Assembly (NCBI GenBank): GCA_032622095.1
Contig: CP136061.1
Span: forward strand, 117,252,754 to 117,316,753
From: Siphonodentalium dalli
Lineage: Eukaryota > Mollusca > Scaphopoda > Gadilida > Siphonodentaliidae
Direction: 5' to 3'
DNA length: 64,000 nt
This document shows positions 1 through 64,000 of the stretch, one piece after another (within the stretch, counting starts at the first letter, position 1; each line of letters opens with the position of its first letter). Below the pieces are notes generated by a model. The model was not told where the DNA came from. It saw nothing but the letters and a program-made list of their open reading frames with translations, and made no database searches. Position numbers and translations under genes: made by a program.

Positions 1-164
1 CGAAAATATACGTACCGTAGTCAGTCTGAGGCGAGCGACTTTAATTTATGACTGATTACCGCAAATAAGCGTTCACTTCCGTCCACACACAGTGATTATG
101 TTTAGTTGGAGCGCAAACCGTCATGAGCATGCATGGCTTGAATTGTTTTTATTTTATTTTTCAG

Positions 165-1144
165 AAAAGTTATGTCGGCCGCTGCATTCTGTGAATTCGA
201 CTCCCGTCCATTCGATTCGTTCTGTGACACACACTGCACCACATGCTGTACCTCGTGCCATTCAGCTGCTTATCCAGAATGTAAATTCGAAGAACTGTCG
301 AAAGTGACAGCAAAATTGGAACCGATGTCAGAGAATACGAATCAGGTCTTGATAAATTAATATCAGAAGCACAAGATAACAGGAATCTGTTCCCGGTTGG
401 CTGATCAAACAGGACGGAAGAGAGAATGATATGACAACAGAAATTCATAAGTTTTTGTCCAAGGTTCGCCGGATCGTCGACGATTGCGAACAGAATGATC
501 TCGGTCGTGCGAATGAGAAGATGTCGAACCACACATCGGCAGCAAAGAGCATTGATAAGATAGTAATCATTTTGTCACAACTGAAGCAAGAACAAGAATT
601 ATTGACAGCAGGGACGCAGCAGGGTGAGAAGGTATGCCCAAATGAAGGGGCGGGAGTAATACTTGATGACGTTGAGTCTTCTGATTTAACCCCTGCACAG
701 AGAGCTGATGTCCATCATAGGCACTCAACCAAGCTCCGTCAAGCTGTGTCAAAGTCAAGACAAATTGTCAGTGATTTTGAAGAAGTATCGCCGATAAATT
801 ACGAGGCTGTGATCAATGAAGGAGTGTTGGAAGCAATAGAGAAGGAATTGAAGAATGCATGCACCATAGATATCAGTCCGAAGCCTGTTAGGGCTATAAG
901 ACAATTAGTGAAGTATTTGGAATTATCTTGTAGCGGAACACACTCGGTCATGGCTTTCATCGACAAGTCACCGACCTCGGATATGATTATTGCAACCCAC
1001 AATCCGTACACGCCCAATGTCGTAACACATAGTGGTAAAACCACCAAGTCTGTCGCTCTCACGATCGATGCCCGGCCGTTTGGTATTTGTCTTCTGAACG
1101 ATCGAATCTACCTAACACAGTGGAATCAGGATAAGATATCCGTG
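165..1144 (+). pseudogene. TRIM-like (B-box/coiled-coil/NHL) gene, 5' part
   Basis: The stretch opens just after a splice-acceptor-like TTTTTCAG ending at 164, with an ATG at 172. Residues 15-45 from that ATG carry a B-box-like Cys/His cluster (CDTHCTTCCTSCH, then PEC). A heptad-like helix follows (EYESGLDKLISEAQDNRNL near 330-390), but it lies in another frame. The reading then moves through LADQTGRKRE in a third register into the open frame from 431 (MTTEIHKFLSKVRRIVDD). The segment ends in an NHL-propeller-like blade (RPFGICLLNDRIYLTQW) up to 1144, where the CACTA-like block begins and supplies the stop at 1148-1150. In animals such proteins are usually E3 ligases or RNA regulators. No RING is present here; it could lie before the window. 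At least three frame changes between about 325 and 430 make a dead gene likely, although assembly indels would look the same. The family assignment is confident; a working product is not. Confidence 0.75.
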
Positions 1145-1515
1145 CACTGAAAAAACATAAGTGTAGAAAATCTACACAAAAGAGTAGAATGGCTACTCTT
1201 TATTGGTAAAAGTTGATCCAATCCTTTAAAGAGTAGAAATAGAGTAAGAGTAAAAATTACTCTATTTGTGTAAGTGTGGCTACTCTTTCGTGGTGTATAA
1301 TTTTACACTTTCCCACACAATATTGTGTAGAAATGGGGTACACAAATGTGTAGAGATTGGTGTACACTGTAAGAGTAGTTATGTACACATAAAGTGTACT
1401 TACCATATCTACACTTTTATGAGTATATTTATTCACACAAATTCTACTACTCTTTTAAGTGTAGAAAAATACCCTTTTTGTGTACGATTGTGTACACTTT
1501 GATGAGTAGATGCAA
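1145..1515 (+). repeat. Left subterminal repeat field of the CACTA-like element
   Basis: About 370 bp made almost entirely of variants of GTGTAGAAA, GAGTAGAAA, ACTCTTT and GTGTACAC in both orientations, ending at a poly-C run (1520-1529). Such fields bind transposase in known CACTA elements. The same words recur at the other end of the block and hardly elsewhere in the window. Confidence 0.7.
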
Positions 1516-2560
1516 ATCACCCCCCCCCCCCATGGTACCCCATCCAACCCATTCATGGGAATGTGAATCATTGGGCAAGAGTGACAAAGACAACCATGGT
1601 CATACGGTTCAACTATATTATAATTACAGATACTTTCCCTGCAACAATCTGCCCCATTCATCACATAGGCAAATTAACAAAGGCTGTGGGTTTCATAGGA
1701 AAACAGGATAATCAATCCACGAGAAAACTGTATTGGTGATTCATTATATTTATTTCATATTGAACACAAATGTAATATAACAGTTATGCATTTGACATTT
1801 AGCATATACCATGCCTAGAATGGGCAGGATGCTGTGTATATTAAAACGTAATATGTATACATAGTCATTTGTGGTTACAATGAAATTCTGAATATAAAAA
1901 TAATGAGCGATTGTCTCACTCTTATTTTCTCACATGTGAACAGCTGATGTGAATAGCAATAAAACATTTCCAATAATAATGAGGTGTATAATTTGTCCAG
2001 TACAGTCTGGTCCAGTTATGAAAAAAGTGCCAAACCTCCAATTAATTGCAGCATGATATTTCTTAGCTAGAATAAGTACATTAACCCATGATAAACAACA
2101 TATTAAAAATAAAAAGGACCTACAAATGGGGAAATTGGTGAATATTGTGAAATAAATTTGTGAAAATGTGGTAAAATACTCGATTTATGGCTTTCAAGGT
2201 TGTTTATCATACATGTATAAGAAATTCCATATCAAAAGTCCTTACATTGTCATATCTGTTACGTAAATTTTACTATCCTGATTACAGAACAGAAAACCTT
2301 TTTCCATATGTATCAGTTAAGTATTTTTTAGTCATATATGCCTCTAAAATTGAGACTTCATTTCACAAGACTATTCCTAATATTTTAAATACTAGAGAGA
2401 AATGAAGGATTTTCCAGTCCTGTAACCAGGATAGTAAAATCTCCAAAATAGTTTTGATAATGGAAGGACTTGTTGATTTTAAAATGTTGATCAAAGTAGA
2501 CACCCCCTCCCCTGTCCCTGGTATAAGTTAAAGCTGTTTGGAAAAATAGTCTAGTCAGTT

Positions 2561-2991
2561 TTAAAGGTACTAAATCCGAACAGAGGGTCCCCATCTCAAC
2601 AGATTCCAACAACAACAATCCGATCAGAGGGTCCTATATTACTATTTCTTTGGCTTTGGCTGGCTTTGGGGGTAAAAAATATTTGATTCGAGTCGAGGAA
2701 CCCATCAAACAAAGCTCAGAGTTATTAGATATTGATTTTTGAAATTTGTTATTTACTCGAGATGAGTACTAATAATTGCCTTCAACTGCCGTAATCTGCT
2801 CGGGATGTGTACACCAAAATCTATTCAAACAGACAAGGATGGATAACTCTAAAATCAAGTGGTAATAAAATCGATATCTAACAAATCTGAGCTTTGATGG
2901 GTGACTTCCTCGACTCGAATCAAATATTTTTGACCCCCGAAGCCATTGAAATAGTAATTGAGAGGAGTTTTATCGGATTGAGTACCTTTAA
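2561..2991. mobile_element. TTAA-flanked MITE, family B copy 1
   Basis: Starts TTAAAGGTACTAAATCCG and ends CGGATTGAGTACCTTTAA, so AGGTACTCAATC-type inverted termini sit inside TTAA on both sides. Long inner arms (GATTCGAGTCGAGGAACC against its complement) make it fold back. TTAA duplications are typical of piggyBac and Kolobok elements. Noncoding. Confidence 0.75.
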
Positions 2992-3474
2992 GTACACTGG
3001 GGAAATTGATTCAGGTACATTCCGCTCTTTAAAATATTTACAGCTACTCACAAAAAGAGAAATGCTCTTCATTATTCTTGTTTGAATGACATAATACGTT
3101 GCTGTTTGTCAACTGCAGCATTTTCATTGGCTAAGAATCAAATATATGCATCGCAGGAAATGGGATAGTTTGCTGATGAACACCATTTTAATTCGCAGCA
3201 GGCAAAATCAAACTTCTTCCTTTTTGTTTATGATCCAAGATAGCCTTAGCCTTTCTCTTCCTATAACAAGTTTTATATAGTTTCCTGGGTATAAAATAAT
3301 ATGAATCAAGGACCCCTATCTGGAAAAGCTTCGATAAGTTATTATTGATTTAATTTAGAATTTTCTGGTATAATGTATATACATGAATCAATTTGGGACA
3401 TTTCATAGCTCGTGTTTGTTCCGTGCATAGCATGGGCTTAATTCTATCTGAAAAAATAGTATCGAAAAACATCA

Positions 3475-3637
3475 TTAACCCTTTCACGTCGTGAGCTGTG
3501 CTGGTACAGCATTAAAGTTCCTGTGCCAGTGCATTATCTTATATTATATTTGCGACTGTGAGCCTTGCATATATAAGAGAATGCTCTGGTTTACAAGGTC
3601 AAGGTAAATATTGTTAGGCCTATGTATTCTTTTTATG
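3475..3637. mobile_element. piggyBac-like MITE, left part, interrupted
   Basis: Begins TTAACCCTTTCACG and contains GTGCCAGTGCATT and TATATAAGAGAATGC, the diagnostic inner palindrome words of the copies at 16898 and 27281. It is cut by the mariner-like MITE at 3638. A GGCTCCTGATGGGAGACT remnant follows that MITE at about 3859. Confidence 0.5.
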
Positions 3638-3850
3638 CAGTAATGCTCTAAATAATCGACTTCTTAACCACAGCAGAATTATGGGTAACTTTTCAGGATT
3701 TAGTCGGAAATTTGGCTTGTTGCCATTCATTGGAAAGCTCTCCCCGAGAGCTTTCCGATGAATGGCAATAAGCCATATTTCCGACTAAATCCTGAAAAGT
3801 TACCCATAATTCTGCTGTGGTTAAGGGGTCGACTAATTAGAGCATTACTG
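3638..3850. mobile_element. Mariner-like fold-back MITE, copy 1
   Basis: A near-perfect hairpin. One arm is CAGTAATGCTCTAAATAATC... through ACCACAGCAGAATTATGGG to GGAAAGCTCTC; the other is its complement ending GAGCATTACTG. Five or more relatives occur in the window, most of them flanked by TA as in Tc1/mariner elements. This copy has TG on the left and TA on the right. Confidence 0.75.
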
Positions 3851-3969
3851 TATATACAAGGCTCCTGATGGGAGACTGGCATACATATTGGTACAATTGC
3901 TACGGGTGCGAGAGCAATCACTCCCGTCTCCTGGGAAGGACTGATCATCTCCCCTGTCTGAATGTTTCT

Positions 3970-5765
3970 TACTTTCACATGTAGTGGCCATTTAGTGTCA
4001 TTTTATCATTCAATATGGCTATGTGACTATGTGAAAAACTATCATTGGTGACAAGGAAGCATGTTTTTTCTTCGGCAGAGGCATTACAGTTCAGAATTTT
4101 TTTGTGTGTGGAAAATTGCTTAGTCTATCCAACACCCCCCCCCCCCCCCCCGGCCTGAATTTTTATTTACCTCAACATCTAATCCAATTAGTCTCATTTT
4201 ATGATTCACTATGACTGTGCAACTAAGAAAACTAATATTGGCATGTATTTTTTGTGAAATAGGCAATATTTCCAGAGAAAGTCCAGAGAATTTCTACCAC
4301 AGCATCTCATGACCAGTTAAGTCAGTCTCATTTTATCTTTCAATATGAATATGCGACTAAGTAAAACTATCAATGGCATCAAGGAAGCATGTTTTTTTCT
4401 GTGAAAGAGTCAATATTTAAAGTTTGGAGAATTTTCAATGAAAATTACCTTGTTTATCTTCCCCTCCCGCCTGAATTTTACCTCAATAGTTATTCTAATT
4501 TTATCATTCATATGACTATGCGACTAAAAAAAACTATTGTTGGCGACAAGGAAGCATGTATATTCTATTAAAGAGGTGCGGAGAATTTTCATTGAAAAAT
4601 ACATGAATTTTTCTTACCTTAACATGTAGTGGCAGGTTTATCTTCGGAAAAACCCATGTTTTTCTTCGGAAGAGGTAGATCATGCCATGACTCTCTACTC
4701 TGTCTTATTAATGCCCATAGAGATCATATTCCACTAATACGAAACCTTTGAACTTTTTGAAGTTTTGACAGGGGATATTATAAAGTCTAACAATAACGCG
4801 GGGAATATATTTCTCAGCTATTATCTGTTCCTTAATAATGTACAAGTTTCACAATGGGTGAATGTTCCAACTCAAAATTGCATGTTTTTCTATGACCTTT
4901 GTGACCCGATATCACAATAAACATTGAATTATTTACCCAGTAGAAATGCTATAATTGTCAGCAAAGCAAAGCAAAATCTCTCAAAAATCCGCTTTCAACA
5001 TGAAATTTTGAGTTGGGACCTTCACCTACAGTAAAGTGCATTAGTAAGGAACAGATAATAACTAAGAAATATATTCCCTGTGTTATTTTTTCGACTTTAT
5101 AAGGTTCCATGTCAAAACTACTTCAAAAAGTTCCAAGGTTTCGGACTGGTGGAATATGATCTCTACGGGCGTTAGCCAGAGTAGAGATTCATGGCATGAT
5201 CTACGGCAGAAGCTACATGTAGGTAATTTTTAATGAAAATAAGATATTGTAGTAAAAAAAAATTCAGGGGGTTGGGGTTGGCAAGACTTCAATTATTGGC
5301 CTTTTCACAGAAAATACATGTTCCTTGTTGCCAATGAGGGGGGATAGGGGATAAACTAGGAAATTTTCAATGAAAATTCTCCAAACTATAATTATTGCCT
5401 CTTTCACTGAAAATACATTGCCTATTTCACAGAAAATACATGCTTCCTTGTTGCCAATGATACTTTTTTCTTAGTCGCAAAGTCATATTGAATGATAAAA
5501 TGAGACTAACTGGCTGTTGGATGTTGAGGCAAAAACAAATTCAGGTGGGGGGGGGGGGGTGGGTGATAAACTAAGTAATTTGCCTCCTTGACAAAGAATA
5601 CTTGCTTTCTTGTCACCAATGATAGGTTTTTTCTTAGTCATATAGTCATATTGAATGATAAAATTAGTCTATCTGCCCATTAGTTGTTGAGGTATTAAAG
5701 AACAAATTCAGACGGGGGTTATGGGGGGGGATGCGTAGGCGGGAGATAAACTTTTACAACAGTAT
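3970..5765. repeat. 1.8-kb fold-back element with tandemly repeated arms
   Basis: The left half (3970-4690) repeats a unit containing CTATGTGACTA and GACAAGGAAGCATG about four times. The right half (5150-5765) carries the complementary words (CATGCTTCCTTGTTGCC, TAGTCATATTGAATGAT). The inner part also pairs: GATCATGCCATGACTC near 4678 against CATGGCATGATC near 5190, and TCATATTCCACTAATACG against GGTGGAATATGATC. The centre is near 4925. Poly-C and poly-G runs (about 4134 and 5546) mark matching arm positions. Noncoding. Confidence 0.6.
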
Positions 5766-6369
5766 AGAACGAAAACACTGGAAGCAAAGCAATTTTCGGT
5801 CTAGAACTCTAGATCTGTTTTAGACGGTGATTGTGTATCGCTTCACCATGCAGTCATTTTCAATAAAAATACATGAATAATAAAAAACCCTGAATTCAAC
5901 AGATGCCTATGAGTAACCACAGAAAATTCAGCTTTATAATTTCTTCATTCATTGTTTATTTTTTCCTGATTATGTTGTTTGATATGCAACAGCATTTTAA
6001 ATAAATAAACACTGAATGAAGAAACTCTAAAGTTGCGTTCAGACGAGAAAGTTGCATTGATATTGGATTAAAGAGAATAATACCGAGGCTCAGACAGATG
6101 GGATGCGTTCATTAACACACACACAACAGAGAGATTCTATTTTCAACGCAACAAAGCATAACGCATGTCTTATGACGTTTCTTGTTTTCAATCGATAAAA
6201 CATGGCAGCTGTTTTCGAATCGAAGGTAAATAAACTTGTATTTATGTCAATAAAGTGTTTATTTGTTTGGATTTGACATCATACAATCAATTTATTACAG
6301 ATATATTGATTTGCAATATTGGTTTTATTCCAATAGCACCTATCAAACTTATTAGCTGCAATAATATTA
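5766..6369. other. Noncoding stretch
   Basis: AT-rich, with no convincing codon pattern, repeat unit or terminal motif. Confidence 0.5.
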
Positions 6370-6648
6370 TTAAGGGCACGTATGGCCTTCGCGGTGGGTA
6401 TTGCTGTAAAACAGACATATTTTGTTCTTATACCAGTCATAAATATTGCGTAAATACATGTAGTATGTTATTGTTAAGTTTGTACGCTGGGTTATGTAAT
6501 CAGGTTCTGTAACATTTTTGGCTTTTGTTTACATAACAAAGCATATGAACTTGACCATAACATACTATTTACTCAATATTATTTCTGTTTTAGCGGATGT
6601 GACTATTTTAACAGCGATACCCACTGTGAAGGCCATCCGTGCCTTTAA
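6370..6648. mobile_element. TTAA-flanked MITE, GGGCACG family
   Basis: TTAAGGGCACGTATGGCC on the left mirrors GGCCATCCGTGCCTTTAA on the right, extending about 35 bp (CGGTGGGTATTGCTGT against ACAGCGATACCCACTG). A TTAA lies at each end. Noncoding. Confidence 0.65.
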
Positions 6649-6853
6649 TCACAAGCTCTGATTTATAATGTAAAGTATGTGTTTTTGTGAAAGGCTTAAT
6701 GTAGACAATGAATCATGTCAAAGCAACATACGGATCAATGTAATGGACTCATCTGAACACTCCTTTTCAGTTGGGCTCGCAATACCACCTGTTACAATAT
6801 CGATTTTACCTCTAAATTATAATCAAATATAGCAAATCCACTTTATATTAATC

Positions 6854-6999
6854 ACAGGAGCTTGGAACTTTATAAATAACTGCCAAAAATTATCAACATG
6901 CATCTGCCTGAAGATAATTTTTGGTGAACAATAGGTTGGCCATAAATAATCATAGGGCAATTTTTAAGGGAATTTGTTGATTAAGTTCCAAGCTCCTAT
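6854..6999. mobile_element. Small inverted-repeat element
   Basis: Arms ACAGGAGCTTGGAACTT and AAGTTCCAAGCTCCTAT enclose about 110 bp. No clear target duplication was seen. Confidence 0.5.
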
Positions 7000-7309
7000 G
7001 GATTTATATTACTCAATTTTAAATCTCACCAAAAATAGTAAATTGGCAAAATTTTGATTTAGGTCGGAATAGTTTTCACAAGAATAAAAAAATAATAATT
7101 GGGATTTACATGCAATCTCCAGATCAAAAGTTAGAGTTACCATTGTTTCCAGCCGTGACTGCATGTATGTCATATTGGAATTAACAGGGATGCTAAGTGC
7201 AGCAACTAAGGAGGCTTAACAGTTAACAGCGATTGGGCTAGGTAAAATAAATACCAGTTCCAAGCCAGATAAATATGTACTAGTATTGTTTTAAAAAAAT
7301 AGCGGTCAC

Positions 7310-8824
7310 ATGCTCATAGCCCGTTTATATATAACCATGGGTATATGCCAGATATAATCGTACAAAAAATATCGCTGTTCTTTTGACCGTGTATTTATCC
7401 ATGGTGCGTGTGCCTGCACATGGTTATCCGTAACCTGGTGCCCGGTGTTATTGCATTGAAAGGTAATCATGTTCGACTGGTGTTGTTAAGTTTAGTGATG
7501 AGATTAGCGGTTTCTATTTCTTGTCTGGTCATATTCACTGTTGGAACTTTTTTTGAAATAGACGCACTTTTTATACTAGAATTTGCGCAACAGGAGCGCA
7601 TGGAGGGAAATTGCACACCGAGTTGGTTTAAGGGTTTTTAGAAAAACTATTCATATATGATATAGAGAGGCCAACAGAACGATACCATGCAAATTTAAAA
7701 CTGAGAGAATAAAAGGCCGTACGGCCACAGTGTCCCCCGAAAAAGTGGCTTCATTGGGGCATCAGCTTGTCTGAAAAAAATAACAAGGACCCTAACTCCG
7801 ATACTAAATTTCAGAACAATCCAACCAGTGTACCTTGGAATGGTAGATAAACTATCATACTAAATTTGATTCAGATATGATCACACAAACTAAAGTTGTC
7901 ATCCGGAAACCAGAAATTGACAGGATTCTAAGTCGAAAAAGGGCCATAACTCTCGCAAACATGGGCCGAGTAAACACATATTCGAACTTGACCTGTATTT
8001 TGGTTGATAAACTCACATACCAAATTTGGTTCAGATATGACCACAAACTGAAGTTATCATCCGGAAACCAGAAAATTATAAGATTGTAAGTCGAAAAAGG
8101 GCCATAACTCTCGCAAAAATGGGCGGAGCAAACCCATATTCGAACTTAATCTGTATTTCAGTCTGATAAACTCACATACCAAATTTGATTCAGATATGAC
8201 CACACAAACTGAAGTTATCATCCGGAAACCAGAAAATTATAAGATTCTAAGTGGAAAAAGGGCCATAACTCTTGCAAAAATGGGCGGAGCAAACCCATAT
8301 TCGAACTTGACCTGTATTTTGGGGTGGCGCCAGGATATCCCCGACGCATGTGCTATACGATTCCCCCGATAAGGGGCGGGCTTTAGCTACTGAGTTGACC
8401 ATTACAGATCTCATCGATGTGGTTGGCTATCCCTCCCCAACAAAATTTAGTTCTCGTCTTCAGTGAACTCAAGACCGCGCTCTTAGCATGGGGTGCCAAG
8501 CAGGGACGTGCCGACAGGGGTGGTTATGCAGGGGTCCCACCCCCAAACTGTAGTCAAACCCAATGCAACATTAGTTGGAAAATTCACACCAAAATTAGTT
8601 TGAAATTGTTCTCGTAGTTTGATTTCCAACAATTTCTTAGTGACGAATTTGTTGTTTTTAGACCAAAATTTGCATATTTCCCTTTCATTTGAAAAATTTT
8701 GGATTGAAAATTGAAATGCCATCAGTTGCCAATTTTCAAATTTTCAAAATGTTTTCACATCGGGTCGAACCATCGTGTATTTATCGCATATACCCATGGT
8801 TATATATAAACGGGCTACGAGCAT
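7310..8824. mobile_element. 1.5-kb element with long terminal inverted repeats
   Basis: The left ATGCTCATAGCCCG followed by TTTATATATAACCATGGG is the inverse of the right end (CCCATGGTTATATATAAA then CGGGCTACGAGCAT), about 40 bp with few mismatches. The interior holds the ~140-bp tandem repeat at 7733-8325 and short open frames without recognisable domains. Superfamily not assigned. Confidence 0.55.
7733..8325 (+). repeat. Tandem repeat (~140 bp unit, about 4 copies)
   Basis: Units share AAAAGGGCCATAACTC, CATATTCGAACTTGACC, ACATACCAAATTTGG and GTTATCATCCGGAAACC. A second array of the same family lies at 26205-26545. Confidence 0.75.
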
Positions 8825-9238
8825 CTGATCGCATATTTTCTACACAATAAACCACTTTACTGTCACAATTGTGACATTTAATTAGTTTATATTGGGGAGT
8901 TTAGGTGAGTGGATAACAATGCTAAACCCCCCGATATAAAATGACATATACACAGGACTTCGTCGTAAACCAGCGGTATCCAAAACAATTTCCCTAGCTG
9001 GCTTATATGAAAGGAAACTTAGACTACACTTGACCACGCAATACGAGATATAAACTATACCTACAAGTCACAAAATAATGTAAATTATATTTTCATATGG
9101 ACGATGCTAAATCTGTCCATAAAATGCATGCAGTCATGAATATAGTCAGTCATAAAGTTCTAAAGCGTTGTCATCCTAAATTCCAGTTGACATCAATTAA
9201 TACTGGTAGTTGTTTCAACACTATAAATATGATGTCCC
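8825..9238. other. Noncoding stretch
   Basis: No gene, hairpin or tandem unit seen. Confidence 0.45.
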
Positions 9239-9361
9239 CAGCCTTCATAATTGGCTACGGCAATCAGCATTGACGAAGCAATTTGCTGAATCAAACTGGG
9301 CCATGGCATACTGTTGCCGTAGCGGATTGCCGAAGCCAAACAATCTGAATTAAGAGGGCTG
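9239..9361. mobile_element. Short MITE, CAGYCYTC family, copy 1
   Basis: CAGCCTTCATAATTGGC at the left and TGAATTAAGAGGGCTG at the right form inverted termini. The 6-bp word TGTCCC is repeated exactly on both flanks (9233-9238 and 9362-9367). The copy at 14513 also has a perfect 6-bp duplication. Confidence 0.7.
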
Positions 9362-9368
9362 TGTCCCT

Positions 9369-9564
9369 TTAACCCTTCCATGACATTAGATTCCTGAAAT
9401 TTTGCGAAACCCTGGGAGCCTCGATATATATTAGAGAATACATTGGCCTAGTAATATTTACCTTGACCTTGTAAAACAGTGAATTCTCTTATATATATAT
9501 ATATGCGAAACTCCCTACATGCTTTAATGTGGCACCAGTGCAGCTCCCGTCATGAAAGGGTTAA
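9369..9564. mobile_element. piggyBac-like MITE
   Basis: TTAACCCTTCCATGAC at one end and GTCATGAAAGGGTTAA at the other. The CCC/GGG termini directly inside TTAA are the piggyBac signature. Its right TTAA is also the left TTAA of the next element. Confidence 0.75.
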
Positions 9565-10048
9565 AGGTACTCAATCCGAACAGAGGGTCCCCATCTCAAC
9601 AGATTCCAACAACAACAATCCGATCAGAGGGTCTTATATTACTATTTCATTGGCTTTGGGGGTAAAAAATATTTGATTCGAGTCGAGGAACCCATCAAAC
9701 AAAGCTCAGAGTTATTAGATATTGATTTTTGAAATTTGTTAGTTTCTCGAGATGAGTACTAATAATTGCCGTCAGTTTCGTAACCTGCGCGAGATGTGTA
9801 CACCAAAACACAATTCAAACAGACAAGGATGGATAACTCTAAAATCAAGAGGTAATAATAACGCAATTTTGACTGAGTTCTGGGCCAGAAAGTATTCCCG
9901 ATTATGAAAAATAATAGATTTCTAAAATCGATATCTAACAAATCTGAGCTTTGATGGGTGACTTCCTCGACTCGAATCAAATATTTTTGACCCCCAAAGC
10001 CATTGAAATAGTAATTGAGAGGAGTTTTATCGGATTGAGTACCTTTAA
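9561..10048. mobile_element. TTAA-flanked MITE, family B copy 2
   Basis: TTAAAGGTACTCAATCCG ... CGGATTGAGTACCTTTAA; colinear with the copy at 2561 over nearly its full length, including GATTCGAGTCGAGGAACC. It shares TTAA 9561-9564 with the preceding piggyBac-like MITE. Confidence 0.8.
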
Positions 10049-10298
10049 GACATCAAAATGATCAAACTGTAATCACTGACCTTTATGGATTAGCTCGGGG
10101 ATCTGAACACCATACATGAACTAGATCATAATCTAAAAGTGATCTAAAAGGCATTGATTACAGTTCCTGTTATTTCCCTGCATATGTGAGGGCCACCACA
10201 ATCAATCATATCATAAGTGAGTGAAGACAAAGAAACTTGGTCAAGTAACATAATTAGCATGGGTGCATCTGGGAATAACTTTTTTGAGATATAAAAGA

Positions 10299-10407
10299 AC
10301 TTAATTAAGATTTTTGGCTTCGGCAAACCTTTGCCATGGCCCAGTTTGCTTCAGCAAATGGCTTAGGGTATTGCTGATTGACGTTGCCAATTATGAGGGC
10401 TGTTTAA
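10299..10407 (-). mobile_element. Short MITE, CAGYCYTC family, degraded copy
   Basis: On the minus strand it starts CAGCCCTCATAATTGGC and contains GGGCCATGGCAAAGG and GCCGAAGCC, as in the copies at 9239 and 14513. The other terminus has diverged. Confidence 0.5.
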
Positions 10408-10709
10408 AATATCAATGATGTATGTTTATATAATCAGACATCCTCTATATTCACACAATTGGCACCTGTAAGAATCAGTACATTTCGTCATACAGTTTAC
10501 CAGAACGGTTCCGAGGTTCATAAACTTCATAAAAAGCTATGAACCACCTACTTCATTTCAAGTCGCCCACGCTCGTTGCTTGATTGTCATGTCATTGTGA
10601 GACTGTGTTGTGTTGGAATTTGAACAATATGTTACTTAGTCGTTTTGGTAGTTTGAAAAGATGTTCCATGTTATTAATGTTCTATTAAAATGGACTGGTA
10701 TATGATTAT

Positions 10710-10850
10710 AAGGAATGACTTGAACATCGAGCGTGGTCAATTGTTTTGACCGGCAGACTAATTAAACAAAGTCTGTGTGAATCTCATTGTTTTTTAATTA
10801 CTCTGCTGATCAAAATCTGATGACCCCAATCGACATTCAAGTCATTTCTT
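10710..10850. repeat. Imperfect palindrome
   Basis: AAGGAATGACTTGAACATCG pairs with CGACATTCAAGTCATTTCTT. Inner arms (CAGACTAATTAAA and TTTAATTACTCTG) continue the pairing. Confidence 0.5.
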
Positions 10851-11100
10851 GAATAATTACAACTACTCTCGATTTGATTGAAATGCATGATTGGTCGAGA
10901 GGCTAGGGAATGATGATTCAATGATCTGATTTATCATTGTACTTTATATGTTGCAATGTATGAGACAGTTATACTTTAAGAACAATGGGCGAGTCTAACC
11001 TCCCGCATGACGTCACAGAATATGAGATTGCGCATAACGATTCCGGTAAACTTCAACTTTTTGCCAGACGGCAATATATTACTGTTAATGAGAAATAAAA

Positions 11101-11225
11101 TATTTTTTAATCGATATCTAATAACTCTGAGTTTTGATGGGTGGGTTAAATAAAATATTTTTTACCTCCGAAACCAATGGAATAGTAATAGTAATAGGGA
11201 TGTTTAATCAGATTATACATCTTTA
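11101..11225. mobile_element. Fragment of family B MITE
   Basis: ATCGATATCTAATAACTCTG, then TTTTGATGGGTGG and ATATTTTTTACC match one arm of the TTAA-flanked family B. The other arm is missing. Confidence 0.5.
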
Positions 11226-11867
11226 ATACCCCAATCTCTGTGTATACCAGATATGGCATAATATTTACAGCCATTTTCAAGTGAGTTTCCAGACTATATT
11301 TGGCAGTATGTGCCATTATCGTACACATGAGACCTGTGTTCCAAATTGAAACTGCTATAAGGGTGGCAAATACCAGCTGACAAAAGCAGGTGCTAACCAC
11401 ATGTTTTGGAAAAGTGACGAGAGGGCTCAGTTAATTGAAACAGGAAGAATAGGTTTTATAGAATATATCAATTGTGGTTTGGTTTTGAAATATAACTGAA
11501 GAAAACAGAGAACCGTAAAACTGCACATCACTACTTCATACCAATGATATTGATGTATGTCATTGGTCAGAGAATATTAGATGTTACCAAGGTATTTGCT
11601 TACATCGGGAATGATCAATATAACTTTAGATTCCTAACAAGTCAGGGGCCATTGCTTCAAATTTCACTCTCTGTGATGATAGCCATTAAGACGTTTTCAC
11701 ATTTAAATGTAAATAGTAGGCAAACAAGAAGTATTTTCTTGATCAAGTTGAGGTGTATTTTTTTCCTGAATATTTTGCTCGGTTGTTGTAAATTTTCTGG
11801 GATGGATTATTAGTAGATCAGTGAAAATTAAGATTTTTTTGTTGTAATTATAAGCCATCAAAATTGT

Positions 11868-12000
11868 TTTTCGATTGATCTATGAGCACATAGATGTATC
11901 AGTATAAGTAGAACAACATAATAGTATAATTCAGCTTTGCGGAAAATACAGTGTGTTTTTCATCTACTGATACATTGACACGCTCATATATCAATTGAAA
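11868..12000. repeat. Imperfect palindrome
   Basis: TTTTCGATTGATCTATGAGC pairs with GCTCATATATCAATTGAAA, and GATGTATCAGTA with TACTGATACATT. It lies just downstream of the gene-like fragment at 12025-13544. Confidence 0.45.
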
Positions 12001-12024
12001 GATGATGTTGATGGCATAAGAAGA

Positions 12025-12275
12025 CTACTCATGATGAATCATCATAGCTATTCTTCCAAAGCAGTGTATGTCAACACTGATATTGTTAGTCATAATAGCC
12101 ATTCTTCCATAGCCATGTCTATTCCTGTCTTCTCGAGCTAGTTGTGCCCGCTTCACTGACAGCTCACATGAAAGTTCCACAGGCTGCATCACACTTGTAT
12201 ACCATGGTACAATATTTATGTCATCTGTATGCTGCACATGTACTGGTACAGTTCTGGTGCCAGTGTCAGAGCATA
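12025..12275 (-). CDS. Putative exon B of the captured gene fragment
   Basis: A pyrimidine-rich acceptor (TTCTTTTCAGAG) ends before 12275. With that cut, the phase matches the donor of the exon at 13278-13544 and the frame stays open for 82 more codons to a stop at 12025. The sequence begins ICSDTGTRTVPVHVQHT, contains ELSCELSVKR, and ends in a short internal repeat (GYGRMAIM and CFGRIAMM). The two Cys and the alternating hydrophobic residues suggest a secreted beta-rich domain, but no family is recognised and cytokine-like assignments could not be supported. Confidence 0.35.
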
Positions 12276-13128
12276 CTCTGAAAAGAAATGCATAAAATGC
12301 TATTTTTAAGAAAAGTAATATTTAAAACGTACATTATTTATCAGGTAAATAGTTGAAATTTATACGGGAAATTAATTATAACGCCATGGTTAATTAAGTT
12401 TATGTTTAGCATCATCAATTTGTCTAATGTTGAAATGATTAGTCGATAGTGTTGAAATGACTAGGGTATTTCATATTGGATGGCCCCCAGCCGACACCTA
12501 CTATATATATAGAACGATCAAAATACCACACATGATTATCAAAGTATTCGCTTAAAAATCAAGGATCTGCCCATTTTAATGTGTTGGATATGCAATTTTT
12601 CACAGCAGTTTGTCATTATAAATTTATTAAAATGCATATTTATCATTATATTTATGGATGTTGACAGCCTATAGTGACAGGAAAGTATCATGAACATCAC
12701 TCATAGGATATAAAGCTGGGTTAAACTTCAAAGTTGAAGTTATTTGCATGTGCGATCCTGACAAAGTAATGGAAGAGTCGATTGAATTTTTTTATTTGTA
12801 TAGCATTTTTTTGCAGCACTGGGTAGATTTTGTATAGCACTCCCTACCAATACCCGTCATTTTATTTTAAATTGGATAGTAGAAATTGGAAATGGCATCC
12901 CAAATTGCGATGCAAATCCAGTTAAATCGAGCCCTGAACAGTCATAAATACTATGGAGAGACTTCGAAATAGCTTCCTAACTTCTGGCAGCACAAACTCG
13001 TATTTGATTACATGTCCATGTCAGTTCAAGGATTGATTGGGGGATGACATTCAGCGGTGTTACTCTATACCAAGCAGGGATCACATATAAGGGTAACACA
13101 TTTATAAACTTCTTTTATTCGGCGTATA

Positions 13129-13234
13129 CAGTAATGCTCTAATTTGGCGTACAGTAATGCTCTAAGTAATTCAGCGGGTACAGTAATGCTCTAAGTAATC
13201 GACTTCTTAACCACGATTACTTAGGGCATTACTG
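13129..13234. mobile_element. Mariner-like MITE, rearranged ends
   Basis: The terminus TACAGTAATGCTCTAA occurs three times in tandem at 13127, 13145 and 13169, followed by a short stem and the opposite end GGGCATTACTG with TA after it. Most of the arms are missing. Confidence 0.55.
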
Positions 13235-13277
13235 TAACTCTGCATCGGTTGCACTGCAGAAACAACACAAGTCTTAC

Positions 13278-13544
13278 TGGCTACGTTTCCAAGTTTGGTG
13301 TCGTAGTTTGGAATATCGCTAATACTTTGACATGTCATGTTTAGTTTTGCCTTAATCTTTTTACATGACGGATGACCAGGTGGACACACAAGGGATCCAC
13401 AGCTGTATTCAAACTCGGACAATAAGTATGCGTGCCTGTATGTTTCAAAATCGAAAGATTGCAAAGTAGCTACTCTTGGGATCCAAATAAGCATAATAGT
13501 ACCCGTATGTTTATTAATTTTTAGAAAATATGCCACCCTGTTAC
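13278..13544 (-). CDS. Putative exon A of a captured gene fragment
   Basis: Open on the minus strand for 88 codons. A CATACAG acceptor precedes 13544 and a strong donor (GCCA|GTAAGA) follows at 13278, so the exon enters and leaves in the same phase. The product has an N-terminal hydrophobic patch (GTIMLIWIPRVATL) and a Cys cluster (CGSLVCPPGHPSCKK, then NMTC). No family is recognised. The DNA immediately upstream in the gene's sense (13560-13920) clearly resembles 49140-49490, the start of intron 2 of the mucin-like gene, and the intron phase is the same. It may therefore be a divergent relative or a duplicated piece carried by the CACTA-like block. A mariner-like MITE remnant abuts its 3' side. 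Expression is unknown. Confidence 0.4.
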
Positions 13545-13559
13545 CTGTATGGCGTTTAT

Positions 13560-13920
13560 ATGGGTCTGTATCGGTCTATTTTAAAGTGATGTGAATCACT
13601 GCGGAAGAATGATCAAATAAAAAAGAGAATTATCTTGCTCAAAGTAGTTATTTTTACAAATATTATATCCAAATTGGCAACGCTCATCGTTATTCTTATA
13701 CATTAATTAATGACAGTTATTCTCGAAGGTGAAACCATTTTCATTAGTTTATCACAGATAGTTGCATTCCAATTTGAGGAGTAAATATTTACAATTGAGT
13801 GTAGTTCAAATGATGATTTCTATGGATATGTACGGTCGATTTTCTTGAAATTATCGGCTATGTTACTAATATGATACATTCCTCCTGTTGACATAGTGCC
13901 TGAATGCTAACTTATCGGTT
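13560..13920. repeat. Segment duplicated from or to the mucin-gene intron 2
   Basis: Runs colinear with 49160-49490. Shared blocks include ATCTTGCT(C/G)AAAGTAGT, ATTTTTACAAATATTA, AAATATTTACAATTGAG, TGTAGTTCA, GTACGGTCGATTT and GTGCCTGAAT(G/A)CTA. Divergence is moderate, with small indels. Confidence 0.75.
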
Positions 13921-14083
13921 TCATATACCAAAACAAGTACATAATTATTTATGTCTTTAAAATTGGGATCATCAGGCTGGCTATACTGCAGGCATATGGA
14001 GCTATCACTTATGTCAGGAAACTCCAATGTCAAGCGTATTTGAGAAATATATGGATAGAATGAAACAAGTGTGTGAACTGGTT

Positions 14084-14189
14084 AACGTTATTGAATGAGT
14101 TTGTTGTGACACGATGGTAAAACGAGACCCGTAGGTTCAAATTTTACCTCGCGACACAAGTTCATACAACAAACACTTGCAATAACGTT
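14084..14189. repeat. Imperfect palindrome
   Basis: AACGTTATTGAATGAGTTTG pairs with AACACTTGCAATAACGTT, with a shared inner TTGTTGT/ACAACAA core. Confidence 0.5.
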
Positions 14190-14512
14190 TTTTTTATGCT
14201 CACACAACTGTGTTGTTCTTTGTTTATTGCACACTCTGAAGATTGGAACTTGTAATATGCTCAAATTTAGGTTGATATTGTTGCATTAATTCTGAACAAT
14301 GTGTTCTTTATGCAGACTAACCTCATGATTTAGTGAAGAAATGTTTTGTTTAATTTAGTTGGTGTTGCAATGACATGGTTTGTATTGTCCTTTTTTATTG
14401 AAGGTTTTAAAATCTTCTGTATTTTGCTGTATTATGCAAAAATAAACAAAGTGTGCAATAAATATGATTTATTGTATAGAATTTCAGACGACTTACTTTC
14501 AAGTTCCATGTT

Positions 14513-14604
14513 CAGTCCTCATTATTGGCTATGGCAAAATGGGCCATGGCAAAGGGTTGCCGTAGCAGATTGCCGAAGCCAAACAATCTGAATTAAAAGG
14601 GCTG
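14513..14604. mobile_element. Short MITE, CAGYCYTC family, copy 2
   Basis: CAGTCCTCATTATTGGC ... TGAATTAAAAGGGCTG. CATGTT is repeated exactly on both flanks (14507-14512 and 14605-14610), confirming a 6-bp duplication for this family. Confidence 0.75.
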
Positions 14605-14959
14605 CATGTTGGAACTTGCTACCCTAGCCTGTACTATTATTCCGCACTGTACTCTTATTAATTTATCAGATTCAGAGCTTGAAATTATGAAAAATGTCCC
14701 ATGACAAATTTAATGCTGTGGTATGTTAGCAGGTCCAGAACTTTCCCAAATTTCTGTATATGCGTCAATCGGTGTGTATACATCTATGGGACTATAGTTT
14801 TGTTATGAAAGACATGGACCTATTTTTTTTGGTCAAATCAGATCTTTATTGATAAAAACCTACTGTGTAACTGACTGTGTAAGCAATTCAATTAAAAACA
14901 AGGGGTACACATCTAAGATGCTATGTCGAGTTTATTGGAAGTCAAAAAAAAAATTCTGC

Positions 14960-15560
14960 CAACAAGTTGGCAATAAGGCCCACACAAGGCCCAAAAAGTT
15001 GGACAAACCTGGTTTTGAACTCGTCCGAGATATTGTTGCAATAGACTCATATACCAAATATTGTTTAAATCAGTTAATATTTCATCGAGTTATCGCGGTA
15101 ACGGTGATAACATTGCTAAAAATAGACAAACTAAGACCCATAACTCCGCGAAAAAAATTCAGACAAACCTGGTTCTCGAACTTGTCCGAGATATTGTTGC
15201 AGGAGACTCATATCCCAAATATTGTTGAAATTGGTTAATATTTCATCGAGTCATCGCGCCAACAGTGATAAAATTGCTAAAAATAGACGAACTAAGACCC
15301 ATAACTCTGCGAAAAAAAATTCGGGACAAACCTGATTTTCGAACTCGTCCGAGATATTGTTGCAGGAGACTCATATCCCAAATATTGTTGAAATCGGTTA
15401 ATATTTCATCGAGTTATAGCGCTAACGGTGATAACATTGCTAAAAATAGACAAACTAAGACCCATAACTCCGGAAAAAAAATTCGGACAAACCTGGTTTT
15501 CGAACTCGTCTGATATATTTTTGCAAGAGTCTCATATTGGTTAATATTTGCGTGAGTTAT
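14960..15560 (+). repeat. Tandem repeat (~150 bp unit, about 4 copies)
   Basis: Units share GACAAACCTGGTTTTCGAAC, CGTCCGAGATATTGTTGC, ATATTTCATCGAGTTATCG and AGACCCATAACTC. Short open frames here are by-products of the repeat. Confidence 0.75.
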
Positions 15561-16897
15561 CGCGCTAACGGTGAAAAACTAGTCATCAAAGATGGATAAC
15601 TCTTGTCAAAAAGTTTGGATGTGACCCATTTTCTACGCACAGTAAATAGTCATTGGGAGCAACTCACATAAAAAAAAAAATTTGAATCCGTTAACACATG
15701 TCAAAGTTATAAGGCATTCTTTAGGTCCGTCCGCCCGCCGCCCGCCAACCGTCCCTCGTCAAACCATAAGTCGAGTTTTTGAAAAACTCGACTAATAAAA
15801 GGTCGCTGACCAAAATTTCCCCTAATGGTTTGAAGGATTTATGGGTTTCAAATGCCAATACTACATTCTGTCTTTAAATGTGTAAAAGTGTCGAGAAAGG
15901 GCCAATATATAAACTCGAAAATAAAAAAACATAAAAAAATAAGTCGAAAATTGCAATAACTCTGCCAAAATTACTCAAAAGTCGCAGGTGAGCAGGTTCT
16001 CATTCTGGTTGACATCGGTGAAGTTTAAAAAAAATTGACTGGAAAATGAAGGAATACAGGCTCGGACAAAGTTCTGGATGGACACACGGAGGGACACAAG
16101 GACAAGGGTCATTACTATATAGTCCTCCAATGGAATGTCGGAGGACAAAAATATGTCCTACCTGTTTTAAGCCAATCAATTATCAGTCTGTCCTTAACTG
16201 CTGTCTCTATCTGAAGATGATGTTAAGTACATCTTCTAAATCTGTAAATTAAGATATAACCACATTTTACCATATATTCAGGTCAGCTAACATATACATA
16301 TATTAAATTATTGGCTTTGACGCATAAAATTTCACCTTTCCTAATGTGCTTTGCCTCTAATTACATGTATGATTATATATGCACACTAAGCATATACCTC
16401 TATATAGAACTAAACAACCTATTGCAGAAATTTCGTTCAAAACTGAGGTGATATGTCATGTGTAGATTCTATCAATTAGTATATAGGTGGATAGATGTAT
16501 ATACACCAATTGGCATATATAAGTTATAATGCCGATTGGACTCATGGAGTATATGTATACAGCAAATGGGGAAATTGCTCCACGTGATAATGAGATAAAA
16601 TGTTTCCAAAACGGCATTTCTCTAGCCGCAATACGTAACTTTGTTAAAAGTTACGATGGTCCTGTAACTATCTGGATAGAGCCAAGGAAACCTTATTTTT
16701 AACAGAAACAAGAACTTTCCCAGATATCCTGTCTGTGATAAAGTGCTGCGATCCAGACAAATTTATAGTGCCCTAGTACTGTATATGAAAATGAGAGATT
16801 GGTATATAAACAGTAATATCAAGTGAGAATAATGATGAACTAATATAAGCAAATGTGGAATACTACTAGTAACTAGTAGTATATGCATCAAAATTAA
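15561..16897. other. Noncoding stretch
   Basis: Contains a short hairpin-forming stretch near 15760-15795 (CGAGTTTTTGAAAAACTCG) and AT-rich filler. No gene seen. Confidence 0.45.
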
Positions 16898-17146
16898 TTA
16901 ACCCTTTCATAACAATCGCTGGTGCAGCAGTAAACATCCAATGCCAGTGCATTCTCCTATATATACCAGTTTACCATAGGGAGCCAGGCATATTTAAGAG
17001 AATGCAAGGTCAAGGTAACTATTGATAGGCCAGTGTATTCTCTTACATATGTGAGGCTCCCAATGGGAGACTCGCTTATTTAAGAGAATGAATTGGCACA
17101 GGGTTTTTCGCAAAATTTTAGGAAACTCCAGTCATGAAAGGGTTAA
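16898..17146. mobile_element. piggyBac-like MITE
   Basis: TTAACCCTTTCATAAC ... CAGTCATGAAAGGGTTAA. Inner words TGCCAGTGCATTCTC and TTTAAGAGAATG form further hairpins. Confidence 0.75.
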
Positions 17147-17764
17147 GCAAGTACCTTACTCCTATTTAAATTCACGCAGTACTACTACCCATCGGCGGCG
17201 ATGAGCGAACATAATAATACGATTTGTGAGTTTATACCAAACAATCGGAAAAATAAGAGGGCTATTTAGATAGTTATTTGACAATTATATTTACATGTGG
17301 GCAAACAATCGAAACATATGTACATGTAAAGCGTCAAATCATGGATTGATCTTTGATGTTGATAACTTGCAATGCTTCTAAGAAATATATATTTGATTGT
17401 ATCAAAAGCAATAAAGTGAATCGCGAAATGTATTGATCATATTGTGGGTTTGTATTGTGAAAGATATTACAGAAGCTGCGAAACAATAGCACTAAACTGT
17501 TTGAATGATTTGTTCAATGAACGGTCACTTACAACTATCTAGAGACTTCAGGGACGGTACCCTCCCCTATATTCAGCGACCAGATGATCTCCAGTATATG
17601 TTTCATCACTGAAGTAGAGCACCTTGTACATGAACATGTAGCTGGATTGGAGATTGCTGTCTTGACCCTTCACACTTGCCCTCATGCCAGTTTGTTCCTC
17701 CTACAAAAGAGATCATAATTAATGTATTGCAATAATAACATCTTACGTGTACCGTTAACTGTTG

Positions 17765-17877
17765 TCAAGAGCTTTCCGATGAATGACAACAAGCCATATT
17801 TCCGACTAAATCCTGAAAAGTTACTGTTACCCATAATTCTGCTGCGGTTAAGGAGACCATTACTTTGGGCATAACTG
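17765..17877 (-). mobile_element. Mariner-like MITE, single arm
   Basis: Only one arm of the fold-back family is present: GAGCTTTCCGATGAATG through CCATAATTCTGCTGCGG to GGGCATAACTG, followed by TA. Confidence 0.6.
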
Positions 17878-18096
17878 TATATAATGCAAATCAATCCATA
17901 TAGACAATCGCATGGCAAATCAAGTTTCTAATTACTAGTATGGCTATTAATATAATGAATATACTAGTATGGGTTATTCTTAGCTAATAGTATATCATTG
18001 TATGTCATATTAGAGCTGACTCTGAAATAGTATGGAATCTAAAGAGGTTTGCCGAACGGTGCTTGACAGTGAGTTCGAGTGGGACTGAATATTGTG

Positions 18097-18948
18097 TAGG
18101 GGTGCGAGATATCACCGGTGCACTGGTGTATCGCGAATCAGAGTTCTACGATACATGCACCGGTTCCATAGCCAAAAAATTGTGCATCGCGATACACAAT
18201 TCTGTTCATCTATTACCGGTGTCCATTATTCGTTACGCTGGAGAATAAGAATTAAATACAACGGCATGCAAAGAAGCATGATAAAGTCATTCTACTTCAT
18301 AGCACCGATTAAATAGGTCAGCCACCTGTTCGTCGGTCATGCGCGTGGGCATTGTTGTTTTTGTGTAAAGTTTGATATACCATTGTCACCGTTGGCACAC
18401 AGAAGAGTTCGTTCATAGAAATGATGTCACCAAAAGGCTCAAAATGTACATCATGCTAATCATTTGTCGTTCATTGGAGTTGAACTGCATATTAGAGAAT
18501 TAAATCGTTCCGTTAACAGTCACCGATACCCAATTGACATAAACGTGTCTCATCGCGAGACTCGTAGTAAACCGCGTCAATACAGACAGCGTTCCGAACT
18601 TCCGACGTGGTATTTTTGAATTACTCCCCCTGGACTGTATTTAAATGAATTAAACAACAAACGTGGTTATGTTTTTGTACTTGAAAGTCGTGTAATCCCA
18701 TACGACCTTGGCCTTGTATAAAACATTCCAATGAACTGAAGTAGCTGGTACTGAAGGATTAATCAAATTAATGAACTATTAAATAATGACTATGATTGAA
18801 TATATGTTTTTTTTCAACCAATTCATGAATTCCATATGAAGGGCTGCATCCAGAAATACTAGGGTATCGTATCTAGATAAGTATTGTATCGCGACCGCAT
18901 ATCGCGATATGTATCGTATCGCGACACTGGTAGTACCTCCCACCCCTA
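18097..18948. mobile_element. hAT-like MITE (852 bp)
   Basis: The left TAGGGGTGCGAGATATCACC and the inverted right TTAGGGGTGGGAGGTA are related. The flanks are ATATTGTG and ATATTTTG, an 8-bp duplication with one change, the size used by hAT elements. Inner GTATCGCGA/TCGCGATA words repeat. No transposase. Confidence 0.65.
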
Positions 18949-19379
18949 ATATTTTGTGCAAACTTTAAAGCATATATATATTAATTAGTTTATAATAGAT
19001 AATTCATAAATACCTGTGAAAAATTCAACCAGATTCCTCAAGCCTTGATATTCCAACCACCATGAATCATCTGTGATCGTCCACTCCATTGTACAGACGT
19101 CATAAACGAGTCGAAATTTTGCATGGAAATGATGCAATTATTTGTAGACCAGAATATTGTTGTTTTTAAAAGATGCTTCAAAAATGGCACGCAGTCAGCA
19201 AAAAAAATAGATGTTCCACATTAACAATTTTGGATTTTAATACAGAATCTTGAATTATTTAAAAGCAGACTGTCCCCATGTTATCTGTAGAATTGTAGCT
19301 CATATATATCAAGACTAAACACGCTGAATGAATATTCTAGCTTCACAGACGACCATGATGATGCAAATGCTTGTGTATA

Positions 19380-19631
19380 CAGTAATGCCCTAATTAATCA
19401 ACTCCCTAACCACAGCAGAATTATGGGTAACTTTTCAGGATTTAGTCGGAAATATGGCTTGTTGCCATTCATCGGAAAGCTCTCCTAGAAATATGGCTTG
19501 TTGCCATTCATCAGAAAGCTCTCTGCGAGAGCTTTCCAATAAATAGCAACAAGCCATATTTCCGACTAAATCCTGAAAAGTTACCCATAATTCTGCTGTG
19601 GTTAGGGAGTCAATTAATTATGGCATTACTG
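19380..19631. mobile_element. Mariner-like fold-back MITE, copy
   Basis: Full hairpin CAGTAATGCCCTAATTAATC ... ATGGCATTACTG with TA on both sides. The loop carries an extra tandem copy of ATATGGCTTGTTGCC. Confidence 0.8.
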
Positions 19632-19633
19632 TA

Positions 19634-21331
19634 GTAGTGATTACCAGTCAACATAGAACATTACTTGACCCAGATAATGATGATTTAATTTTAAATTAAT
19701 ACGATATCCATTATTATGAAGATTTTAATTTTGATTACTTATTATATACTAGAGGTTCCAATTTCATCACTTTCACATAAATGCAGAAGTTATCACATTG
19801 TGACAATTGTATACCATTGTGAATTTTAAGAACCACTAAATTTGTTATTTTGTATTAAACTTAAACTGCCGGTATGGGCCTAAATGAATGGTCAACACTT
19901 GGGATTTGTTCGACTACATGTATATTTTATATCTATAGTTGCTCTATATATATAGTGAATTTATATGATGATGAAGATGATAAAGTGGAGACGATGGTGA
20001 AGATGAGTTTATAGATAAAAACAAAAGGATTCCAATATACTTTTATATTGCCAAGCTAAATTTTACATGTCTATGCTCACCATTATGGCATATCTGACAT
20101 CAATGAATCAAGATAATTATTTCATTGTGTCAATAGTTGCGACTGGATCTGGACACTATATTTTTGAGTCAGTCATATGACAACAAAGGGTGAGTTAATG
20201 AACCCCAAGCACACAAGTCCCTCACATAAAAGTCATATCTCTAACTGTATATATGATTACAAGTCTAAAATAATTCAGGAACAATCAAAGTAAACTGTTA
20301 GAAGTTTTTGACAAAATGTGAATGATATTTACGAGGATGTGCAATGATCTCTGTATGAGAACATATGAAACTAACCACAATTTTTTACCCATATATACTT
20401 AGTGTTGATTTGCGAAAATTCCCCCCTGTAATATTATTGAGCCCCCATACTATTATTTATTTTAAAGGAAATTTCACCCCTGTACTATTATTCCGCCCCT
20501 ACTATTATTTGGATCCCGAGAGTAGCATATACATTGTAACTGCTTGAAATTTAGCACCAGCTGTCAAAGCCACCTCGCCTTTTAACGATCGACATGAGGA
20601 TTTTTGGATCAATTCCAAGTCACCTCGCCATATCGCTTCATGACATGAGGATCTTTCGAGAGCTGTGCCTTGAGCAGTTTTAATATGAGATTGAGACACA
20701 AAAGTACTTTCAACTTTGAATCATCAGATCATGCAACTTGAAAGATCACGGGACCCCAATTTTAAATTTGCATGGTTGAATGAAGCTATTACTATTAGTC
20801 AAAATACATTGTTCTGAACAACAAATCTGGAAAAACAATTGCCATACAGCCTACAGGTACATGCGAGTTCACTTGTGAGCAAGTCACCCAATTTCGATGC
20901 ACATTTATTGATTCAAAATTATTTCTGGGTATTCATCTCTGAACAGACTGAATTTAAAACAACTAATACTGATGCCGTACGTCAGTTGTCACATTGACAT
21001 TGTGTAATATATTAATTATTTTGTCGGCAAACACGACGATGATGATGATGATGATGACATTGACTGACTGATGTTAGACGATAAACGATGATGATAAAAA
21101 AACTTTAAAATTCATGAAATCTCACGCCAAGGTGAAGGTCAATGAGGACTCCAGAGGGGTAATTTAAAAAATGGGAATATTTGAGCAACTAATACGGAAA
21201 TTACGATGTTCTGTTTAGTTACTTAGAAGTTAGATTTTCATCAAATTGTTAATAACATACTATCATACTATGATACTAGTAAAGATGATGATGTAAATAT
21301 TTCAAATCTAAAGTACTAGTAGTCATACGTA
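19634..21331. other. Noncoding stretch with small repeats
   Basis: Holds a GAT microsatellite (21039-21058) and a CCCCTGTACTATTATT repeat (20425-20515) that recurs at 33282-33380. No gene seen. Confidence 0.45.
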
Positions 21332-21936
21332 TTAAAGGGGTACTGTACCCAAGATGTTGTTGTTGGTTTCTATAATCCCCGAGTCGGAGAATAATGTAAC
21401 AACTTTTCAATTTTTTGAAAGTTTGTTGAGTACGAAGTATTGTTACGGATGGCAAATTTACCGGAATGCAAAAATACAAATTGTCGTTGTCGAGTAATTT
21501 TTGTAAAGTTTTCAACCAAATGAATCAAATAAACATTATATTATATGGTTAGTAGTCCCATATACTCATTTAAGTTAGTGTACCGTCACTAGTCAATGAA
21601 TGGCTTGGGTTTTCTCCCCGTATAAGCATAATGTTTCAAACGATCGTGTGTGCAATTGTTTTCCTAATCCGGTATCCCTCAATTATAATTTGATTACGTT
21701 TTGTACACGGAAATTCGAATTTTAAGAGACGCCATTTTATGGCTGGAGCCATAAAATCAATTTATATTAAATTATTAACTTTTAAATTATTAAATTTTAA
21801 GATAGCCTATTAAGTTAACCTGCGCGTTTACAGAATACATCTTCGACTCAAATTACTTATATTTCTATATAGTATCGATAATAGATCGTTGTTATCACCG
21901 GGAATTTATTGAAAATGGCGTACAGTACCCCTTTAA
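21332..21936. mobile_element. TTAA-flanked MITE, GGGGTACTGTAC family
   Basis: TTAAAGGGGTACTGTACCC on the left and GCGTACAGTACCCCTTTAA on the right. TTAA at both ends, about 600 bp of noncoding interior. Confidence 0.7.
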
Positions 21937-22556
21937 GTAATACTAATAGCAATATAATTTACCGTTAATTAATATGTTATAGTACTTGCAAGATCTTTCA
22001 ATGAAATTCCAATTTCCACATCTAAATGTCCTAAATGATATATCAATGATGAATGATAGTAAATAAAAAATCCGCCCTCGCTTCGGGATGAAGGACGTGT
22101 AGCTAATTTCACTGCCATTTTTCAGGCGGCGCTGGTTAGGAACATAAATTATAGTCCGGGGAAAATAATAAAATATATAGGCTAGATGATAATGGCATCA
22201 TGCATAATACTAGTCTATAGTAATCAAATGAAAATGATGTAAATTATTAATTTAATTATTCAAAATCTAAAGTAAAGTTGGCCTACCTAGTCAAGAATAG
22301 TAGCCTACGATTTATGTTGGTGTTTTCAATGAAATTTCACAACTTAATGAAAAATAATGAAGTCAAAACATTGCCGCGTTTCCGTTACCACGATTCCGAC
22401 ATGTGGACAGTCTGTAATTACATGAAAATTCCATGATTCCAATGGATAAAGAATAGTTTACTTTCCAAGCATTGAGACAAAATGGCGTCACGGTCGAAAA
22501 AATGACGCTGCGAAAAAATGACGTTGCACATCGGCACGTGATCGCTACATACGCCA

Positions 22557-22718
22557 CGTTACTCTTTATTTGAGTACTTATTAATCAATTGTACTCTTTT
22601 ATAGTGTAATTAGTTGTCGCGCGCCATACGTCTTGTGGCATTTCTACACAATGGATGTGTAAATACGATATCTACAAAATAATAGAGTACACGTTTCTAC
22701 TCTTTATTTATTTCCGTG
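22557..22718 (-). repeat. Right subterminal repeat field of the CACTA-like element
   Basis: Contains ACTCTTTAT, GTACTCTTTTA, TTTCTACACA, AGAGTACAC and TTCTACTCTTTAT, the inverted counterparts of the words at 1145-1515. It is shorter than the left field, about 160 bp. Confidence 0.65.
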
Positions 22719-22720
22719 TG

Positions 22721-23202
22721 TATAAAACCTCAGATCTCAGTCATCTAACATCGTTCTCGGCCCCCGGAGGATGTAGAGGTATCGGGACTGTTGGGGACAG
22801 ATTAGTCGTTACGTGTCCCGATGATAGTTGTGTACGTGCGCTAACAACGATTGGTGACGTCATTGCTCAGTCTCACACGTCTTCAAGCGTCCATGGGGTC
22901 TGACTGTATCACCGGAGGCTGACGCCTTGTTCGTTACGGATAGTGAAGCAGATCAGGTGGTAGTGTTGTCCTCGGATCTCACGACACATCTCAGAAGGAT
23001 ACCGTGTGGCGGATCTTTTACGATCGGTGTGTGCGTGTTTGGAGACAACATTTACGTCTGTAACTGCAACAGTAATCAAGTGATGGAACTGAGCCGTGAC
23101 GGACAACATAGTCGCTCAGTAATTAATATCAATAATAAATCCCATCGATATATGCGTCAATCCTGCAAGTATGTGCTTCATGGTTTCAAATGTGCGGAAT
23201 GA
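22721..23202 (+). pseudogene. TRIM-like gene, NHL propeller 3' part
   Basis: The frame that breaks at 1144 resumes here: GTG at 22718-22720 followed by TATAAAACC continues the interrupted blade (VYKTSDLSHLTSF). Two or three more NHL-type blades follow, with strand cores such as DRLVVTCPDDSCVRAL, DALFVTDSEADQVVVL and DNIYVCNCNSNQVMEL, each followed by a turn and Asp/Gly. A one-base frameshift in the GGGG run near 22893-22896 moves the reading from frame 2 to frame 1, and the second frame stops at 23200-23202. A degraded extra copy of the last blade lies at about 23282-23345 (ACTAATCAAGTGATGGA followed by ACGGACAACATA). The β-propeller would be the ligand-binding C-terminus of a TRIM-NHL protein. 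The split, frameshifts and shortened end indicate a relic. Confidence 0.75.
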
Positions 23203-23427
23203 CTCTATTGCATCATACAAGGGCCTTGTATAGAACATCTAGAGAACTGTATGTTAATACATGTTATACGATTTCGTTATCAGCTTACACATCTCCAGCA
23301 GTGACACTAATCAAGTGATGGACTGTATCATGACGGATACGGACAACATACAAGTTAATGACCCGTCTGAATGTGTTTCGCGGCACCATATTGGTGTAAA
23401 TAATGCACATAAACAGATTGTATAATC

Positions 23428-24285
23428 TACCCATATAAAAATGTACCTGGGTAAATCCACCCAGGTTTTTTGGGCCGAAACCCAGGTAAAATCTATCTAC
23501 CAAGACATCCACCAACCATCAAGACCCCGCGAAACCTGGGTTTTTACCATGATTTACCCACCTGAAACCGGATAAAAACCCTGGTATTGATAAACCTGGG
23601 TGTAATTACCCAGGTGACCACACCCAGGTGTACCCTACCTGGGTGTTTCCTACCCAGGTGTACCCTGGTGTTTCCTACCTGGGTGTTTCCCCACCCAAGT
23701 GTACCATGGTGTTATTCACCCAGGTTTACCCTGATGTTTCCTACCTGGGTGTTTCCCACCCAGGTTACCTTGGTGTTATTCACCCAGGTGTACCCTGGTG
23801 TTTCCTACCTGGGTGTTTCCCACCCAGGTTACCTTGGTGTTATTCACCCAGGTGTACCCTGGTGTTTCCTACCTGGGTGTTCCCACCTAGGTGTACCTTG
23901 GTGTTATTCACCCAGGTGTACCCTGATGTTTCCTACCTGGGTGTTTCCCACCAGGTGTAACTTTCCAACCCAGGTGTACCTTGGTGTTTTCTTACGCCGG
24001 TGTACCTTGGTGTTTTCTTACCCAGGTGGATTTCCCATTGAGATGCACCTGGGTTAGAAAACCCCAAGGTACACCCAGGTAAGGAAACACCAAGGTACAC
24101 CTGGGCAGGAAAACACCAAGGTACACCTGGGTAAGAAAACACCAAGGTACACCTGGGTAAGAAAACACCAAGGTACAACTGGGTGGGAAACACCAAGGTA
24201 CACATGGGTAGGAAACACCAAGGAACACCTGGGTGAATAACACCAAGGTACACCTGGGTGGGGATACCAAAGTTAAATGACGAGG
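23428..24285. repeat. CCCAGGTGTA array with inverted halves and a terminal repeat
   Basis: Begins with a 30-bp terminus (TACCCATATAAAAATG, then TACCTGGGTAAATC). It then carries dozens of copies of a ~12-35 bp unit built on ACCCAGGTGTACC(T/C)TGGTGT. From about 23600 to 24045 the units run forward and from 24050 to 24270 reversed. Long Pro/Thr/Val-rich open frames here arise from the repeat and are not genes. Confidence 0.75.
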
Positions 24286-25356
24286 ATGGCAATGAAGTAG
24301 ATTTTGATGGGATGCAGGGGTATTGTTATCAATGGAGTTGTTTTAGTATAATAGAACATTAAGGAAACTGATTGTGCAGCAATACAAGTTTATTCAAGGA
24401 CAACAAACTAACTAAAGATAAAATACATGTATAGAAACACATGTAATATATAAATATATAAACTCATTAAACTGCATGGGTTAAAACTTACTGACAACAA
24501 GAGTTGGGTTAAAATTTTGATTAAAAAACACTTGCAAAGTCCCTCTTCATACATGTATATGGTATGTTAGGCAAGTTACATGTACATGTAGTTGCAATGT
24601 ATACCGGTACATGACATACCGGTGGACACAAACATCATTATTTTAGTTCCAATGTCATTTACCAGAATACATGTACATGTTGTACCTTGCAACTACATCT
24701 ACAGTGAGGTAGTTTTGTCTCATTTAAAGTTTCTAAATGGGTTTCTCCCTTTGAATGACATAAACTGATGTGAGTATACACACGAGCTGTGGTGTGAAAT
24801 ACACACCAAAAAATTATTTCTTAGTCTGAGGACATGTTTCCTGTCATTTTCTTACTGCTTACAAATATAGATTTGTAATAATGTGCTGTAATGCTCCAGA
24901 AATAGTCATATTTTGTCCTGGTTCATAAGAACATATTATTTCTTAGTGTTAGAAGGACATGTTGTCTGTTATTATTTGACTCATAAACCCCCAAATGTAC
25001 ATGTAAACAGAACATTTGGGAAAGAGACACACCATCTTTATCCTTTTTTATATCAGTACTCAGTAGCAATATTGATCAGATAGCAAAATATGCTATAAAT
25101 AGATTTCAGATGGTAGAGATTAAACAATCACATTAATTGCACCAACTCGAAACAGTTAACATACCCTGTAGAATACAGACTATGATCAAGGAGGGTGTCA
25201 CACACACCCCCACCCCGCTTTGGTATGCGATATTCAAGCCATTTTCAGGTGGTATGCTATATACATGTACATACCCAATGTTATCTGGTACTAGGATTTC
25301 ACACGGAAATATAACCGGCATTCACGATTCAGCAAAAAGGCTAGTATGCAGATATA
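24286..25356. other. Noncoding, palindrome-rich stretch
   Basis: Several ACATGTACATGT-type self-complementary words (24540-24690, 25255) and no coding signal. Confidence 0.45.
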
Positions 25357-26074
25357 AGTGTCGGCGATCACGGTTGTCCCCGGTTTACCCGGCTGCGGTG
25401 TAAATCGGGGACAACCGGGATCGTGTGCGCCGACACTTTGGGCCGGTTTTTGTCGGATCCGATTTAACCGGACCGATCAAACTGAGTTTGATTTCATCCG
25501 GAAAAACCGGCTCGTGACAATGGCAACGCGCGTGTTTTGCTTGTCACATGACCAAAACATCATTCAAAATGTCGGAATAGTTAGCAGCGACCGCTATTCG
25601 AAAATTATGTCAAGAATTCTGATCCATCGACAAGTAACAACTGCTGGTAGACCTATGGGCAGAAAATAGGTGCCCGTATATAGTAATCGCAACAAGAAGG
25701 TGGTAGCTGCGGAAAGGTAGTTTACGCCAATTTACGGCTATTGGCAGTATTCACAGTATTGCCCGTGACCTCAAATTCAATATATTATTATTAATATTAT
25801 ATATTCATTCAGTTTATTATTAATAAATATTAGTCTTTAGAAATACATATTAATATAAATCACCATGACTAGCTATAGTAAATGTCTAGATCGGCTGACC
25901 ACACCAGTTGGCTATTTACTACAGTGAGCGTAGGCATAGCATGCATACGACCGGAGTGAAAATCGGACTCGTGTGCGCTGAACCCCCCCCCCCCCCCCCC
26001 CCCGATTTTATCGGGCCCGATTTACACCGCAGCCGGGTAAACCGGGGACAACTGTGATCGTGTGCGCCGACACT
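25357..26074. mobile_element. MITE with GC-rich termini
   Basis: AGTGTCGGCGATCACGG ... CCGGTTTACCCGGCTGCGG on the left is mirrored by the right end (GATCGTGTGCGCCGACACT). The left terminus itself is an 81-bp hairpin (25357-25437) with the same AGTGTCGGCG/CGCCGACACT tips. A 20-odd-base poly-C run lies near 25982. No clear target duplication. Confidence 0.6.
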
Positions 26075-26204
26075 AATAGCAGAAAATTATACAAATTTTG
26101 AGTATTTTCCAGCTTAAACAGACCCAAGTGATATATTTTTATCTAATTCAGTCTAATGGCTCTTGATATGTTGATGTTTTGGATACTATTTCAGCAAATG
26201 TGAG

Positions 26205-26545
26205 AAAAAGTGGCTTAATTGGGGCATCAGCTTGTCTGAAAAATATATCAAGGTCCCCTAAATCCGATACTACATTTCAGAACAATCCAACCAGTGTCCC
26301 ATGAAATGGTGGATAATAAACTATCATACCAAATTTGATTCAGATTTGATCACACAAACTAAAATTATGATGCGGAAACCAGAAATTAACACGATTCTAA
26401 GTCGAAAAAGGGCCATAACTCTCGCAAAAATGGGCGGAGCACACCCATATTCGAACTTGACCTGTATTTTGGTCTGATAAACTTACATACCACATTTGGT
26501 TCAGATATGATCACACAAACTGAAGTTATCATCCGGAAACCTACA
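26205..26545 (+). repeat. Second array of the 7733 tandem family
   Basis: About two and a half units with AAAAGGGCCATAACTC, TTCGAACTTGACCTG and ATCATCCGGAAACC. The Harbinger-like MITE at 26571 follows close behind. Confidence 0.7.
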
Positions 26546-26570
26546 ATTTTCAAAGTTTAAATGTCTATTA

Positions 26571-26957
26571 GGCGACACCAATTTTTAAGTCTGGTTTACG
26601 AACATGTGGGCTGATGTGGGGAGAACAAAAGTAGATGCAGGAGGGAAAAAAATAAAAATAAAAAAAATTGTCCCCCCAATTTATATCAAGTAAATCTTGA
26701 AATTTTACATAAATTTTACAAAAATTGTGAAAAAAAACTTTTCGAATGAAATTCTGAACCAAACAAGACATTTCTTGTCATGAAATACATGAAAATATGG
26801 ATCTGCAAATGATCATAAGCAGAACCGGATGCGACAGCACATGAATATCAGTACGCATGTAATTTTTTTTGGGACAAAAAAGTTAATTTTTTTTTCATGA
26901 AATGGAAAAAAAGTTGTAGGAGGTGTTCGTAAACCGGACTTAAAAAATGGTGTCGCC
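26571..26957. mobile_element. PIF/Harbinger-like MITE, copy 1
   Basis: GGCGACACCAATTTTTAAGT ... ACTTAAAAAATGGTGTCGCC. TTA is duplicated on both flanks, matching the TWA rule of PIF/Harbinger elements. Noncoding. Confidence 0.75.
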
Positions 26958-26987
26958 TTATGTGTATATAACTCATATAGCTAACTA

Positions 26988-28315
26988 TTAAAGGTGCTCA
27001 ATCAGATTCGATGGTCCCCATATAATTAGATTCCAACAACAACATTTTTTTTAGAAATGCTGCTTCAGTTATCAGAACCGATTAATTGCCCAAAAATAAT
27101 GCTAACCACTGTCAACTACATGTATAGTATAAAATTGCCTGATACGTTATATTTATCAACATGCTGTTCGACGAAGTTTGACCTTATTATCAACACAAAG
27201 CCTCTTCATTTTAGAGTTATCCATCTTCATCCGCAATTTGGTCTGAGACCGTCAGCTCGTCAAATTTTTCTGGGCCACTATTAACCCTTTACCCAACAGA
27301 ACGGCCCTGTGCCAATGCATTCTCTTATATATGCGAGTCGACCATAGGTCGCCTCGCATATATAAGAGAATGCATTGGCTTAACACATTAAAAATTATAA
27401 AATTGTTAAAGAATGTAAGAAAAAATGGTAAAAAGTGTTAAAAAAAGATTTTTTTTAGGCCAATGCATTCTCTTATATATGCGAGGCGACATATGGTCGA
27501 CTCGCATATATAAGAGAATGCATTGGCACAGGGCATAACTGTAACTATCACAATGTGGTCAAGGAGCCGGTTCCAATGATATCCATATTTGTATGGTTCT
27601 ATTGAGACAGACCGAAGATATTTTAGGCTGTTGAAGCTTTATTTGGCCGGTTTTGGCCGGTTTGTTGGGTAAAGGGTTAAGTATCGATGGTGATAAATAT
27701 TAAAATTTCAAAAATCGATATCTAATAACTCTGAGCTTTGATACATGTAGGTGGGTCCCTTGACTTGATTAAAATATTTTTACCCCCCCCCCCCCGATTC
27801 CATATATATGTAAATATCAAATGAGGGGCACTTAATCGGATTATGCAACTTTAAACTGTATTTGAATTTAAAGATGCATAATCCGATTAAGGGCCCCCTG
27901 AATTAATGCTCGCACATTACTATTTATTTGGACTTGGGGGTAAAAGATATTTGGTACGAGTCGAGGAACCCACCTATCAAAGCTCAGAGTTATTAGATAT
28001 CAATTTTTGAAATATACTATTTTTCACGATCAAGAATTAATAGTGGCCCACGGTCTCGGACCAAATTTCAGATGAAGATGGATAACTCTAAAATCAAGAG
28101 GCTTTCTGTTGATCATAAGGCCAAATTTTGTAGAACAACATGTTGATAAATAACATATGTCAGGCAATTGTATACTTTAGTTGACAGTGGTTAGCATTAT
28201 TTTAGGGCAATTAATCAATTCTGATACCGTAACTGAAGCAGCCTTTCTAAATACAAATGTATGATGTTGGAATCTGATTATATGGATATCATCGAACCGG
28301 ATTGAGTACCTTTAA
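26988..28315. mobile_element. TTAA-flanked MITE, family B copy 3, containing a nested element
   Basis: TTAAAGGTGCTCAATC ... CGGATTGAGTACCTTTAA. A younger TTAA element (27281-27680) interrupts the left half at CCACTATTAA. Compared with the copy at 48085, the host sequence resumes exactly after the second TTAA. The middle duplicates an internal terminus (AAAGATGCATAATCCG near 27869). Confidence 0.75.
27281..27680. mobile_element. piggyBac-like MITE nested in family B
   Basis: TTAACCCTTTACCCAACA ... TGTTGGGTAAAGGGTTAA. Two inner hairpins are each made of GCATTCTCTTATATATGCGA and its complement. Confidence 0.85.
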
Positions 28316-28995
28316 AATGAACTGTATCCAGTATAAACATGTTAAACCTGATAATTAATTAGAGCATGCAGTCCCTGTTGACATGCGGTATCCGCTGGTA
28401 ATCTTACCACAGTAATATGTGTTAACTGTGATAACCAAGTTAATTGTTTTTACCACAAAAATTCTGAATTCTATCTAGACATTTTGAAACAATAAAAAAA
28501 AATTCTGGTGTGGTTACAATGTCAACTTAAAAACAAAATTCATATAAACATCGCATGAAAAATACAGCCTAACTGCAAATGTGAGGTGGACCACATTCTG
28601 CGGCAGTATAACTGACTGCGGTTGATCGCATGAACACGCCTGAATACTGCAGTAATACCCGGTGGTCAACCTTTATAAGGCGAGTTGATTAATTAAAGCA
28701 TAGCTGTAATTTTACATGTATGTTCTATAGACTTTGTTGGGAAAGAGAATATAGCTGTGCGACAATGGATGATATTTCCCCACCTCAGCAGGTGTCGAGT
28801 ACAGAAAAATATACCAAACATACCGGTAGTCTGTTAATCCTGATGAGCTAAGTTAGAAATTTTTCAATCGAAACCTCATAAAAAAAAATATAAATTCAGT
28901 TCTCAATTTTCGAACACTTCTAGGAAATTGTTCAAAAATATTGTTAAAAGATGCCCATTCGATTTGACACTGTAAATATACCCTGTTCGAGTGTT
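28316..28995. other. Noncoding stretch
   Basis: No gene, terminal repeat or tandem unit seen. Confidence 0.45.
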
Positions 28996-29103
28996 CCTGC
29001 TAATGTGCTGTGATGCGGTTGGGTCCTGCTTAATTGCTATGAATTGCACTACCCGCATCATAGCAATTCAGCAGGACCATCAGCATCATAGCATATTAGC
29101 AGG
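28996..29103. repeat. 108-bp imperfect palindrome
   Basis: CCTGCTAATGTGCTGTGATG pairs with CATCATAGCATATTAGCAGG, and GTCCTGCTTAATTGCTATGA with TCATAGCAATTCAGCAGGAC. Each arm is itself a near-tandem pair. Confidence 0.6.
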
Positions 29104-29537
29104 ACCACTTGGCCAGTGGTAAAATACTAAAATAGTTTGTTTTCCATACGGATATGTGTTTTCAAATAATCATGTAATGATATCTAACATACATGTATAT
29201 GATCCTATTTATAGGTTTTATTCATCACGGCCAGATAAACTTTGTATACAGACAGTTTTACCAAACTTAGAATTTTTATTAGGTGCTTTCATTGTAGCTG
29301 TAATTACTAGTATTAAAAGAGTGCTCAATAAAGTTTGTTTTATCATTTATGCTCATTTGGAATTTGGATGCTATTTAATTCTGTTTATCTATATAATTGG
29401 CTGCACTGCTAAATTTTGACTCATTTCAGTCATTTGATGTCAGTACATGTAGTTGTCCATCGAAATGGCGAACACAACCAAAGACAAATTACAAGAGGAA
29501 AGACAACAAATAAATTTGATGTGCACTAAAACAGATA

Positions 29538-29699
29538 CAGTAGTGCCCTACGAAATCGACCCCTTAACCACAGCAGAATTATGTGTAACTTTTCAGGATT
29601 TAGTCGGATATATGGCTTGTTGCCATTCATCGGAAAGCTCTCCCCGAGTTACCCGTAATTCTGCTGTGGTTAAGGAATCGATTAATTAGAGCATTACTG
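29538..29699. mobile_element. Mariner-like MITE, internally deleted
   Basis: CAGTAGTGCCCTACGAAATC ... TTAGAGCATTACTG with TA on both sides. Part of the second arm is missing. Confidence 0.7.
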
Positions 29700-29701
29700 T
29701 A

Positions 29702-31180
29702 GTTACAAATGTATGTCTAGCCTCTTGTGAAGTGTTGTGTCACTAATAAGATCTTTAATTCACATACACATGTACATGTACTATATACCCGTTCAAGCGT
29801 TTACAAGTGTCAGTCATCGAGAAACTGACCAAAAGTTTTGGTAGTATATAATATAGGCTAGCACTGCACCTGGGCTACATGTACATGTACTGTAAGTGAT
29901 TATAATGTACTATTTTTATATTCTGCCGTGAAAGTGTTGCTGAATGAAATTTAAGTTTACCCCGATATTCTAAGTCCGCTCGACTAAGATGGGGTTTTTC
30001 TCGAAAACTGATATCTGAATATACATGTCGTCTTCCACTGGTTGGTATTCCCTCTAAATTGACTAATTTTAACTGATTAGATTAGCCCTGGTATGGACAA
30101 CTCTAACTGTTATAGCCCGATGAGCGGTTTACTGCAAACAGCAGTGATGATATGATGACCAGCGTTGTGCATGGCATATGTTGATCCAGGTAAGAATGCT
30201 ACCATACATTCCAAACATTCATTAAATATCTTATTAATAGTAACCCAAACTACACAAGAGACTAGTATAACTAAGATTGGGCTCGATTAATGATGTGACA
30301 CTTTCAGTACTTCATTTACTAGTAGCCTGGTACTGGTGGGCCTGGCTACAGATACTTGTTTGGCATGTTTGAGGCCTGTGGCACAAGGGCAGCAGAATCA
30401 ATTAAAATTTCTCTTATTGTAGTGTAGTACATGTACATGAATAGTACCGGTAGTACAGCACACACAGAGGTATGTATAGTACCGGCACATGTACATGTAT
30501 TCTCTCTGTTTTCACACATGTTTTTTTCAATTTAACAACATGAGTCTTTTATGACACATACTAAAGTGAAAGTAGGCCTACATGTATATAATGTGCACAC
30601 AGTATACCGGTACATGTACTGATATATTACATTGCAATACAGTCCGAGTACAATGATATAGCAAAATTATGCATAGTAGAATAACAACCTTTTGTACAAA
30701 CAGTCCTGACAATGATATACCGGGATATCATGGTGATAGTTCATACATTTGGAATCAGCGAATACCCGAGTTTGTGGTTAGACCGCTTCATGCGATGTTT
30801 ATGTGAATTTTTATTTTTAAGTCGGCATTGCATACGGTAGTCCTATAAACCACACCAGAGAATAGCAAATGTCGGCCAGTGACCAACTTCTTATGTTTAT
30901 GCAATCGATACAATCAGGTTCTGCTTTTGATGTCCAGTTCGATATTTGTGGTGTGTTCTTGTGCAAAAATATAATTCTAACTAATGCGCCAAAAATCAGG
31001 TTTATAAATTTATCCATTCTTGAGCAAGAGCAACTCGTAAAACTTGTATGGTATAACATTCCAAACTGAGTATTTCTGCTATCGAACCATATGATAATAA
31101 TGTTGAACCGGACATCGAAATCTGAACCGCATTTATGGATTGCAGCACGTGATGTTGAATAAACAGTTATAGAGGATATA
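29702..31180. other. Noncoding, ACATGTACATGT-rich stretch
   Basis: Many short self-complementary words (TACATGTACATGTA, CCGGTACATGTA). Two overlapping 66- and 80-codon frames on opposite strands at 30817-31069 have no recognised domain. Confidence 0.4.
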
Positions 31181-31397
31181 CAGTAATGCTCTAATTAATC
31201 GACTCCTTAACTACAGCAGAATTATGGGTAACTTTTCAGGATTTAGTCGGAAATATGGGTTGATGCCATTCATCGGAAAGCTCTCGATGAGAGCTTTCCG
31301 ATGAATGGCAACAAGCCATATTTCGGACTAAATCCTGAAAAGTTACCCATAATTCTGCTGTAGATAAGGAGTCGATTAATTAGCTCTAGAGTTACTG
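31181..31397. mobile_element. Mariner-like fold-back MITE, copy
   Basis: CAGTAATGCTCTAATTAATC ... CTAGAGTTACTG with TA on both sides and a full hairpin. Confidence 0.8.
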
Positions 31398-32870
31398 TAA
31401 CATGTTTTATAATATACAAATGTATACTGTATGGGAAACATCAGAGGTTTACAAAGTAATAAAAACAGTTTATTTGTTCTTTATTCTTGTGGTTATATAC
31501 ACATACATGTATTCTAAAAATAAATGTCCTTTACAACGTGGATCAATGAAATGCGGTTGTTGCATTTAAAATGCATTGAGGGTGCATTGTGTCACGCCAC
31601 TTTGTAAATGCCTTAATGACAGCATTTAAATTAAATGCACTGCATTGGGAATAATCGCAGTCGCATTGAAATTACCGATCATTGCGCCGAAAAAGTATAC
31701 TAGTATGAACACCCAAATAACGATACGATAGTGTATAGTGTATTTTGCAATTTTAGTTTTAATTTTGTTTAATTTAAATTCACATCTGAATAATTCTGTG
31801 TTATTTTCCCACTCCTGGTGTACATGTATATGTTCGGAATCGGACATTCATGATGTAGTTTTCCATTCAAAATGGAATAAACATAAATAAACACTGTTGA
31901 CATTAATTGTTTTATAATCAGAATCTGAGAATCATGATTCTCATTTTGACTCTAGTAAAAAGTCGTGATTCCCTGTAGAAAGTGAAACACTAACATTTTG
32001 ATTATTGCAAAACATCTGATGGATTTTAAGGCCTGCATCAAGACATTTGTTTGTGAATAAAATTTCAATAAATCAAGGTAAATGTGTTAAAATATGAACG
32101 CATTTACAAATGCGTTGCTCCAAAATCGCAAAGTAGATTCGAACATGTGGTCGCTTTTCTAAGAAATTTGTGAGTGGTCTGTACGTGTACATACATGTAA
32201 GTTACTTGACCAACTACACGAGGAGTCGAGGGACACAATCAATGAGGACGTTTGTACTAAAAAATATTTTTTACGCAAGGAACGAACACAAGGCGAATTT
32301 CTTAATTTATATTATGAGCCAACAAGACAGATCGTAAATCGCTGTTATATGACAATATATGTGGCCATCATAATGGTCGACAGGCATGACCCAACAAAAA
32401 CCAATCTGTCAGGCCAATATAAAGAAGTCGCGACTTATTGCTGGTGGAACCTATTAAAGGCATCGTTCCATTTCGTTAATAACAACTTACATGTAACATT
32501 CACCTCCACCTCTTTACTCTTGGGCTCCAAATAAACATGCATGCACCAGCTGCATGCACGTTTATTATTTTTCTTGGGAACCCCCCCCCCCCCTTGCACA
32601 GTGCTTATTTGGGTCTGCACGTTTATTAATATTTTGAAGCTATGAAAATTTAAATCAGCACAAATTCAAGATTTCTATATGATTCAGATGTAAAAATGAT
32701 CAACACGTCTACATTAGTTACTAGCTAAACAAGACATTTTGTCATATGTGTATACTTTACTGTGAAATTGCGTTTCTTCCGTTCTCCATGAACGGATTCT
32801 CAAAATGTTTGGTTTTCCAAAAAACAAGGATTCGAACTGTCTGAACTTAAGTATATAAATATAAATAATA
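31398..32870. other. Noncoding stretch
   Basis: Apart from a poly-C run at 32581-32593, no structured element or gene is seen. Confidence 0.4.
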
Positions 32871-32996
32871 AACGGCGGATTCAACGTGGTCATGGGTTTT
32901 GACCGCGTTAAAAAAATCAGCAAACTCCGCATGAACCCCGAAGTTAGCTGATTTTTTCTCGCGGTCAAAACCCCATGACCGCATTGAAACCGCCGT
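32871..32996. repeat. 126-bp palindrome
   Basis: AACGGCGGATTCAACGTGGT pairs with GCATTGAAACCGCCGTT, and GTCATGGGTTTTGACCGCG with CGCGGTCAAAACCCCATGAC; AAAATCAGC pairs with GCTGATTTT. GC-richer than its surroundings. Confidence 0.65.
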
Positions 32997-33422
32997 TCAT
33001 TTCTTATATGAATAACACAATTTAAGATTGATGAATTATTTCTTTTGGTTAATTTAATAAACGTACAGGACCAAATAACGATCGTACAGGTGGGAATTTT
33101 ACCTTGATTTTAATAATCGTACATTAGGCACTCAAGAGTACATATTCAAGTATGTGGCAAACCAAAAAAACACCACATGATACATACATGTACCTGTACT
33201 ACATGTTGACTCGTATACTTGAACCTGCTATAAAAATTATTTGGTTAACCTGAAACCACAGCTGATGTTTTGCTCAGAGTTCCCCCTGCACTATTATTTG
33301 GGTATGTACTTTTATTAACTTTCAATGGAATTTCCCCCCTGCACTATTATTTGGGCCTGCACTTTTATTTGGAGCCTGAGAGTAAGTTGCATTGACATTT
33401 ATTTTCACGAATTACCATGCCA

Positions 33423-34673
33423 AGGCCAAAGAAAAAAGATTGTATGTTTCCGGTAACATAGCGAAAAAATTAGGGTAGGTAGGTAGGGAATTTTTTTTAT
33501 TTTATTTTATTTTGATATTTTTTATCCAGCTGCAGGGGGGGGGGTGAAAAAATTTCTTCCGGCACGTATGCCGGGGTGGGTGGGTGGTCAAAGCCACCAA
33601 CAAGCAATTTTTTCCGCAACTAAAAAAAAATTCCTGCTTGTTTTTAGTGTTTTGGCAATGAGTTGGGCTTCAAAACCACTTTGAATCAGAGAAATAATGT
33701 AATTCTAACTGGTAAACTGACTGCAGGCAGTTATCGTGTTGTATTTTGTTGCAAATTTTGAAATCCAAGATGGCCGCTGGCAGCCATGTTTTTTTGGCCG
33801 AATGACCTCAAAATTACTCATTCCTATTTACATGTCCATGTTAACATCCATGATAAATAATATGCACAGAAATTCATATACAGCTGTTTACAGTGAATTT
33901 CCCCCTGCAAATCTCTGTTTTAGTGTTAAAAGGGGGGGTGGGTGTCAAAAAATGGTCGGAAAAAACTGCCGAAAACGGAAAAAAAAATTGGCGGTGGGGG
34001 TGGGTGGGTACAAAAAATGATCGAAAGGGAAAAAATGCCATACGTGCCTGAAATTTTTTTCCGACCCCCCCCCCCCCCCCTGCCAGCTGCAGAAATATTG
34101 AACTACCTCAACCAAAGTGACATAAAATGCCAACCCGTGCCATGGGGAAAGTATTACTTGATCAACACAGTGGAAATATACATTAAGATTGATAAAAAAT
34201 CAAACTTACTTCATGCTTACGTATGTTTTTTATTATTCACATACCACATTTTCATAAATTTGGCTATAAACTTGGTACAAAATTGATGTCACTAACTTTT
34301 TATAAGAATTTTACCAATAATACCGCCATTATACCGTACTTGTATTGTGACGATTACATCCCATTGTCTGGGGGTAGCCAGTACGCCCACCGAGCATGCC
34401 TGGTTTTTGGAAACAGTAGCTACATGTATACCCCTAATATATGCAGTGATAACCTCTGTACATGTATATATACAGATACACACCCACCATGTCTGTTGAT
34501 AGTGTTCCATAAGTCCCAAACAAGACATAAAGCAGGCAGGAGATCCACTCTCAGGAAATTAAAATTGCGAAAATTTTGACTTTTCTCAAAATATCAATAA
34601 AAAGTTTAGGGTCGGCGGGTTATTTTTAGGGTCGGTCGATGTACGGAAACATAGTATCTTTTTTCTCTGGCCT
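33423..34673. mobile_element. 1.25-kb element with GGCCARAGAAAAAAGAT termini
   Basis: AGGCCAAAGAAAAAAGATTG then TATGTTTCCGG at the left; the inverted right end is AGGCCAGAGAAAAAAGATAC then TATGTTTCCG. The interior has G-runs and T-runs and no domain. No target duplication is clear and the superfamily is unassigned. Confidence 0.6.
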
Positions 34674-34847
34674 AAGGAACATTGCAACTGGTTTGAAGTA
34701 ACATGACCGCGTTGCGTCAACACTGGAACTGCATTGATGGTAATTTTCAACATGGTCTCACTGAGGTTCTATCAAATATAAATACTAGTATGGTTGAGGG
34801 AGACAATTATTTTGAGAATATGTGAACCTGTGTTAACATGAGCCTAA

Positions 34848-35196
34848 GGCGACACCAATTTTTAAGTCTGGTTTACGAACACCTCCTACAAAATTTAACT
34901 TTTTTTGTCCCAAAATATTTTACACGCGTACTGATTTTCATGTGCTGTCGCATCCGGTTCTGCTTATGATCATTTACAGTTTCATGTATTTCATGACAAG
35001 ATATGTCTTGTTTGGTTTGAACAGAATTTCATTCAAAAACATTTTTTCACAATTTTTGTAAAATTTATGTAAAATTCCACGATTTACTTGATATAAATTG
35101 GGGGGACAATCTTTTTTATTTTTATTTTTTTCCCTCCTGCATCTACTTTTTTTCTCCCCACATTATCGTAAACCAGACTTAAAAATTGGTGTCGCT
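34848..35196. mobile_element. PIF/Harbinger-like MITE, copy 2
   Basis: GGCGACACCAATTTTTAAGT ... ACTTAAAAATTGGTGTCGCT. TAA flanks both sides. Its interior is inverted relative to the copy at 26571. Confidence 0.75.
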
Positions 35197-35500
35197 TAAA
35201 TATCATCTGATGGAGTCAAAATCATTGAACCGTCACTTATGCATGCACATGTAGTCTTGATGTTGAGTCTGGCTTTCATCATTTTCATTAGTTTTACTGT
35301 TATCCACCAAAGGTTGAGGTGTTATGGAACAACTGTATGACATCGTATACTGTTATCTTCCGAGTAAATATGGAGTCTCTAATTCTTTTATCAGTCACGC
35401 ATCTACTCATCAAATAGTATAATCCTTAAATATTTGTAGTCCAGGTGATCTCGACTGCACAGTACATGTATAAACATTCATCTGCAGTGTGTTTTAAATT

Positions 35501-35700
35501 TCTTTGCCGTGTAACAACTGTTGTCCCAAGTTTCAATGCCTTGTCCTCCTGGTATGTAGGGATTACCAATTTACCATTGCCGTGTTTTAATTTGCAATTT
35601 TGATGATGACGCTCACTTGTCGATAATTTTCTTTGTCGTGTAACAACTGTTGTACCAAGTTTCTACGCCGCGTCCTCCTGGTATTTAGGGATTACTGGTG
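35501..35700. repeat. Two-copy tandem repeat (~128 bp)
   Basis: GTGTAACAACTGTTGT(C/A)CCAAG and GTCCTCCTGGTAT appear twice, 128 bp apart. Confidence 0.55.
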
Positions 35701-35949
35701 CCTTTAATAGTGATGCATCATTGCCAGTTAATGTACATTAGAGTGGAACTGAATTAACAATGTCACATTGACACAGTACTCAGTTAACTTGAGTTAAGAC
35801 CAGTAAAACAGCAAAAGTATTATTGTACAGCAGGCTTTATATCACTATCAGTACTTACTACATGTACAGACCCCTTACTATCGTGGATCAATCTGAATCT
35901 GAACGCTGCAGATCCCAATTCTGGTAATTTCGCAGCGGGCGAGAGAGTC

Positions 35950-36474
35950 TCAGATCTTTTCCTTCAGCGCACTCTTGAAGGAATCCACAGGCTGTTGTTG
36001 TAGGATTAAGGATTCCTCCAGCTGATTCCAGTCGCATATAGTTCGAACAAATGTGGAATTAGCAAATTGAGCTGACACGTATGGTATAGCCTCGTAACAC
36101 TGACTGTTGTTCCTTATTAGGTGCCGAGGAATTTGGCTGGTGACGTAGCCTGTCAGAACTTTGCTCTGCGATCTAAGACGCCTTGTTTCGGGTGTAAAGT
36201 ATTGATTAGGGGGTATAGCCGGGACCAATTCGCCCACCACCTTACTCATGAATCCCAGCCGATTTATTTTCCGCCGTTTCTGCAATGTTGGTAAATCTAG
36301 CTCGTAGAGGATCTTGGTCATATATCCATCTTCTTTGCTCTTATAGTCTCTTTTAATGAAACGGGCTGCTCTACGCTGGATTCTTTCCAGCTTGTCGATG
36401 TGATTTTGTTGGTAGGGGTCCCAGATGGTGTCTGCGTAGTCCATGATCTTCAATTTCAAACTTCTCAATTCTTC
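35950..36474 (-). pseudogene. Non-LTR retrotransposon reverse transcriptase, C-terminal relic
   Basis: On the minus strand a frame of about 175 codons matches the end of Jockey/CR1-type reverse transcriptases: MDYADTIWDPYQQNHIDKLE, then RIQRRAARFI, LDLPTLQKRRKINRLGFM, and a final FVRTICDWNQLEESL. In complete elements this is the thumb and the tail after it, so catalytic motifs should lie upstream. They are absent, which means the copy is 5'-truncated as is usual for LINEs. The frame extends 44 codons further upstream without family resemblance. A short 3' tail with a CAGATTCAGATTGAT repeat follows (35882-35905). Probably immobile. Confidence 0.85.
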
Positions 36475-36606
36475 TTCTTCTGGACAGGTGCATGAACAGG
36501 CCACTGGCACTACATGTACATCATGCTTGTACCGGTACCACAAATTAAATTTTGTGACAATATTTTGGTTATGGCCAGATGGCCAGGTAGCTGAGGTACT
36601 GTTCAA

Positions 36607-37204
36607 TACTATAGTTGATCCGTTTCGTTATCGTAACTTAATTCTTACTGTTCCGGGAATTGAATTTTTTTTTGTCACATGAAATTCAGTCTTTTTCGAT
36701 ATTTGCGCACATCCATGCGGAAAAATCGGCGAATCTTATATATAAGTCCACAGTTTATCCGTTTGTAGCCAATACACCATTTCCTTCTGTCAATCCGCGT
36801 TGATTCGCGACAAAATTAACTCAAAATACCACAAGGAATTATCCGCGCTTCATTTAGAAGAACGGTATTAACTAAAAGTTAAGATTGTAATTTGGCTGCA
36901 GAAACGAAACGAAACGAATTTTGAAACACAATAATTGTATTCACTAATATTTTCCTGTTGGTATATGGTATACTATAGTATATGCAATCATTTATTTGAA
37001 ATAATAAGTATCACTTAGAGAATAATTCTTACTGATAATTAGAAATATCTTTATTTTGTATCCCTTTAATATTAAATAATGGCCCTGAAAATTGTCTGTT
37101 TGTCAGTTTAATGTTCACTAATTATAGCTAGGCTGTTAGATAAAGTATGATATTGCTTCATTTGTCCGGGGTAGTGTATTGTCATACTGTCATAATAAAC
37201 TTCA
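36607..37204. other. Noncoding stretch
   Basis: AT-rich sequence with a short GAAACGAAAC repeat near 36900. No gene seen. Confidence 0.45.
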
Positions 37205-39545
37205 AGTAATAAGGTAACTACTCGTCAATGATGCTTGAATACATAAATGATTAATAAGGTAACAACTACCCGTCAATGATCGACGTCTTAATATAGAAAG
37301 GTTTTATAAGGTAACTAACTACACGCCCGTGGTACTTATTATAGAAGGTTAATAATTTAACTTCTTGTCAATGATGCTTTAATATAGAAAGGGTTAATAC
37401 GGTAACTACCCGTCAATAATGCTTTAGTGTAGAAATGGTTACTAAGGTAACTACATGTCAATGATGCTTTAATAAAGAAAGGGTTAATAAGATAAAGTTC
37501 TACACGTCAATGATGCTTAAATATAGAAAGGGCTAATAGGGTAACTACACGTCAATGATGTTTTAATATAGAAAGGGTTAATATGGTAATTACACGCCAA
37601 TGGTGCTTTAATATAGAAAGGGTTAATATGGTAACTACCGTCCATGATGCTTTAATATAGAACTGGCTACTATGATAACTACATGTCAATGATGCTTTAT
37701 TGTAGAAAGGGTTAATAATGTAACTAATCACCAATGATACTCATTATAAAAAGGGTTAATAAGGTAACTACCTGTCAATTATTGCTTCAACGTAGAAAGG
37801 GTTAATAAGGTAATTACACGCCAATGGTGCTTTAATATAGAAAGGGTTAATATGGTAACTATCAGTCAATGATGCTTTAATATAGAAAGTGTTATAAAAT
37901 GGTAACTGCACGTCAATGATGCTTTGATACAAAAATGGTTACGAAGGAAGGTAATTACCCGTCAATGGCGCTTTAATATAGAAATGGTTTATAATGTAAC
38001 TACTCACCAATGATACTTAGTATAGAAAGGGTTGTTTAATGTAACTACCTGTCAATTAATGCTTTAATATAGAAAGGGTTAATAAGGTAACTACACGCCA
38101 ATGATACTTAGTATAGAAAGGATTAGTAAGGTAACTACACGCAATGATACTTTAGTATATAGAGGGTTAATTAGGCAACTACCCGTCAACGGTGCTTTAA
38201 TATAGAAAGGGTTAACATGGTAACTACACGTCAATGATATTTTAATAAAGAAAGGGCTGATAAGGTAACTACATGTCAATGCTGCTTTAATACAGAAATG
38301 GTTAATAAGGTAACTTCACGTCAATGATGCTTTAATATAGAAAGGGTTAATAATGTAACAACTCACCAATGATACTTAGTATAGAACGGGTTAATAAGAT
38401 AACTACCCAGCAATAATGATGCTTTAATATAGAAAGGGTTATAATAAGGTAACTAAAAGTCAATGATGCTTTAATACATAATGGTTAATAAGGTAACTAC
38501 CCGCCAATGGCGCTTTAATATAGAAAGAGTTAATAATGCAACTACTCACCAATGATACTTAGTATAGAAAGGGTTGTTTAATGTAACTACCTGTCAATTA
38601 ATACTTTAATATAGAAAGGGTTAATAAGGTAACTATACGCCAATGATACTTAGTATAGAAAGGAATAGTAAGGTAACTACACGACAATGATACTTTAGTA
38701 TATAGAGGGTTAATTAGGCAACTACCCGTCAACGATGCTTTAATATAGAAAGGGTTAACATGGTAACTACACGTCAATGATATTTTAATAAAGAAATGGA
38801 TAATAAGGTAACTACATGTCAATGCTGCTTTAATACAGAAATGGTTAATAAGGTAACTTCACGTCAATGATGCTTTAATATAGAAAGGGTTAATAATGTA
38901 ACAACTCACCAATGATACTTAGTATAGAACGGGTTAATAAGATAACTACCCAGCAATAATGATGCTTTAATATAGAAAGGGTTAAAATAAGGTAACTACA
39001 AGTCAATGATGCTTTAATACATAAATGGTTAATAAGGTAACTACACGCCAATGGCGCTTTAATATAGAAAGGGTTAATAATGCACTACTCACCAATGATA
39101 CTTAGTATAGAAAGGGTTAATACGGTAACTACCTGTCAATTAATGCTTTAATATAGAAAGGGTTAATAACGTAACTTCACGCCAACAGTACTTAGTATAG
39201 AAAGGGTTAATAAGGTAACTATATACGACAATGATACTTTGTTGGTATATACAGAGTTAAGGAGCCAACTACCCGTCAATGATGCTATACTATAGAAAGG
39301 GTTAACATTGTAACTACACATCAATGATATTTTAATATAGAAAGGGTTAATAAGGTAACTTCACATCAATTGTGCTTTAATATAGAAAGGGTTAATAATG
39401 TAACTACTCACCAATGTTACTTAGTATAGAAAGGGTTAATAAGGTAACTAACTACCTGTACATTAATGATTTAATATAGAATGGTTAATAAGGTAACTAC
39501 ACGCCAATGGTGCTGTAATATAGAAAGGGTTAATAATGTGACTTC
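37205..39545. repeat. 45-bp minisatellite (about 50 copies) with higher-order structure
   Basis: The unit is AAGGTAACTACACGTCAATG followed by ATGCTTTAATATAGAAAGGG and TTAAT, with moderate divergence. A block of about 12 units repeats: GGCAACTACCCGTCAACG at 38174 recurs at 38717, about 543 bp later, with the same order of variants. Open frames in it are spurious. Confidence 0.85.
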
Positions 39546-39554
39546 AATGCAGAT

Positions 39555-39909
39555 TGTACAGTGTAACAAAATAGCACAGGTGTATATATCCGGGCGAACA
39601 CTGTAGTAAATACCTGGGCGAAACCCTGGTGTAGATACCTGGGTGTAAATACTCCGGATAACCTGGGTCTAAATACCCGGGTGTGACAGCGTCTTCTAAA
39701 TTATATCCGTAAAAACCCGGGTAAACTGGGGTTTATACCTAACATATATAGAAAACACCTGGGTAAATCTATATAAATCCCTGATTTACCTGGGTGTAAC
39801 CTGGGTGTGACCTGGGTGTGACCTGGGTGGAACCAGGGTCAAACCTATATGTACCGGGGTATACCTAGGTAAACACCAAGATTTACCCAGGTACATTTTT
39901 ATATGGGTA
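39555..39909. repeat. CCTGGGTGTA array with inverted terminal repeat
   Basis: The reverse-oriented counterpart of the array at 23428. Units such as ACCTGGGTGTAAATACC and ACCTGGGTGTGACC end in a 30-bp terminus at 39880-39909 that is the perfect inverse of 23428-23457. Confidence 0.75.
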
Positions 39910-40014
39910 TACCTATAGAAATTAACAGGGAACCACACATGGGGCTCCACACTGGTCTGATGTGAGTCGTTGTTCACCCGGAAGATAATGGTCAAGGTTA
40001 ATACATTTCTAAAG

Positions 40015-40460
40015 TGACAATGTCTGAGTCAGGGTCAGAAAAACGGGGGAGGGGCAACAAAATATTTTTTTTCCGCTGAAGTCCACCAAATGTATATAAA
40101 ATCATAGCCATGATATGATGAGTTTAATGCCGTTCGAGTCAGGGGCGCGGATGCAGAGGGCACCAAAATCGATAAAAAATATTTTTTGTTATCGCCAATT
40201 TCGATCAAATTTATATATATTCATCTCCATAATATGTGGAATATAATGGTGTTGTTTAAAGATGCCACAGTGTTGCCTATGGTGTCAGGAGTGGGGAGGT
40301 AGAGGGTAGTCAAAATTGTTAAGAATAATTTTTTTCGCCGATTTCCACCAAATGTATACATGATAACATCCAGAAGACGATTAATTTAATCGTATTGTTT
40401 AAGACACCATATTGATGTCGTTCCAATCAGGAATAGGGTAGGGGGTAACAAATACATGTA
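40015..40460. repeat. Degenerate dispersed repeat (GGGGCACCAAAATTGAT family)
   Basis: Contains TCTAAAGTGAC, GTCAGGGTCAGAAAAACGG, CCACCAAATGTATA and TATTCATCTCCATAAT, the words of the repeat field at 56180-57540. Confidence 0.55.
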
Positions 40461-41460
40461 AGCTAAAGAATTGTTCTTTACCAGAATCAATCGAGTCGAA
40501 GATCGGATTTATTCTGGTAAAGAACTATTCGCGTGCTCTGACCGACTAAGAGCACAATTGATCCCACATAATGCAATCAACTGGAAATGTGCCGTTGAGC
40601 GTGTTTTTACCACAACACACAATCCGTGCGCTGGCCGCGATTGGACAACGGGATTAACATGAACTGATCACCGTTGAATGGGCCTTATTTGTTTACAAAT
40701 AACCTAATGCCCAGGGTTCATTAGTTCAGGTGTTATGTATCTACTCACTGGAAGCTCACCGATTTCATTGGTCGATTCGAACAAAGAGTGCAAAATATTT
40801 CCGCGCCAATATTTCTATTCCGTCTCATTTTTGTTCTAACCAGCTAGAGATACGAATCTAAATTTGATTTGATTTGAAACATATTTAATACCATATTGAT
40901 TTTCTCTTATAATATTTATAAAATGCAAGATTAAGTTAGCGGGTAGTATCAGATAACTAATCTAACATTATCTAGTTTTACAATAGACTGATTCAGTTTT
41001 CTAACTATACCTGACATTATAATCATTATTTATTAGATAGGCATCAGTAGGGAAGTAATTAGTCCTGTTCTATAATATTACTGTATGTGTCATATGCATG
41101 TATTGAATCGTACATGTCTGTCTGCGTGTCCAAGCTCAAACACAGGCCTCTGACTCAAGATCTGTACCACAAACCTTTACATGCAAGTATATCTGAATTC
41201 AGCTTGAACCCTTTTATATTTAAAGATAAACTAGGTCGATTGGATCGATAATTAAAGTACAAGTAAATATATGAGAGTGGTGGTATAGATTTTGTGTTAG
41301 GGACCTTTTGATCATTTCATTTATTTTCACAGTCTTATTCACCTGGACATTCTATTTTGTTGTCATCAGTCATCGATTTGTTATAAATGTTTGCATGTTT
41401 GTTGTTTAGGGGCCTGACGCATGAAGTGTATTATCTCTGTGCAACAATAGGATTATGCTC
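40461..41460. other. Noncoding stretch
   Basis: Contains a short hairpin (GGTAAAGAATTGTTCTTTACC near 40460-40485). No gene seen. Confidence 0.4.
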
Positions 41461-41573
41461 TAAATAATATTATTGTTGCCACTGTTTTCCACCAAGCCTA
41501 TATAGTCATCTCCACGATACGAGGAATCTAATATGTGGATAGAGACGACCAAGCGGCACCATGGGGTTGATAT

Positions 41574-44316
41574 GGGGAGGGGAAGGCAACACCATTATTA
41601 AACAACATTAATATGCGGCAACACCGTGTGGCAGAGACGGGGAGGGGAAGGCAACACCATTATTAAACAACATTAATATGCGGCAACACCGTGTGGCAGA
41701 GACGGGGAGGGGAAGGCAACACCATTATTAAACAACATTAATATGCGGCAACACCGTGTGGCAGAGACGGGGAGGGGAAGGTAACACCATTATTAAACAA
41801 CATTAATATGCAGCAACACCGTGCGGCAGGGACGGGGAGGGGAAGGCAACACCATTATTAAACAACATTAATATGCGGCAACACCGTGCGGCATGGACGG
41901 GGAGGGAAAGGCAGCACCATTAATAAACAACATTAATATGCGGCAACACCGTGTGGCAGGGATGGGGAGGGGAAGGCAACACCATTAATAAACAACATTA
42001 ATATGCGGCAACACCGTGTGGCACAGACGGGGAGGGGAAGGTAACACCATTATTAAACAACATTAATATGCGGCAACACCGTGCGGCAGGGACGGGGGAA
42101 GGCAACACCATTATTAAACAACTTGAATATGCGGCAACACCGTGCGGCAGGGACGGGGGGAGGCAACACCATTAATAAACAACATTAATATGCGGCAACA
42201 CTGTGCGGCATGGACGGGGAGGGGAAGGCAACACCATTATTAAACAACATTAATATGCGGCAACACCGTGCGGCAGGGACGGGGGAGGCAACACCATTAA
42301 TAAACAACATTAATATGCGGCAACACCGTGCGGCATGGACGGGGAGGGGAAGGCAACACCATTATTAAACAACATTATTATGCGGCAACACCGTGTGGCA
42401 GAGACGGGGAGGGGAAGGTACTGTAACACCATTATTAAACAACATTAATATGCGGCAACACCGTGTGGCAGAGACGGGGAAGGGGAGGTAACACCATTAT
42501 TAAACAACATTAATATGCGGCATTACCGTGCGGCAGGGACGGGGAGGGGAAGGCAACACCATTATTAAACAACATTAATATGCGGCAACACCGTGCGGCA
42601 TGGACGGGGAGGGAAAGGCAGCACCATTAATAAACAACATTAATATGCGGCAACACCGTGTGGCAGGAATGGGGAGGGGAAGGCAACACCATTATTAAAC
42701 AACATTAATATGCGACAACACCGTGCGGCAGGGACGGGGGAAGGCAACACCATTATTAAACAACTTGAATATGCGGCAACACCGTGCGGCCGGGACGGGG
42801 GGAGGCAACACCATTATTAAACAACATTAATATGCGGCAACACTGTGCGGCAGGGACGGGGAGAGGAATGCAATACCAGTATTAAACAACATTAATATGC
42901 GGCAACACCCTGTGGCAGGGACGGGCAGGGGAAGGCAACACCATTATTAAACAACATTAATATGCGGCAACACCGTGTGGCAGGGATGGGGATGGGAAGG
43001 CAACACCATTAATAAACAACATTAATATGCGGCAACACTGTGCGGCAGGGACGGGGAGGGGAAGGCAATACCATTATTAAACAACATTAATATGTGGCAA
43101 CATCGTGTGGCAGTGACGAAGAGGGGAAGGCAACACCATTATTAAACAAAATTAATATGCGGCAACATCGTGTGGCAGGGATGGTGGAGAAGGCAACACC
43201 ATTAATAAACAATATTAATATGCGGCAACATCGTGTGGCAGGGATGGGTAGGAGAATGCAACACCATTAATAAACAACATTAATATGCGGCAACACTGTG
43301 CGGCAGGGACGGGGAGGGGAAGGCAACACCATTATTAAACAACATTAATATGCGGCAACACCGTGCGGCAGGGACGGGGGAAGGCAACACCATTATTAAA
43401 CAACATGAATATGCGGCAACACCGTGCGGCAGGGACGGGGGAAGCAACACCATTAATAAACAACATTAATATGCGGCAACACTGTGCGACAGGGACGGGG
43501 AGAGGAAGGCAATACCATTATTAATCAACATTAATATGCGGCAACACCCTGTGGCAGAGACGGGCAGGGGAAGGCAACACCATTATTAAACAACATTAAT
43601 ATGCGGCAACACCATGTGGCAGGGACGGGGAGGGGAAGGCAACACCATTATTAAACAACATTAATATGCGGCAACACCGTGTGGCAGGGATGTGGATGGG
43701 AAGGCAACACCATTAATAAACAACATTAATATGCGGCAACACTGTGCGGCAGGGACGGGGAGGGGAAGGCAATACCATTATTAAACAACATTAATGTGTG
43801 GCAACATCGTGTGGCAGGGACGAATAGGGGAAGGCGACACCATTATTAAACAACATTAATATGCGGCAACATCGTGTGGCAGGGATGGCGGAGAAGGCAA
43901 CACCATTAATAAACAATATTAATATGCGGCAACATCGTGTGGCAGGGATGGGTAGGAGAAGGCAACATCATTAATAAACAATATTAATATGCGGCAACAT
44001 CGTGTGGCAGGGATGGGTAGGAGAAGGCAACACCATTAATAAACAATATTAATATGCGGCAACATCGTGTGGCAGGGATGGGTAGGAGAAGGCAACACCA
44101 TTAATAAACAATATTAATATGCGGCAACATCGTGTGGCAGGGATGGGTAGGAGAAGGCAACACCATTAATAAACAATATTAATATGCGGCAACATCGTGT
44201 GGCAGGGATGGGTAAGAGAAGGCAACACCATTAATAAACAATATTAATATGCGGCAACATCGTGTGGCAGGGATGGGTAGGAGAAGGCAACACCATTAAT
44301 AAACAACATTAATATG
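41574..44316 (+). repeat. 65-bp minisatellite, about 42 copies
   Basis: The unit is GGCAACACCATTATTAAACA, ACATTAATATGCGGCAACAC, CGTGTGGCAGAGACGGGGAG, GGGAA. Variant groups differ by TTATTAAAC/TTAATAAAC, GTGTGG/GTGCGG and a CATCGTG form. The last six or so units (43900-44300) are almost identical, suggesting recent expansion from the 3' side. The array starts inside a copy of the GGGGCACCAAAATTGAT dispersed family. Confidence 0.9.
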
Positions 44317-47002
44317 CGCCGATATCTTCCTAATATATCCATATTTAAATATCCAGTAAAAGAAGAATTAATGGTTTTGCGCTGTTTCAAGAATCGCGCC
44401 ATCAGATTAAGGGATTGGCGGAGGGAATCAAAATTGGTGTGATCAAAATTGGCAGATTGGTCATTGGGGGTGATGTAGAGGCATCAGTATTGATAAAGCC
44501 GTGGTGTCAGTAATTTAATTTAAGGGTCAAATGCACGTTTTGTCTAAATTTCATGGTATTTCAAAATGGATTTTCTCAAAACAGGAATTTCTTTGTGTAA
44601 TTTGGTATGATAAATTCTTGCGACACAACATTTAAGAACCATCGGCCCATTGGATATTATAACCTCATTTACTTTACTTTTATGGCATGACCAAATGTTT
44701 TTAATTTGAGAGTTTTCAGGAGGCAAAAACTTCTGTAAAATATACTGTTTTTAAAAGTGCAAATGAATGAATATTTTTATTTAGAAAGACAACTACCCAT
44801 AAATAATTTTTTATATTTGAGAATTTTCATGTCATGCCTGTTGGTCTGTGAACACTTGGCATGGGATGAGTTGTGGGTCATGGGTTCATAACCATGTTAA
44901 AGCTGACCACCATATATCTTTACACTGTGGCATAATTTCAGTTGATTGCTCCATGCTTGAGTAGACCACACTGTATATCAACATTTGTTTTCATTGGGCT
45001 GGAATATTTGTCAATTTGTGACTGCTTTTTTTCTTCGTTGTAATATATCTGGTTATGATATTATATTATACAATTGGAAATCAACCTCCACATTATCATA
45101 CAAATGAAGCCTCCTCTCATAGAGCCAAGTCAATAAGCTACTTGGTGATTGGAGTTTTGTGTGAAACTATTAATTTTTCTTGGTACCGAAAGGGACAACA
45201 AATAAAATAATATTTTCAACCTCTCAAATGTATTGAGATCCATTGTTTTTGTTGGTTCTCAACAATTGCTCAGATTCTATATACAATGAAGATGATGATA
45301 TGAGAAACTCAATATTTTTGGTCAGATAGATCCAGTAAAATTATTTGTTGAAAATCTCTTGCTATTTTGTCTGGATTTATGCAACCCGCGCGTCTCACCT
45401 TACATTAATTTTAGGTATCCACAAGATACGAAGAAAATGTTAAAAGTGACGCTTTCTGAGTTCAGGGCTCAAAATATTTGGGAAAAACTGACCCGATGAA
45501 AATTTCCCCCGTGCCTAGGAACGACAGACATAAGAATCACACAACACGTATTTTTTGTTTTCACACAACACGCAGTACCCGTCCCTAAAAGAGGTATGAT
45601 TGAAAAATTCCCCCGTTCCTAGGAACGACAGACATAAGAATCACACAACACGTTAATTCTGCCTTTTTAACCGAGATAAATGCATTTCGCGTTTTGCGTC
45701 CGTAGTTTCGTACGCATGGTTAACCGTTTAGCAACGTCGATGGCAATAAAGAGCGTTAGTCGGTTAACGACTCCAAATACGGTCAATATAAAGATCGTTG
45801 ATGCCTTAACCCTCGAAGTGTCGTTTGCGGTTATTTTGATGATTGGGAGTGGAGAATGAGTGCTCAGAGCTCGTCCAAAACGCGACGTCGACGATCCCCA
45901 TGGGTTTTTACACTTGTATACGAAATTTGAGCTCGATCCGACCAGCCGTTTTAGATTCTATGAAGTACCCACACACACATATATATATACACATATATAC
46001 GGAAGTCTCAAATATATATATATAGATTGAATGCACACCAAATGCTGCTTGAAAATGTCACAAACATTTCGTGCAAAATGTAATACACGTGACATGGAAT
46101 AGCCCTGTACCATAATTAGCTCATAATAATTGAAGATGTACTTGTAGTATATATAAACCACACCTCTGTAGAATTGTTTTGTTTTTTTTGTCAATATAAT
46201 ATTTTTTTCACCTGAACAAGTTTACCTGCTATAGGCAACTTGAAATTGTAGACTGCTAATATTGGGCATAACGTTCCAGTTTAATTGAGAAGAACTAACA
46301 AAAATTAAATTATTTTGCCGAAGTTCACATATAATTGATGGTTATTTCAGTGTTTTTGTACATTGACATTTATCAAGTATTTCCGAAAAATTAGTATGAT
46401 TATATACAGTCCTTAAGTCTCCCAGGCGGTGGATTTCTACTCAAAACTCTGTGGTATATTATTTTCATTTACCAGGTGGTTCACTAGCTTGTCGAACCAA
46501 TTAAACAGTGGCATGGTCACTTGGCATTTCACTTAATCGGGATTAACCACAGTATCAGAGAACGAAGCAGATATACAGTCCGTATTAATTGATATCAATT
46601 CAATGCACTTTTATCTCAGTTTTTATGATGATTTGGGTGAGTTTCAAACAAACGCGCCAACTTACCAAGTGAACTTTTATGAGAGCATGAGATATACATG
46701 TATAACAACATGTTGAGAATAGACCAACTGCCCCACGAAGTAAAGGGTTGATGGGTCGAGGCAAACCCATTGGGTGAGTTTACCCACGAGAAACATAAAT
46801 ATTACGCAGTAATTACCAAGCTGCAAAAGTTCAGTCCCTCGCTACGGCTTCACTTGTCAGGGAAGAGTTAGATTTATCAACCCCAAGTCTCGTTTTCACC
46901 AACTTGATTTATATATTGACAATATAATACTGTCCAGGTGGTTTATACAAGGAGATGCTCAATGAGAAGACATCAGTGGTCGACAATACAGGGGGTTATA
47001 CG
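44317..47002. other. Noncoding stretch with small duplications and a CA/TA microsatellite
   Basis: A word containing TAGGAACGACAGACATAAGA and TCACACAACACG occurs twice (45517 and 45616). A CACACA/TATATA microsatellite lies at 45970-46025. No gene is supported. Confidence 0.45.
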
Positions 47003-47887
47003 TAGGGTCCGGCGAAGCTTCGAGATTCGATTCGATTCGAAATCGTCTTACTGATTCGATTCGAAATCGATCGTGTGATTCGAATGTAGTTCGAATCACC
47101 ATATTAACCTCATTATGTGCGAACTTGTTGAACAGCGTGTCCTACAAAAGCTCTAAAACAAACGCACGCAGATGTCGTTGCGAACGCCGTCGGTGCACGA
47201 GATGCGGTCCTGTTTCGTTCAGTAAATTATTGCTCTTGGGTCGTCGTGGCGGCGAAATATCCATATCATCGATCCATCTCTTGTGCCCTTCCCTACTTTT
47301 TATTTATCCAAAGTTATAATGGCGGAAATTAAAAGTTATTTTGAATGCAGCGTTGACAAATTCAGGTGCAAATCGTGCACGACTGTACCATCAGTTCAGA
47401 AAACGGGCACTACCTCCCACTTATGGGCACACCTTAGCCGCAGTCATCCTGCAATCCACCATAAGGGCAAAAGAAAAGAAAGACTCAAAACGAAAATTAA
47501 AAACCGGCAACACGTCTAGTAGTAGCGGCGATGCGGGCGAGCCCCTAAATAGAAACAGTTGTCACTAGCCACCTTTACGATGAAGAAAGAATTGGGCCCT
47601 GATGAAAAAAAAGTACGACAGAGTACGATTTATCTCGTCATATTTTCATGTGCCGTTCTCAACATTTTTTATTGTGACGCAGGTCCACACGGCAAGCTGC
47701 CAAACACGCACAGGTGATGGTATGGGGAGACACTCGCGCTGCAGCGGGATCGCCGACATAAATCTAGTTCTTGTCGATTTACCACGGGGAGTAAGATTCG
47801 ATTCGAGATTCGATTCGATGTGACATCCGCGTGTCTGATTCGATTCGAGATTCGATTCGAACAAAATCGCCGATTCGCCGGACCCTA
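47003..47887. mobile_element. hAT element, 885 bp, with BED relic
   Basis: Termini TAGGGTCCGGCGAA and TTCGCCGGACCCTA are perfect inverts. GTTATACG is duplicated exactly on both flanks (46995-47002 and 47888-47895), the 8-bp size of hAT elements. Subterminal GATTCGATTCGA repeats lie at both ends. Too short for a transposase; probably an internal deletion derivative. Confidence 0.9.
47319..47519 (+). pseudogene. BED-type zinc finger of a hAT transposase, truncated
   Basis: Starting at ATG 47319, the 66-residue product has the BED pattern: aromatic YFEC, CKSC about 10 residues later, then TTSHLWAHLSRSHP supplying the two His. A basic KGKRKERLKTK tail follows before a stop. The neighbouring frame continues better after the basic run (KTGNTSSSSGDAGEP), so one frameshift has probably occurred. 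BED fingers bind the ends of hAT elements. The catalytic RNase H-like domain is missing. Confidence 0.75.
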
Positions 47888-48084
47888 GTTATACGGCAAT
47901 TAAAGATTGACCACTATAATTTTTGATCGCCTTGGCATAGGAATATACATGCTTTGTTCGTTTCTATTGCGAGCAGCGGATTTGTGAACTAACGTCCAAA
48001 TTCTTAAAAATAAAGAGGACTGCAAGTATACAGAAGCCCCATTATATCTTCCAACACCCGCGATGTGGTGTCTATTGACAACAT

Positions 48085-48534
48085 TTAAATAGTACTCGAT
48101 CCGATTCGATGGTCCCGATTTAATCAGATTCCATCAATATCTTTATCATTAGAAATGCCAATTCGGTTATCAGAATCGATTAATTGCCCAAAAATAATGC
48201 TAACCACTATCAAATATAGTATAAAATTGCCCGAAACGTGTGATCTATCAACATGTTGTTCGACGAAATTTGGCCTTATTGTCAACAGAAAGCCTCTTGA
48301 TTTTAGAGTTATCCATCTTCATCCGCAATTTGGTCCGAGACCGTTGGCTCGTCGAATGTTTACTGGGCCACTAATAAAACTCGATGGAGAAAAATAATAG
48401 ATTTCAAAAATCGATATCTAATAACTCTGAGCTTTGATAGGTGGGTTCCTCGACTCGAATAACATATTTTTTTTACCTCCGAATCCAACTAAATAGTAAT
48501 TGAGGGGCGCTTAATTGAATTAGACATCTTTTAA
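48085..48534. mobile_element. TTAA-flanked MITE, family B copy 4
   Basis: TTAAATAGTACTCGATCCG at the left; interior colinear with 26988-28315 without the nested element (CCACTAATAAAACTCGATGG shows the empty site); TTAA at the degraded right end. Confidence 0.7.
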
Positions 48535-48586
48535 TGTCAAATATGATAGATTGGGACAGCGTGTGTCGTAAACGTCAACCAAAGTA

Positions 48587-48730
48587 CAGTAATGCTCTAA
48601 GTAATCAACTCCTTAAACACAGCAGAATTATGGGTAACTTTTCAGGATTTAGCCATATTTCCGACCAAATCCTGAAAAGTTACCCATAATTCTGCTGTGT
48701 TGAAGGAGTCGATTACTTTGGGCATTACTG
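48587..48730. mobile_element. Mariner-like MITE, short copy
   Basis: CAGTAATGCTCTAAGTAATC ... TTGGGCATTACTG with TA on both sides. It is a compact hairpin that lost the GGAAAGCTC tip, and lies about 180 bp past the stop codon of the mucin-like gene. Confidence 0.8.
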
Positions 48731-48912
48731 TACATTGTGCGTTCAGCCGCCACCAAATAAAATACCCGATTTATAAAATAAACCCAGTTGGTGAATACGA
48801 GCCCTGGTCTTATGATCAAACGTTTGTGTGGCAGTACGGAAAGCCAGTATTAGCCACGATTGCTGGGATAATTTCGCAGCAAAACACCTCGTAATGGCTG
48901 TGACATTCCCTT

Positions 48913-49121
48913 TTAATTGTACATGCCGCTGACCAGATAGTCCACTCTCGAATAGTTTCTGTGCTTCCACAACTCTAATATCTTCTTGAAAACCACGACG
49001 CTAACAGCTAACAGGAAGACACCACCGAAAGACAAGGCAGCAATCAACCCTGCAGAAATGGCTGTTTCATCGAGAGTGGTAAGGGAAATACCCTGGTGAA
49101 GCAGCGACGTTGTGTTGCCTC
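48913..49121 (-). CDS. PAN-mucin membrane protein, exon 3 (transmembrane helix and tail)
   Basis: Acceptor TTTGTTCATCAG precedes 49121 and the phase matches exon 2. After GNTTSLLHQGISLTTLDE comes a clear transmembrane helix (AGLIAALSFGGVFLLAVSVV), a basic stop-transfer stretch (FKKILELWKHR) and a short tail ending NYSRVDYLVSGMYN before TAA at 48913. The tail offers Tyr-based signals (DYLV). The three exons together predict 619 residues: a type I surface protein with PAN head, mucin stalk and one membrane pass. Similar layouts occur in epithelial and haemocyte mucins of molluscs (inference). No polyadenylation signal was identified before the MITE at 48587. Confidence 0.8.
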
Positions 49122-50862
49122 CTGATGAACAAATGAAAACGGAAGGTATTCAGTTAAAATGATGTGAAACACTCCCAAAGGGTGACCATATATAGAAATG
49201 GAGGATAATCTTGCTGAAAGTAGTCATTTTTACAAATATTAAATCTAAACTGACAACACAATACCGTCATTAATATATATTAATTAAATTAAGTGACTCT
49301 CGATGGCGAAATCGTTTTCGTTACTTTATCGCCGATATTTGGGTCCCGAATCGAAAAGTTTAAATATTTACAATTGAGCGTAGTTCAGAAAATGTTTTTT
49401 ATGGAGTGGTACGGTCGATTTGCTTCATATTTTGGGCGTTGTAGTAGAATGCTACATTCATCCAGTTCGAAGAGTGCCTGAATACTATCTTGACAGTTTA
49501 ATGCTCCCGAACAGGTCCATAATATGTCTTTAATGGAATATTATTCTGGCCTATGTTTATTTTTAAACTTATGAGTTTTACGGTAGCTGATTTCTGTATG
49601 AATTAACAAAAGGACCACATAAAATGGATACGTGTTTCTGTTAACCCGCCGCCACAAAGTTAAACTTAACTGTTTTAATCTAGTATATATACATGTCATA
49701 AGTATGTTTACAATTTTTTATTTTGGCAAATTTGCATACGCGAAGACTTGCTGTTTTCTGAAGTTATATAAATAATTCTTTCTGCTCAGTCTTTTTGCAG
49801 GGATTGTGGGGAAAACAGTGTATAATGATCGGTTGTACATAGCCATCACCCAGCAAGTAGGTTTAGGTTGTCCACAGTGCCCTATAATATTCATGACTAA
49901 CTACAATACATGTATACAATCATAAATAATTTGCTGGAGTTTTGTATTCGATGTATTATAGATTACTATACATGGCTCTCTTCCTGTCATCTGAATAATG
50001 GTTGAATAAAATCATCAGATCCCGGTTATTTTGTACCATGTAATAATGAAGACATGTTATAGATATTTCGTTGTTTCTGGTCTCGGTCTATCTCAACCAT
50101 TGGAATGCGAAATATGTTACAAACTTCTCTGATTAATGCTACTTTTGAGGACTATAATTATATACGGCCCTTTAAATTGGGAATCAGTAAAAACATTTTT
50201 CAATATTAGTATTCGTAATCATTATGCTAAATTATGGTCGTGTAATATATCGCAAATATACAGAATGGATATAATATAAGTTGACATGATATGCACATGT
50301 TGTTGTCAGCGTGATTGAATTGGATTCAGTCCATGAGGGCATGCGAATATGGTTTCGGATTTTAGAATTACCTCTCTTATAACAATAATTGACGGTCGAT
50401 TAAAACGAAACGCATTGAGTCGCAATTAATACAAATTGCGGAGGAAATATATGTATTTAATAATAATATTTGATAACAATAATATATCCAGTTATTACGC
50501 ACATTCTACATGTACCCCGTTTAAATGGGTGGAACATTTGGTTCAAGGCAAATGGACATGATACAATGCGACAATGTTGCAACAACAGCTAAAATACTTA
50601 TCATACCGTTGTGGTAATAACGTGCCGAATTGATCCACACCACAACAAAATGAATGTGCATGATGTACCATACAAGTCTCCAATAATAATATATGAATTA
50701 ATACTCTAAACAAAATTTCCACTCGTTAAACAAAATTAAATGGTCATAATGGGCCTGTAGAAAAGGTGAAAAGGACATCTGCAACATGAGTGGATTGATT
50801 CGCGGGTGAAACATAACATTCGGTTTATCTGTATGTGTTTTGAAGATATATTAAGATGTATA
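49122..50862. other. Intron 2 of the mucin-like gene, first part
   Basis: 49160-49490 is the partner of the duplicated segment at 13560-13920. The remainder is AT-rich with no structured element noted. Confidence 0.6.
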
Positions 50863-51101
50863 TTAATCTTTCCATGACGGGAGCTTCCTGAATTTTTGCG
50901 AAAACCCTGTGCATTCTCTTATACCTGCGATTATATCCTACAGGTAGCCTCGTATATATACGAGAATGCATTGGACTAACAATCCTTACTAGACATCTGG
51001 GATGCTCCCTATATATATATGAGACTAGCATATATAAGATGATGCACTGGCACTGGATCTTTAATGCTTGCCCAGCACAGCACCCGTCGTAAAAGGGTTA
51101 A
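50863..51101. mobile_element. piggyBac-like MITE, worn
   Basis: TTAATCTTTCCATGACGGG ... CCCGTCGTAAAAGGGTTAA, with GTGCATTCTCTTATA and ATATACGAGAATGCATTGG inside. The CCC of the left terminus has decayed. Confidence 0.65.
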
Positions 51102-51439
51102 TATGGACAGTTAGAATAAGACCTGCATTGGATTCAACGCCATATGCTCTTGATAAACCCACAATTGATAAACAACCGGTGTAACTTTAAATCTTCTTGA
51201 TGTATATAGCCATAACATACTGGTGTAATATAGATAGCATTCGCTCTTCTGTGACCACCATTATAGAGGAACTGAAAACGGTCACAACACAGGGACTATA
51301 CGCGTACATGTAAATTTAAAAATATGCACGGCATATGCACGTCAATGCACTCTTCGGCTTCACCGATCAACACAAACCCATGCTTAATTACATATAACAT
51401 ATCGTAAAAGAAAGAACAACGTTTTAAAGTTTGACTTAC

Positions 51440-52897
51440 CTCCCACTTGGGTTTGGTTTTTAGAACTTTCCAGAACCATTAGTTCCTTCCTGTTGTTCTC
51501 GGGTTGTATCGTGGTTGAATTGGTCACCACTCGATCAGTAGTTGTGCTGTTTTGTTCGAAAGAATCAACCGTAGTATTGATCGGAGTTCTCGTTGTCGTC
51601 CGCGTTGTCGTGGGGGCGACACTGGAGTGAAATTCTGACTGAGAGTGGTCGGACATTGTTTCTTTTTTATCTCCTTTAGAGTTCACGGCAACCACTTTAG
51701 AAGTTATGTTACCTCCTTTATCAGCTAGTGAACTGTTGTTAAATTTACCAACCCACCCGTCGTGAAAATCCGCCACTGTCGTGATATTAGGATTTTCTGT
51801 CGTGGTTGATGTGCTCTCGTTCAAAGTTAAGATATGTCCATGCGAAGTAGTTTGACCGCCAGATCCCGTCGTGCTACCAGTATTTGACGGAACCTTTTCT
51901 AACCCGTTGGCAGAATGTGTGGCACTAGTAGATGTGGAGCTCGCGGCGCCTGTTGTATGTTTAGTACTCGCTCTTCCACGGGATGTCGTCTGTGAGGTAC
52001 TTACTAGTTTGCTATTCGTTGATGTGTTTTCGTGGTCCCCATGCGTGGTCATTTTCCCTGTAATAACTTGCACAGGTGATGTTGTCGAGAACGAATGTTT
52101 TTGAACCTCCGTCGGAGTTTTGTTTGCAGTAGTGTTCATGTTTTGAGAATGCATAGTTGTCTGTGCGTCAGGTCGACCTGTAGTTGAGTCCGCTGGTGAT
52201 ACGCTGTGAGCTGTGGATGTGGTGGTGTGTGAATGTCCTGAATCTGATGCATTCACGGGAAAAGATACACTTGCGGTTATGCCGGGAGTTACGGTTGTTG
52301 GTTTGTATATATGACCACTCGATACAGAAGTTTGAGATCTCGTCGACAGAGACATAGTTGTTTTACTAGTCTCACCAGAACCCGCCAACGGCGTACTTTT
52401 TGTAGGGTAAGATTTAGTTTGTGTCTGGTCAAGTTGAGTTGTAGTCGTTAACTTAGTCGACGACACCGACACTTGACTGTGTTTATCTGCTAAGTTTTTG
52501 TCCTCAAAATTTCCAACATGACCTCCCTTCCTCAGCTCAGACATTTTCTGTTCACCAGAAGACGTAGCAGCAACAGAATCACCGAACAGACTTCTTGAGG
52601 TGGGGTCTTTTTGTTCTGCCTTTTCTGTAGTGTGCATTTGCAATGTCGGTTCAGATGACACTGAAGTAATGACATGCTCACCAGAATGTGTGGTGGTAGA
52701 ATCCGCGGGGTGCAAACTAGTTGAACTAAGTTGCGCATCTCTCGTGTTGCGAGCTTTGATGTTGGTTTCGCCTTTCGAGACCTTAATCAGAGTATGGCTC
52801 TTCTCCTCGTGAGTTGGAAGGGATTCCACCGGTGTGTTGTAAAGACGACAGCTCTGGGAATCGTCATTTATATAGACGGCTGCATTGCACCCATACT
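51440..52897 (-). CDS. PAN-mucin membrane protein, exon 2 (end of PAN-like module and mucin stalk)
   Basis: Acceptor CTATCTACAG precedes 52897 and donor GGGAG|GTAAGT follows 51440. The exon opens with YGCNAAVYINDDSQSCRLYN, completing the disulphide pattern begun in exon 1. Then come about 460 residues extremely rich in Thr and Ser, with NTT/NSS/NAS-type sequons and Thr runs such as TTTRTTTRT, a stalk likely to be heavily O-glycosylated. The motif G(N/K)F(E/N)...LADK appears twice (GNFEDKNLADKHSQ and GKFNNSSLADKGGN), an internal duplication. No repeat is regular enough to be a VNTR. The exon stays open for 485 codons, far beyond chance in this AT-rich window. It lies 2.3 kb from exon 3. Confidence 0.85.
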
Positions 52898-53001
52898 CTG
52901 TAGATAGATAGATATTTATTTATTATAGTGACATATGTAAATATATACATGGTAATTACAGTAATAGTAAATACATTTACACCCGGCCCATGTGACATAT
53001 A

Positions 53002-53820
53002 TCTACTATATATTTTGGGACTTCCGTATAGGTGTGTGTATGTCCTTTATAGACTCGAAAACGGCTATATCGATTGAGCCCAAACTTACTATCTAAGGGT
53101 AAAAAGCCACTGGAAGTGTCATCGCATCGCTTCTGAGAACGTCCGAGCACCCCTTCACCCTTCAATTGCCACCGTAATGGGGATGGATGGGTTAATCGCG
53201 TGATAATTAATGAGCGTTTGTATATGACGCGTCGCTATTAGAGAGCGTTTATCTACTTTAGTGAAAATATACGGCATTTGACCGTCTCGGAAACTGGGGA
53301 TATCGAGACGAAAACTGCTGGGCCGATTGAACCCAAACTTGCTGTGTAAGGGTAAAAAACCACAGGCAGTGCACTCAGACCATTCGCGAGCCCGTGCGAC
53401 CACACATTCACCCTTCAACTGCCACCGTAATGGAGATTGATGGGTTAATCTCGTGACAATTAATGAGCGTTTGTATATGAGGCGTCGCTATTGAAGAGCG
53501 TTTATCTACTTTAGTGAAAATATACGCCATTTGACCGTCTCGGAAACTGGGGATATCGAGACGAAATTTTCGTCGGGTCAGTTTGTCCGCCCGAGGTGAC
53601 CTTGACCTTGAAACGGGTACCCACAAATGACCTTGGGCGATATCTCGGTCGTCAGCGGTGACATCGACGTGAAATTTGTTATGTATGGTCAACTCGGGAC
53701 GGGGAATATTTTTGTCGGGTTAGCTGTCGGCGTGCCTGTACGGGGCTACCTTGAAAAACAAAAATCAATGGATCGACCAAAGCCATGGGACCAATCCCAC
53801 CAGTCGGGCTAATCTGCTAG
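53002..53820 (+). mobile_element. Helitron-like element 1 of a five-element array
   Basis: 5' TCTACTATATATTTTGGGAC, a classic Helitron start, preceded by A. 3' end GGGCTAATCTGCTAG, ending in CTAG. It contains GACTCGAAAACGGCT, TTGAGCCCAAACTT and AAGGGTAAAAA blocks, partly duplicated (53040 and 53300). No Rep/helicase. It abuts the next element without spacer. Confidence 0.7.
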
Positions 53821-54468
53821 TCTCATATATATTTTGAAGACCTCTGTCTGTTTGTTTGTCTGTCTGTCTGTCTGTATGTTTGTCTGTATGTTTGTCATTA
53901 ATACAAATCTACGATTCTCGACCGATCGGGACGAAACTTGGTGCGTGTGTGTAGTTTGACCAGGCGGTGGACGTTGTCGTATTGGCGAGCGCGTGCGGCG
54001 CCCGCTTCGCGCATGCGCAGACGAGATCTCGGAAACGGGTGGAGCTATCGACTTGAAATTTGGTATGTGAATGTATCTTGCCCCGAATACGAATTTTATC
54101 GGGTCGCCGAGCCCGTGCGACGCCAGCTTCGCGCATGCGCAGACGAGATCTCGGAAACGGGTGGAGCTATCGACTTGAAATTTGGAATGTGAATGTATCT
54201 TGCCCCGGGTACGAATTTTATCGGGTCGTCGAACCCGTGCGACGCCAGCTTCGCGCATGCTCATACCAGATCTCGGAAACGGGTGGAGCTATCGACTTGA
54301 AATTTGGTATGTGAATGTATCTTGCCCAGGATACGAATTTTATCGGGTCGTCGAGCCCGTGCGACGCCAGCTTCGCGCATGCGCAGACCATATCTCGGAA
54401 ACGGGTGGAGCTATCGACTTGAAATTTGGTTTTTGAATAGCCCGGACAACGTCGGGCTCATCGGCTAG
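53821..54468 (+). mobile_element. Helitron-like element 2 of the array
   Basis: Starts TCTCATATATATTTTGAAG and ends with the hairpin AGCCCGGACAACGTCGGGCT followed by CATCGGCTAG, the Helitron 3' layout. Four internal ~122-bp units (CGCGCATGCGCAGACGAGAT, CTCGGAAACGGGTGGAGC) lie between. Arg-rich open frames here are repeat artefacts. Confidence 0.75.
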
Positions 54469-54977
54469 TCTCATATATATTTTGAAGACCTCTGTCTGTT
54501 TGTCTGTGTGTTTGTCTGTATGTTTGTCATTTATACAAATCTACGATTCTCGACCGATCGGGACCAAACTTGGTACGTGTGTGTAGTTTGACCAGGCGGT
54601 GGACGTTGTCGTATTGGCGAGCCCGTGCGGCGCCGCTTCGCGCATGCGCAGACGAGATCTCGGAAACGGGTGGAGCTATCGACTTGAAATTTGGAATGTG
54701 AATGTATCTTGCCCCGGGTACGAATTTTATCGGGTCGTCGAACCCGTGCGACGCCAGCTTCGCGCATGCGCAGACGAGATATCGGAAACGGGTGGAGCTA
54801 TCGACTTGAAATTTGGTATGTGAATGTATCTTGCCCCGTATACGAATTTTATCGGGTCGCCGAGCCCGTGCGACGCCAGCTTCGCGCATGCGCAGACCAG
54901 ATATCGGAAACGGGTGGAGCTATTGACTTGAAATTTGGTTTTTGAATAGCCCGGACAACGTCGGGCTCATCAGCTAG
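54469..54977 (+). mobile_element. Helitron-like element 3 of the array
   Basis: Same 5' TCTCATATATATTTTGAAG and 3' hairpin plus CTAG as element 2, but only three internal 122-bp units. Confidence 0.75.
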
Positions 54978-55365
54978 TCTCATATATATTTTGAAGACCT
55001 CTGTTTGTCTGTTTGTCTGTTTGTTTGTCTGTATGTCATTTATACAAATCTACGATTCTCGACCGATCGGGACGAAACTTGGTACGTGTGTGTAGTTTGA
55101 TCAGGCGGTCGACGTTGTCGTATTGGCGAGCCCGTGCGGCGCCCGCTTCGTGCATGCGCAGACCAGATCTCGGAAACGGGTGGGGCTATCGACTTGAAAT
55201 TTGCTATGTGAATGTATCTTGCCCCGGATACGAATTTTATCGGGTCGCCGAGCCCCTTCGACGCCAGCTTCGCGCATGCGCATACCAGATCTCGGAAACG
55301 GGTGGAGCTATCGACTTGAAATTTGGTTTTTGACTAGCCCGGACAACGTCGGGCTCATCGGCTAG
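54978..55365 (+). mobile_element. Helitron-like element 4 of the array
   Basis: Same ends as elements 2 and 3, with two internal 122-bp units. The shortest member at 388 bp. Confidence 0.75.
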
Positions 55366-56037
55366 TCTACTATATATTTTGAGACTTCCGTATGTATATA
55401 TATCCTTTATAGACTCGAAAACGGCTCGACCGATTGAGCCCAAACTTCCTACCTAAGGGTAAAAAGCCAAGGGAAGTGTCATCGCACCGCTTCTGGGAAC
55501 GTCCGAGCACTCCTTCACCCTTCGCCCTGCCACCGTCGTTGGAATTGATGGGTTGAATGGGTCTCTTTGATGTGTGTGACCCGATGCAGGAAGGACAACT
55601 CTAAATTCACACAACGTATTGAACGTTAGGATATACGTATCACTTACGAACATTTCGTCGGGTCAGTTTGTCGTATCTGCGGTGTCGTTGTTAAAGAGCG
55701 TTTATATACACGAGTATAAATACGGCTCAAACGAAATTTCGTACTTAGGGCTTCCAATGGACGGGGGAGATTTTCGTCGGGTCAGTTTGTCCGCCTGATG
55801 TTAGCTTGACCTTGAAACGGGTACCCACACATTACCTTTGGATATATCTCGGTCGTCAGCGGTGACATCGACGTGACATTTGTTATATATGGTCAACTCG
55901 GGACGGGGAATGTTTTTCTCGGGTTATATGATAGCATGCTGTCGGCGTGCCGGTACGGGGTTACCTTGAAAAACAAAAATTAATGGATCGACCAAAGCCA
56001 TGGGATCAATCGCGCCAGTGGCGGGCTAATCTGCTAG
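55366..56037 (+). mobile_element. Helitron-like element 5 of the array
   Basis: Starts TCTACTATATATTTTGAGAC and ends GCGCCAGTGGCGGGC then TAATCTGCTAG, followed by T. It resembles element 1 rather than elements 2-4. The whole array therefore sits between A (53001) and T (56038), the Helitron target rule. Confidence 0.75.
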
Positions 56038-56179
56038 TACATTATATATTGGGCATATATACTTGCGTTGCGTGGCGTAGATTGCAATGTTTGCCTTGTT
56101 TGATGTGATGTAGCCAGTTTGCGATTAAAGTTTTCACATATCTATATCTATATTTGTGAATGTCTGTCTGTCTGTGTTC

Positions 56180-57540
56180 TATATGAATTCACAGGGGACC
56201 ATCTAGATGGCACCAAAGGGATCTACTAGGGGTAACTTTTTACGAGAAAGATAATGGTGCGGGTTGGGATTTTCTAAAGTGACGCCGTTGTTGTCAGGGG
56301 CAGAAAAGGGGGAGGGGCAGAATTTGCTTTGGTGTGGTTTAAATATGTCAAAAGTGGCGCTGTTCCGAGTCAGGGATGCACGGAAGGGAAGAGGGGCACT
56401 AAAATTGATAAACTAAGTTTAGCGCCGATGGACCATCTAGATGGCACCAAACGGGTCTACTAGGGGTAACTTTTTACGAGAAAGATAATGGTGCGGGTTA
56501 GAATTTTCTAAAGTGACGGCGTTGTCAGGGGCAGAAAAGGGGGAGGGGCAGAAAAAATGTTTGTCGCCGATTACCACGAAACTTATATATAATCATTCCC
56601 ATTATATGAGGAATATAATTGTGTTTTTAAATATGCCAAAAAGTGGCGCCATTCACGTCAGGAATGCTCGGAAGGGGAGAGGGGCACCAAAATTGATAAA
56701 ACTAATTTTAGCGCCGATTTCCACCAAATTGATATATATTCTTCTCCATGATACAAGGACTCTAATTGTGCGATTTAAAGACTCCAAATTGCTGTCGATG
56801 AAAGATTGTGGGAGGGGTACTAAATTTGATAAGAATGGGTTTAGTCGCCGATTGACACCACACTTATACAATATTATCCCCGTGGCATGAGGAGTCTAAT
56901 GGTGTGGCTTAAATATGTCAAAAGTGGCGTCATTCGAGTCAGGGGTGAACTGAAAGGCAGAGGGGCACCAAAATTGATACACAATAATTTTAGCGCCAAT
57001 TTCCACCAAAGTGATTTAAAGACGCCATGTTGTGCTATTTTTGGTGAGTGATGGGGTGGTGGGCACTAAATTTGATCAAAATTAATTTAGTCGCCGATTA
57101 GTACCAAACTTATCGATAATCATCTCCATGATATGAGGAGTCTAACTGTGGGGTTTAAGGATGTCACAAGTGGGGCCATTCGTGTCAGGGTGAAAGAGGG
57201 TGAGAGGAACACAAAAACGTTTAACGCCGATTCCCACCAGATAGATCAATATTCTTCTCCGTGATACGAGAAATCTAATCGTGTGGTTTAGATACGCCAA
57301 ATTGGTGTCGCTTGGATGAGAGATATGGGGGCCCTCAATTTGATACGAATTTGTATACTCGCCAATTTTCGCCAATGTTATATATATTTTTATAATATTT
57401 CCATAATGAGTCTAAGTGTGTGGTTTAATGATAACAAAAGAGGCGCCGCCTCCGTCTGAAATAGGGACGGGAGGGTCACCAAAACTGATAAAAATGTTTA
57501 GTGCCAATAACCATCAAATTCATACAAGTTCTTCCCAAAT
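56180..57540 (+). repeat. Degenerate tandem field (GGGGCACCAAAATTGAT family)
   Basis: A 240-bp piece starting GACCATCTAGATGGCACC is duplicated (56199 and 56430). After it, units of roughly 190 bp repeat GCCGATTTCCACCAAA, TTCTCCATGATA, TCTAATTGTG and GAGGGGCACCAAAATTGAT with heavy drift. Relatives lie at 40015-40460 and next to the 65-bp minisatellite. Confidence 0.65.
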
Positions 57541-58534
57541 GATGCGAAGAATCAAATCGTGCGTGTTAAACACGTATAATGAGCTAGCAAAACAGATACC
57601 TAGAAGAAAGCATTAAACGTATATTTCTCATTTTATTTAACAGATACACATATTCTTGCAAACTGAGAGACCTCGTACCGTCAGGGGATTGCATATTAGA
57701 TATGGATCATGCATATATTATAACACAATTGAGTCTGTTCCATTCAATATAGTTTCCACAGAAACAAAATACAATAAACCACTCAAAATCGTGCTCTTTG
57801 TCGGGCACATGTAGCTGATACACATGCATAGCAACATTTCTTTTAAATTGAGAATATTTCGCCAATAGATAGTGCCATGAACAGAGGAGCACCTGGACAT
57901 TTCTTTAAAACATCTGTATCTTCGTGGAGATATGATAGCCAGGTGTCCTCAAAATCTTAGTCTAACCAACTAGATTGATTGATACATCTCTATATATGCA
58001 AAGCCCAATTGTCGTCTTTAAATTTGGCGAACTAATGTGTTTATGATGTTCATGTTTCATGGCATAACAAAATGACAATTGACAAGGTGGGCCACTACTT
58101 ACATTCCATGTGTAAGAATCATGTTTTGTGATGCTATTTGAATATACAATTTATGAGAATAGGTGTAACACTTTGAGCAAGAGAAATCTATATTCCAACC
58201 AAATATCCACAGCATGCAGATGGTTTCACATCACTTTATCCTGGGCAACGCCGGGTAACAGGACAGTATCGAGTATTGCGCATATCTCAAGGGGTGTATG
58301 TTTGTAACTGTGTACCGACATGTCTGGCGCATGCTGAGAGAGATATGTTTATTCCTCCAAATATGGAGACCATTATGGTACAATATATATATATACAAAA
58401 GTTACACGAAGACATATATACACATGCAATATAATTTAACTTGAGAAATTCATTGTGGGAATGATATACTGCAAGACAAGATGTTTAAGAATATATAAAG
58501 TGAAGTATCCGATATGATGTCTTCGTCATAAAAC
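57541..58534. other. Intronic noncoding stretch
   Basis: Part of intron 1 of the mucin-like gene. No structured element or gene is seen. Confidence 0.45.
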
Positions 58535-59380
58535 TTAGTCAGAACACAGGATGAAAATAAACCTCACACATCGCTTGAAAAGACGATATTCATCACAAAT
58601 CAGTTCAATTTGCATTGGGATACACCCGCCTAGGCAAAACGCAAGGAATGTATCGCTATTCATGCTGTCAAGAAAGGTAAAAGTTTCAATTCCAAATATG
58701 TCAATCAGTGAATACCAAAATGTGTTCCGTACCATCTGTGCAAACTCAGATGTACACTCGAGATATCTATGAAACAAGAGATTTGAATATGTTTGGTTGC
58801 AGCGATTGCATTGAGCGTCATTGTCATACGTGGTTTTGGTCAAAATATCGGCCATCTTGATACAGATTGGAAAATACACAGGTTCTTCGAGAGAGAGCTG
58901 CCAAAGTTTCCACAGTGACTGGTTGTCGGGTTTTACCTTGAAGAGAAAAGATAGAGAATCGTCACTCTGACCACTCTGACTCACTTCGCGTGACTAGTGA
59001 GCAGAGAGTCAATCTCTGACAATTTTCTTCCAAGTGGACTGGGTAGGGAAGAAACCCGTTTCCGTAAAAGATGGAAGATAATGGTATAAGTTGAATTTAT
59101 GGAGAGTATCAGATATATCTTTTAGAAATCCTGTCATCGGGCGACCGTATATTCGATTACCGTGATAATTGAATAGGAATAAATCGAGAGCTGCTCTGTG
59201 ATTCCGTGGTAAGTTAATCAGTGTTCCAAGAAACAATAATTTTCTCCGCTGAATTTCGTACTCAATAGGGAGAAGTCCGAGTAGTGATATGGATAATATT
59301 GTATTACTGCGTTTCGGAAATCGCTGTAAATTCTTAACAACACGATACTCCGCTTCCGAATGTTAGTACGTGTAACTGTT
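58535..59380 (-). pseudogene. Non-LTR retrotransposon reverse transcriptase, 3' relic
   Basis: Read on the minus strand, one frame runs from EAEYRVVKNLQRFPKRSNT through ISLLGLLPIEYEIQRRKLLF and LINLPRNHRAALDLFLF to a zinc-knuckle (CNRCNQTYSNLLFHRYLEC), then about 70 residues to a stop at 58535. This order is that of the C-terminal part of LINE reverse transcriptases, with a CCHC-type knuckle. Two in-frame stops lie near 58996-59011, so the copy is dead. Catalytic motifs are absent (5' truncation). It sits in intron 1 of the mucin-like gene on the same strand. Confidence 0.75.
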
Positions 59381-59539
59381 ACTGTCTCTATTACGGTGAA
59401 TGTATTTACTTTTTATTGTGTTGAGAAATCTTCAATAAAAGGTAATAACCATTTAAGTAACCCGTTATCACAGGAAATTGTAAAAATAAATTATATTTGT
59501 TTATAATAAAATATGTGTAGATTTACACTATATACGTAC

Positions 59540-59732
59540 TATGACAGCATAGCTTCACACATTCCCCTAAGTCATTCACGGTTAAGTTGATGATCTCGCT
59601 GAATTTCGGAAACACTAGCTTCATAGCCGCAATCGAGATCGTCCGTCCTTCAGTCGAATCATGACTACATCTCAACGCGAACAGGACGGGTAGTGAGATC
59701 AGAGATACCACTAACACTGCATAAGTATGCAT
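59540..59732 (-). CDS. PAN-mucin membrane protein, exon 1 (signal peptide and start of PAN-like module)
   Basis: ATG at 59732 opens a hydrophobic signal peptide (MHTYAVLVVSLISLPVLFAL) followed by RCSHDSTEGRT. The exon runs on to NDLGECVKLCCH, the Cys-rich helix typical of PAN/apple domains, and ends at donor CATA|GTACGT, leaving one base of a codon. A TATTTCAG acceptor sits three bases before the ATG, so a 5' untranslated exon probably lies upstream, beyond the MITE at 59744-60133. The phase fits exon 2 exactly and completes the pattern ECxxxCC...YGC. The start is well supported by the signal peptide. PAN modules bind proteins or sugars outside the cell; the ligand here is unknown. Confidence 0.75.
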
Positions 59733-59743
59733 ATCCTGAAATA

Positions 59744-60133
59744 TTAAATAGGCACAATCCGAATTAAGGCTCCTAAATTACTATTTATTTGGCTTCGGGG
59801 GGTAAAAAATATTTGATTCGAGCTGAGGAACCCACCCATCAATGATCAGGTATCGATTTTTTTTATATATTGTTTTTCACCACCTGGAATATTTGGCGGC
59901 CTGGCAAAAACTCGACGAATGCCAACCAATATAGGCTCTCGATACAAAATTGCGTTGAACAAAATGTTGAAATGTAAAACTTTTGGGCAATTTTATACTA
60001 TATTTGACAGTGGTTAGCATTACGTTTTGTCAATTAATCGATTCTGATAACTGAAGAGGCATTTCAAGAAATGTTGCTGTTGTTGTTGGATCTGATGAAA
60101 TGGGGACCATCGAATCGGATTGTGTACCTTTAA
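59744..60133. mobile_element. TTAA-flanked MITE, family B copy 5
   Basis: TTAAATAGGCACAATCCG ... CGGATTGTGTACCTTTAA, with the diagnostic GATTCGAGCTGAGGAACC inside. It lies 12 bp upstream of the mucin-like start codon, across the presumed acceptor. Confidence 0.7.
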
Positions 60134-61300
60134 AAATCCAAACGTACATGGACATTCATCAATCACATACGATAGACTCACCCTCCTCCCATACCACACA
60201 TGATATTACTAATGTTCGTTTTATATGAAATGTCAGACTGTCTTATAGGGTACATGTGCATGGACTAAGTGTAGAAGGGACCCAAATTCACTCACAGTGG
60301 GTAAATGTGCAAAATAATAAACAACTAAGAGGAACATGGAGAAATACATAAACTGTGTTCTTATTTTCATTATTATTGACCATTCTCCAAATTTCGTGCG
60401 TTGAAACTACTGTTATGTAAACAACCCTGGTATATACAGTGATTTGTCAACACTCATTGCAAATCGCACATTGGAATATATCTATAAGTTTTCATTCCAA
60501 ATGAAAACAAACACGAATTTTCTTGAAACAAGAAAGTTTAAGTTCCGACATGATCTTCAGATATGACATCATGGACTTTCCACGCCACACAGAGGGTTTG
60601 GGGCGGCAGAAATAGTGCAGACACAGGGAGGGTTATGTGTATGGTTCGATATCGAAATAAAATGTGTGATGCAAATTTGTTTCCAATCAACACATTTATC
60701 AAAGATTAATCATGAAACGTTAAGATATTGGAATTATATCATTTAGTTTTGTAGGGTGCTTACCTACATGTATTGCATCATTTCTTATTATGGTATGCCC
60801 CTATTAATGACTAAAGAACACTGTATGTATCACCAGTTTGGACACTTATTATATTATACCGTACATGTAGCCCAACTGTGTAGCTACTAGGTTGTCTGGG
60901 TTTTAAAGCTATACTTCAAGCAACAATTTATATTACTTCATTTCAAAGGCACATATATTAAATTATAGTATTGCGCCTATAGTCCACTCTGAGTACCATT
61001 ACATGTACTTCAGGCAGTGGCTATCAAGGTCTTATTCTTTGTCAGTATTTCTGCCTGGCGATATTCATGTCAATAAGCATGTACCAGCAGTCCCATACAT
61101 GGCTACGTATATAGAACATAATCACATTCTGAATGACAAAATGTGACATCCTCAAGTCAACAGTATAAGATTATAACAGAATATTTGCAAATATTATCTT
61201 GCCCTCTGAGCATTTTACACAAGTCACTCGTTACCAAAAAACATTTTATGTTGTATAGGATGGTAGACCACACATAAGCAATCAAACAATCACTGGCATA
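60134..61300. other. Noncoding stretch
   Basis: No gene, repeat or terminal motif was recognised. The promoter of the mucin-like gene may lie here, but no element could be pinned down. Confidence 0.4.
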
Positions 61301-61461
61301 CTGCCCAGTCCATTGTGATGCCACATGGAGTACATTGGCCAATTAACTCAATCACTATGCACTCTTGGCAAATACTGTCGGTTTGACGGTGTCGGATAGT
61401 CGTAATACGACGGTCCCATACCGTTTCATCAGTTGTACGGGGTATCACCGTTGTTTTATGC
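61301..61461 (-). CDS. Possible Cys-rich exon, unknown
   Basis: A minus-strand open stretch follows the acceptor-like CCATTTCCAG. It encodes AHKTTVIPRTTDETVWDRR, then SICQECIVIELIGQCTPCGI and WAVCQ before a stop. The C-x2-C...C-x2-C...C spacing resembles a small metal-binding or disulphide module. No family is recognised and no partner exon was linked. A longer frame at 61760-61999 on the same strand could be an upstream exon. It could equally be chance. Confidence 0.25.
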
Positions 61462-62369
61462 GCACTGGAAATGGTCAAAGTTAAAAATGTGTGTTTCCAA
61501 GTTCATGCCGTCAAAATACAACAATACATTTATCGGCGACCAAATTATATATAATTATATACGGCAGTGACTCCATATATTATGACTGAATCTGACTCTG
61601 CTGATATTTATTATTTATTAGTAATTGCCTGTATTCAGTGCAATGATCCGGTATATCCATTCTGTAAAATGAACAGATCCGACTTGTCTTGCGTCCGTAA
61701 TTAAATTACGTTATTTTTATGAGCGGAGCTGGAGCGTTATCTTTGTCACTCACGGATTTCTATTTCAATGTCATCGCTTCGCTGAACGCAAAATTGTTTT
61801 TGTTCTTTTTTGGGGGCATATGTGACCTATACATGTGTGGAATACTATTACAAATTGTCTGACTTCGGTTCCTATGTGAACGGACCGGCTTAATCATAGA
61901 TATGTTCCATTGATAAGTTGTGACAAGTGGTTTGTCATCGATGCTGCCACTTCGAGCTGTCGAGGACACGAGTATAATTCGGCTATGACTTGTCTTCATT
62001 CGTCTTGGTGTTCATTTTGAAATTTACAGTGCTGTGATTATCAAAACACAGATATATTTACTGACACAACAGGATACAGACATAGAGTAATTCACATGTA
62101 TGAGCTTCGATATCAACCGCTAGTGACAATAATAACAACAACGTAGCAGCTATTACTTTTACTATTAGAATGTTGAAAGTGCTGCCAGTATATTTTAACT
62201 TGACCATTCAATCCAGTTGACAGCTCAGAAGGCAAGTTATTTCAATATGCTCCAAACAGAAATCATACGGTTGTTGAATGACCAGTTTACACAGGCCTGG
62301 CATGATGATCTACAATTGTCTAGAAAAAGCTCATTATATGCTATCATAAAAAAACAAACCAAAATTTGA

Positions 62370-62700
62370 AAGTTACTTTAGATGCCAAAATTACAAAACT
62401 GTAACTGATCTTGCCCGATTTAGAACTCGAAATCATGCATTACCGGTGAAGGCTGGAATATGAAATAATATCCCATAAATGACCGTATTTGCTCATTATG
62501 CCATAGTGACAGTATTGCTGGTGAACTCCACTATTTGATAGATTGCCCATATTTTAAATTAGAACGAGATAACTTATTCTCTATTTACATTAGAAGCGAT
62601 TACAGACTTAATAAATTGAAATTACTATTGAGCACATCCCGACTGTCTACTATGAGGAACACAAGTAAGTTTATCAAAATTATAACGTCAACCGTCTGTT
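62370..62700 (+). pseudogene. LINE C-terminal zinc-knuckle relic
   Basis: Split over two frames: DLARFRTRNHALPVKAGI, then NNIPINDRICSLCHSDS and LHYLIDCPYFKLERDNLF. This is the RT-linked zinc-binding motif (RxGxHxLP...CxxC...HxxxxCP) at the end of many LINE polyproteins. One frameshift is present and the upstream RT is missing. Confidence 0.6.
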
Positions 62701-64000
62701 CTCCAGGGCAGTAAACGAAGATATACATTACAGTCGTGTATCTTCATCGTTTACGCCCAATAAATCATTTCTTATTGATACTAAGTTTATTATTTATGTT
62801 TTCAACATCCACCATACTTGTGTATTTAAAAATATATGTCAAACTATATACCGTGTGACGATGCTGTTAAGTTAAGTTAGCTATATAAAGAATAAGTTGC
62901 ATTGCTAAAACATGAATACCCATGCAGTTGCTTATAACAGCCTCCGCTCATGGTATAATGGTAGGAATTTGTTTTATGTATATTCATTACGCTTCCTCTT
63001 TGTACCACCTGGTGGGGTGGCTGAAAGAATTAATAAACTATATAGACAACGTTTTGAAGCACAAACATGTACATTTACACGAGAGGATATACTGTACGCA
63101 CCAGAGTAATTCACAAGAGCTCCGATGTCAACAACAACAACACGGTAAACAATGAACTGATGCCGCGAAGTGACCGATGATCACATATCTATACAAGTCC
63201 AACTTACTAGTACAACTATTACTATTACATGGACCGATTCATCACATGTTCGTCAATTGTCATTGAAACGTGTGGATATGAGACATTGTCGCTATTCGCC
63301 ATGTTATTGCCCAGTTATTACGATAATTTACGGGGTCGCCTATTGGTTGGATGTTATTATCAAAATATCTTTGGCTGGCTCATTTATATGGAAACAAAGT
63401 GTTGTGATACTAGTATATACTATTTGATGTATCACGCTATCAAATTCATCGAAACATGTGGGACTACAGGAAAACGTTGTTGTCAAGTCATCGCACATAG
63501 TTATTATAGGATTTGCTGTTGTCTTGAAGATTTCAATCCGAACTAGCTGTTAGTGTTACTGATATATTGTCGGGTGTAAACTGTGTTTCCAAGTGACTAG
63601 ACAATTTCACGCCTTACATGTTACCAAAAGTATGTATTATGATGTTTTAATTTTGCATGTACATAAATCTGAGTTTTAACTGTGATACATGTAGCTTTCT
63701 TCCTTTATGTCTTAAAGGGCATGCCCGATTCATATGTTGGAATGGTCGCAATTAGTATTGCTCGTAGCGGAAAGATGGGCTTTTCAGCTGCATGTTGTAT
63801 ATCAGTGAACACAGTCTTTTTCTGGATTAAATCCCACGTGGCAGATCACAAGTTTGATCCTCAAATTTCATAAGTATTGTATGTCACATTATGCATTGAG
63901 GATTTAAGTTTCATCAAAACTATGATCTTAATAGAAGAACTAAGATGTATTTTTCAGTTACGAATAATACTAATTTCGACCATTCTAAAACATGCATGCA
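62701..64000. other. Noncoding stretch with unassigned short frames
   Basis: Open frames of 60-105 codons occur at 62912, 63229 and 63682. The first two overlap in several registers and have no recognised domain. The third (SIARSGKMGFSAACC, then TVFFWIKSHV) faintly recalls the helix-turn-helix of Tc1-type transposases; this is not secure. Confidence 0.3.

Follow-up and report, generated by a model that had tools for sequence, protein, structure and literature searches.

Elements of the CACTA/EnSpm group have CACTA/G tips, target site duplications of 2-3 bp and subterminal repeats, while Tc1/mariner elements duplicate a TA dinucleotide and Chapaev elements duplicate a 4-bp target site. The CACTA/Mirage/Chapaev/Transib clade is described as having mostly CA..TG termini and duplications of 2-5 bp, with a fungal lineage that targets TA (PMC12730594). 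Among animal TRC elements, SmTRC1 was flanked by 2-bp direct repeats in 7 of 14 copies (PMC1636069) and Spongebob also has 2-bp direct repeats (PMC4298943). Large forms are described outside animals, as in the 20.5-kb soybean CACTA element Tgmt*, which encodes a transposase (PMC2613891), and in the enlarged 16-20 kb En/Spm families with 4-5 ORFs of the red alga Chondrus (PMC6431247). In LARDs, according to a review, the sequence enclosed by the LTRs is seldom longer than 10 kb.

The DNA analysed here (the window, 64,000 bp in total) contains a 21,574-bp block that very probably belongs to a family of CACTA-like (CMC-type) DNA transposons, giant in size and non-coding, that are moved in trans by cut-and-paste. 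It resembles the animal CACTA/EnSpm members (CMC/CMCT clade) in its short imperfect inverted repeats and 2-bp duplication, and its CAC...GTG tips are like those of other EnSpm elements, although SmTRC1-type tips read CCC instead of CACTG (PMC1636069). The described animal elements measure about 4.7-9.2 kb, short non-autonomous ones aside, whereas the giant exceeds 20 kb and has no detected transposase (PMC1636069; PMC4298943). Tgmt* is similar in size, CACTA type and insertion within a gene, but it is a plant element that encodes a transposase (PMC2613891), and the Chondrus families share the size range but carry 4-5 ORFs where none was detected in the giant (PMC6431247). LARDs are likewise large units moved in trans; however, they are LTR retroelements, while the giants are DNA elements with TIRs and span 20-29 kb. 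Such a length is unusual for a mobile element that seems to rely on an enzyme from another element. Judged by titles and the openings of abstracts, which do not prove absence, no non-coding animal CACTA element above 20 kb was recognised among the papers listed.

Boundaries of the element and its empty site

A first-pass annotation of this DNA had proposed a CACTA-like block at 1145-22720. The block is real, but the element itself ends at 22718 and the last two bases belong to the second copy of the target site duplication (Table 1). The inverted CAC...GTG termini and TG flanks that it described were recovered: the tips are CACTG at 1145 and CCGTG ending at 22718, and the element start CACTGAAAAAACATAAGTGTAGA and its end read inwards CACGGAAATAAATAAAGAGTAGA match in inverted orientation at 17 of the 23 terminal bases, and agreement this good was seen in 2 of 200,000 pairs drawn at random from the window. 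Matching fields of subterminal words had also been claimed for both ends. Counting the word G[AT]GTAGA on both strands, nine occurrences were found in the left 371 bp and two in the right 160 bp, compared with four in the 21,043 bp between them and nine in the 42,426 bp of the window outside the element, so that the claim is sound for the left end, while at the right end the field is present but thin.

Table 1. Features of the element, its termini, its interior and the host gene copy (window positions).
Feature	Position	Strand	Observation
Giant non-coding CACTA-like DNA transposon (probable), 21,574 bp	1145..22718	+	Empty site on C1 and paired copies genome-wide
Target site duplication, left copy (TG)	1143..1144	.	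Single TG in empty duplicate
Target site duplication, right copy (TG)	22719..22720	.	Single TG in empty duplicate; 2-bp duplication in 27 of 30 checked pairs
Left terminus, 9 subterminal words	1145..1515	+	Best 40 of 141 genome candidates, all at 99-100% identity
Right terminus, tip CACGG read inwards	22258..22718	+	22400-22720: best 40 of 87 candidates at 97-100%, one partial
Interrupted host gene copy, left part	380..1144	+	Alignable with the intact 538-aa paralogue as far as residue 370
Host gene copy, right part, frame changes near 22873 and 23123-23130	22721..23224	+	NHL repeat in 22858-23202 (E 1.4e-7)
161-bp tandem array, 3 copies	7841..8322	.	
161-bp tandem array, 3.4 copies	14993..15537	.	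C6 copy has extra sequence here
Central segment differing between subfamilies A and B	5918..14872	.	About 78-82% identical where alignable
Nested 597-bp element, inverted repeats AGGGGTACTGTAC/GTACAGTACCCCT	21336..21932	.	Absent from C6 copy
TTAA duplication of the nested 597-bp element	21332-21335, 21933-21936		

A search of the genome with the translation of the joined flanks, in which 150 of 359 candidates were scored, gave 177 matches. Ranked first is an uninterrupted stretch about 111 kb away on the opposite strand of the same contig (C1:117142216-117142692), identical at 159 of 159 residues. At the DNA level this empty duplicate can be aligned to the joined flanks for 1,392 bp, from the window edge to 22968, with one mismatch and a single TG at the junction, which is the kind of empty paralogue that the annotation had suggested looking for. 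The near identity of this uninterrupted duplicate and its single TG indicate that the insertion of 21,574 bp with a 2-bp duplication was exact and recent; it is younger than the duplication of the flanks, unless gene conversion renewed the duplicate.

Removal of 1145-22720 (21,576 bp, a length divisible by three) rejoins the reading frame as QDKISV followed by YKTSDL, as had been reported, and a phase-0 intron would behave in the same way. Nonetheless, the probability that the block is an intron or a segmental insertion merely resembling a transposon is negligible, since this reading is refuted by the duplicate without the block and opposed by the paired copies elsewhere with 2-bp duplications of their own. 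Moreover, among the 150 listed matches, 142 continue unbroken over the junction (query positions 100-115), six are short matches that stop ahead of it, and the remaining two are the halves of the interrupted window copy itself. The ordinary intron at this codon that would have spoken against an insertion did not occur in these paralogues. The host copy was also frameshifted already: compared with the intact 538-aa paralogue it shifts frame before the junction and again at two places after it, and the change near 22873 is common to the empty duplicate. The in-frame rejoining therefore has no clear functional meaning and was rejected as a meaningful feature. The proposed TRIM-like nature of the host was not confirmed, as Pfam gave no RING or B-box in the paralogue and its propeller matches were weak and below the cut-off.

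Paired copies in the genome and their target sites

In the 2.23-Gb genome, the tip pattern of the giant matched 113 times (57 + 56), against one match (0 + 1) for a reversed control. Pairing was based on 100 listed of these 113 matches, with five variant tips set aside, and on 10 places from the end searches. The resulting 60 left and 45 right tips formed at least 38 paired elements, 37 of them measuring 20.1-28.3 kb and one 39.6 kb, so the two ends do recur as pairs and the outcome that they would never do so, named beforehand as refuting, did not arise. At that step 22 left and 7 right tips were left unpaired; four of the former make up units of 22.2-28.7 kb with right ends of a second type, and the match to one of these right ends spans just 139 of 174 bases. 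The window element is thus one of a young multicopy family with dozens of copies of 20-29 kb and near-identical ends. Two copies at C9:63.0 Mb share their flanks and represent one duplication, not two insertions.

Flanks were read in 30 of the 38 pairs. A 2-bp duplication was found in 27 and none in three, whereas agreement over 3 bp was seen in 0 of 30 and over 4 bp in one (TATA/TATA), which is unlike the 4-bp duplications of Chapaev. The 27 duplications comprise 22 TA, three TG, one AG and one CA. Because TA is so common, mismatched flank pairings also agree in 536 of 870 cases, and the telling cases are the six pairs with a left dinucleotide other than TA, five of which match. The prevalence of TA (22 of 27) would suit a mover from another superfamily, namely a TA-targeting transposase of Tc1/mariner or PIF/Harbinger-like type. 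This is quite unlikely given the five duplications that are TG, AG or CA, a pattern that does not fit Tc1/mariner, and given the CAC...GTG tips with clustered subterminal words; besides, a lineage that targets TA is described within the CACTA/Mirage/Chapaev/Transib clade itself, in fungi (PMC12730594).

The CACTA-like assignment made at first pass is in keeping with the tips (CACTG on the left, CACGG read inwards on the right), with the 2-bp duplications in 27 of 30 pairs and with the subterminal words (9 left and 2 right against 4 mid-element, the right end being weak). Membership is unproven and rests on these three features, since the searches turned up no transposase gene that shares the tips. 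Some observations count against the CACTA reading: a preference for TA does not single out CACTA elements, the right word field is thin, some tips are unpaired, and no element with both the giant's tips and a transposase was found.

Coding tests and the search for a transposase

The longest ORF in the element has 146 aa and lies partly inside a 161-bp tandem repeat. Of the 70 ORFs that reach 60 aa, 48 were scanned against Pfam (outside the scan were five tandem-repeat ORFs, seven others of the 60 listed and ten unlisted), and none had a match at the curated cut-off; the best of the few weak matches had an E-value of 0.013. An HMM built from 10 CACTA transposases of the same genome found none in the element (best E 8.5), and Rfam gave no match over 1000-23000. 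Between lineages, substitution in 37 windows had a median dN/dS of 0.73 with no clear coding constraint, and the few windows with low values (lowest 0.11) rest on few changes. Additionally, 100 open windows, overlapping in frame and strand, had a summed dN of 0.030 and dS of 0.032 (lowest p 0.056, uncorrected), without a significant excess of synonymous change; the substitution tests have low power in the right outer part. These results support a giant without detected coding sequence, in line with the large non-autonomous element proposed initially, and a multi-exon transposase of an unfamiliar kind is least improbable in the right outer part.

An autonomous giant, with a transposase in many short exons missed by standard models, would be compatible with the size of 21-28 kb, with the maintenance of the giant form across lineages and with the failure to find an outside partner, and Tgmt* offers an example of a transposase-encoding CACTA element of 20.5 kb (PMC2613891). 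We consider it improbable in view of the shortness of the longest ORF and its overlap with a tandem repeat, the lack of Pfam matches at the cut-off in the scan of 48 of the 70 ORFs and the absence of a significant excess of synonymous change.

A profile scan of the genome returned 78 matches to PF02992 and five to PF18759. All 83 fall outside the 38 pairs, the nearest at a distance of 1.08 Mb. The word cluster was absent from 17 PF02992 loci of 7-10 kb, which were compared without their own tips being located. A second tip pattern matched the genome four times against none for its control, and two of these matches are right tips of short relatives. A 909-aa transposase occurs in 12 copies with surroundings that are 97-100% identical, the alignment continuing beyond the two queried stretches on their outer sides; the tip pattern of the giant was absent near these copies among the 100 of 113 tip matches listed, the tips of the 909-aa element itself being unreached. 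An automatic inverted-repeat match at one locus (L005) was dropped because it ended inside the ORF. The 78 PF02992 matches, their long open frames and the 12 near-identical copies of the 909-aa type indicate that the CACTA enzyme class is present and has recently spread. Nevertheless, the autonomous relative with the same termini that the annotation had anticipated did not emerge from the PF02992/PF18759, variant-tip or second-pattern searches.

Under the preferred reading of a giant CACTA-like element moved in trans, a CACTA-type transposase from another element would bind the repeat words of the ends, excise the whole unit and insert it at 2-bp targets, mostly TA. The interior would be inert passenger DNA, grown by nested insertions in source copies and swapped between copies by recombination. 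A young animal family of 20-29 kb units without detected genes would allow the influence of size and subterminal repeats on mobilisation in trans to be studied, and offers a way for large blocks of passenger DNA to spread.

Short relatives and the history of the interior

Two short relatives (C8:8637263-8638173, 911 bp, and C9:132848039-132849075, 1,037 bp) have the same kind of tips as the giant and duplications of TG and TA. Both share the left end with the giant at 93% and the part at 22258-22546 at about 80-85%, while their last ~170 bp, beyond the tip, align poorly with it and are not clearly homologous. With such tips and duplications, these relatives are consistent with mobilisation in trans. 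Although such short forms exist, the 38 pairs formed by the giant's own tips include none shorter than 20.1 kb.

The growth by nested insertion that had been postulated is directly shown for the 597-bp insert and is otherwise suggested by the 5,334 of 21,574 bp of the element that recur elsewhere in the window or within the element itself. Aligned in three HSPs, the window and C6 copies show 113 mismatches over 20,301 columns, with 116 gap columns counted separately. A 2.9-kb interior probe (best 40 of 12,623 candidates) gave 23 full-length matches at 97-100%, together with partial matches and relatives at 76-93%.

Comparison of subfamilies A and B was based mainly on HSPs, because the MAFFT profile misaligns patches. 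The type B copy at C1:258 Mb measures 24.7 kb and is about 89-98% identical to the window copy in the left 5 kb and mostly about 94-99% in the right 7.4 kb, apart from one 259-column piece at 86%. Across 5918-14872 the alignable pieces are about 78-82% identical, and nearby tandem-repeat pieces 85-87%. The persistence of giants across lineages about 80% identical in the centre, their recent spread and the lack of any pair below 20.1 kb among the 38 raise the doubtful though conceivable idea that the interior aids movement or survival through its sequence or its length (as an RNA or enhancer-like region, or by spacing or shielding the ends).

An older copy at C3:33.7 Mb with the same starting tip is 86-89% identical in the left part, and its centre is mostly at 89-94%; no right end turned up in the 36 kb retrieved, and the copy is thus a putative complete giant. 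The left end of the window copy is nearer to type B than to this old copy (97.6 vs 88.7% in the first pieces) and its centre is nearer to the old copy, so that the window type is a mosaic. With relatives at 86-94% and at about 80%, the giant form appears to be old, and the mosaic together with the old copy suggests that giant forms predate the A/B split and have exchanged segments. The size of the family, its youth, its long history as a giant and its mosaic structure had escaped the first-pass annotation.

Termini of the giant family elsewhere in the assembly

On contig C4 of the genome assembly searched, four left tips of the family of the giant CACTA-like element (CACTG ends) were located between 46.418 and 46.611 Mb, all in one orientation and 60-69 kb apart; among the matches listed from the genome tip-pattern search, no right tips accompany them. 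These four tips likely represent a truncated copy of the family that was tandemly duplicated. Sequences similar to the right terminus of the giant element (79-86%) recur at repeated spacing on contigs C1 (200.58-200.88 Mb) and C6 (89.94-89.97 Mb; three relatives, one per 14.6 kb), and both regions are possibly tandem arrays that include these related ends.

Host gene paralogues and transposase matches on C7

Paralogues of the interrupted NHL-repeat host gene form a large group at 18.6-26.0 Mb of contig C7, and in many of them the reading frame stays open for 520-567 aa. The same region holds 12 matches to PF02992, the CACTA-type transposase profile, with almost equal scores and frames of 462-482 aa with one TAG read through, as if a CACTA transposase gene had been co-amplified with the host gene family.

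Other repeats and reading frames in the window

Directly downstream of the broken host gene, 'ACCCAGGTGTACC...' units are arrayed in both inverted and direct orientation. The periods of the two long tandem arrays were estimated from self-match spacing. Judged by eye, two ORFs resemble parts of non-LTR retrotransposon reverse transcriptase-type proteins.

Additional features of the window
Feature	Position	Strand	Period
'ACCCAGGTGTACC...' array	23594-24262		include 64 and 26
Long tandem arrays (n = 2)	37207-39557 and 41572-44318		near 45 and 65 bp
ORF	35950-36627	minus	
ORF	58535-59362	minus
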